Shown: positions 1 through 38,162, counted from the stretch's first letter. The stretch: DNA of 38,162 bases from Gammaproteobacteria bacterium (GCA_024225395.1 JAAEMR010000153.1:1-38162), one strand, 5' to 3'. A program made the numbers and translations. The notes: generated from the sequence alone by a model not told the origin.

Positions 1-1
1 C

Positions 2-760
2 AAGCAACGTAGTGGAGTCGGGCGTTACCTGGGTCTGACTGAACCTGGAATTATTGCGGCAGAGTCACCTAATCCCATTGTGAATAAACTGGTTATCATG
101 CCCGACATTGAAAAGCGCCTGGAAGCTTTTGTGCGCACGGGGCATGGCATTGTGGTGTTTCCCGGTGGTGCTGGAACGGCTGAGGAAATACTTTATTTAT
201 TAGGTGTTTTATTACACCCGGATAATAGTGATATGCCCTTTCCATTGATTTTTACTGGACCCAAATCAGCGGAAGAATATTTTGAACAGATAAACCAGTT
301 TGTTCTGGATACGCTCGGACAGGCTGCTCAGCAGCGATATAAAATAATTATTGATGATCCTGCAACAGTGGCTATTGAAATGAAAGCTAATATTAATAAA
401 GTCCGAAAGTTCAGGAAAGAAAAGAGTGATGCGTATTATTACAACTGGTCACTGACAGTCGATGAGCAGTTTCAACAGCCTTTTACACCGACGCATGAGA
501 ATATGCGAAATCTGAACTTAACCAAAGATCAGCCGGGGCATCAGCTTGCCGCTAATTTACGCCGGGCTTTTTCAGGAGTAGTTTCTGGAAATGTTAAAGA
601 TGAAGGTATCAAGATGATAAAGAAATACGGAATGTTTGAATTAAAAGGTGACAAAGCGATCATGCGGCCGATGGATGCCTTGTTATCTGCTTTTGTTAAA
701 CAACAACGAATGAAGCTTCCGGGAACAGAATATAAACCCTGTTATCGAATTATTAAGTAA
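2..760 (+). CDS. ppnN: Pyrimidine/purine nucleotide 5'-monophosphate nucleosidase, 3' part
   Basis: The reading frame is open to the left edge of the window, so this is the C-terminal ~252 residues of a protein of about 450 residues; the internal GTG at 80 is not the start. PpnN (YgdH) hydrolyses nucleoside monophosphates to base and ribose 5-phosphate, and in E. coli it is controlled by (p)ppGpp. Visible signatures are LGLTEPGIIAAE, then IMPDIEKRLEAFVR, then VVFPGGAGTAEEILYLLG, the PGGxGTxxE nucleotide-binding loop of the LOG/lysine-decarboxylase-like fold. The C-terminal extension (NLNLTKDQP, NLRRAFSGVVSGNVKD) is typical of PpnN and absent from short LOG proteins. It is followed by a hairpin shared with convergent fklB. 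The family call is very secure; only the 5' part is missing. Confidence 0.95.
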   Translation, partial: KQRSGVGRYLGLTEPGIIAAESPNPIVNKLVIMPDIEKRLEAFVRTGHGIVVFPGGAGTAEEILYLLGVLLHPDNSDMPFPLIFTGPKSAEEYFEQINQFVLDTLGQAAQQRYKIIIDDPATVAIEMKANINKVRKFRKEKSDAYYYNWSLTVDEQFQQPFTPTHENMRNLNLTKDQPGHQLAANLRRAFSGVVSGNVKDEGIKMIKKYGMFELKGDKAIMRPMDALLSAFVKQQRMKLPGTEYKPCYRIIK

Positions 761-792
761 GATAAAGCTTAATATAAAATTTTAAGTTATGA

Positions 793-819
793 GGCCAGAG
801 AAATTACTATTCTTTGGCC
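793..819. terminator. Hairpin between convergent ppnN and fklB
   Basis: GGCCAGAGAA (793-802) pairs with TTCTTTGGCC (810-819) around a 7-nt loop, giving a 10-bp stem with one G-U pair. It lies midway between two convergent stop codons, as expected for a bidirectional terminator. The U tract is poor on the + side; the minus-strand tail is AT-rich only. It is inferred from structure and position. Confidence 0.5.
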
Positions 820-846
820 CGCATAATATTTAGCGCTAATCGAATC

Positions 847-1464
847 TTATTTGATCTCTAATAATTCAAGTTCAAAAATAAGTGTTTGATAAGGTCCAAT
901 TGCACCGCCAGCACCCTGCTCACCATAGGCTAGCTGATAAGGGATGAACAATTTCCATTTTGATCCAACTGTCATTAACTGAAGCGCTTCTGTCCAGCCG
1001 GAAATAACACCATTGACTGGAAATTCGGTAGGCTGGTTGCGACTATAAGAGCTATCAAACTCAGTGCCATCGATTAAGGTACCTCGATAATGCGTACTGA
1101 CCGTGCTGCTGGCGGCTGGTTTTTCACCATCACCTTCGGATATTACTTCGTACTGTAGTCCGGATTCTGTGACTGTTACTTCTGAACGAGTTGCATTTTG
1201 CTCAAGAAATGCATTACCTTCGGCAGCAAACTGTTCTGCATTGCTAGCTTCCTGATCTTTCAATTGCTGCTGAATAACCTGGAAAGCTTCATTAATCTGA
1301 TCTGGATTCACCTGGGGTGCTTTACCGGCAATCGCATCCTGAAAACCGCTTAAGGCGATTGAAACTGAAACACCGGGAAAAGTGTTAGACAATTGTTGCC
1401 CCATTTGATGTCCAATACCGTAAGAAGCTATTTCTTCTGTGGTTGTTAACTCGTTATCTGCCAT
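847..1464 (-). CDS. fklB: FKBP-type peptidyl-prolyl isomerase, FklB/FKBP22 type
   Basis: This is a 205-residue cis-trans prolyl isomerase, the same length as E. coli FklB (206). Residues 1-90 form the helical FKBP_N dimerisation region (ASYGIGHQMGQQL). Residues 100-205 are the FKBP barrel, with YRGTLIDGTEFDSSYSRNQP, FPVNGVISGWTEALQLM and the terminal TLIFELELLEI strand. No signal peptide is seen, so it should be cytoplasmic, unlike the exported FKBP at 4546-5025. The ATG start at 1464 has AGGAT about 6 nt upstream. A second FKBP within 3 kb shares the barrel motifs but is an ordinary paralogue. It probably acts as a folding helper. Confidence 0.93.
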   Translation of the reverse strand: MADNELTTTEEIASYGIGHQMGQQLSNTFPGVSVSIALSGFQDAIAGKAPQVNPDQINEAFQVIQQQLKDQEASNAEQFAAEGNAFLEQNATRSEVTVTESGLQYEVISEGDGEKPAASSTVSTHYRGTLIDGTEFDSSYSRNQPTEFPVNGVISGWTEALQLMTVGSKWKLFIPYQLAYGEQGAGGAIGPYQTLIFELELLEIK

Positions 1465-1542
1465 TTTGTATCCTGAATGTTCGTTTTTTTAAAAAGATTG
1501 TAGATTCTAAACCGGAACTGTTTAAATTTATATGGGTTTAAA

Positions 1543-2913
1543 TTATTTTTTATCGTGAAGAATATCATCAGCTTCACTCGTTTCTGACACCTGCTCGATA
1601 ATGCCGGCTTGTTGCTGTTCTTGCAGAAGTTGTTTTTCTCTGGCTCGTTGAGCATTTTCCCGCTGTAGTTTTACCTTGAGCATAGCGGTAAAGGCTGACT
1701 TGTCACCGACCAGGCCACGAGTAGCTATTTCGGCCGTTACCACCACGATCATGCCCGGTAGAATAATATTAAGATTACCGGTGAGTTCCATCAGCGCGAC
1801 CAGAGCAGCCAGGGGTGCACGTAATATGGCCCCCATCATGGCGACCATGCCGATCATCGCATAAAATCCTGCGGATCCCTGGTAAAGGGAATTGTAACTG
1901 ACCAGAAGTTCTGTCAAACCTCCGACTGCTCCGCCCAGAATAAGAGACGGGCCTATCAGGCCGCCTGGAATGCGTACACCTACCGATATTGCGGTGGCAA
2001 TAAGCTTGGCAATGAGCAGTAGCAATAAAGCCTGCATACCCATGTTGCTGAGAAAAATTCGATTAATGGCATCATAACTCACGCCCATAATGGCAGGGGA
2101 CCATTGAGCCAGCAGACCGGTTACTACACCGGCAAATAGAAAAGCATATAGCGGGCGCCATGACAGGGTGTACTTTGCCGTTACAGTGCATGCCTGAATA
2201 AATGCCGCTGCCAGTAAACCGATGAGTAGCCCCATCAACATGATGACTGGCAGTTCAGCAAGTGAGCCGATAGACAGTGAGGGAACTAAAAATGCAGGAT
2301 GGTCACCATACACCAGTCTGCTGATGACGGTACCGATGACGGCCGCAGTGATGACCGGTATGATGTTATTGATCGCGTAACGAACGCGAAACACTTCAAT
2401 CACAAAAATAACGGCCGCCAGAGGTGTATTATAAGCTGCGGCAATAGCAGCTGCACCACCAGCCGCTGCGAGCAGGTAATCCTCGTCTTCTGACAGATTC
2501 ATTCTGCGACCGAGTAATGCAGCATTTGCAGCGCCAAGATGTACGCCGGGACCTTCCCTGTCTACAGAATGCCCCGATACGATAGCAATTAAACCACCAA
2601 AAAACTGCACTACAGCATTAGAAAAGGGCAACTGCTGTTTACGAAAGCGCAGGTAATCAAGCAGATGAACTATACCCACAGATCGTCTCTCCACGGGTAG
2701 TTTTTCGAAAACTAAACCCAGGATAATGGCGCCAGCAACTGGAAACAGAAACCGCATCCAGCCGGGCAGGGCTTCATAGTTACCGATTTGACTCTCGGGC
2801 AATAATATTTGCTGGCCTATCTCTATGGAAAGTCGAAACAGAGTGACCAGTACGCCAGCCATTAATCCTACGACAGCGCCGAGAAGTGCAATACGGAGAA
2901 GTAATCTGTCCAA
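1543..2913 (-). CDS. CLC-family chloride channel/antiporter-like protein
   Basis: This is a 456-residue integral membrane protein with about ten or more hydrophobic helices and a 45-residue charged, cytoplasmic C-terminal tail. It has no CBS domains. CLC landmarks are DREGPGVHLGAANAALLGRR (keeping the gating glutamate of the GREGP motif), AAAGGAAAIAAAYNTPLAAVIF, and RIPGGLIGPSLILGGAVGG in place of GIFAPSL. The first anion-filter motif, usually GSGIP, is replaced by RSVGIVHLLDY, so anion preference cannot be assumed to match ClcA. No ATG lies near the beginning. TTG at 2913 is the nearest plausible start; the frame is open about 20 codons further upstream, so a longer form from another rare start codon is possible. 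It appears monocistronic. Confidence 0.85.
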   Translation of the reverse strand: MDRLLLRIALLGAVVGLMAGVLVTLFRLSIEIGQQILLPESQIGNYEALPGWMRFLFPVAGAIILGLVFEKLPVERRSVGIVHLLDYLRFRKQQLPFSNAVVQFFGGLIAIVSGHSVDREGPGVHLGAANAALLGRRMNLSEDEDYLLAAAGGAAAIAAAYNTPLAAVIFVIEVFRVRYAINNIIPVITAAVIGTVISRLVYGDHPAFLVPSLSIGSLAELPVIMLMGLLIGLLAAAFIQACTVTAKYTLSWRPLYAFLFAGVVTGLLAQWSPAIMGVSYDAINRIFLSNMGMQALLLLLIAKLIATAISVGVRIPGGLIGPSLILGGAVGGLTELLVSYNSLYQGSAGFYAMIGMVAMMGAILRAPLAALVALMELTGNLNIILPGMIVVVTAEIATRGLVGDKSAFTAMLKVKLQRENAQRAREKQLLQEQQQAGIIEQVSETSEADDILHDKK

Positions 2914-3166
2914 CAGGCTGGATTCTCGAGGAGTTAAGTTAAGGGAGAAGGATGGTATCAGATTATCGTGGATTCATCATAAGTCATTACTGAAAGGACA
3001 TTTTAATCTTGTGATGTAAATTTCAGCCAGGATCCTGAAACCAATTAAGAATTCAATTAGAGACCATGAAATATCCATTAGCAACTATACTCGGGTTATC
3101 AGATAGTCGTTCAAGCAATGATGTTAATGAGGCTATCGAGTGACAGGTAAAATTAAAGGTAATGTT

Positions 3167-3895
3167 ATGAATGCTAAATTTGTTATTTTGATTGTTGATA
3201 GTAAAAATATATTTGATTTAATGCGACCCGTATTAAAAAAACAGCTGCGTTCGGCGCAGTTCATTCATTGCACTAGCCACCAGCAGGCGATGGATTTTGT
3301 GCATTCAGATCAACGAGCTCATCTTATCTTTGCCGACTGGTCTTTGACCGGTTTTACTTTTGTTGATGAAGTTAGAAGCGATGAAGAAAATCATAATACG
3401 CCTGTCATTATTATGTCTGAGGATGTGACTAAAAAACAAATAGTGCTCAATGAGATTGAAAATAAATCGACTTATTTCCTGTCGAAGCCCTTTTTAGATA
3501 AAGGTTTGATTAAAAAGCTCAATAAAGTCCTGGCGCAGCGTGAAAGACGCCGGTCAACTCGAATACATCCTGGAAAAAGTTATGCCGTTGAGTTTAATAT
3601 TAAAGATAAGGGAAGTTTCCAGTCACAGTTAGTTGATATTTCGATCACTGCCTGCCTGTTAAGATTACCGATTGAAAACACCAGGGAAATTGGTATTTAT
3701 GAACAATGTCTTTTAGACATCAATATCGATGAATTTACTATTAAAGTAATGGCTGAGCTCGTTCGAATTGGGCATGATGAATTAAGGCCGGGAAATAAAA
3801 AATCGGTACTGGTGGTGATGAATTTTATCGATACACAACTGGAGCATGTTACAAAATTACAGCTTATGATTGATGAACTGGGTCTACGTTGGTAA
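3167..3895 (+). CDS. Receiver-PilZ protein (REC + PilZ)
   Basis: The protein has 242 residues if it starts at ATG 3167, which has AAAGGT 8 nt upstream. A GTG at 3140 with GAGG upstream would add nine residues. Residues 4-120 form a receiver fold: LIVDSK near the acidic pocket, D57 in FADWSLTG as the probable phosphoacceptor, a Ser in MSED, and Lys in LSKPF. The pocket has only one of the usual two acidic residues. Residues 125-240 resemble PilZ: the RRRSTRIHP arginines fit the RxxxR c-di-GMP motif, and DISITACLL fits D/NxSxxG with the glycine replaced. I infer a regulator that joins phosphorylation and c-di-GMP sensing. There is no DNA-binding or enzymatic domain and no adjacent kinase. Confidence 0.75.
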   Translation: MNAKFVILIVDSKNIFDLMRPVLKKQLRSAQFIHCTSHQQAMDFVHSDQRAHLIFADWSLTGFTFVDEVRSDEENHNTPVIIMSEDVTKKQIVLNEIENKSTYFLSKPFLDKGLIKKLNKVLAQRERRRSTRIHPGKSYAVEFNIKDKGSFQSQLVDISITACLLRLPIENTREIGIYEQCLLDINIDEFTIKVMAELVRIGHDELRPGNKKSVLVVMNFIDTQLEHVTKLQLMIDELGLRW

Positions 3896-3936
3896 ACCAC
3901 TTTATCTGAAAGAAGAATGTCTCTGCTGGAATAAAC

Positions 3937-3965
3937 CCGGACAGGTTTGTTGATTTCCCGTCCGG
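3937..3965. terminator. Hairpin between convergent genes
   Basis: CCGGAC (3937-3942) and GTCCGG (3960-3965) form a GC-rich inverted repeat with a 17-nt loop between the convergent ends at 3895 and 3974. No U tract follows on either strand. It is a candidate from position and symmetry only. Confidence 0.3.
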
Positions 3966-3973
3966 ATCTGCAG

Positions 3974-4321
3974 TTAAGATTTAACTCCGATGACTGACAT
4001 AAAGGCTTCCGATAATTCATCTCTTCCGACTTTGTCAATAATTTCCTGGGCAACCATCATAATCGTCGATAGCGGTCCGGAAAATAACACCATTCCCAGC
4101 TGTAAATTTACGCGTTTATCGGCAATGGGATTTAATTTATTGGGGTGTTCAGGGGAGACAAATATCATTTGAATTTCACCTAAGTTGTCAGGCATCTTTT
4201 CGCAGCCACCTCCCGGTGATGCATACTCAAATAATTCTTCTACAGTGCGTAAGGTAACGCTGTCTTCCTTAAACGTTTCATCCCCCTTTTTGACGTTAAA
4301 CTCAATAGTAATCGGCATCAT
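3974..4321 (-). CDS. Unknown 115-residue cytoplasmic protein
   Basis: I do not recognise the family. It is a small soluble protein without a signal peptide or membrane segment. It begins MMPITIEFNVKKGDE, a beta-strand-like opening, followed by a glycine- and cysteine-containing stretch (SPGGGCEKMPDN) around residues 35-46, and ends in an amphipathic helix (VAQEIIDKVGRDELSEAF). The start is well supported: AAAGGAG lies 7 nt upstream of the first ATG at 4321; a second ATG follows immediately. It converges with the REC-PilZ gene and lies upstream of nothing co-directional within 200 bp, so the neighbourhood gives no firm functional clue. The reading frame and ribosome binding site make a real gene likely. 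Confidence 0.65.
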   Translation of the reverse strand: MMPITIEFNVKKGDETFKEDSVTLRTVEELFEYASPGGGCEKMPDNLGEIQMIFVSPEHPNKLNPIADKRVNLQLGMVLFSGPLSTIMMVAQEIIDKVGRDELSEAFMSVIGVKS

Positions 4322-4545
4322 GGTAATTCTCCTTTACTGAATTCATTTCAGTTTACCGTCTAACATGGCTGTAAACCATGTCCTGGATCAAAAGGTCATG
4401 TTGCTATTGAATTCCCCGGGAAGAGAACCAGCCCATAAGGGCTGACTCAGCTATTAGCTTACGCAGCAGGAAGTGGAGCGGCGCATCCCCGAAAATTAGT
4501 AACCCTGTTAAGAGTTTTTACTATCCGGAACAGGAATTTGGCTTA

Positions 4546-5025
4546 TTACTGATTTATCCCGAGTAATTCCACATCAAATATCAATGTCATATCCGGTCCT
4601 ATTATCGATCCGGCACCACGCTTTCCGTATGCCAGGTTACCCGGGATGAATAATCGGGTCTTTTCTCCAACGACCATTAACTGCAAGCCCTCGGTCCAGC
4701 CTTTAATAACCCTGTTTAACCCAAATGAAATAGATTGCCCTCTATCGACTGAACTATCGAATACCTTGCCGTCGATTAAAGTGCCATGATAGTGGACTTT
4801 AACACGGTCAGTAGGTCCGGGATGAGTGGTTCCTGTTCCCTTTTTTAACACTAGATATTGCAGCCCGGAAGAGGTTGTTTGAACACCTTCAATCTGCCCA
4901 TTTCGGGCTAAAAATTCGAGTCCCTTATTGTAGTTATCCTGGGCAGTATTTTGTGCAAATGACATACTGCTCACCAGTAAGACCAGTGTTGCAATGAAAG
5001 AGGGTAGAGATATGATTTTTGACAT
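4546..5025 (-). CDS. Exported FKBP-type peptidyl-prolyl isomerase
   Basis: This is a 159-residue FKBP with a Sec signal peptide: positive start MSKII, hydrophobic core FIATLVLLVSSM, and probable cleavage after SFA. It should be periplasmic. After a short linker (QDNYNKGLEFLARNG), residues 50-157 form the isomerase barrel with LQYLVLKKGTG, YHGTLIDGKVFDSSVDRGQ, FGLNRVIKGWTEGLQLM and LTLIFDVELLGI-like ending TLIFDVELLGINQ. The long FkpA/Mip dimerisation helix is truncated, so it is a minimal Mip-like enzyme. The ATG at 5025 has CAGGAAAATAA upstream. It is divergent from the FecR-domain gene at 5238 across a 212-bp AT-rich spacer. It probably assists folding of exported proteins. Confidence 0.88.
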   Translation of the reverse strand: MSKIISLPSFIATLVLLVSSMSFAQNTAQDNYNKGLEFLARNGQIEGVQTTSSGLQYLVLKKGTGTTHPGPTDRVKVHYHGTLIDGKVFDSSVDRGQSISFGLNRVIKGWTEGLQLMVVGEKTRLFIPGNLAYGKRGAGSIIGPDMTLIFDVELLGINQ

Positions 5026-5175
5026 TTATTTTCCTGTTTGAAAGAGTAGTTAGGTTATTATCAAGTTTATTATATGAACGTGAAATGAATATTGAAGCGA
5101 GTTTATCCCATTTTAGTTGTATTTTTTAACATTATGTTCTGTTTAGCGTTTACTATTTTCTAATATGGTGTAGGT

Positions 5176-5181
5176 TATAAT
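5176..5181 (+). promoter_or_regulatory. Candidate -10 box for the FecR-domain gene
   Basis: TATAAT lies 57 bp before the ATG at 5238 in AT-rich DNA. No convincing -35 hexamer lies 16-18 bp upstream, so either the promoter is weak or it depends on another factor. Confidence 0.3.
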
Positions 5182-5237
5182 TCAGTTTCTTGATTTTCTT
5201 CGACATGATTCAAATATTTTAACAATAGTAAAAACTT

Positions 5238-5942
5238 ATGTCTGATAAATTAGCCGATAAACGTAGAAGGTACCTGGTACAGGCATTGGGAATGGGGTTG
5301 TTCGCAACCGGGCCGATAGCCAGTCTTAATCAACCAGCCCTGGCGTTGGGCAGCATGTCACCAAAGCTTCCTCCCGGACGCTCAATTTATAAGCTGAAAG
5401 GGACTGTGACAGTTGATGGAAAACCTGCCGATATCAATACCTTCATAGGAGCTAACTCTCTGATTAAAACAGGGCCATCCAGCCGGGTTATTTTTGCTGT
5501 AGGTACCGATGCTTTTATTTTACGCAGTAAAGGTGAGCTACAGTTAGGAGGCGACAATATGCTGATTGAGGGTATGAGAATGTTCACGGGAAAGCTGCTG
5601 TCTGTATTTGGAAAACGGGTTCGACCTCATAAGATTACAACCATGACTGCTACTATCGGTATCCGCGGAACCGGGATTTATATTGAATCGGATGAACAAA
5701 AATCTTATGTGTGTACCTGTTATGGGCACACAGAAATAAGTTCTAACGAAAATCCACAGGAACGTGTAGATGTTAAAACCACGCACCATGAAAGTCCTCT
5801 TTATATTTTACCCGGCAAAGCTGGAAAAGTTATTGTACCAGCAGGGTTAGTTAATCATACGGATGCTGAACTTGAGTTGATTGAGCAATTAGTTGGCAGG
5901 CATACACCATTTGATCCGCTTGCAAGTGGAGAAGACTATTAA
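5238..5942 (+). CDS. FecR-domain protein with twin-arginine signal
   Basis: The protein has 234 residues. The N terminus KRRRYLVQALGMGLFATGP fits a Tat signal (RR followed by a hydrophobic segment), with probable cleavage after ALA near residue 36. Residues 45-160 resemble the FecR domain: a beta-rich stretch including LKGTVTVDGKPA, IKTGPSSRVIFAVG, AFILRSKGELQL and TATIGIRGTGIYIE. In canonical systems FecR is an inner-membrane anti-sigma partner, but no FecI-like sigma factor or TonB receptor is nearby. This protein looks like the stand-alone exported FecR type whose role is poorly defined. A CTCYG motif near residue 156 could bind a cofactor or form a disulphide. The start ATG 5238 has only a weak upstream ribosome binding site. 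Confidence 0.75.
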   Translation: MSDKLADKRRRYLVQALGMGLFATGPIASLNQPALALGSMSPKLPPGRSIYKLKGTVTVDGKPADINTFIGANSLIKTGPSSRVIFAVGTDAFILRSKGELQLGGDNMLIEGMRMFTGKLLSVFGKRVRPHKITTMTATIGIRGTGIYIESDEQKSYVCTCYGHTEISSNENPQERVDVKTTHHESPLYILPGKAGKVIVPAGLVNHTDAELELIEQLVGRHTPFDPLASGEDY

Positions 5943-5968
5943 GGAGCCTTTGACCAGGTCATGATTTT

Positions 5969-7744
5969 TTACAGTGGCCAGAAAATTAAAATAAGAGGAA
6001 TGGATATGAAGATGATAAGAATTTCGAGCGGTAACCCCATTCTCCAGTAATCTCCAAAACGATACCCTCCCGGACCCATAATAATGGTATTGTTTTTATG
6101 CCCGATAGGTGACAAAAATGCACAGGAAGCGGCAACCGCGACACCCATTAGCATAGCATCCGGATTTACCTGTAGTCGTTCTGCGATATGGATGGCGACC
6201 GGTGCTGCTACAAGCACAGTAGCGACATTATTAAGGATATCTGACAGCGTCATGGTGACTACCATCAACAGTGCTAAAATTGCAACTGCAGGCCAGCCGG
6301 GCGTGATATTAATAATAGCTTCTGCGATCAATGCCGTTCCACCTGATTTATCCAGTGCAGCGCCTAATGGGATTAATGATGCTAGAAGAATCAGTACTGA
6401 ACCCTGAATTGATTCGTAAGCCTGAGTTAAAGAAATAACTTTTAACAAAATAAATAGCACGACACAGGCCGCCAAAGCTATTGGTAAATAGATAACCCCG
6501 AAACTGGCTAACAATATTGCGGCAGCAAAAAGAGAAATTGATAACCAGGCTTTATCGTATTGAGTGACCTGTAAACCACGAGGGGCTAGTGGTAAAACAC
6601 CCAGCCAGCTTATCACTTCATCAATTTGCTCCTCTTCGCCCATCAACAATAAAACATCACCCGGTTGAATGACCAGTTTTCGAACGCGGTCTCGAAAGGG
6701 TTTTCCTTCGCGTGAGACACCTAACAGCATAATGCCGTGACGATATAATAATCGAAGATCGAGTGCGCAACGGCCGGTTATACGGGATTCAACAGGTACG
6801 GTGGTTTCGACCATAGACAATGTGCCAGCCAGGGTGCCAGTGTGTTTTTCTGAGCGTGAATAAGATAACTTTACTGAAGAGGCAAAACTCTCTATTGCTT
6901 TCGGACCTGCTTCAAGTACCAGTAAATCTCCATTTTTAATCCGCTCTCTCAAGGCTCTTCCGGCTAATCTCTTGCCATTTCGTACCAGACCCAGAATCAG
7001 AACATCATTTTCCTCAGCAAGATCGGTGAGTTCTCTGATGGTTTTATCGATAGCAGTTGAATTTTCCTCAACGCCTACCTCTACAACATATCCTTCAAGG
7101 TTGCTTAATTCGTTTGCAGCATTTTGATTAGATCGCTCTGAGGGTACTAGCCGCCAGCCAATAACTGCTACAAATACTAAACCTGCGAAAGCTGCTCCCA
7201 GTCCCACGGGTGCAAAATCAAACATGTTATAAGGTTCACCTAAAGCTGTTTCACGAAATTGAGAAATGACTATATTGGGAGGCGTGCCTATCAGGGTTAC
7301 CATACCACCTAAAATTGTAGCGAAAGATAAAGGCATCAGTGAAAGGGCGGGGGATCGTTTTGCTTTGCTGGCAGCTTGCATATCAACAGGCATTAATAGT
7401 GCCAGGGCTGCTACATTGTTCATGAATGCAGATAAAACAGCACCCAGAAATCCCATGGAGGCGATATGTAAAGAGAGTGGGCGTCTGGCATTGATGACTC
7501 GGCTGGTTAACATTTCAATAGCCCCTGACTGAGAGAGCGCGCGAGATACGATCAAAACCAGGGCAATGATGATAACTGCGGGATGTCCAAATCCAGAAAA
7601 TGCCTGATCTTTAGGAATTACCTGAAGAATTAAGCCGATAATTAAAGCGCTGAAAGCAACCAGGTCATAGCGCCATTTTCCCCATAACAGCATTCCCAGG
7701 ACACCAGCCATGAGTGAAAATAATATTATCTGTTCATTGGTCAT
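5969..7744 (-). CDS. SLC13-type anion permease with two RCK_C (TrkA-C) domains
   Basis: The protein has 591 residues. Two membrane halves with about five to six helices each flank a cytoplasmic insert. The first half has SGFGHPAVIIIALVLIVSRA, MNNVAALALLMPV and VTLIGTPPNIVIS, the repeated hairpin/substrate motif of the DASS/ArsB-like superfamily. Residues ~205-290 and ~310-385 are paired TrkA-C/RCK_C modules (e.g. VLILGLVRNGKRL, PGDVLLLMGEEEQIDEV). The second half repeats the motif as SDILNNVATVLVAAPVA and FLSPIGHKNNTIIMGPGG. Relatives move sulfate, thiosulfate, dicarboxylates or other anions; the substrate here is not evident. ATG 7744 is preceded by AAGGA at about 7 nt. It converges with the FecR-domain gene and appears monocistronic. 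Confidence 0.88.
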   Translation of the reverse strand: MTNEQIILFSLMAGVLGMLLWGKWRYDLVAFSALIIGLILQVIPKDQAFSGFGHPAVIIIALVLIVSRALSQSGAIEMLTSRVINARRPLSLHIASMGFLGAVLSAFMNNVAALALLMPVDMQAASKAKRSPALSLMPLSFATILGGMVTLIGTPPNIVISQFRETALGEPYNMFDFAPVGLGAAFAGLVFVAVIGWRLVPSERSNQNAANELSNLEGYVVEVGVEENSTAIDKTIRELTDLAEENDVLILGLVRNGKRLAGRALRERIKNGDLLVLEAGPKAIESFASSVKLSYSRSEKHTGTLAGTLSMVETTVPVESRITGRCALDLRLLYRHGIMLLGVSREGKPFRDRVRKLVIQPGDVLLLMGEEEQIDEVISWLGVLPLAPRGLQVTQYDKAWLSISLFAAAILLASFGVIYLPIALAACVVLFILLKVISLTQAYESIQGSVLILLASLIPLGAALDKSGGTALIAEAIINITPGWPAVAILALLMVVTMTLSDILNNVATVLVAAPVAIHIAERLQVNPDAMLMGVAVAASCAFLSPIGHKNNTIIMGPGGYRFGDYWRMGLPLEILIIFISIPLILIFWPL

Positions 7745-7986
7745 CGATAATCCTTGCCGTCAGGTTATGGATTTTTGCTGGAAAGAAGTTAAGGAGCCTC
7801 TAATCAATTAATGAGCTCATATTTTGAACCCGGAAAGCCCGGCTTCTGTGTTGCAAATCTCCGCAATAGACCACTATTACGTGCGATTTGACGTCTTAAA
7901 GCTGGCTTTTCTGTGCACAATCTTTTTTGTCCAGAATTAATCAGAAGCTTCTTAAAGTAATTGAGAGTCAGGCTAAAATCAAGGAG

Positions 7987-8307
7987 TCATTCCCGAGTTC
8001 CAAATTCTTCTTTCATATAACGTTTAATATAGCTTTGACCCTTAATAGTAATATTCAGCAACCACAGTAGAGCCAGTACAGAAAAAATAATAACAATAAC
8101 TTTAAATTTTGGCAGGAAAAGAAAAATAGAGACAGCAGTGATGATGAGTAGAGTCGTGAAAATCAGAGCTCGCTGGTGAATGTTTTTTAGCAGAGCTTCA
8201 ACTTCACCTTGAGTGCTGATAGAAGATTTTTTTAAGGATGCTCGAAGTGCAACATATTCATTTTGTTGTTTTTGTGAAAGCCTGTTAAATGGATCATTTA
8301 AGTTCAT
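7987..8307 (-). CDS. Unknown two-helix membrane protein
   Basis: A 106-residue protein without a recognised family. Residues 1-45 are polar and probably helical (LSQKQQNEYVALRASLKKS). Two hydrophobic segments follow (ALIFTTLLIITAVSIFLFL and VIVIIFSVLALLWLL), then a short basic tail (YIKRYMKEEFG). It lies 57 bp downstream of another small two-helix protein on the same strand and may be co-transcribed with it. The ATG at 8307 lacks a strong ribosome binding site. Similar size and topology suggest the two may interact, but that is inference only. Confidence 0.6.
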   Translation of the reverse strand: MNLNDPFNRLSQKQQNEYVALRASLKKSSISTQGEVEALLKNIHQRALIFTTLLIITAVSIFLFLPKFKVIVIIFSVLALLWLLNITIKGQSYIKRYMKEEFGTRE

Positions 8308-8364
8308 GATGAAGTTTTATTGTTAGCGGTAACTAACAGTTTACCTGTGTGCATCATGAGATGG

Positions 8365-8652
8365 TTATTTATCATTATCAATTTTAAAACTGGGCAGGTC
8401 AGCTTTAGCGATGACCATGAGCACAAGACCTACTGAAACAAAAAAGAAGGATGCAGCCATCAAACTGGCTGAAATCGGGTTATCAAAACCAATATCATCG
8501 ACTTTCAAATACAGAATAACAAGGCAGGTTACAGCCGCTATCAGGCTCGTAATCGCTGAAACATAGGATGCTTTCTGTAATGCATTTTTACTACTTTGCA
8601 TGGAATCACTCTCGAAAAGGAAGCTTAATAGCTTGTCATTATACAGGCTCAA
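8365..8652 (-). CDS. Unknown two-helix membrane protein
   Basis: A 95-residue protein with a polar N terminus (~25 residues), two membrane helices (VSAITSLIAAVTCLVILYL and ISASLMAASFFFVSVGLVLMVI) separated by a short acidic loop (KVDDIGFDNP), and a polar tail ending FKIDNDK. I do not recognise the family. It is the first gene of a possible two-gene unit with the 106-residue membrane protein downstream. The frame and hydrophobic pattern look like a genuine small membrane protein rather than chance. Confidence 0.55.
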   Translation of the reverse strand: MSLYNDKLLSFLFESDSMQSSKNALQKASYVSAITSLIAAVTCLVILYLKVDDIGFDNPISASLMAASFFFVSVGLVLMVIAKADLPSFKIDNDK

Positions 8653-8954
8653 GGGGTTTTATCTTACAGTGTTATTAAGTGAGAATTCCCTGTTTTTTCA
8701 GTAAATTTGTTTATAAATACTGGAATAAGACAACCACAGGAATAATCGCTGTCGAATTTTTCCGACCGGAGGAAAGTTGCGCTCATTTAATCAGTTATTC
8801 TAACAGTATATTTCTTTATGATGCATAAGTTATGCATCGACCTGAACAGGATAGTTAAAAGTAAAAACACATGATTTTGTGACAAAGTTATTTCTAGCTA
8901 ATGACTATGAAAAGCCATAGACTCACCAGTTCTACATACTAATAGAGTTATTCC
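8653..8954. other. Divergent intergenic region with palindrome
   Basis: This 302-bp gap separates the minus-strand membrane-protein gene from the plus-strand exported-protein gene. It is AT-rich and holds the 19-bp palindrome at 8820-8838. No RNA gene or further reading frame was seen. Confidence 0.5.
8820..8838. promoter_or_regulatory. Perfect 19-bp palindrome, possible operator
   Basis: GATGCATAAGTTATGCATC is a perfect 9-bp inverted repeat around a single central G. It lies 117 bp before the ATG at 8955 and 168 bp before the divergent start at 8652. This symmetry is typical of dimeric repressor or activator sites. The binding factor is unknown. Confidence 0.4.
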
Positions 8955-9611
8955 ATGTCGATGAAAAACACTTTAATGCGTTCAATTTTAACTGTGCTGT
9001 TGTTATTGGCTTCAACTCAACTCTGGGCAGAGATTGATTGCAGTAAAGAGGCGATAGGTTTTTACCTGGATAGAGGGTTTACAACCGATCAGGTCACTCA
9101 AATGTGTCAATGTTCGGGCAGTAGTACCAGTGTTAATAAATCCACTACCCCGACTGCAATTGCAGCGAGTGTGCCAGTAGTCACTTCTGTCCCTGGAACG
9201 GCTAATCAGAATTTACAGAATACAGATGAATTACATTTATTTAGTGCTTCAATTGTAGCAGATACACTTTCTATCAACTCGGATACCCTGACTTACGTTA
9301 ACGACGGGTGTATGAGATATGGCGAAGAAGATATCACCGGCTTTCGGCCTAAAGTTTGCGGTGTATTTAAAACCACCATTAAACGTGTCGGGCTTAAAGT
9401 GTTGAGTGCTAAAAATGGACTGTCAATCATCAGAGATGCTGAATTTATTGTCCAGGGTGATATACAACGTGAAGTGCTCAATATTAATGAACTGAGTGAT
9501 CGAAATCGTAAAAAACTTAAGAAGGTATTCGTTGCATCACCAGAAATATTTGAAATACAGACTCGAAAAGGTGCTGATGTGAAAAAAGCAGCAGAACAGT
9601 TACCGCGTTAA
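8955..9611 (+). CDS. Unknown exported protein with an N-terminal cysteine motif
   Basis: The protein has 218 residues. A Sec signal peptide is clear (MSMKNTLMRSILTVLLLLAS, probable cleavage after LWA). The mature protein opens with DCSKEAIGFYLDRGFTTDQV and then MCQC, a paired-cysteine module that may form a small disulphide-stabilised domain. A Ser/Thr/Pro/Val-rich linker (residues ~53-85) follows. The C-terminal ~130 residues alternate beta-strand-like stretches and charged segments (GVFKTTIKRVGLKVL). I cannot assign a function. It starts at ATG 8955, or at the second ATG two codons later; neither has a strong ribosome binding site. It probably acts in the periplasm or at the cell surface. 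Confidence 0.6.
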   Translation: MSMKNTLMRSILTVLLLLASTQLWAEIDCSKEAIGFYLDRGFTTDQVTQMCQCSGSSTSVNKSTTPTAIAASVPVVTSVPGTANQNLQNTDELHLFSASIVADTLSINSDTLTYVNDGCMRYGEEDITGFRPKVCGVFKTTIKRVGLKVLSAKNGLSIIRDAEFIVQGDIQREVLNINELSDRNRKKLKKVFVASPEIFEIQTRKGADVKKAAEQLPR

Positions 9612-9718
9612 TAGTGAACCAGGCTAAAGATATTCAATTGGGAAATGCGAAGGCTGTTATAGAGTGTTTTCCAGTCTGAATGATTGTGTTGAGAAAATCA
9701 GGATTCATTTTTATATAG

Positions 9719-9970
9719 TTATTTTACTCCAGCTGTGATTAGAAATTTTTTTAGCTCATGCAGGCTTTTTTTATTCATTGTAGAGTTATGATGTCCTCGA
9801 TGTACGGTGAACTCGATGCCATTGATAGTAACCACCATACTCGCCCCCGAACCTTCTCTAAATTCAGCGCCCAGATGGTTGAGTAGTGACTCTATTTCTT
9901 TCCAGTGAATGTTACTACTGAGATGGTCACTAAAGATTGAAGACAGAACTTTCTGGTGTTTTTTACTCAT
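9719..9970 (-). CDS. HicA-like protein, no HicB partner visible
   Basis: The protein has 83 residues if it starts at ATG 9970, which has GAGGG about 8 nt upstream; an in-frame TTG two codons earlier is less likely. The fold signature is that of HicA-type mRNA interferases: IHWKEIESLLNHLGAEFREG, then MVVTINGIEFTVHRGHHN with the conserved active-site-type histidine, then a C-terminal helix KSLHELKKFLITAGV. Toxins of this family normally pair with a HicB antitoxin gene directly alongside. Only 107 bp separate it from the next gene downstream and no antitoxin-like frame is visible upstream, so it is an orphan here. Many solitary HicA-like chromosomal proteins exist, so toxicity is not assured. 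Confidence 0.7.
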   Translation of the reverse strand: MSKKHQKVLSSIFSDHLSSNIHWKEIESLLNHLGAEFREGSGASMVVTINGIEFTVHRGHHNSTMNKKSLHELKKFLITAGVK

Positions 9971-10503
9971 GGTCAAACCCTCGGTAAATTTTACTTTATC
10001 ATAAATTGGGGATTAAGAGTTTATTCTGCAGCTCAGGTTAATTACTGAAGCGAAGGCTGATTAGCTTTTATAGAGACTGTAAATAAAACTGTGTAGCAGA
10101 ATATTGATTCGATAGTGATGCATAAACATCATCCCGGTAAGATGCACTGTTTACATTCAGCGTTCAAGAATGTCTTCAAGGTATTCATTGTCCTCACGGC
10201 CATTCCATATTTTGGTGTATTGACCCCTTTTTAGAGTTATTTAGAATCTAAATCTGTACGTCGTCAAACCAGGTTGGACAGCTTGTCCATTCCAGCCTGG
10301 TTCGTTTTTTTCGATACAGCCGGAAAACAAAAGATTCCTGCTCAAAGGGAATAGGGCGTAAATGTACCATTATCTCTGACTGATCGCAGTCACCACTAAA
10401 GAATTTTCAATATTGATAAGGAAACTTGTGTTCAGTACGATGGCTCCATCAAGGTGACTGGCCCGGATGGCAAGACACCGTGGACATTATTAATACATCT
10501 ATA
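9971..10503. other. Gene-poor region with eroded coding scraps
   Basis: This 533-bp gap lies between the HicA-like gene and the end of the first kinase. It holds the terminator at 10267-10311. A minus-strand fragment (10157-10240) reads RGQYTKIWNGREDNEYLE near a stop. A plus-strand fragment (about 10400-10490) reads VQYDGSIKVTGPDGKTPW. Both look like protein tails but neither has a start or full length. They may be remnants of lost genes at the border of the two-component island. Confidence 0.4.
10267..10311 (+). terminator. Strong Rho-independent terminator without an obvious gene
   Basis: Outer arms AACCAGG (10267-10273) and CCTGGTT (10296-10302) enclose an inner hairpin GGACA-GCT-TGTCC (10276-10288). 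A run of seven T residues follows at 10305-10311. This is a textbook intrinsic terminator on the + strand. The nearest upstream + gene ends 650 bp away, so it may end an unrecognised small RNA or a lost gene. Confidence 0.7.
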
Positions 10504-13221
10504 TCACTCTTTTTTATCAGCAACAGGAAAATTTACTATGAACCTTGTCCCCAGATCGGTATTCAGAACACTCATACTGCCCCCCATTTCACGAACGATA
10601 CCATAGCTTATGGAAAGCCCCAGGCCGGTACCCTGACCAATCTCCTTAGTAGTGAAGAATGGTTCGAAGACCCGATCTATTATGTTTTCATTAATACCAC
10701 CTCCCGTATCCTCTACGATAATACTGACTTGCCCGGCATCTTTGGCATCAACCTTAATCAATATTCGTTTATCCTCTCCGACTTGCCTGGGTTTAAGTAC
10801 ATCCCTGGCATTAGTCAGCAGATTAAGCAGTACCTGTTCAATTTGAATTTGTTCACCCTCAATTAACGGACAGGATTCCGCTAGCTCCAGTTTAATCTCT
10901 ATATTGGCAAGAGTCAGTTGTTCACCTATCAGGCCTAACACTGAATGCACGATTTCCCCGGGATCAAGTCTGGTTTTGATATGCTTCGGCTGACGGCTAA
11001 ACATTCGCATATGATCAATGATTGAGGCAGCACGCTGTGTCTGTTCATCTATACGTTCCAGTTTATTGCATAGATACTTGTCATCAAGTGATGACTTATT
11101 GATTCTGCGCATTATATTTCCGGATGCCATCCTGATAATATTGAGCGGCTGGTTTAATTCATGGGCAACCCCTGTTGCCATTTCACCCAGACTGGCCATT
11201 TTTGAGGACTGCATAAGCAGGGCTTCTGTCTGCTTACGTTCAGTAATGTTTTGACCCACGTTGATAACGCCAATAATGTTGCCAAATTTATCACACCGGC
11301 TATCGCAATTGAGCAAGACACTCACCATGTCTCCTGCCTGGGTGTAGATTGGAAGCTCATAATTGGTGGTTCCTTTACCAGCTAGTGCCAGGTCGAGGAT
11401 GGACTTGAACGATGCTTTGTAATCATCAGTAATGTATTCATTTATAAGATGATGTCCAATGACATCATCTTTACTATACCCCATGATGTCAGAGATTGCC
11501 TGATTCCAATCATTGATACATCCATCGATATCGATGCTAAAGATCAGTGAGTTGGTGGCATCCATAAGTTGAATCAGGTCAGTAGCTGTTCGTTCATTAT
11601 CCAGGCGTGCTTGTTTCAACTCTCTAGTTCTATCTTCAACCCGTAACTCTATTTCATCATAAGATTTTTGTAATTTAGATTCGGTAATCTTTCGTACTTC
11701 GATTTCTTTCTCTAGCTTTTTCAGCAAGTCACTCTTTGTTTTATTGACTTCCAGCAACTGATCATTAATAGCTTTCACTTTGGTGTAATCCAAAATAAAG
11801 CCATCAAGATGGTGAACTTTAACGCTATCGTTTAGATATGTAGCGCATCCAATTTCATTCACCCAGATAATTTTCCCTGAGCGTGTAGAAATGCGATATT
11901 TAATATCCCATGATTGATGTAATTTGATGGCCTTATTTACTTCATGAGAAACATATTCTTCATCATCTTTATAAATAATGCTGGCATAGCTTCTGACCTG
12001 GTTATTTATAAAATCATCTGGCGGGTAGCCTGTTAATTGCTCTATTTTTCTACTTAAAAATTTCATGCTCCAATGTTTATCCAGCCTACATCGAAAAGTA
12101 ACACCAGGTAAGCTCTCAACAAGCCTGGTATACTTAATTTGGCTTTGACGAGATTTATTTTCTGCTATATTTGACCTGTTGATAAATAACACAATGAAAT
12201 AGCATATGATAGCCCCAATAATTGTCAAAATTAAGACCGTTATACTTATCAATTTAATGTGTTGTTGACGAATATTAGTTACGCTTTCTGCTGGGGTATG
12301 TAAAACCAGTTTCCAATCAAAATTGCCTTTAATCTCATCGTTTGCATGAGCCCCCAGCTTTATTGGATTGATTGTCGCATACGACCAAAATCCGTATCTA
12401 TCATGAAGCTGACCTGATAAATTTGCCGAAATATTGTTCCAGGTCTGTGGGTAACTATTCTGAAAGGTCGTGTTTTTATCCAGCATAAATCCCCATTGCT
12501 CATCTGAATGTGGACTAACATAAAAATAGCCGTCTTGATTAAGAAAGCTATAGTAACTATTCGCTAAGCTTGTGCTTGCATATGTACAATTCCTAATGAT
12601 ATTTAACAAATAATCAGCACTATAATTTAATACAACAATACCCCGCTTTTTTCCTGACTTATCATAGATGACTCTGCCTAATCTGATCATTGGGTTGAAG
12701 GGTATCTCTATGACCCCATTCTCAATATTCAGATCCAATGGTGATATATAGATTTCCCCTTTATTAAGTTTTAATGTATTTTGTACGTAATAACGATTTA
12801 TTTTATTTTGCAGTTCTTTTTCAGGGACAATGGTGGCTGCATTGATATCATAGTCCACACGAACTTTTTCTCTGCCAGTTTCGTCAATCCAGCGAATCTG
12901 GTTGTAGACTTTTTGAGAATTAGAAAAATTTATAAAATCACTATTAACTCGATCTATTAAATCTTTGTCATCATCATTTATTACTGCCAATAAGCTGGGC
13001 ATTTTCCCTATAAATTCTAAATCATTAAGGGCATCGGATAATGCGGTATTCAACTTGTATTCAACCATAGAAATTCCGAGGGTCGAAATTTTTTTCAAGC
13101 GGTTTTCATCTATTTCATAAGCATAATTTAAAAGACCTACCCCCCCTGCAATAATCATTATTACTAATGGGAGAAAATACATTAACCAGTAAATAATTGA
13201 ATCGTTATTATACTTAGTCAT
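10504..13221 (-). CDS. Membrane sensor histidine kinase (Cache-like sensor, two PAS, HisKA, HATPase)
   Basis: The protein has 905 residues. TM1 (about 12-32) and TM2 (about 324-347) enclose a ~290-residue periplasmic sensor with a Cache/PDC-like look (e.g. QIRWIDETGREKVRVDYD, GIVVLNYSADYLL). Cytoplasmic PAS regions lie at about 365-480 and 550-660, joined by a coiled coil (485-545). The DHp helix GEMATGVAHELNQPLNIIRM carries phosphoacceptor H687, HPK4-like. The catalytic domain has the N box EQVLLNLLTNARDVL, the DTGGG G1 box, FEPFFTTKE and GTGLGLSISYGIV. There is no receiver domain. ATG 13221 has AAGGA at about 8 nt. It lies 98 bp downstream of the HD-GYP regulator, probably in one transcript from the repeat-bearing promoter at 14435-14489. 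The ligand is unknown. Confidence 0.9.
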   Translation of the reverse strand: MTKYNNDSIIYWLMYFLPLVIMIIAGGVGLLNYAYEIDENRLKKISTLGISMVEYKLNTALSDALNDLEFIGKMPSLLAVINDDDKDLIDRVNSDFINFSNSQKVYNQIRWIDETGREKVRVDYDINAATIVPEKELQNKINRYYVQNTLKLNKGEIYISPLDLNIENGVIEIPFNPMIRLGRVIYDKSGKKRGIVVLNYSADYLLNIIRNCTYASTSLANSYYSFLNQDGYFYVSPHSDEQWGFMLDKNTTFQNSYPQTWNNISANLSGQLHDRYGFWSYATINPIKLGAHANDEIKGNFDWKLVLHTPAESVTNIRQQHIKLISITVLILTIIGAIICYFIVLFINRSNIAENKSRQSQIKYTRLVESLPGVTFRCRLDKHWSMKFLSRKIEQLTGYPPDDFINNQVRSYASIIYKDDEEYVSHEVNKAIKLHQSWDIKYRISTRSGKIIWVNEIGCATYLNDSVKVHHLDGFILDYTKVKAINDQLLEVNKTKSDLLKKLEKEIEVRKITESKLQKSYDEIELRVEDRTRELKQARLDNERTATDLIQLMDATNSLIFSIDIDGCINDWNQAISDIMGYSKDDVIGHHLINEYITDDYKASFKSILDLALAGKGTTNYELPIYTQAGDMVSVLLNCDSRCDKFGNIIGVINVGQNITERKQTEALLMQSSKMASLGEMATGVAHELNQPLNIIRMASGNIMRRINKSSLDDKYLCNKLERIDEQTQRAASIIDHMRMFSRQPKHIKTRLDPGEIVHSVLGLIGEQLTLANIEIKLELAESCPLIEGEQIQIEQVLLNLLTNARDVLKPRQVGEDKRILIKVDAKDAGQVSIIVEDTGGGINENIIDRVFEPFFTTKEIGQGTGLGLSISYGIVREMGGSMSVLNTDLGTRFIVNFPVADKKE

Positions 13222-13319
13222 AGTGATTTCCTTATGCTTATGGGCAACATGCTATATTTCCAAAGACCTTTAACCTTTCCTCTACTCAAACAGCGTCAGC
13301 ACTCTAAGACATCATGCGC

Positions 13320-14393
13320 CTAACCAACCAATCGTGAATAAATTTCTGAAAAACCTTTGGCAACGTCTTTAAACATCGCAAGTAATTCCGGGTTAAAATG
13401 AGCAGGCATTGTGCGGCCATCGCCATTGATTAGTATCGATACGACTTCATTATGATCTAATGGTGGCTTATAAGGTCTCTCTGAACGTAAAGCATCATAT
13501 ATATCTGCAATAGCAGTTATTTGAGCTTCTATGGGTATTTCCTGTCCTCTAATCTGCTGAGGATAACCAGTACCATCCCAACGTTCATGATGACATAATG
13601 CTATTTGTGCAGCCATGGTCATAACGGGTTGCTGTGAATTTGACAGAATTTGGTATCCATTTAGCGGGTGATTTTGCATTATTTTTACTTCATCTTGTGA
13701 TAGTGAACCACTCTTATGCAATATATTTTCTGGAACACCAATTTTCCCAACATCATGCAGCGGAGCAGCAATTCTGATCAAATCCTGCTTGTCCTTGTTC
13801 CAGCCATATTCTGCAGCAAGTAAAGCCGAATATTCTCCAATTCGGCGGATATGGGAGCCTGTTTCGGGGTCCTTAAATTCAGCGGCTACCGCTAGACACT
13901 CCAAAGATTCACGATAGGATTGTTTTAAATTGTGTATTAATAAATTAATTTCCACTTTTTTTGCCTCGACATCAGACGTTAGTGCCTGCTTAAAATGGAA
14001 ATCTGATACTCTTAGCGTAGTCAATTCGAAGGCTTTATTTACCACATGAACAACATTATCAGCATTAATTGGTTTTTTAATAAAATCAAAGACATTGAGA
14101 CGTAGGGCATCTATTGACTCTGTATAGCCTCCATGACCCGTAATAACAATGTATTCAACGAAACGCGATGATGGTAGTTCTGACCTGGCTTGAGATATCA
14201 TTTCGAGTCCAGTTTGCCCAGGCATCTGTAAATCAGTGATAACAACTGCAATTTCAGGATCTCTTAGGATTTGTCTCAAGCCTTCATTAGCATTACCAGC
14301 CTCAGCACAATCATAGTTCTCATCTGTAAGGCATTCTCTGACTTCTTGCCGTATTAAAGGCTCATCATCAACAATCAGTATTTTGTTAGCCAT
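13320..14393 (-). CDS. Response regulator with HD-GYP c-di-GMP phosphodiesterase domain
   Basis: The protein has 357 residues and RpfG-like architecture. Residues 3-122 are a receiver: ILIVDDEP acidic pocket, phosphoacceptor D54 in VITDLQMPG, T in VITGHG, K in FIKKPI. A helical linker (125-160) leads to an HD-GYP domain: SHIRRIGEYS, the HD pair H213-D214 in APLHDVGKIG, CHHERWDGTGYPQQIRG with GYP at 276-278, and ITAIADIYDALRSERPYKPP. The metal ligands and the GYP loop are all present, so hydrolysis of c-di-GMP is expected. It is first in a unit with the kinase at 10504-13221 and is served by the promoter module at 14435-14489. It is the only enzymatic output among the island's regulators. Confidence 0.92.
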   Translation of the reverse strand: MANKILIVDDEPLIRQEVRECLTDENYDCAEAGNANEGLRQILRDPEIAVVITDLQMPGQTGLEMISQARSELPSSRFVEYIVITGHGGYTESIDALRLNVFDFIKKPINADNVVHVVNKAFELTTLRVSDFHFKQALTSDVEAKKVEINLLIHNLKQSYRESLECLAVAAEFKDPETGSHIRRIGEYSALLAAEYGWNKDKQDLIRIAAPLHDVGKIGVPENILHKSGSLSQDEVKIMQNHPLNGYQILSNSQQPVMTMAAQIALCHHERWDGTGYPQQIRGQEIPIEAQITAIADIYDALRSERPYKPPLDHNEVVSILINGDGRTMPAHFNPELLAMFKDVAKGFSEIYSRLVG

Positions 14394-14753
14394 AATTTAT
14401 GTCCAATGTAAAGTCTAACTATTTCTATCTATATATAGTATCAAAGACATTTGTTTAAACTATGTTGCTATTGTGTAGAATTGTGTAAAAATTCAGTGGA
14501 AGTTTGTTTAGTCTGTCAGTTCCAATTTACAGGGATATAAGTGAATGTTTACGGATATAGTGTGAGTTTTAAACTACATATGTAATCATTGTGTGAAGCA
14601 CACTTTTGAAAAATACTTTTATCTACTACGGCGGCAGAGGGTTTAATTCTATTCTGAACGTTAGGTCTGAAAGACACCACGAAAATTCTTCTGAAAAATG
14701 TTTGCAGGAAATTTAGTTGAAGTGAGTAATCTTGAGTAGGTGTTTAGAAGCAG
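14394..14753. other. Intergenic region carrying promoter module A
   Basis: This 360-bp gap between two minus-strand genes holds the repeat/-10 module at 14435-14489. The remaining 250 bp show no gene, RNA or clear terminator. Confidence 0.5.
14435..14489 (-). promoter_or_regulatory. Island promoter module A (tandem repeat + 31 bp + -10)
   Basis: Reading the minus strand, TTTACACAATTCTACACA (14489-14472) is a 10-bp-period direct repeat. After exactly 31 bp comes TACTAT (14440-14435), a -10-like box 42 bp before the ATG of the HD-GYP gene. No TTGACA-like -35 is present, which fits an activator-dependent promoter. The 18-mer differs from the four-copy consensus at one position. Confidence 0.75.
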
Positions 14754-15113
14754 CTATTTAGTAAGAGTCTCAACAATATCTAAAATTTCTTCAATATCTA
14801 CTGGTTTAAGAAGAAATTTTATTTTCTTAAACTCATTAGAATTAAGCTCTTCTGAAAAAGAGTCATGGCCAGACATGATAATATATTTATACTTACCTGG
14901 AGAGTGAGCCATGGCAGATTTTATCAGTTCAAAACCGGACTTTCCCGGCATTTTCAGATCAGTAATAATCAAATTTATTTTATAATTATTCCTGAGAATT
15001 GTAAGTGCTGTATCAACTGTGTTCGCTTGTAAAACTATATATCCCTCATCTTCCAGGGCCTCAGAGAGTTCTTCCAGGATATATTTCTCATCATCAACAA
15101 TAAGTACTTGCAT
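14754..15113 (-). CDS. Stand-alone receiver protein, type I
   Basis: The protein has 119 residues and is a single receiver domain with no output domain. Features: QVLIVDDEKYILEE acidic pocket, phosphoacceptor D in LIITDLKMPGKSG, S in IIMSGHDSF, K in FLLKPVD. The start is ATG 15113; a TTG just upstream is in frame but less likely. It is a clear paralogue of the receiver at 15890-16273 (shared layout IDxxxxxIxxILR...LLITDxKMP...IIMxGH...LNS...KPxDxxE). It lies downstream of a kinase stub, as 15890 lies downstream of an intact kinase. Such proteins (CheY, DivK, Spo0F types) work by protein contact or phosphate transfer. The kinase that normally preceded it is broken, so it probably takes phosphate from another island kinase. 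Confidence 0.87.
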   Translation of the reverse strand: MQVLIVDDEKYILEELSEALEDEGYIVLQANTVDTALTILRNNYKINLIITDLKMPGKSGFELIKSAMAHSPGKYKYIIMSGHDSFSEELNSNEFKKIKFLLKPVDIEEILDIVETLTK

Positions 15114-15145
15114 CAATTACTTCATCCACAGTATAAATAGACTTA

Positions 15146-15291
15146 TTAGCTCAAAACAGGAAGAGAAATTACAAAATTTATACCTTCACCCACATCCCTG
15201 GTAGTAAAATAAGCTCAAATATTCGATCCAGAAATTTTTCAGGAATACCTCCGCCCGTATACTTCATGGTCTACTTCTCTTCAGCATCCAG
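15146..15291 (-). pseudogene. Remnant of a histidine kinase ATPase domain
   Basis: The minus strand reads KYTGGGIPEKFLDRIFE, then, after a one-base loss near 15208-15214, FTTRDVGEG, then directly INFVISLPVLS and a stop at 15146. This matches the end of the kinase at 16306-18954 (EDTGGGIPDKLLYRVFDPFF, TTKEVGKG, FTIILPG). The roughly 30 codons holding the GTGLGLS motif are deleted, and everything before the G1 box is gone. An in-frame TAG lies before the TGGG motif. It begins about 15 bp after the stop of the type II receiver gene and ends 33 bp before the type I receiver gene. It is a non-functional scar of a kinase that once sat between them. Confidence 0.85.
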
Positions 15292-15304
15292 AAGGTATCA
15301 CTAT

Positions 15305-15688
15305 CTATAGATGTAACATGTTATGAATATAACGACTAATTGTTTCCAAAGATAATGGCTTTTTGAGTACTGCAATTGAGCCTGTATTGTTTAAGGTTGC
15401 CTTGTCAATGAAATCCTCATGGCCAGACATCATAATCACTTCTACTTTAGGAAGGAAAGTACGGATTTCTTCAATAGTTTTTATTCCATTGGCATCAGGG
15501 AGATTGTAATCCATTAATATAAATTTCGGTTTAAATTTTTTCGCCAGTAACACCGCACTATCACTGTTAGTCGCCTTGTACACAACTAGTTCACTATCTG
15601 ACAAGGCCTCTGAAATTTCTTCCAAAGCATACTTATCGTCATCGACTATGAGTACTCCATTTTTGATAAATCCAAATTCTTTTGACAT
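15305..15688 (-). CDS. Stand-alone receiver protein, type II
   Basis: The protein has 127 residues and is a receiver only. After a short lead (MSKEFGFIKN) come GVLIVDDDKYALEEI, phosphoacceptor D in FILMDYNLPDANG, S in VIMMSGHEDF, and K in VLKKPLS. Its closest relative in the window is 19688-20071, sharing VLIVDDDxYALEExxEAL, KATNSDSAV, FKPKFILMD, NTGSIAVLKKP and the SRxI ending. Both are first genes behind a copy of the repeat-bearing promoter, so they look like products of a block duplication. It has no output domain. The ATG at 15688 lies 44 bp from the -10 box of module B. Confidence 0.87.
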   Translation of the reverse strand: MSKEFGFIKNGVLIVDDDKYALEEISEALSDSELVVYKATNSDSAVLLAKKFKPKFILMDYNLPDANGIKTIEEIRTFLPKVEVIMMSGHEDFIDKATLNNTGSIAVLKKPLSLETISRYIHNMLHL

Positions 15689-15731
15689 GACTGTCTCGCT
15701 TTAACACATATAAATATATTGTATATTTGTT

Positions 15732-15786
15732 ATTCTAGCTGAAGAATATGCTATTAGTTTGCTTAAAATATGTAAAATTGTGTAAA
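15732..15786 (-). promoter_or_regulatory. Island promoter module B
   Basis: On the minus strand TTTACACAATTTTACATA (15786-15769) is followed after exactly 31 bp by TAGAAT (15737-15732), 44 bp before the type II receiver ATG at 15688. There is one mismatch to the four-copy repeat consensus. No consensus -35 is present. Confidence 0.75.
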
Positions 15787-15889
15787 CTTTACTGACATTT
15801 TTCAGATATTACAGTCAATAACAGGGAAAAGGGCTCTTTCTGGATTTGGTTTCGCGGATTGATACTGGTAGACAGGTCTTTTAGACTTC

Positions 15890-16273
15890 TTAACTTGACA
15901 CTTCAGAGTTTACCTTCTTTTCGACTACCTTGATAAAAGCTAAAACTTCATCAAGATCAATTGGTTTGATGAAAACCGGGATTCCGTTTAACTCGACAGA
16001 ATTAAGATCATTTGAAACATCTCCATGCCCCGTCATGATGATAAACTTATGACGATCAGGAAACTCTCTCATTGAAAAATGAATAAGTTCAGTACCAAGC
16101 TTTATCGGCATTTTGATATCGGTAATCAAAAGTTTGATATCCAGATTATCTCTCAGGATATCAATCGCTTTGTCCACAGAGTTAGCGGACATGACGTCAT
16201 TACCATCTTCTGATATAGCTTCAACAAGCTCATCAAGGATGTATTCTTCATCATCAACAACAAGAATATTCAT
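15890..16273 (-). CDS. Stand-alone receiver protein, type I
   Basis: The protein has 127 residues and is a receiver only: NILVVDDEEYILDEL pocket, phosphoacceptor D in LLITDIKMP, T in IIMTGHGD, K in VFIKPIDLDEVL, plus a short tail. It is paralogous to 14754-15113. It starts 32 bp after the kinase stop (16306) on the same strand, so it should be co-transcribed with that kinase and is its most likely phosphorylation partner. There is no output domain; it presumably acts as a shuttle, a phosphate sink or by protein contact. The ribosome binding site is weak. Confidence 0.87.
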   Translation of the reverse strand: MNILVVDDEEYILDELVEAISEDGNDVMSANSVDKAIDILRDNLDIKLLITDIKMPIKLGTELIHFSMREFPDRHKFIIMTGHGDVSNDLNSVELNGIPVFIKPIDLDEVLAFIKVVEKKVNSEVSS

Positions 16274-16305
16274 AATTATTTACAAGCCAGGCTTAAAAAA
16301 GTAAC

Positions 16306-18954
16306 TTACAATCCAGTAACGGGAATGCCAGGTAATATTATAGTAAACTCTGCACCTTCTGCACTATTACTGACGTTAAACATTCCGCCCATCTCGTTTA
16401 CTATACCGTAACTGACTGAAAGCCCCAGTCCTGTACCTTTCCCCACTTCCTTGGTAGTGAAAAAAGGATCAAATACCCGGTATAGAAGCTTATCAGGAAT
16501 ACCTCCACCCGTATCTTCCATGCTCAACCAAACTTTATTACCTACCATCTTGACTGCAATGTATATTTTCATCTGTCCTGATGATGATTTCGCAAGGATT
16601 GCATCACGAGCATTCGACAATAGATTCAGTAACACTTGTTCAAAAAGTATCTGATGCCCCATCACAAGGATCGGTTCATCCGGTATATCCACTACAACTA
16701 AAATATTATTTAGTCGTAATTGTTCACCCATCATATCCAATGCGCTAGCTACACATGTATTAATATTCATGGGGGCAGGGCTTTCATCAGCGCGTCGACC
16801 AAACATCCTTAAATGATCAATAATGGATGCTGCTCGCTCTGTCTGCTCTCCAATACGCTGAAGTTTGGCTTTTAGATACTCCAAATCTATCTCAGTATTA
16901 TCCTTTGTTATCTTGCGCAGAGCATTGCCTGCTGCCATTCGAATGACATTAAGCGGCTGATTCACTTCGTGTGCCACTCCCGTTGCCATCTCGCCAACAG
17001 TGGCTAGTTTTGATGCCTGTATGAGCTGGGCTTCTGCTTCCTTCCGTTTGGTCATATCCAGTCCGAAGAAGATCACTCCTACAATATTTCCAAATACATT
17101 TCGTCGCACTGAGGCGTTAAGCAATAAATCCACACGCGTAGTATTTTTTTTATTTAACAGCACTTCAAAATTATTGAACTCGTTCTCATTGCCCTGCAAC
17201 GCCTTGACAAGCAAATGCCGCATCGGTTCCTTAAAATCCTCGGTTACGAAGTCATTCACCAGCGAACATCCTAGTGCTTCTTTTTGATGAAAACCTGTTA
17301 AAGTCTCCGTTGTTTTATTCCATTCGTTGATAATGCCATCCGAATCAACACCAAAGATGGGAGCATTGGCTGTCTCTATTAATTGATTCCGTTCTATAAA
17401 AAGTTGGTCTTTCTCTTTATTTGAATCAAGCAAGGCTGACTGTTCTAGTTCAACGCTGTTAATAAGCGTCTCGAAGTGACCAATCAAATCCTGCATTTCT
17501 TCAAAATCCGTGTCAGGCCAATCCAAAGATTCAGAATGACCCGTAGATTCGTACTTACTTACAAGAAAAGAGAGTTTTTTTAGTTGATTGGTTGCCCGAA
17601 GACTCACTATGGGGGCTAGCAGTAGCACTACAACCGTAATCAGCATGGCTAAAAACATACTTTTCCTACTATTTTCATACCTTTTATTTACAAGGGTGCC
17701 TAGAGAAGTAAAAGTCTTTAATACAACATGATTGGGTATTATTACTTCATTATTTACGTAGAACGATTTTTGCCACATTACCATGGCCGCAAGCGACTCT
17801 TTTGGATGCAGAATGTTTGATTTCTTGCTAGTTTTAAATTGATTGGTGGGGAAAATTCTATTTACATAAATCAAGTCGCCTTCATTATTCATGACATTGA
17901 TGTAATCAATGTCTGTCTTATCAGCCAGGCTAAAGAACATCGATTTATTTATCGTAAAAACCAATGTTGATCCCTCTTTTGTTTTAACCTTGAATAAAAG
18001 ATCCCGCCTCAAATTTACTTTATCAGCAGATATAATATTATCGTTTCCAGAATGCTCAGAAACATCACCATCTTTCCGTTCAAATAAAATTTTTGTCTCC
18101 CCATGTGAGTTTATTAACCTGGCTTCGATAACCTGCCTAAAATCATGTAGTTGCATAAAGGTAGAGATACGTCGATGCCAAACCTCTTCTGGATAATATT
18201 GTAAACGCATATTATATAATCGATTTAAATCTTGCTGTCTTTCTTCATATTGAGCGCTCAGAAATGATGTATATAGTTGTGCACGAGTATTTGTCTTCAT
18301 TTCATACGATACACTCTCATCTAGAGGGGACAAAACAATGGATAAGTAAGAGTACAACAGGATTGGAAGCATAGTGAATAAAGCGATGCTATTATTGATC
18401 ACACGAGTCATGGATGTAATCTCTCGCTTTCCTCTCCCAAGAAAGCTATCTAACAAATTTAACTGAATTAAGGTACTTGCAATTACGGTATTAATAATCC
18501 CGTTAAACGGCTGTTTTATCAAAATAATATCAACAGCAGTATCTGTCATTCCCAGAACATGCTTGTAAAAGAGATATATCAATGGCATGCCAATAAATAT
18601 CCAGTACACGATATCGGCCAGCATCAGGTTTTTTACTTTTTGCTTTGAGATTATTGTGCCAACAATTATAGCTTCAAGAGTGAATAATATGATTGCATAA
18701 GGGTGCCCCCAGAGTATTAAGGTATAGGATGAAACTATTAATGCAACGAGGGTTCCATATTTGACGCCGAATTGATGCACTGCAAACATGGTTGCAATAC
18801 TTCCAAAAATGAAACTGACACTAAAAAAAAGCTCCAGGCTTAAAAAATTACCTAATACCCCCAGAAGAACCAGCAATGCCAGCCTAAGGAATTTATTCTT
18901 GGTAGATAGATAACTTTTATTATCAGGGTAAGAAGTTGAGCTCTCAGAATTCAT
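16306..18954 (-). CDS. Membrane histidine kinase with multi-helix N-terminal domain, PAS, HisKA, HATPase
   Basis: The protein has 882 residues. Residues ~20-207 form a MASE-like block of about six membrane helices (LELFFSVSFIFGSIATMF, ILWGHPYAIILFTLEAIIVG). A presumed extracytoplasmic region (~210-430) precedes a last helix (FLAMLITVVVLLLAPIV, 433-450). Then come a HAMP-like stretch, a PAS domain (~520-635, APIFGVDSDGIINEWNKTTE) and the DHp helix GEMATGVAHEVNQPLNVIRM with H662. The ATPase has FEQVLLNLLSNARDAI, DTGGG, FDPFFTTKE and GTGLGLSVSYGIV. It is third in a minus-strand unit after 19688 and 18987, with 32-bp gaps on both sides. The membrane block may sense membrane state or a small ligand; the signal is unknown. 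Confidence 0.88.
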   Translation of the reverse strand: MNSESSTSYPDNKSYLSTKNKFLRLALLVLLGVLGNFLSLELFFSVSFIFGSIATMFAVHQFGVKYGTLVALIVSSYTLILWGHPYAIILFTLEAIIVGTIISKQKVKNLMLADIVYWIFIGMPLIYLFYKHVLGMTDTAVDIILIKQPFNGIINTVIASTLIQLNLLDSFLGRGKREITSMTRVINNSIALFTMLPILLYSYLSIVLSPLDESVSYEMKTNTRAQLYTSFLSAQYEERQQDLNRLYNMRLQYYPEEVWHRRISTFMQLHDFRQVIEARLINSHGETKILFERKDGDVSEHSGNDNIISADKVNLRRDLLFKVKTKEGSTLVFTINKSMFFSLADKTDIDYINVMNNEGDLIYVNRIFPTNQFKTSKKSNILHPKESLAAMVMWQKSFYVNNEVIIPNHVVLKTFTSLGTLVNKRYENSRKSMFLAMLITVVVLLLAPIVSLRATNQLKKLSFLVSKYESTGHSESLDWPDTDFEEMQDLIGHFETLINSVELEQSALLDSNKEKDQLFIERNQLIETANAPIFGVDSDGIINEWNKTTETLTGFHQKEALGCSLVNDFVTEDFKEPMRHLLVKALQGNENEFNNFEVLLNKKNTTRVDLLLNASVRRNVFGNIVGVIFFGLDMTKRKEAEAQLIQASKLATVGEMATGVAHEVNQPLNVIRMAAGNALRKITKDNTEIDLEYLKAKLQRIGEQTERAASIIDHLRMFGRRADESPAPMNINTCVASALDMMGEQLRLNNILVVVDIPDEPILVMGHQILFEQVLLNLLSNARDAILAKSSSGQMKIYIAVKMVGNKVWLSMEDTGGGIPDKLLYRVFDPFFTTKEVGKGTGLGLSVSYGIVNEMGGMFNVSNSAEGAEFTIILPGIPVTGL

Positions 18955-18986
18955 TTTTGCAGAAATTTACCTATGCCTACAGTGAT

Positions 18987-19598
18987 TTATTTAGACGGTG
19001 ACTTTTCATCAAGAAAGTACGACAGATTACTTTTTACATAGATGAGCTCACTCAAGACATCAAAAAGTCGATCCGATACATCATTCTCTATTTGCTGTAA
19101 AGACATTATATTTTTTTTCAAAGCATGAATATGCTGTTTTCTAGTTATTTGTTCTTGAACTTTTTGGACTGACTTTTTAATCGAGGCCTCGAATGAATCT
19201 GTATTAATTGGCTTTAATAAAAAATCAGTCATGCCTATTTTAATCGCATTAAGCGCTTCATCCATCCCCGCCTGACCCGTCACCATAATAGAATTAAAAT
19301 AACGGTCTTCATTATTAGTTCCTTTTTTTAATGTGTCAAGTAACTCAAAACCAGTCATTCCAGGCATTGAATAATCGGTAATAACGATTGATATGCCCTT
19401 GTTATTCTTGAATAACTCAATAGCTTCATAGGGATCTGTTGAGGTAAAATATTTATAACCGATCGAATTAACCATCTCAGCTATTTCCTGTGTAATCAAA
19501 AAATCGTCATCAATGATTAAAAATTCTACACCTGAAATTATCTCATCCGATTCATTCAGAATCGTTTCAGAGCTTTCATCTAGCATCAATTTATTCAT
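18987..19598 (-). CDS. Receiver protein with C-terminal coiled coil
   Basis: The protein has 203 residues. After 23 residues comes a receiver: FLIIDDDFLITQ, phosphoacceptor D75 in VITDYSMPGMTGFELL, T in MVTGQAG, K in FLLKPIN. Residues ~140-203 form a helical, probably coiled-coil tail (VQKVQEQITRKQHIHALKKN) with no recognised output domain. In layout it resembles the receiver and linker of the HD-GYP protein at 13320-14393 (shared GMTDFLLKPIN / NVFDFIKKPIN region), as if the enzyme domain were missing. ATG 19598 has AAAGGT upstream. It sits between the type II receiver gene and the kinase. It may act by dimerisation or as an adaptor. Confidence 0.8.
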   Translation of the reverse strand: MNKLMLDESSETILNESDEIISGVEFLIIDDDFLITQEIAEMVNSIGYKYFTSTDPYEAIELFKNNKGISIVITDYSMPGMTGFELLDTLKKGTNNEDRYFNSIMVTGQAGMDEALNAIKIGMTDFLLKPINTDSFEASIKKSVQKVQEQITRKQHIHALKKNIMSLQQIENDVSDRLFDVLSELIYVKSNLSYFLDEKSPSK

Positions 19599-19687
19599 AT
19601 GGGTTACCTTTAGTTAGTATTTCTCAAGTAGGACGGTTGTTATTACACGGATTATAAATTTAAGCTGATCCAGCATATATCTAAAGT

Positions 19688-20071
19688 CTATACATTCAGC
19701 TTGTTGCTGATAAAACGGCTGATTGACTCAACTGAAACTGGTTTTCTTAGTACCGCAGTCGACCCTGTATTTCTAATGTTTGCCTCTGCAATAAAACTAT
19801 CCTGACCCGATATCATAATAACTTCTACATCGGGAAGAAAATTTCGGATCATCGCGGTGGTTTCTAATCCATCGGTATCAGGCAAATGAAAATCCATTAA
19901 AATAAATGATGGTTTAAATTCCATTGCAAGCGTCACCGCATCATTACTATTTGTTGCCTTATGCACAGTTAACCCGTATTCTAATAATGCTTCTTCAAGC
20001 TCTTCAAGAGCATATAAATCATCATCAACAATGAGAACTGATTGATCAATAAAATAGTTATTATTTAACAT
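19688..20071 (-). CDS. Stand-alone receiver protein, type II
   Basis: The protein has 127 residues and is a single receiver: SVLIVDDDLYALEELEEAL pocket, phosphoacceptor D in FILMDFHLPDTDG, S in VIMISGQDSF, K in VLRKPVS, ending SRFISNKLNV. It is a close paralogue of 15305-15688. It is the first gene of the unit 19688 - 18987 - 16306 - 15890, with AAGGGTG before ATG 20071 and promoter module C 36 bp upstream. The 127-residue length leaves no room for an output domain. It is a likely partner of the kinase in the same unit. Confidence 0.88.
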   Translation of the reverse strand: MLNNNYFIDQSVLIVDDDLYALEELEEALLEYGLTVHKATNSNDAVTLAMEFKPSFILMDFHLPDTDGLETTAMIRNFLPDVEVIMISGQDSFIAEANIRNTGSTAVLRKPVSVESISRFISNKLNV

Positions 20072-20106
20072 TGATTACTTCACCCTTTAAAAACTGGATA
20101 TTATGA

Positions 20107-20161
20107 ATTGTAGTCACTTAATATTATCGCTGTGTGTATGGAATGTGTAAAATTGTGTAAA
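20107..20161 (-). promoter_or_regulatory. Island promoter module C
   Basis: On the minus strand TTTACACAATTTTACACA (20161-20144) matches the consensus exactly. It is followed after exactly 31 bp by TACAAT (20112-20107), 36 bp before the receiver ATG at 20071. No consensus -35 is present. Confidence 0.78.
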
Positions 20162-20209
20162 TAGAAAGGTTGATATCCTGATTTGGACTTGATCGCAGAA
20201 AAAGTGAGT

Positions 20210-20425
20210 TTAAAGATTAAACCAACATGGCTGTTTGAAGCCAAAATACGCTATGGAATCCTTACTTAGAATAAATTTGGACTGGCTTTCCTCACTGGTA
20301 ATTTCCTCTAAACTCATTTCGCCATTTGCGTCTTCATGGATAGAGCTGTTCAAGCCCAGGCCTTGGTAAGATATATTTGGCACAATTTCAACACTCGATG
20401 CAGTACAATTTGCTACCATAAGCAT
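20210..20425 (-). CDS. Doubtful 71-residue open frame
   Basis: The 71-codon frame (MLMVANCTASSVEIVPNIS at its start) lies directly upstream of promoter module C on the same strand. It has no recognisable domain, no good ribosome binding site and a composition not clearly protein-like. It could be a small gene, an eroded one or chance. It is listed because the 20072-20689 gap otherwise holds only module C. Confidence 0.25.
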   Translation of the reverse strand: MLMVANCTASSVEIVPNISYQGLGLNSSIHEDANGEMSLEEITSEESQSKFILSKDSIAYFGFKQPCWFNL

Positions 20426-20689
20426 AGAAAAGTGAAATCAATCATCAACAATACCATGTGATTCTAATACCATAGGGTCAGGCGAGGGTTTCATGGTTAT
20501 ACAGTCGGCCTCATAAAAAAATAAATAATCGATTGCAAAGAAATGGAAAGCGTCAACCCGTATACTAACGGTTCTAAGTAATTGTTATTGATCATGAAAG
20601 TTAATTGTTGTTATTGTTAATAATTGTGCTTAACTTAAGGTATTAAAAAAAACTACCAATATATCTGCAAATTAAAGTATTGAGCTCTA

Positions 20690-21415
20690 GTGAATAAAGA
20701 AAAAATTCTCATTCTAGAAGATGATGTATTAGCCCTTGATGAGGCTGCCGAAGCTATTTCTGATGAAGGGTTTTGTGTTGTTAAAGCTCGTTCAGAGCAA
20801 GAATTTAAAACTATAACAAAAAGACACACGCTAGACCTGTTACTAATTGATGTAAACCTCCCTGATGGAAACGGATTGAGTTTAGCCAGGAAAATACGTA
20901 TGGACTCCGGCGTGGGCATCATAATCGTTTCCGGTAAGAAAATAGATGAAGCAGACCGTGTTATTGGGCTTGGGTTTGGTGCAGATGACTATATAACTAA
21001 ACCTTATGGTCCGAGGGAGTTGCTGGCCCGTATCCATGCCGTTCTCAGGAGAACAAAAGGTTCTCAATACCCTGAATTAAAGTCAAATGCTGCAGGAATT
21101 GATATCATTGAGTTTCTAAACTGGCGGCTTGATTTGGGCGCTCAACAATTATCCACACCTGGGGGTGAGAACATACATTTGACTACAGCTGAATACAAGT
21201 TGCTTAAGGTTTTTCTAGAGAGACCGAACCGGGTGCTCTCCCGTGAATACCTTATTGAGGAAGTACATGATCGTGAATGGACAGTTTATGATCGGGGCAT
21301 GGATGGTCTTGTCAGTCGTTTACGTCGAAAAATACCCCTGCCTGGAAATATTCCACCATTGATAAAAACTATACGTGGGGCTGGTTATCTATTCCCCCAT
21401 TCAGTTAACAGGTAA
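20690..21415 (+). CDS. OmpR/TorR-type DNA-binding response regulator
   Basis: The protein has 241 residues. The receiver has ILILEDDVLALDEA, phosphoacceptor D54 in LLLIDVNLPDGNG, S in IIVSGK, and K103 in GADDYITKPYGPRELLARI. Residues ~140-238 are a winged-helix domain of the OmpR/PhoB family: LTTAEYKLLKVFLERPNRVL, then a recognition helix region DRGMDGLVSRLRRKI and the wing IKTIRGAGYLF, most like TorR. The start is GTG 20690 with a weak GAG site. It is the only DNA-binding protein in the island and is transcribed divergently from the unit starting at 20071. Its own upstream region lacks the tandem repeat found before the other units. I infer that it binds those repeats. Confidence 0.92.
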   Translation: MNKEKILILEDDVLALDEAAEAISDEGFCVVKARSEQEFKTITKRHTLDLLLIDVNLPDGNGLSLARKIRMDSGVGIIIVSGKKIDEADRVIGLGFGADDYITKPYGPRELLARIHAVLRRTKGSQYPELKSNAAGIDIIEFLNWRLDLGAQQLSTPGGENIHLTTAEYKLLKVFLERPNRVLSREYLIEEVHDREWTVYDRGMDGLVSRLRRKIPLPGNIPPLIKTIRGAGYLFPHSVNR

Positions 21416-21485
21416 TATTGAACTCAGTTTGAAGTGTTTCTTTGATTCGACCTGAACACCCCATTTAATACTCTCCAAACCAGTT

Positions 21486-21559
21486 GATTCCACCAAATCA
21501 AAAAGTAAAAGCGGCTAAATATGAAATATAAATAGTTTACGCACTTTTTTGATGGAATC
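21486..21559. repeat. Imperfect long inverted repeat downstream of the OmpR-type gene
   Basis: The left arm contains GATTCCA and TCAAAAAGT (21486-21506). The right arm reads ACTTTTTTGATGGAATC (21543-21559), its complement apart from a few extra bases in the left arm. The arms are separated by about 36 bp. It lies 70 bp after the regulator stop and may act as a terminator stem or be a relic of an inserted element. Confidence 0.4.
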
Positions 21560-21685
21560 ATAAAGCCGATTGCACATCATCCCGCCGTGGTCTTCACTTT
21601 GCCTCCACAGGGCCATCACACTAAAAAGATACTCCTTATACTTCACCAGGCTATTTCAGTATTAGCCAATTCCCTTTGTTTGTAA

Positions 21686-21740
21686 TTTATACAATTTTAT
21701 ACAATAGCTTCATAATACCTACATGTTCTCATTATATGAT
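21686..21740 (+). promoter_or_regulatory. Island promoter module D
   Basis: On the plus strand TTTATACAATTTTATACA (21686-21703) is followed after exactly 31 bp by TATGAT (21735-21740), 31 bp before ATG 21771. Two C-to-T changes separate the repeat from the consensus, one in the same position of each half. Confidence 0.72.
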
Positions 21741-21770
21741 AGATACAGGATAAACAGGTAAGGGTAACCA

Positions 21771-21872
21771 ATGAATCATGTAATTATTTTTATGGCATCC
21801 GAAAATATGTGCCATAAATTTTTGAGTCATCAGTCAATCAGAATAACCTCAATAATAAATAGCATCTCATGA
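21771..21872 (+). pseudogene. Frameshifted start of a broken histidine kinase (33 codons)
   Basis: ATG 21771 has AAGGG upstream and follows promoter module D. The 33-residue product includes NHVIIFMASENM, which matches QPLNVIRMASGNI just after the phosphoacceptor histidine of the neighbouring kinases. From the shared Met of MAS to the Arg of the RAS/RAA motif the intact paralogues have 96 nt. Here there are 95 nt, so one base is missing and the frame ends at a TGA overlapping the next ATG. The histidine and all sensor domains are absent. It may still be translated and could couple translation to the next frame. Confidence 0.7.
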
Positions 21873-22414
21873 TGAACGAAATCAATCGCGCATCAGCCAT
21901 CGTTGACCACATAGAGATGTTGGTGCATCAGGAGAATTATGCCTGGATCAAACTTGACCCGAGAGAAATCGTTCATTCAGTGCTTACTCTCGTGGGTGAG
22001 CCGTTTCACCTGGCTAATGTTAAAATAAAACTTATATTGCCTGACACTTGTCAGCAAATACAGTGCATACCAAACCAGTTTGAACGGGTACTGCTAAATA
22101 TACTGATTAATTCCTGGTATGCAATTAATTCTGACCATGCTAAAGAATACAAATGCATACAGATTAAAATTGATACCGGTATTGACGATAAGATCAAAAT
22201 TTCCATAGAGGATTCAGGGGGCGGTATAGATGAAACAATTATTGACAGGGTTTTCGACCCATTCTTTACAACCAAGGATGTCAGCACGAGTGCCGGTCTG
22301 GGATTATTCATTTGCTACCGCATTGTTCACAATATGAACGGCAGCATAACCACATTCAATACCGGGCAAGGAGCAAAATTCGAAATCATATTGCCGGTTA
22401 TCGACAGCAATTAG
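21869..22414 (+). CDS. Truncated histidine kinase: ATPase domain without phosphoacceptor histidine
   Basis: The product has 181 residues. Residues 4-20 (INRASAIVDHIEMLVHQ) match the second DHp helix of the island kinases. The rest is a full HATPase_c domain: FERVLLNILINSWYAI (N box), EDSGGGI (G1), FDPFFTTKD (F box), SAGLGLFICYRIV (G2, usually GTGLGLS) and EIILPV. The H box and sensors are lost and a frameshift separates it from the 33-codon fragment upstream, so it may be a pseudogene. The ATPase motifs remain nearly intact, so it could also be an ATP-binding partner or a competitor of kinase dimers. It overlaps the preceding frame by ATGA and lies 11 bp before the intact kinase at 22426, in one likely transcript. 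Confidence 0.7.
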   Translation: MMNEINRASAIVDHIEMLVHQENYAWIKLDPREIVHSVLTLVGEPFHLANVKIKLILPDTCQQIQCIPNQFERVLLNILINSWYAINSDHAKEYKCIQIKIDTGIDDKIKISIEDSGGGIDETIIDRVFDPFFTTKDVSTSAGLGLFICYRIVHNMNGSITTFNTGQGAKFEIILPVIDSN

Positions 22415-22425
22415 GGATAAATATC

Positions 22426-25194
22426 ATGACAGGAAAAAAACTCAGCTTAGGTAAAGCCACTTTTGTTGTTCTTGTGATATTAAGCCTGTCGCTAATAATA
22501 ACCTGGTTTTCGTTAAAAGCTGTCAATCATAACATGCTTAAAACCATGGAAAATAAGGTTATCAACTACACTCAAAGTGTTGCCATCAATCAGGAAAAAA
22601 ATATATTTAAAATCATCGATGGTAAAGCAGTAAATAACAGCAAAGACCTAAGACAAATAATTACAAATATTTGGCAAATCTCCAAAATTGATGATATTTC
22701 AATTTTCTGCCGCAATCCAACAGAGGGTGTTATTTATTCTCTCACAAGAAATGAGGTCAGAGTTATATCACCCCGAATAGTGTCCAGAAATGCCGTTATC
22801 AACCCAGAGGCAGAACTTTTACGCGCATTTAATAACCAGCAGGCACAATACAAATTTACGGAAAATGCGCTATGGGATGAGTGGACCACTGTTTATATTC
22901 CTGCAATTGACCCACTCACTGATGAATTAATTGGCGTAATAAGTTTGAAGAACGATATCTTCATGTGGCGCTTAAATCTATTGACCAAGCTAGCTATTCC
23001 ACTGGGGATATTATATTTATTCATGATTATGGGAGGGGTCTATTTTATAAATCCTTCAAAAATACGATTGGACAGACGCTTGCCCAACCCAATGCTGCGC
23101 TTAATAGTAACCCCCTTGTTAGCTTGCCTGTTAATAATGATCAGCGGATTATTATTGGTATTACTCGAGACAAATCTAAGGCATATAGCACACCATAGTG
23201 AATCTCAACTTGATGCCTATTTGGAACATGTGGAGACTGATTCGATTAAAACGTTCGATACTCTGACTAACCTGGCCAGCATTATGGCAAAAAATACAGC
23301 ATTAACAGAGGCATTGTTGGCTAATGATCGGCAGGCTCTTCAGCTGGACTGGCAACAAACTTTCGAATGGAACAAATATCGAGATAACCTCTCTCATCTC
23401 AGTTTCCTCCGGGCAGACCATACCGTCCTATTGAGGATGCACTTTCCTCAAAAATACGGTGATCAGGTAAAGTGGTTTACGTTGCTAGAAGCACAACGTA
23501 CCGGTCAGGTCACCTCCGGTTTAGAAATTGGAAAATTCGGCAGTTTAACACTAAGAGTCGTTCATCCAGTGTTCAAGGATGGCAGCTTGCAGGGTTATAT
23601 AGAACTTGGCAATAGTCTGGAAAACGTGTTATCCGGGCATAACACGCTGCATAACACAGAAGCCTTTGTATCTATCTACAAGCGCTTTTTGGGTAGATCG
23701 GACTGGGAAGAAGGTAAAAAGGTGGGAAACAAACAAAAATGGGATGAATTTGAAGATAAACTGGTAACCCAGGGTAGCAATAACAAACTTTCCACTAATT
23801 TAAGGAATTATATCCAAAATCATAAAAACCAAAACAGAACAAACAAAATAAATTCAATTTTTGAAAGTTTCGCGGTTTATTTTTTTCCTATTTACGATGT
23901 AACTGATACTGAAGTGGGTGGTTTATACATAGCTAATCATGATATGGGAAAAGGAATTTTAGGCAAACACTATATATCAATGTTAGTAACCATGCCGTTT
24001 TTAATAATACTGATCTTTATACTATATTTAGTATTCAGACAAGCCGATAAAAATTTTCTGGTGCAATTTAATAACTATCGACAACTTGCTCATGATTATA
24101 AACAGCAACAATGGCGCCTTCATTATATTCTAAAAGGTATTAACGCCGGCACCTGGGAATGGAATATACAAACAGGCGATGTTAAGATCAATTCGCGCTG
24201 GGCAGAAATTATAGGTTACAGCCTCGATGAACTTGCTCCCTTTTCAATTGATATCTGGCGAAAGAATACTCTCGAAGAAGACTTAAAACGAGCAGATCAA
24301 CTGTTAGCTAAACATCACAACGGGGAGAGTGATTACTATGAATGTCAATTTCGCATGAAACACAAGAATGGAGACCTGGTCTGGGTGCAAGACCGGGGGC
24401 AAGTGATTTCAAGGACCGACGAAGGCAAGCCGTTAATGATGTACGGCACTCATAACGATATAACTAAACAAAAACAGGCTGAACTGAAGGTTGTTCAGTC
24501 CTCAAAACTGGCCAGCCTGGGGGAAATGGCGACGGGGGTCGCTCATGAATTGAACCAGCCACTTAATGTTATACGAATGGCTTCGGGAAATATTCTTCGA
24601 AAGCTTCGCAAAGGACCTGTCAATCAAGACTATCTCATCAAAAAACTGGAGCGTATCGAGGGTCAGACCACCCGTGCAGCATCAGTAATTGACCACATGA
24701 GAATGTTTGGCCGTAAGGCGAGTCATACCCTGGTTAAATTAAACCCCGTAGAAATTGTGCATTCAGTACTTGGTCTGATTGGTGAGCAATTGCGCCTTAC
24801 TAATATTGATATCAAGTTGGAATGTCCTGAGTCCTGCCCTCAAATCCTGGGTGAGCAAATACTGGTTGAGCAGGTGTTACTTAACCTGATAACTAATGCC
24901 AGAGATGCAATTCTTTCCAACGAGAGCCAGCAAAATAAATGTATACAGATTAGTATTAATACCGATGTTGACGGACATGTTGTTATCGCCATAGAGGATA
25001 CAGGGGGAGGGATAGATAAAAAGCTACTTAGCAGGATTTTTGAACCATTCTTTTCCACCAAGGGGCCTGGAAATGGAACAGGCCTGGGGTTGTCCATCAG
25101 TCAAGATATTATCAAGGAGTTGCAGGGACACTTAACCGTGATGAATACAGACCTGGGCGCAAGATTTATGGTTCAACTACCTTTTGCTACCTAG
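22426..25194 (+). CDS. Membrane histidine kinase with two extracytoplasmic sensors, PAS, HisKA, HATPase
   Basis: The protein has 922 residues from ATG 22426, preceded by AGGGATA; the frame is open further upstream but overlaps the truncated kinase in another frame. Four membrane helices lie at about 10-30, 183-208, 224-247 and 518-538. They enclose a first sensor loop (31-180) and a second (250-515) that resembles a double-Cache sensor (LLRMHFPQKYGD, GSLTLRVVHPVFKDGSLQGY). A PAS/PAC region spans ~568-690 (AGTWEWNIQTGDVKINSRW). The DHp helix GEMATGVAHELNQPLNVIRM bears H707. The ATPase has VEQVLLNLITNARDAI, DTGGG, FEPFFSTK and GTGLGLSISQDII. Two tandem sensors suggest two inputs. It shares promoter module D with the truncated kinase. 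Confidence 0.9.
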   Translation: MTGKKLSLGKATFVVLVILSLSLIITWFSLKAVNHNMLKTMENKVINYTQSVAINQEKNIFKIIDGKAVNNSKDLRQIITNIWQISKIDDISIFCRNPTEGVIYSLTRNEVRVISPRIVSRNAVINPEAELLRAFNNQQAQYKFTENALWDEWTTVYIPAIDPLTDELIGVISLKNDIFMWRLNLLTKLAIPLGILYLFMIMGGVYFINPSKIRLDRRLPNPMLRLIVTPLLACLLIMISGLLLVLLETNLRHIAHHSESQLDAYLEHVETDSIKTFDTLTNLASIMAKNTALTEALLANDRQALQLDWQQTFEWNKYRDNLSHLSFLRADHTVLLRMHFPQKYGDQVKWFTLLEAQRTGQVTSGLEIGKFGSLTLRVVHPVFKDGSLQGYIELGNSLENVLSGHNTLHNTEAFVSIYKRFLGRSDWEEGKKVGNKQKWDEFEDKLVTQGSNNKLSTNLRNYIQNHKNQNRTNKINSIFESFAVYFFPIYDVTDTEVGGLYIANHDMGKGILGKHYISMLVTMPFLIILIFILYLVFRQADKNFLVQFNNYRQLAHDYKQQQWRLHYILKGINAGTWEWNIQTGDVKINSRWAEIIGYSLDELAPFSIDIWRKNTLEEDLKRADQLLAKHHNGESDYYECQFRMKHKNGDLVWVQDRGQVISRTDEGKPLMMYGTHNDITKQKQAELKVVQSSKLASLGEMATGVAHELNQPLNVIRMASGNILRKLRKGPVNQDYLIKKLERIEGQTTRAASVIDHMRMFGRKASHTLVKLNPVEIVHSVLGLIGEQLRLTNIDIKLECPESCPQILGEQILVEQVLLNLITNARDAILSNESQQNKCIQISINTDVDGHVVIAIEDTGGGIDKKLLSRIFEPFFSTKGPGNGTGLGLSISQDIIKELQGHLTVMNTDLGARFMVQLPFAT

Positions 25195-25387
25195 TATGAA
25201 AATAATGTAGCCGGTACCCGGTTAGCCCGGGTTGGACAGATTAGTCTGATTGCCTAAGAGACATTTTTTATTTCTTCGGCCTCCTTGAATAAAGTAGGCA
25301 AATCCAGTTTTAACTTTTCCAAGATTTTAACCATCCATGGCAAATCTAGAAATAAACTTCAGGTTTTCTGGGCAATCCTGAAATAGT

Positions 25388-25419
25388 GATTTTCAATCCA
25401 GTCTTAACTATTGAAAATC
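25388..25419. terminator. Hairpin between convergent kinase and nrdB
   Basis: GATTTTCAAT (25388-25397) and ATTGAAAATC (25410-25419) form a perfect 10-bp inverted repeat with a 12-nt loop. It lies 38 bp beyond the nrdB stop and 190 bp beyond the kinase stop. A short TAGTTTT tail follows on the + side. It may be a terminator for either gene. Confidence 0.4.
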
Positions 25420-25456
25420 TAGTTTTGGCTGTGTCCCTACGTCATCCACACAGGCT

Positions 25457-26671
25457 TTAATCCCAATTAAGTGCTCCACCCGTCTGATATTCAGTCACAC
25501 GTGTTTCAAAAAAGTTTTTCTCTTTCTTGAGGTTAGCCTGCTCATCCAGCCATGGCAGGGTGTTTTCTGCACCGGGGAAGGGTTCTTGCTGGTGCATTGC
25601 ACGTGCTCGGCGGTTGGCTATGAAACGGAATTGACCAAGATGGTCTTCGGCGTTATAACCCAGGATTGGATCGGGTAACAGGTAGTTGGCATAAGCCTGT
25701 TCTGCTGCTTCGGCTTCTTCCCACATGTGCTGGATCGCTTTGGGGTCGAGCTTGAGTTTTTCTTCCTGGATGATCTGATTGCATACTCGGATACCGAACG
25801 ATGCATGCAGGACTTCATCACGCATGATGTATTGCAGTTGTTCTGCTGTACCTTTCATTAAACCGCGACGTTGCAGTGCGAAAATGGGAGTAAAGCCATT
25901 GTAGAACCATACACCTTCGAAGACGCCGGCGAAGAACGTATAGGCCATGACGAAGTTTTCCAGTTCGTCACGATCGGTGAGGTCGATGTCGGCGCGTAAT
26001 ACTGAGGCCAACTTGGTATTGCACAGGTTGATCTTGTGATGTATCTCCGGGACAACACGGTAACGGTTATAGATTTCACCCTGATCGAGGCCGATGGTTT
26101 CGATGCAGTGCTGGTAGGTCCAGGTATGCATGGATTCTTCGTATACCTGACGTGCCTGGTATATCTGTAATTCCGGAGCGGTCATTTTTTCCATCACTGC
26201 AAGGCCGATGTTGCGCATGGCGAGAATGTCAGAGGTGGTCAGGTAGGACATGACGTTATCGTATACGTGTTTTTCTTCCAGCGTTAACTTGTGGTTGTAG
26301 TCATGGATATCCTGCGTCATGTTGACGTCCAGAGGGGTCCAGTGATTTTTGTTGGCATTTAAAAAGTAATCCCAGGCCCATGGGTATTTGAATGGAGCTA
26401 ACTGATTGATATCAGCCATGCCGTTGACGACGCGTTTGTCTTCGGCCTTGACGGGTTTGGCTGCAACCGGGTCGATGGCTGGCCTTGGAATATCGGCAAC
26501 TTTGGTCTTAACCGGTGCTGTCGGTTGTTCGACTTGTTGAGCCACGTTATTACTAACAGGGTTGTCAGTGGTTGCTGTTATGTCAGGCACTTCTGAGCTA
26601 ACGGTTTCAACGGCTTTTAGTACGGGTTCAGGTTTTGCTGGTGCTGCCAGTGGATCGTCCCAATTTAACAT
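25457..26671 (-). CDS. nrdB: Ribonucleoside-diphosphate reductase, beta subunit
   Basis: The protein has 404 residues and carries the diiron-tyrosyl radical cofactor for NrdA. An ~85-residue Pro/Ala/Val-rich, probably disordered N-terminal extension precedes the conserved four-helix core. Core signatures: SYLTTSDILAMRNIG, ARQVYEESMHTWTYQH (metal-ligand Glu/His and the presumed radical Tyr), RADIDLTDRDELENFVMAYT, FFAGVFEGVWFYNGF, and LQYIMRDEVLHASFGIRV with further ligands. It ends GGALNWD, and the first residues MLNWDD echo that ending. The C-terminal tail is the part that docks into the alpha subunit. It follows nrdA by 36 bp on the same strand, so the pair forms an operon under the NrdR/DnaA region upstream of nrdA. 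Confidence 0.95.
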   Translation of the reverse strand: MLNWDDPLAAPAKPEPVLKAVETVSSEVPDITATTDNPVSNNVAQQVEQPTAPVKTKVADIPRPAIDPVAAKPVKAEDKRVVNGMADINQLAPFKYPWAWDYFLNANKNHWTPLDVNMTQDIHDYNHKLTLEEKHVYDNVMSYLTTSDILAMRNIGLAVMEKMTAPELQIYQARQVYEESMHTWTYQHCIETIGLDQGEIYNRYRVVPEIHHKINLCNTKLASVLRADIDLTDRDELENFVMAYTFFAGVFEGVWFYNGFTPIFALQRRGLMKGTAEQLQYIMRDEVLHASFGIRVCNQIIQEEKLKLDPKAIQHMWEEAEAAEQAYANYLLPDPILGYNAEDHLGQFRFIANRRARAMHQQEPFPGAENTLPWLDEQANLKKEKNFFETRVTEYQTGGALNWD

Positions 26672-26707
26672 AATTTATTTCTCGTTATTTATTGTTGTCA
26701 GTAGTGG

Positions 26708-29665
26708 CTATTGGCAGGCATCGCAATCTGGATCGAGAATTGAACATGCTTTTGGCATTTCATTCTCTACCTGTGTTTCAATGCGTTGTTCTTCAGTGGA
26801 TGTTTTTTCCACCGCTGTCGCAGCCATAGAACGTAAGTAATAGGTCGTTTTCAAACCTCTGACCCAGGCCAGTTTGTACAGATTATCGAGTGCTTTTCCT
26901 GATGGCTCGGCCATGTACAGGTTGAGTGACTGTCCCTGATCAATCCACTTTTGACGACGCGATGCCGCTTCTATTAACCAGCGAGAATCGATTTCAAAGG
27001 CCGTGGCATACAGTTCCTGTAAGTCATCAGGAATGCGGTCAATTTGTTGCAGGCTGCCATCGTAGTATTTGAGGTCATTGATCATGACTTCATCCCAGAT
27101 GCCTTTAGCTTTCAGGTCTTTAACCATGTATGGATTAATCACCGTAAATTCGCCTGACAGGTTAGATTTAACGAACAGGTTTTGATACATCGGTTCGATA
27201 GATTGACTCACACCACAGATATTGGAAATTGTCGCAGTAGGCGCAATTGCCATGGTGTTGGAATTACGCATACCGATGGTCATGACACGTTCACGCAGGC
27301 TTTCCCAGTTCATGGTGCTGCTTTGATCCTGTTGCAGGTAATCTCCACGTGAATCTTTCAGGCTTTGAATAGAGTCAATAGGCAGGACTCCCTGGCTCCA
27401 CAATGAACATGGAAAGCTGGAATAAGTGCCGCGTTCTTCAGCCAGGTTGGTTGACGCCTGAATAGTGTAGTAACTGACGGCTTCCATCGATTGATCGGCA
27501 AACTCAACAGCAGATTCAGACGCATAAGCAATGTGTTGCTTGTACAGCGCATCCTGAAAACCCATGATACCAAGCCCGACTGGACGATGACGCAGGTTAG
27601 AGATTCGAGCCTGTGGTACGCTGTAGTAATTGTAATCAATAACGTTATCCAGCATGCGCATGGCCGTGTTAACGGTTTTTTCCAGTTTTTCCAGATCAAG
27701 GCCGTTTTCATTGACATGCTGTGGCAGGTTGACTGAACCGAGATTACACACGGCAATTTCTGTATCGGATGTATTCAGTGTTATTTCAGTACACAGGTTT
27801 GAGCTGTGAACGACGCCGATGTGCTGCTGAGGTGAACGCAGGTTGCAGGGATCTTTAAATGTTACCCAAGGGTGACCTGTTTCAAATAACATGCCTAACA
27901 TCTTGCGCCATAAATCATTGGCTTTAATACGTTTGAATAAGGTTATTTCGCCACTATCAGCCTTTTCTTCATACTTTAAATAAGCGGCTTTAAAACGTGT
28001 GCCATATAAATCATGCAGATCAGGTGCATCGTCGGGAGAAAACAGTGTCCACTCACCATCGTCAGCAACACGTTCCATAAATAGATCAGGAATCCAGTTA
28101 GCCGTATTCATGTCGTGCGTACGTCGACGTTCGTCACCGGTATTTTTACGTAGATCCAGAAAATCTTCGATATCCAGATGCCAGGTTTCAAGGTAAGCAC
28201 ACATAGCGCCTTTACGCTTTCCGCCCTGATTAACCGCAACCGCAGTATCGTTAGCGACTTTAAGGAAAGGCACTACACCCTGAGATTTTCCATTGGTACC
28301 CTTGATATGTGAACCCATGCCGCGAACACGTGACCAGTCGTTGCCCAGGCCGCCTGCAAATTTTGAAAGCAGGGCGTCATCTTTAATAGCGCCAAAGATA
28401 CCGTCAAGGTCATCGGGAACGGTTGTCAGGTAACAGCTGGAAAGCTGAGGTCTTAAGGTTCCAGAGTTGAACAGGGTAGGGGTGCTGCTCATGAAATCGA
28501 AAGAAGAGAGCAGGTTATAGAATTCTATAGCTCTGCCATCACGGTCAACTTCGTTGATGGCGAGACCCATGGCGACGCGCATAAAAAAGGCTTGAGGCAA
28601 CTCAAAACGAATATCATCAGAATGTATGAAGTAACGATCATACAGGGTCTGGAGACCGAGATAAGTGAATTGATGATCACGCTCAGGCTTGAGTGCCTCG
28701 CCTAATAGTTTTACATCGAACTTGAGCAACTCGGTGTCGAGCAGTTCAAGTTCGGTGGCTTTTTTCAGGTAATGTGCAAAGTATTGCGGGTAGCGTTCCT
28801 GCATCTCAGAATAGGTCGCATTCGGGTTACCGTCTTTGATAAAAGAGAGGGTTTCTGTGCGCAGGCTATCCAGTAACAGGCGTGCTGCAACCTGCGAGTA
28901 ATCGGGTTCTATATCGATCAGTGCGCGAGCGCTCATCACCAGCATCGGGCAGATATCACATTCGTCAACTCCATCGAACAGGTTACGCAGAGTATCCTGG
29001 TACACACGTTGCGGATCAGTATTTTCCAGGCCGTCACAGGCATCGGCTATAATCTGTTGCAGACGCTTTGTATCCAGCGGTTCCTGCTGGCCATTATCCA
29101 TTTTTACGTGGATATAGGATTCAGCCTGGGCAGGGGTAGAAGCGACAGCCGCTTCTTCAGTGGCACGTTTTTTAGATTGTCCTTCACGGTAAAGAACGTA
29201 GGAACGGGCAACCTTCTGTTCTCCATTACGCATCAGAGCCAGTTCGACCTGGTCCTGAATATCTTCAATCATGAAGGTGCCACCATTTGGCTGGCGACGT
29301 TTTAAGGTTTCGACAACAAGATTGGTCATGCTTTCAACCGTTTCGTGCACACGTGATGAAGCGGCTGCCTGGCCACCTTCTACCGCGAGGAACGCCTTGG
29401 TCATCGCAACCACGATTTTTTCCTTGTCGAAGCTGGTGAGCTTGCCATTGCGACGTAACACATTGTAATGGTTCACTGCATCCTGCTGATCAGTCGATTG
29501 CTGATCTTGTGCAGGGTCAATGTTAGTTCCTTCATGTTGTTTGGTGAGTGGTGATTCAATATTGTGCATGTTTACCCGTTTCCGTGATTGTGATTTGTTT
29601 TCAGAGGAGTCTCTTTCAATAACGGCGGCATGAAAGCCCAGCCAGTGTTTATTACTGTCTGTCAT
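26708..29665 (-). CDS. nrdA: Ribonucleoside-diphosphate reductase, alpha subunit, long N-terminal form
   Basis: The protein has 985 residues, versus 761 for E. coli NrdA, and reduces ribonucleotides to deoxyribonucleotides. About 65 polar residues lead to an ATP-cone (VLRRNGKLTSFDKEKIVVAM, residues ~70-155). A second cone-like region (~180-270, YIHVKMDNGQQEPLDTKRLQ) follows, then the catalytic barrel: SSCYLTTV (redox Cys), GGLGNDWSRVRGMG, NLCTEITLNTSDTE with the catalytic Cys-x-Glu, MGFQDALYKQHIAY, APTATISNICGVSQSIEP. The C terminus DPDCDACQ carries the CxxC that re-reduces the active site. The start is either ATG 29665, without a clear ribosome binding site, or the internal Met 33. It is transcribed with nrdB from a region with NrdR and DnaA boxes. 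Confidence 0.95.
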   Translation of the reverse strand: MTDSNKHWLGFHAAVIERDSSENKSQSRKRVNMHNIESPLTKQHEGTNIDPAQDQQSTDQQDAVNHYNVLRRNGKLTSFDKEKIVVAMTKAFLAVEGGQAAASSRVHETVESMTNLVVETLKRRQPNGGTFMIEDIQDQVELALMRNGEQKVARSYVLYREGQSKKRATEEAAVASTPAQAESYIHVKMDNGQQEPLDTKRLQQIIADACDGLENTDPQRVYQDTLRNLFDGVDECDICPMLVMSARALIDIEPDYSQVAARLLLDSLRTETLSFIKDGNPNATYSEMQERYPQYFAHYLKKATELELLDTELLKFDVKLLGEALKPERDHQFTYLGLQTLYDRYFIHSDDIRFELPQAFFMRVAMGLAINEVDRDGRAIEFYNLLSSFDFMSSTPTLFNSGTLRPQLSSCYLTTVPDDLDGIFGAIKDDALLSKFAGGLGNDWSRVRGMGSHIKGTNGKSQGVVPFLKVANDTAVAVNQGGKRKGAMCAYLETWHLDIEDFLDLRKNTGDERRRTHDMNTANWIPDLFMERVADDGEWTLFSPDDAPDLHDLYGTRFKAAYLKYEEKADSGEITLFKRIKANDLWRKMLGMLFETGHPWVTFKDPCNLRSPQQHIGVVHSSNLCTEITLNTSDTEIAVCNLGSVNLPQHVNENGLDLEKLEKTVNTAMRMLDNVIDYNYYSVPQARISNLRHRPVGLGIMGFQDALYKQHIAYASESAVEFADQSMEAVSYYTIQASTNLAEERGTYSSFPCSLWSQGVLPIDSIQSLKDSRGDYLQQDQSSTMNWESLRERVMTIGMRNSNTMAIAPTATISNICGVSQSIEPMYQNLFVKSNLSGEFTVINPYMVKDLKAKGIWDEVMINDLKYYDGSLQQIDRIPDDLQELYATAFEIDSRWLIEAASRRQKWIDQGQSLNLYMAEPSGKALDNLYKLAWVRGLKTTYYLRSMAATAVEKTSTEEQRIETQVENEMPKACSILDPDCDACQ

Positions 29666-29864
29666 GCTGAAAGAAGGAGACCTCTGTGTCAGGTTATGTT
29701 TTTAACACGACTAATCTTTGGCATGTATCTGGTAAAGCAGACGTTTTTAATTCTGTTTTAAGCCTAGTGCCAGGCATTATTTTGTCTATGTAACCAGCCA
29801 GTGTCAGTGTTGTGTGTAAACCTGTAAAATTATCACTGAATAGTGTCAGTGATTCCTGGGAACA

Positions 29865-29906
29865 CAATATAGTGTGTTTTTTCAGAAGGTCAAGCACATT
29901 ATATTG
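29865..29906 (-). promoter_or_regulatory. Paired NrdR boxes upstream of nrdAB
   Basis: CAATATAGTG (29865-29874) and CATTATATTG (29897-29906) each match the core of the NrdR consensus (CwAtATaTwG) at nine of ten positions. Their centres are 32 bp apart, about three helical turns, the known spacing for this repressor. They lie 200-240 bp upstream of the nrdA ATG, so the transcript may have a long leader. Repression by NrdR is inferred. Confidence 0.8.
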
Positions 29907-29916
29907 TGGATCGACC

Positions 29917-29947
29917 TGTGGTTAACAGTTGGATAAGTTGTGGATAA
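29917..29947. promoter_or_regulatory. DnaA boxes upstream of nrdAB
   Basis: TGTGGATAA (29939-29947) is the complement of a perfect TTATCCACA DnaA box. TGTGGTTAA (29917-29925) is a one-mismatch copy 22 bp away in the same orientation. Paired DnaA boxes are known at the E. coli nrdA promoter, so initiator-linked control of nrdAB is likely here too. Confidence 0.7.
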
Positions 29948-30057
29948 AGTGTGTGAAAAATATAGAATGGCATCAGAAAAGGCTTTGCGGGGGAATATAG
30001 TTTGCCTCTAATATTCAAGAAAATTATCACCAAAATTTTTTTCATAAAAAAAAACAA

Positions 30058-30063
30058 TATAAT
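30058..30063 (+). promoter_or_regulatory. Candidate -10 box for mak
   Basis: TATAAT lies 44 bp before ATG 30107 in strongly AT-rich DNA. The -35 region is T-rich without a clear TTGACA. Confidence 0.35.
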
Positions 30064-30106
30064 GGATTGTTAATAAACCAGGCAAAACAACAGAAAGGAA
30101 ATATCC

Positions 30107-31009
30107 ATGAATAATCAATTCAAATTGGGCATAGATCTGGGAGGCACCAAGATAGAAGCGGTGCTGATGGATGAATCCGGGCAGATTGCTTTTAAACAGA
30201 GGGTAAAGACGCCTGCTGATGATTACCGGGCAATTTTATCGAGCGTTCAGAGCTTGTTAATGCAGGCAGAGGTTCATGCTGGCGGTGAGCTAAGGGTTGG
30301 CATCGGAACGCCGGGTGCAATATCACCTCGGACCGGCTTACTCAGAAATTCAAATACAGTGTGTATGAATGGGCAAAACCTGTTGCAGGATCTGGAGCAG
30401 TTTTTACAACGCTATGTGCGTATTCAAAATGATGCTAACTGCTTTGCGCTGTCGGAAGCGATGGATGGAGCAGCGGCTGATTATAAAATGGTGTTCGGCG
30501 TCATTATTGGAACGGGAACAGGGGCGGGGCTGGTATTTAACAAACAGTTAATAAGGGGGCCGCATGCAATAGCCGGGGAGTGGGGGCATAACTTCCTGCC
30601 CTGGACACAGGCTTTTGATGTGCCCAGAGACTGTTACTGCGGAAAAAAAAGTTGTATAGAAACCTTTTTATCAGGACCGGGCATGGCGGAAAATGCAGCG
30701 GCTTTAACTGCGAACAACTTGACCAGTCGACAGATTGTGGAACAGGCACAGCTGGGGGATGAAAGCTGTATGGAGCAACTCGATCATTACTACGATCAAA
30801 TGGCCAGGGGTCTGGCTATGATTATCAATATCCTCGACCCCGATGCCATTGTGCTGGGCGGGGGAATGTCGAATATCAGCGGGATCTATGAAGAAGTGCC
30901 GGAAAGACTTAAAAAGTATGTGTTTTCTGACTTTGTAGAAACCAGCTTGATGCCGCCTAAATTTGGTGATTCCAGTGGTGTTCGTGGAGCAGCGTGGTTG
31001 TGGTCGTAA
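30107..31009 (+). CDS. mak: ROK-family fructokinase, Mak type
   Basis: The protein has 300 residues, close to E. coli Mak (302), and matches it along its length. It phosphorylates fructose or a related hexose. ROK signatures are visible: LGIDLGGTKIEAVLMD (phosphate-binding loop 1), GIGTPGAISPRTG, NDANCFALSEAMDGA, VIIGTGTGAGL (phosphate 2), IAGEWGHNFLPW with the catalytic/metal His, the zinc motif DCYCGKKSCIETFLSG, and DPDAIVLGGGMSN. It ends GDSSGVRGAAWLW as in Mak. ATG 30107 has AAAGGA 8 nt upstream. It is divergent from nrdA and is followed by an interspersed repeat, so it is probably monocistronic. Confidence 0.9.
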   Translation: MNNQFKLGIDLGGTKIEAVLMDESGQIAFKQRVKTPADDYRAILSSVQSLLMQAEVHAGGELRVGIGTPGAISPRTGLLRNSNTVCMNGQNLLQDLEQFLQRYVRIQNDANCFALSEAMDGAAADYKMVFGVIIGTGTGAGLVFNKQLIRGPHAIAGEWGHNFLPWTQAFDVPRDCYCGKKSCIETFLSGPGMAENAAALTANNLTSRQIVEQAQLGDESCMEQLDHYYDQMARGLAMIINILDPDAIVLGGGMSNISGIYEEVPERLKKYVFSDFVETSLMPPKFGDSSGVRGAAWLWS

Positions 31010-31036
31010 GTAGCTTGTAACTATTAAAGATATTTG

Positions 31037-31170
31037 AACCGCAGAGGTACGCAGAAGTAATAAGGTGATGAGCTATTTATCAGGTACCTGGATATTAAAG
31101 ATGAATGAGGATCTCAAAGATTGTAAAACAGTACTCTTTTTTCTTTTTTTCCTCTGCGTTTTCTGCGGTT
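31037..31170. repeat. Intergenic element with terminal inverted repeats (AACCGCAGA family)
   Basis: The left end AACCGCAGAGGTACGCAGA (31037-31055) and the right end CCTCTGCGTTTTCTGCGGTT (31151-31170) are inverted copies, bounding 134 bp between mak and amgK. Sequences built on CCGCAGAG/CGCAGA arms recur in intergenic DNA of many bacteria. It looks like a non-coding mobile or REP-like element; it may also terminate transcription. Confidence 0.65.
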
Positions 31171-31273
31171 AAATGGTTTTATCCTGCCTTTTAATATGGC
31201 TAACAATCTTCAGATTGGTAAATAATCCCGAACAGAGCGATAATGCGCGCCTTGAAAATAGAGTTGGTTAAAC

Positions 31274-32266
31274 ATGTCAGATCGAAAAGAACAGATGAAG
31301 CAGTGGCTTGATGGCCTGGATTATACAGATTATTCGCTGGAGATAGCCTCGGAAGATGCCAGTTTCCGCCGCTATTTTCGCCTTCAACAGGGTGATGAAT
31401 CGTGGATTGTTATGGATGCTCCTCCTGAAAAGGAATCCTGTGATGCCTTTGTAAAGATTGCCAATAAGTTGACCGGTATCCGTCTGAGCGCACCAGAAAT
31501 TATTCATCAAAACCATGAGCTGGGTTTCCTGGTGTTGACTGATTTTGGTGATGTGTCGTACCTGCAGGATTTAAAACCGGAAAATGCCAACAGTCTGTAT
31601 GGCGATGCCAAGTCTGCCATTTTACAGATGCAGACACGTATTAATGCAGATGACCTGCCTGAGTATGACGAAGTTTTATTGCGTCAGGAAATGGGTCTAT
31701 TTAAAGAATGGTTTCTGGAAAAATTAATGGGCATAGAACTTAGTGAAACTCAGTTAGGGTTATGGCAAATGACGGTCGATACACTGGTGAGTTCAGCCCT
31801 CGAACAACCACAGGTCTTCGTGCACCGTGATTTTCATTCACGTAACCTGATGAAAATAGATGACCGCAACCCTGGAATTCTGGATTTTCAGGATGCAGTC
31901 AAAGGTCCGGTCACTTATGACTTAGTGTCACTATTACGTGATTGTTATGTTGAATGGCCGGAGCCTCAGGTCGATCAATGGGCACTGGATTTTTATGATT
32001 TTGCGGTACTGGATCATCTTGAAGGTGTTTCTGCTTCTAAATTTATGCGCTGGTTTAACCTGATGGGTGTGCAGCGTCACCTGAAAGCAATCGGTATTTT
32101 TTCACGCCTGAAGTTACGTGATGGAAAAGAACAGTTTTTGGAAGATATTCCACGAACGCTGGGTTACCTGAAAATTGTCGGTATGAATGAAATGAGCATG
32201 GTGGGGTTGAATGCTTTGATTAATGAGCTCAGTCTGACTTTCAGGGTGAAAAAATTAAAGTGGTAA
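31274..32266 (+). CDS. amgK: N-acetylmuramate/N-acetylglucosamine kinase
   Basis: The protein has 330 residues and the fold of aminoglycoside phosphotransferases. It phosphorylates the anomeric carbon of N-acetylmuramate released during cell-wall turnover. Signatures: DASFRRYFRLQ and SWIVMDAPPEKE (N lobe), FLVLTDFGDVSYL (hinge), VFVHRDFHSRNLMKI (catalytic loop, HxDxxxxN), and GILDFQDAVKGPVTYDLVSLLRD (metal site). The product is the substrate of MurU, whose gene starts 7 bp downstream, so the two form the recycling operon that bypasses de novo UDP-MurNAc synthesis. In Pseudomonas this route gives intrinsic fosfomycin tolerance; whether it does here is not shown. The ATG is clear, with no strong ribosome binding site. 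Confidence 0.92.
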   Translation: MSDRKEQMKQWLDGLDYTDYSLEIASEDASFRRYFRLQQGDESWIVMDAPPEKESCDAFVKIANKLTGIRLSAPEIIHQNHELGFLVLTDFGDVSYLQDLKPENANSLYGDAKSAILQMQTRINADDLPEYDEVLLRQEMGLFKEWFLEKLMGIELSETQLGLWQMTVDTLVSSALEQPQVFVHRDFHSRNLMKIDDRNPGILDFQDAVKGPVTYDLVSLLRDCYVEWPEPQVDQWALDFYDFAVLDHLEGVSASKFMRWFNLMGVQRHLKAIGIFSRLKLRDGKEQFLEDIPRTLGYLKIVGMNEMSMVGLNALINELSLTFRVKKLKW

Positions 32267-32273
32267 ATTCGAT

Positions 32274-32912
32274 TTGAATGCGATGATTCTGGCAGCGGGT
32301 CGCGGTAAACGAATGCGCCCGCTCACCGATAGCTGCCCGAAACCATTACTACCGATAAAAGGTAAGCCGCTCATCGGTTACCACCTTGAAGCTTTAAAAA
32401 AGGCAGGCATCGATTCTGTTGTTATTAATGTAAGCTGGCTGGCCGATCAGATACAACAGGCTTTAGGCGATGGAAGTTCATACGGCTTAAAAATTCAATA
32501 CAGTGTAGAAGAAGAAGCGCTGGAAACAGCCGGAGGTATTATCCAGGCACTGGATAAACTCGATAATGAATTTATTGTGGTGAATGGGGATGTGTTTTGC
32601 GGTTATGATTTTTCACGTTTATTAAACCTTTCCAGGGATGCTCACCTGGTGTTAGTAGCAAACCCCCGGCATAATCCAGCGGGTGATTTTGGAATAAGCA
32701 ACAACTTGCTGCTGAACTCTTCACCTCTACAATATACCTTTTCAGGAATTTCCTGTTATCGAAAATCTTTTTTTTCGGGACTCGATCAGGGCAGGAGAGC
32801 ATTAGCTCCATTACTAAGAGAGCAGGCTGATCAACAAAATGTGAGTGCAGAGTTGTATGATGGTTTGTGGAGTGATGTCGGCACCATTGAACGACTGGAT
32901 TCATTGCAGTAA
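32274..32912 (+). CDS. murU: N-acetylmuramate alpha-1-phosphate uridylyltransferase
   Basis: The protein has 212 residues and is a nucleotidyltransferase that makes UDP-MurNAc from MurNAc-1-phosphate. Motifs: MILAAGRGKRMRPLTDSCPK (nucleotide-binding loop and Lys), LLPIKGKPLIGYHLEAL, EEALETAGGI, FIVVNGDVFCGYD (metal Asp) and WSDVGTIERLDSL. TTG 32274 is chosen because it gives MNAMILAAG, the usual MurU N terminus (MKAMILAAG type); ATG 32283 is the alternative. It follows amgK by 7 bp, in one operon. An inverted-repeat element lies directly downstream. This gene pair implies cell-wall recycling without the MurQ route, as in pseudomonads and relatives. Confidence 0.92.
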   Translation: MNAMILAAGRGKRMRPLTDSCPKPLLPIKGKPLIGYHLEALKKAGIDSVVINVSWLADQIQQALGDGSSYGLKIQYSVEEEALETAGGIIQALDKLDNEFIVVNGDVFCGYDFSRLLNLSRDAHLVLVANPRHNPAGDFGISNNLLLNSSPLQYTFSGISCYRKSFFSGLDQGRRALAPLLREQADQQNVSAELYDGLWSDVGTIERLDSLQ

Positions 32913-32938
32913 CCTCGCGATCCGTAAAGATTTATCAC

Positions 32939-33056
32939 CACGAAGTCACGCAGCGCACGAAAAAAAATAGTAAAGGTAATGCTTCCGTATAAAAATCACA
33001 TGTTTTTCATGCAAAGCCATCAAAATTAAATAATGTTTTAACTTCGTGTCTTCGTG
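32939..33056. repeat. Intergenic element with inverted CACGAAG arms
   Basis: CACGAAGTCACG (32939-32950) at the left and CTTCGTGTCTTCGTG (33042-33056) at the right form inverted arms around a ~90-bp AT-rich core, between convergent murU and recQ. The CACGAAG arm type is common in bacterial intergenic DNA. It differs in arm sequence from the element at 31037-31170. It may serve as a bidirectional terminator. Confidence 0.6.
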
Positions 33057-33072
33057 CTGAATATGTTTTGAT

Positions 33073-35022
33073 TTACGCTGACGAGTTACTAATCCGCTTT
33101 ACTTTTTGAAGCACATCAGCAAAAGGGCTGCTTTCAGTAATGCCGAACAATTCGTGTTTTGTCAGTTTGTGACGGCTCAGTAATGGGGAGCTGATACCGC
33201 ATAAAAAACGCGTAAGCTGGTTCGGGTTGGTGAAAATATCAGATTGCTTTTTTGCCAGTTGTTCCACTTTACCCCACAGGTCACTGTTTAAATTTTCACT
33301 TTTTCTGCTCGCCCAATTGGCTTCTATTTTACGCTTATCGTTATTGCAGCTGCTGCAGTGTCCGCAAGGTGACTGACGCAGTTCTCCGAAATGGGCAGCC
33401 AGTGCATTGGTTTGGCAGTCGTGCATAGAGACCAGGTCAAGAACCTGTTGCAAACGATTTATTTCCGCCAGTTCGCGTTGCTGAAAACGTTGAAACAGTT
33501 TATTACTGAGTGATTCTGTAGATTCTGGCTGGCGAAGAATACGGTAGTTCTGGCGCACACCGGCTACTTTAACTTCCAGCAACTGTTGTTCTCCGAGCCA
33601 GTCGAGTGCAGTTATGATTCGCTCACGGTTTGTGCCCAGTTTTATCGCTGCCGTGGCAGGGTTCAGCTTGTACCAGATTTTTCCTTTGATGGCCTGGCGA
33701 AACATATTTCCAACAAAAATTTTTCTCTCTCCATCGAAGCGCTGCAGGATTTCCTGTGAGCTGAGTAACGGCTTAAAACTGTAATCGGCATAAAAAGGCG
33801 TACCGCCCTGTAAATAACCCTCGAGTTCGAGATAGGTGAGCAGGGTGCGTAAAACCAGGGAGCGAATATCAAATTCGGATGACAGACTGTAAAGGCTGAC
33901 TTCCAGTTCTTCGCCCACAGGGTTTTGAGCAAAAAAACTTTCGATCAGGTTGAATATGGATGATTCATCCGGTGTGTCGCCATAGATAAAGTTTTCCAGC
34001 ACGTTAAGATCATCGGCGCAGGCCAGCATGTGACAGTTTGATGGAAGGCCGTCTCGCCCGGCACGTCCTATTTCCTGAGAATAATTTTCCAGGCTTTTGG
34101 GAAGGTTGTAATGGTAAACAGAACGAATATTGGCTTTGTCGACACCCATTCCAAAAGCGATGGTGGCGACCACGATGGCAACATCGGTCGTCATAAACCA
34201 TTCCTGTACTTCATTACGTAACTCTGTTTTTAAACCGGCGTGATAAGCCCGGGCAGGTAGCCCTGCATCGACTAACTGCTGCGCAAGCAGCTCGGTTGTT
34301 TTTTGTTGAGTGACATAAATGATAGTCGCGCCGGGTGGTTGCCTGTTGATCGAGTCGAGTAAAACCTGGTCGCGATTTTTTGATGATACAACGGTTGTTT
34401 CAAGTGTCAGGTTCGGGCGGTAAAAACCTGTACGGACAGCGCAATCATCAGTGATATCAAACTGGCGGCAGATATCATCCAGTACCGATGGTGTAGCCGT
34501 GGCGGTTAAAGCCAGTATTCGTTCAGCTTTAAACTGTTGTGCGAAGTCAGCCAGTTTAAGGTAATCGGGACGAAAATTATGTCCCCATTCTGAAATACAA
34601 TGTGCTTCATCGACTGCAAAAAGAGATATGTTGATGTGCAGCAGGCTTTCACGAAAGCGTTCATTATTAAACCGTTCGGGCGCTACATAGAGTAATTTTA
34701 ATGAACCATGGCGTAACTCGCTCATGACATCACGGTATTCATCTGCGCTCAGGCTGGAATCGAGACGCCGGGCATTAACGCCACGTTTAGCGAGTGCATC
34801 GATCTGGTCTTTCATCAGGGCTATTAATGGTGAAACCACCAGGGTGATGCCGGGTAAGGATAACGCGGGTAATTGGTAGCACAGCGATTTTCCTCCTCCG
34901 GTAGGAAAAACTGCAGCGGCTGAATGGCCGCTCAACAGCTGCTGAATGACCTGTTGCTGTCCGGGGCGAAACTCATCGTAACCAAAATACTGCTGTAAAT
35001 CTTGTAAAATGTTATCCATCAA
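33073..35022 (-). CDS. recQ: RecQ-family ATP-dependent DNA helicase
   Basis: The protein has 649 residues (E. coli RecQ is 609). Helicase motifs in order: FRPGQQQVIQQLLSG (0), FPTGGGKSLCYQLPAL (I), VVSPLIALMKDQ (Ia), AVDEAHCISEWGHNFRPDY (II, DEAH plus the RecQ aromatic loop), LALTATATP (III), IIYVTQQKTTE (IV), VATIAFGMGVDKANIRSVYHY (V), SQEIGRAGRDG (VI). The C-terminal part differs from E. coli RecQ: it has a winged-helix-like segment (~455-500), zinc ligands concentrated in SPCGHCSSC near residue 560, and no clear HRDC domain. It therefore belongs to a divergent RecQ branch. ATG is at 35022. It lies 33 bp downstream of cca on the same strand and may be co-transcribed. The role is DNA unwinding in repair and recombination. 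Confidence 0.9.
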   Translation of the reverse strand: MMDNILQDLQQYFGYDEFRPGQQQVIQQLLSGHSAAAVFPTGGGKSLCYQLPALSLPGITLVVSPLIALMKDQIDALAKRGVNARRLDSSLSADEYRDVMSELRHGSLKLLYVAPERFNNERFRESLLHINISLFAVDEAHCISEWGHNFRPDYLKLADFAQQFKAERILALTATATPSVLDDICRQFDITDDCAVRTGFYRPNLTLETTVVSSKNRDQVLLDSINRQPPGATIIYVTQQKTTELLAQQLVDAGLPARAYHAGLKTELRNEVQEWFMTTDVAIVVATIAFGMGVDKANIRSVYHYNLPKSLENYSQEIGRAGRDGLPSNCHMLACADDLNVLENFIYGDTPDESSIFNLIESFFAQNPVGEELEVSLYSLSSEFDIRSLVLRTLLTYLELEGYLQGGTPFYADYSFKPLLSSQEILQRFDGERKIFVGNMFRQAIKGKIWYKLNPATAAIKLGTNRERIITALDWLGEQQLLEVKVAGVRQNYRILRQPESTESLSNKLFQRFQQRELAEINRLQQVLDLVSMHDCQTNALAAHFGELRQSPCGHCSSCNNDKRKIEANWASRKSENLNSDLWGKVEQLAKKQSDIFTNPNQLTRFLCGISSPLLSRHKLTKHELFGITESSPFADVLQKVKRISNSSA

Positions 35023-35055
35023 AACCGAGCGCAGGTGAACGTGTGTTTTAGTTTA

Positions 35056-36285
35056 TTAATCAGGTGCTTTTTCTTTAATGCTTTTCAGGTATTCCAGGCG
35101 GAAGTTATGAATTGCCTGGCCTAGTGCCTGGCCTTTTACTCCCGAATTTAAAACGGGTGATATATCCAGAGCATTCAATTTTTCTAACAGTCGGCAGGCA
35201 TAGGCTGCCTGAGGATAAGGCTCATTTTCAAAACTGATTCTACCTCTGACATCTGCGATACAGGCCAGAGTCATTTTAATAAAGCGTTCGGGTCTACGGA
35301 AGCCATCTGTCTGCTTAAAAAGTTTAAGCAGTGTTGAGGATTTTAACTCGTAGATTCGATGGATATGAGTGTGAAATTCACAGGTCAATAAAGCCAGTTC
35401 GGTAGTGGCATTAGGAACACGCCATTTCTTGCAGAACTGTCTGGTCAGGCTGACACCGCGTTGTTCATGACCGTGATGACTGGGTAAAATATCTGCAGGC
35501 GTATTAGCTTTTCCGAGATCGTGAGTTAAAGCAGCAAATCGAATTTCGTTATCATAATTTAGTTCGGCTGCTTTCTTTAGCACCATCATGACATGAATAC
35601 CGGTATCGATTTCTGGATGGTATTTAGCCGTTTGCGGAACGCCGAATAAGTTATCGATTTCTGGAAATAGCGTGTTTAATACTCCGCAGTCACGCAAACT
35701 GGTGAAAAACACCTGGGGGTCAGGTTCTGCTAAAGCTTTGTCCATCTCGACCCAGACTCTTTCTGCAACCAGTGCATTCAGTTCACCTGAATCAGCTATT
35801 TGTTTGATCAGCTGTTTTGTTTCATCAGCAATGGTGAATCCACGGTTATGAAAACGAGCTGCAAATCGTGCAACCCTTAATACCCTGACCGGATCTTCCA
35901 CAAACGCTTCTGAAACATGGCGTAAAACTTTGTCTTTAATATCCTGTTGGCCATTAAAGGGGTCAATGATGTTGCCGTGTTCATCCTGTGCAATCGCGTT
36001 GATGGTTAAATCACGGCGGGCAAGATCCTGCTCAATGGTAATTTTCGGGTCAGTATTGAAACTAAAACCTGCATAACCTCTTGAAATTTTTCTTTCGGTT
36101 CTGGCCAGTGCGTATTCCTGTTTAGTCTCAGGGTGTAAAAATACAGGAAAGTCTTTACCGATGGCTCGATACCCTTTTGCAGTCATTTCCTCTGGCGTTG
36201 AACCGGTAATAACCCAGTCGATATCTTTGCTTGTTATACCCAGTAATTGATCTCTAATTGCGCCGCCAACTCGATATACTTGCAT
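35056..36285 (-). CDS. cca: Multifunctional CCA-adding tRNA nucleotidyltransferase with HD domain
   Basis: The protein has 409 residues, the length of E. coli Cca (412). It adds or repairs the 3' CCA end of tRNAs; the HD domain adds phosphatase/phosphodiesterase activity. Class II nucleotidyltransferase motifs: VYRVGGAIRDQLLG (nucleotide-binding loop), DIDWVITG (catalytic acidic pair), ARRDLTINAIA (ribose recognition), EDPVRVLRVARFAARF (template-like region with the EDxxR type). The HD region is at ~225-270 (FAALTHDLGKANTP, SHHGHEQRG). ATG 36285 is 4 bp from the upstream dehydrogenase gene stop, so rhlB, this dehydrogenase, cca and recQ read in one direction with very short gaps and probably form an operon. 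Confidence 0.95.
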   Translation of the reverse strand: MQVYRVGGAIRDQLLGITSKDIDWVITGSTPEEMTAKGYRAIGKDFPVFLHPETKQEYALARTERKISRGYAGFSFNTDPKITIEQDLARRDLTINAIAQDEHGNIIDPFNGQQDIKDKVLRHVSEAFVEDPVRVLRVARFAARFHNRGFTIADETKQLIKQIADSGELNALVAERVWVEMDKALAEPDPQVFFTSLRDCGVLNTLFPEIDNLFGVPQTAKYHPEIDTGIHVMMVLKKAAELNYDNEIRFAALTHDLGKANTPADILPSHHGHEQRGVSLTRQFCKKWRVPNATTELALLTCEFHTHIHRIYELKSSTLLKLFKQTDGFRRPERFIKMTLACIADVRGRISFENEPYPQAAYACRLLEKLNALDISPVLNSGVKGQALGQAIHNFRLEYLKSIKEKAPD

Positions 36286-36289
36286 GTTA

Positions 36290-37237
36290 TTAACGGTTTA
36301 ATAATTGTTTACGGTATTCGTCATAGGTTGGTCTGCGACTGTATAGGTGAGGTAGCCCCTTGATATAGTTTGTCAGACTGGTTGTACAAGCTGGAACATT
36401 GCTATCGCAGGTGCTGGGTGTTTGTAATGAACGATAATTGTCCATGGTAAATAATTTGCCCGGAAGATTCTGCAGGATGACAGCCTGCAACCTGGCAATA
36501 GAATCAGGTAGACTGACTATTTTACAATGACTCTGTTGAGCCTTGTTGATGAGCTCTACAATTTGTTTCAATGTTAAAGTTTCCGGCCCGCACAAAGGGT
36601 ATCGTTTAGAAAAGGAGTTGCGGTCATCAATAGTGTCAGCCATTGCAGATACTGCATCACCGATAAAAACAGGGGAGAAGCGGCTATTTGGACAGGCTAG
36701 CGGGAAGATTCCCATGCTTAATTTTAAGATACCGCTGAATCGGTTGATAAAACTATCGTCCATTCCGAAAATAACCGATGGTTGAAAGCTGGTTACTTCA
36801 AGTTTGTTTTGCCCAAAAGTGTGTAACAGGTTTTCTCCCTCACCTTTGGTGCGTAGATACTGGCTGCCTCCACTGGCCTGATTTGCTCCGAGAGCGCTGA
36901 CATGCAACAGACGTTTGATGTTATTGGTCTGGCAGGACTGGACGATGGACTTAATAAAATCGATGTGAATTTTCCGAAAGCTGTTTTGTTTGCTTTCATT
37001 GAGTATGCCGACCAGGTTAAACACTACGTCATGTCCTTTACATAGAGCAGTCAGTTCTGCCTGATCCATGATGTTTGCCTGAACAACAGTAATATTGGAC
37101 AGCACTTTGAATTCACTCAGGCGGTGAGGTCTGCGGCTGGGTACGGTGACATTGTATCCTCGTTGCGCCAGTTCGATGGCCAGATGTTTGCCAACGAAAC
37201 CACTGCCCCCTATTAAAATGATATTGTTATGCTTCAC
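36290..37237 (-). CDS. NAD(P)-binding NDUFA9-like/atypical SDR protein
   Basis: The protein has 315 residues. The start GTG 37237 (VKHNNIILIGGSGFVG) is preferred because it lies 4 bp after the rhlB stop and puts the Rossmann motif at the N terminus; an upstream ATG at 37366 would overlap rhlB by 125 bp. The Rossmann loop GGSGFVG is followed by NVTVPSRRPHR, VVFNLVGIL, HVSALGANQASGGSQYLRTK (SDR-like Ser and YxxxK) and SFQPSVIFGMDDSFINRF. This pattern is the complex I NDUFA9-subunit-like branch of the extended/atypical SDR family. In bacteria its members are often of unknown role. It has a C-terminal basic tail and no membrane anchor. Confidence 0.8.
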   Translation of the reverse strand: MKHNNIILIGGSGFVGKHLAIELAQRGYNVTVPSRRPHRLSEFKVLSNITVVQANIMDQAELTALCKGHDVVFNLVGILNESKQNSFRKIHIDFIKSIVQSCQTNNIKRLLHVSALGANQASGGSQYLRTKGEGENLLHTFGQNKLEVTSFQPSVIFGMDDSFINRFSGILKLSMGIFPLACPNSRFSPVFIGDAVSAMADTIDDRNSFSKRYPLCGPETLTLKQIVELINKAQQSHCKIVSLPDSIARLQAVILQNLPGKLFTMDNYRSLQTPSTCDSNVPACTTSLTNYIKGLPHLYSRRPTYDEYRKQLLNR

Positions 37238-37241
37238 GCTA

Positions 37242-38162
37242 CTAATCCGATTTTTGTGTGCTTTGATTCGATTTTTTAGGCGGTCTTCTACGACGCTGTG
37301 AGTTTGCATTGCGACTGTTGTTATTTCTGTGTTGACCGTTAGATCGATTTGGTCTGCCTTTTCCACCCTGAGGTTTTCCGCCGCGAGGCTTCACCTTGAT
37401 CAATCTCTTACGAGGATTTGGTTTAACTAATAATTCACCGGTGATTGATTCGTTGGGTACTGATTTTTCGATGTAGGATTCAATGTCCATCAGGTTCATT
37501 GCGTAATCTTCGCAGGCAAAACTAATGGCATGACCATTATTACCGGCACGGGCTGTACGTCCAATGCGATGAACATAATCTTCCCCGAGATCTGGCAGGT
37601 CATAATTAAACACATGCGTGACATCGGGAATATGTAAACCTCGCGATGCAACATCGGTGGCGACCAGAAAAGCATATTCACCGTCATGGAATTTTTTCAA
37701 CAGGCTTTCGCGTTTGCTTTGTTGAATATCACCGGAGATCAGTGCGGCCTGTAGACCATTACTCATCAAAAATTCCCAGACTTTAATCGCTGCATGTTTG
37801 GTGTTAACAAAGATGATGGATCTTTCGGGTTGCAATTTTTTGATCAATCCGAGTAATAAAGGAATTTTTTCATCATTAGCCGGGTGGTACATGGTTTGAT
37901 CAATCCGTTCTACGGCCGGGCTTTCAGATTCAATCTTGATGAGTTCAGCGCTATTCATGTGCTCATAGGCCAGTTCCATGACTTTTTGAGCCATGGTCGC
38001 GGAAAATAGCATGCTCAGGCGCTTTTCTGGTGGGGGCAGGCGTCGCAACATAAAGCGGACATCATTTATGAATCCCATGTCAAACATCCGGTCGGCTTCA
38101 TCCAGTACCAGGCATTGAGCAAACTTCAGCGTGTAGAGTCTTTGTTTCAGAAAGTCGATCAG
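37242..38162 (-). CDS. rhlB: DEAD-box RNA helicase RhlB, 3' part
   Basis: The frame is open to the right edge; the first residues seen are LIDFLKQRLYTLKFAQCLVL, so the Q motif and motif I lie outside the window. Present are LVLDEADRMFDMGF (motif II), LFSATMA (III), RSIIFVNTKHAA (IV), ATDVASRGLHIPDVTHVFNY (V) and YVHRIGRTARAG (VI). The MFDMGFINDVRFMLRRLPPP region is characteristic of RhlB. The C-terminal tail of ~60 residues is Gly/Arg/Asn/Lys-rich, as expected for an RNA-binding, degradosome-associated helicase. Its stop is 4 bp before the next gene start, suggesting translational coupling. Confidence 0.92.
   Translation of the reverse strand: MIDFLKQRLYTLKFAQCLVLDEADRMFDMGFINDVRFMLRRLPPPEKRLSMLFSATMAQKVMELAYEHMNSAELIKIESESPAVERIDQTMYHPANDEKIPLLLGLIKKLQPERSIIFVNTKHAAIKVWEFLMSNGLQAALISGDIQQSKRESLLKKFHDGEYAFLVATDVASRGLHIPDVTHVFNYDLPDLGEDYVHRIGRTARAGNNGHAISFACEDYAMNLMDIESYIEKSVPNESITGELLVKPNPRKRLIKVKPRGGKPQGGKGRPNRSNGQHRNNNSRNANSQRRRRPPKKSNQSTQKSD

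Follow-up and report, generated by a model that had tools for sequence, protein, structure and literature searches.

TorR of E. coli and Salmonella acts at torCAD through four 10-bp tor boxes of unequal affinity at a single promoter (PMC9239176). The HLR1 element of RpaB in cyanobacteria is an 18-bp box, KTTACAWW-N2-KTTACAWW, and activates when located at about -45 to -66 from the start (PMC13421787). In E. coli, most ArcA sites are built of three to five direct repeats with a period of about 11 bp, and at several promoters the repeats DR3 and DR4 are weaker and occupied at higher concentration (PMC3798270). The PhoP box of Salmonella depends on the helix face, being functional at 12, 23, and 33 nt from the -10 (PMC3335776). 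KdpE recognizes TTTATA-N5-TTTACA, located at -72 to -50 (PMC3264566), and the CpxR box is GTAAA-N5-GTAAA (PMC4846824).

We compared these systems with a promoter module that recurs in a signalling island of a gammaproteobacterium (genome G000; GCA_024225395.1). The window analyzed is a 38,162-nucleotide stretch of this genome (JAAEMR010000153.1:1-38162). Each 55-bp module has four half-sites in direct repeat, which begin at positions 0, 10, 21, and 32 and follow each other at intervals of about one helical turn; TANNNT comes next, at 49. Half-sites 1 and 2 are strong (TTTACACA) and form an 18-mer, TTTACACA-AT-TTTACACA; half-sites 3 and 4 are weak, with the core CANA. Between the end of the fourth half-site and the -10 are 9 bp, and the weak pair overlies the -35 position. 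The window contains four modules:

14435-14489, minus strand: module 1, with strong half-sites 14489-14482 and 14479-14472, weak half-sites 14468-14461 and 14457-14450, and -10 TACTAT at 14440-14435; its target is the receiver-HD-GYP and kinase unit
15732-15786, minus strand: module 2, with half-sites 15786-15779, 15776-15769, 15765-15758, and 15754-15747 and -10 TAGAAT at 15737-15732; its target is the receiver, kinase remnant, and receiver unit
20107-20161, minus strand: module 3, with half-sites 20161-20154, 20151-20144, 20140-20133, and 20129-20122 and -10 TACAAT at 20112-20107; its target is the operon of receiver, receiver-coil protein, kinase, and receiver
21686-21740, plus strand: module 4, with half-sites 21686-21693, 21696-21703, 21707-21714, and 21718-21725 and -10 TATGAT at 21735-21740; it lies upstream of a truncated kinase, then a full kinase

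The first-pass annotation had reported four 18-mers with 1, 1, 0, and 2 mismatches, each pointing toward its own gene and followed after exactly 31 bp by one of these -10-like hexamers, and we found the coordinates, strands, orientations, mismatch counts, and spacing all to be correct. The hexamers lie 31-43 bp from the start codon, in agreement with the sequence. A good -35 box is absent from all four sites, as had been noted: with a -35 hexamer at 15-19 bp taken as the mark of an ordinary sigma-70 promoter, the best match to TTGACA was 3 of 6.

The shared module is real and far above chance, as several counts confirmed. Besides the four sites, the window holds no further match to the 18-mer at up to 3 mismatches, and dinucleotide shuffles of the window contained 0.12 matches on average and never reached four. 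Genome-wide counts come from pattern searches of the 4.45-Mb genome, in which the 18-mer at up to 2 mismatches had a single extra match (C149:67923), within a 562-aa reading frame. The offset of 31 is unique among offsets 0-59, since elsewhere TANNNT is not common to even two of the four sites. The combined pattern TTTRYACAAWTTTRYAYA-N31-TANNNT at 0-1 mismatch did not occur in 114 Mb of random sequence drawn from a third-order Markov model of the same genome; at 2 mismatches, this model gives 0.43 expected occurrences per genome.

The 31 bp between 18-mer and hexamer had been taken for an empty spacer, wrongly, as it holds two more conserved half-site cores. In eight aligned modules, the conserved spacer columns are 8, 9, and 11 (C, A, A) and 19, 20, 22, and 23 (C, A, A, T), and none of 20,000 spacer rotations yielded a block as strong. 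A weight matrix derived from half-sites 1 and 2 only ranked offsets 21 and 32 as the top two in the spacer, with 0 of 5,000 rotations matching both scores. Because the weak pair covers the -35 position, it accounts for both the fixed 31 bp and the missing -35 box. The modules thus show direct-repeat half-sites about one helical turn apart, the hallmark by which we recognized OmpR/PhoB-family operators, and their four-half-site plan is that of activator sites of this family (TorR, ArcA, PhoP, and RpaB). The earlier argument that constant geometry is a sign of function is supported, with a shared OmpR-family-type promoter module that recurs in a second genome together with the regulator.

A candidate binder is encoded beside the modules:

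20690-21415, plus strand: OmpR/PhoB-family response regulator (Response_reg and Trans_reg_C), proposed to bind the modules

Its product scored 76.5 and 75.9 bits in Pfam against cut-offs of 30.2 and 26.2, and it has the receiver plus winged-helix Trans_reg_C arrangement of the OmpR/PhoB family. The best NCBIfam matches include TorR, OmpR, ArcA, PhoB, CpxR, and RpaB, all far under their cut-offs, which places the regulator in the family but as none of those named members.

TorR gave the best NCBIfam score (188 bits, under the cut-off of 275). It resembles the present case in being an OmpR-family regulator with four unequal boxes at one promoter, but the tor box CTGTTCATAT is another sequence (PMC9239176), and no TMAO respiration genes are found among the module targets. 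The HLR1 box of RpaB is almost identical to the module box, which we place at about -61 to -44. However, position 7 of the module half-site is C rather than A or T at most sites, which departs from the HLR1 consensus; the regulator scored 136 bits against the RpaB cut-off of 330, and the targets include no photosynthesis genes. ArcA sites likewise have several direct repeats of decreasing strength, but their number and spacing vary and ArcA is mainly a repressor, whereas the module geometry is constant (168 bits against a cut-off of 334). For PhoP, the distance from box to -10 is also set by the helix face and some promoters have two boxes (PMC3335776), but these promoters have several architectures rather than one, and the box is a (T/G)GTTTA-N5 hexamer repeat (101 bits against 336). 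KdpE half-sites resemble TTTACA/TTTATA, but the repeat is 11 bp rather than the 10 bp of the module (100 bits against 325). The module had also been likened to the CpxR layout, and its reverse strand does read GTAAA-N5-GTAAA, but the CpxR box is just one of several that match, and at 143 bits the protein is far under the 341-bit equivalog cut-off.

Orthologues of the regulator occur in the same gene neighborhood in the sister genome G012 (58% identity) and in G013 (51%), where the recognition helix is similar to that of the window regulator. The nearest paralogue in its own genome is only 39% identical; this genome is rich in other OmpR-family or receiver proteins, with 81 candidates at first look. 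No module lies upstream of the regulator gene itself. A scan of public genome contigs with the regulator returned only paralogues of 31-38% identity from distant taxa, unsuitable for footprinting.

The genes that follow the modules belong largely to two-component signalling:

13320-14393, minus strand: receiver and HD-GYP protein (c-di-GMP phosphodiesterase type; Pfam HD_5 and Response_reg), first gene past module 1
10504-13221, minus strand: membrane sensor histidine kinase, second gene past module 1
15305-15688, minus strand: stand-alone receiver, first gene past module 2
15182-15270, minus strand: remnant of a broken histidine kinase gene
14754-15116, minus strand: stand-alone receiver, last in the module 2 unit
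19688-20071, minus strand: stand-alone receiver, first gene past module 3
18987-19598, minus strand: receiver with C-terminal extension, module 3 operon
16306-18954, minus strand: sensor kinase with multi-pass N terminus, PAS, HisKA, and HATPase, module 3 operon
15890-16273, minus strand: stand-alone receiver, last in the module 3 operon
21869-22414 (also given as 21818-22405), plus strand: kinase remnant directly behind module 4, HATPase only, the phosphoacceptor histidine part being lost
22312-25194, plus strand: full sensor kinase past module 4, reading frame as listed

The last kinase probably starts downstream of the listed TTG. Among 41 genomes of the order, the sensor region of the 16306-18954 kinase is present only in G000 and G012. 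A module had been described before each of four units; the four modules are there, but the unit after the 21686 site opens with the broken kinase remnant and not with an intact gene. The promoter of module 4 has survived though its adjoining gene is a remnant.

The regulon had further been thought self-contained, which fails on two sites outside the island: contig C157 carries a fifth module, and C4 probably a sixth. The regulon is thus not confined to the island. The genome scan with the module pattern recovered the island sites above chance, and it also returned the unlinked C157 promoter. At 0-1 mismatch, box-N31-TANNNT matched the four island modules and C157:35305-35359 in the 4.45-Mb genome; a reverse match at C157:35250 is the C157 repeat array read backwards rather than a separate site. 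Matches at 2 mismatches were C4:14732 and C228:197, the second of which we rejected, as it has AAATTT instead of a -10 and the half-site cores are absent. What stands of the earlier interpretation is the functional, shared module of OmpR-family type, without the empty spacer and the self-contained regulon. This is a new regulon on a well-known OmpR-type plan, and it reaches past the island.

The C157 site is located where an array made up of four 10-bp units, TTTATACAAA, terminates, and TATACT follows the last 18-mer of the array after exactly 31 bp. In the third repeat, TTTAATACA, an additional base relative to the array unit brings the ACA exactly into module register; the third half-site of this module matches and the fourth does not. 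A membrane HAMP-PAS protein starts about 75 bp beyond TATACT and, where the two can be aligned, shares 52% identity with the window kinase 10504-13221. Since its gene runs off the contig before the catalytic domains, we call it a putative kinase. At G000:C157:35285-35322, the array adjoins a terminal repeat, AAAAAATAATCCCTCCGCCACCTTTTTCG, with an inverted copy several hundred bases upstream; the two copies may delimit a small mobile element that has decayed.

C4:14732 has TATGCT at 31 bp and 5 of the 7 conserved spacer letters. Downstream of it are a gene for an ShlB/FhaC-type transporter and a reading frame that exceeds 3450 codons and encodes a TPS secretion domain, and this two-partner-secretion operon is a probable, though not certain, member of the regulon. 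The pair occupies positions 6868-19001 of the examined C4 segment, and the upstream region contains a 21-bp direct repeat that includes TTTACACA.

G012 carries three modules, all facing signalling genes or the remains of such genes. Two are on C179, the contig homologous to the island, and resemble recent copies of each other (spacers 77% alike). One of these (G012:C179:21599-21653) is the counterpart of window module 3, and the other (C179:6350) is now upstream of a broken receiver frame. The third, unlinked (C163:18671), has TATACA in place of TANNNT and lies upstream of a kinase and a receiver related to the window genes at 16306 and 15890. In the region C179:5900-6350, the order is module, broken receiver gene, and small secreted protein; a binding protein of the phosphonate type is encoded further along, as are a hybrid kinase and a sigma-54 activator.

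Among the 41 genomes of the order, an extended pattern, built from eight of the nine sites that it matched, found the module only in G000 (6 matches) and G012 (3 matches), each of which carries a close orthologue of the regulator; C4:14732 is the sole new site, given how the pattern was derived. Its reversed control had 3 matches, in two other genomes. G013, which has the orthologue, contains no recognizable module, nor a variant module in its island. A class-wide search of 369 genomes gave 3 single, scattered matches outside G000 (in G358, G079, and G289) versus 4 for the reversed control, and by that control rate we attribute them to chance. Isolated 18-mers in G001, G005, G007, and G022 and on contigs C41, C69, C78, C88, and C149 of the own genome were likewise rejected as chance, as they have no TANNNT at 31 bp; the isolated matches inspected were mostly within reading frames.

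We propose, with a probability of about three in four, that the 55-bp modules are promoters that depend on activation by an OmpR/PhoB-family response regulator, for which the adjacent orphan 20690-21415 is the most likely candidate. Both the binding of this product and activation are what we infer from sequence, and it is the missing -35 that makes the module look activator-like. The regulator would receive its phosphate from at least one kinase of the network. A phosphorylated dimer would bind the strong distal pair, and a second would then occupy the weak proximal pair over the -35 position, so that the bound regulator could recruit RNA polymerase to a promoter without a -35 box.

The same half-sites could serve repression, with a regulator that fills half-sites 3 and 4 turning the promoters off, as RpaB does where its box overlaps the start region, -38 to +23 (PMC13421787). 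We consider this unlikely, as the strong box is near the RpaB activation position of -66 to -45 and there is no -35 for unaided transcription. It is also rather unlikely that the operators belong to a different OmpR-family regulator encoded elsewhere, with the neighbor a passenger or another target. The many paralogues in the genome mean that another protein could be the binder, and both the lack of a module at the linked regulator's gene and the module-free G013 with its 51% orthologue fit such an arrangement; but in the two of 41 genomes that have modules, a close orthologue adjoins module-driven genes. The neighboring regulator is therefore still the most likely binder.

The CANA cores at about -36 to -33, at constant spacing to the -10, could instead mark the core promoter of an alternative sigma factor, with CANA at -35, TANNNT at -10, and the 18-mer as an UP-like element. 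This is very unlikely, since the core recurs helically phased in all four repeats, the strong 18-mer included, which suits a direct-repeat operator better, and the -10 is sigma-70-like. The notion that the modules are functionless leftovers of a recent duplication of promoter segments was already disfavored and has next to no probability: the island genes are paralogous to one another and the two G012 C179 modules look recently copied, but the 40-bp upstream flanks in the window are 15-30% alike, against 83-94% for the boxes.

With the modules read as activator-dependent promoters, their targets, mostly sensor kinases and stand-alone receivers, suggest that the regulator would control the abundance of the signalling network that acts upstream of it, and the two-partner-secretion operon is a probable output. 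A more tentative picture, which we hold to be possible but doubtful, is a circuit in which the regulator governs, through an invariant four-half-site promoter, almost only the kinases, stand-alone receivers, and HD-GYP protein that feed or drain its phosphate. Such a many-kinase phosphorelay would be retuned transcriptionally, with the two-partner-secretion operon as effector. For an orphan response regulator, this supplies a predicted operator and a defined regulon, together with a prediction at base level: four half-sites in fixed helical phase. The modules also suggest that a many-kinase signalling island is wired together by transcription, and they link it to an unlinked sensor gene and, as candidate output, to a probable secreted-protein operon. 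At the island border, 25457-29665 (minus strand) contains 404-aa and 985-aa reading frames that resemble ribonucleotide reductase subunits.
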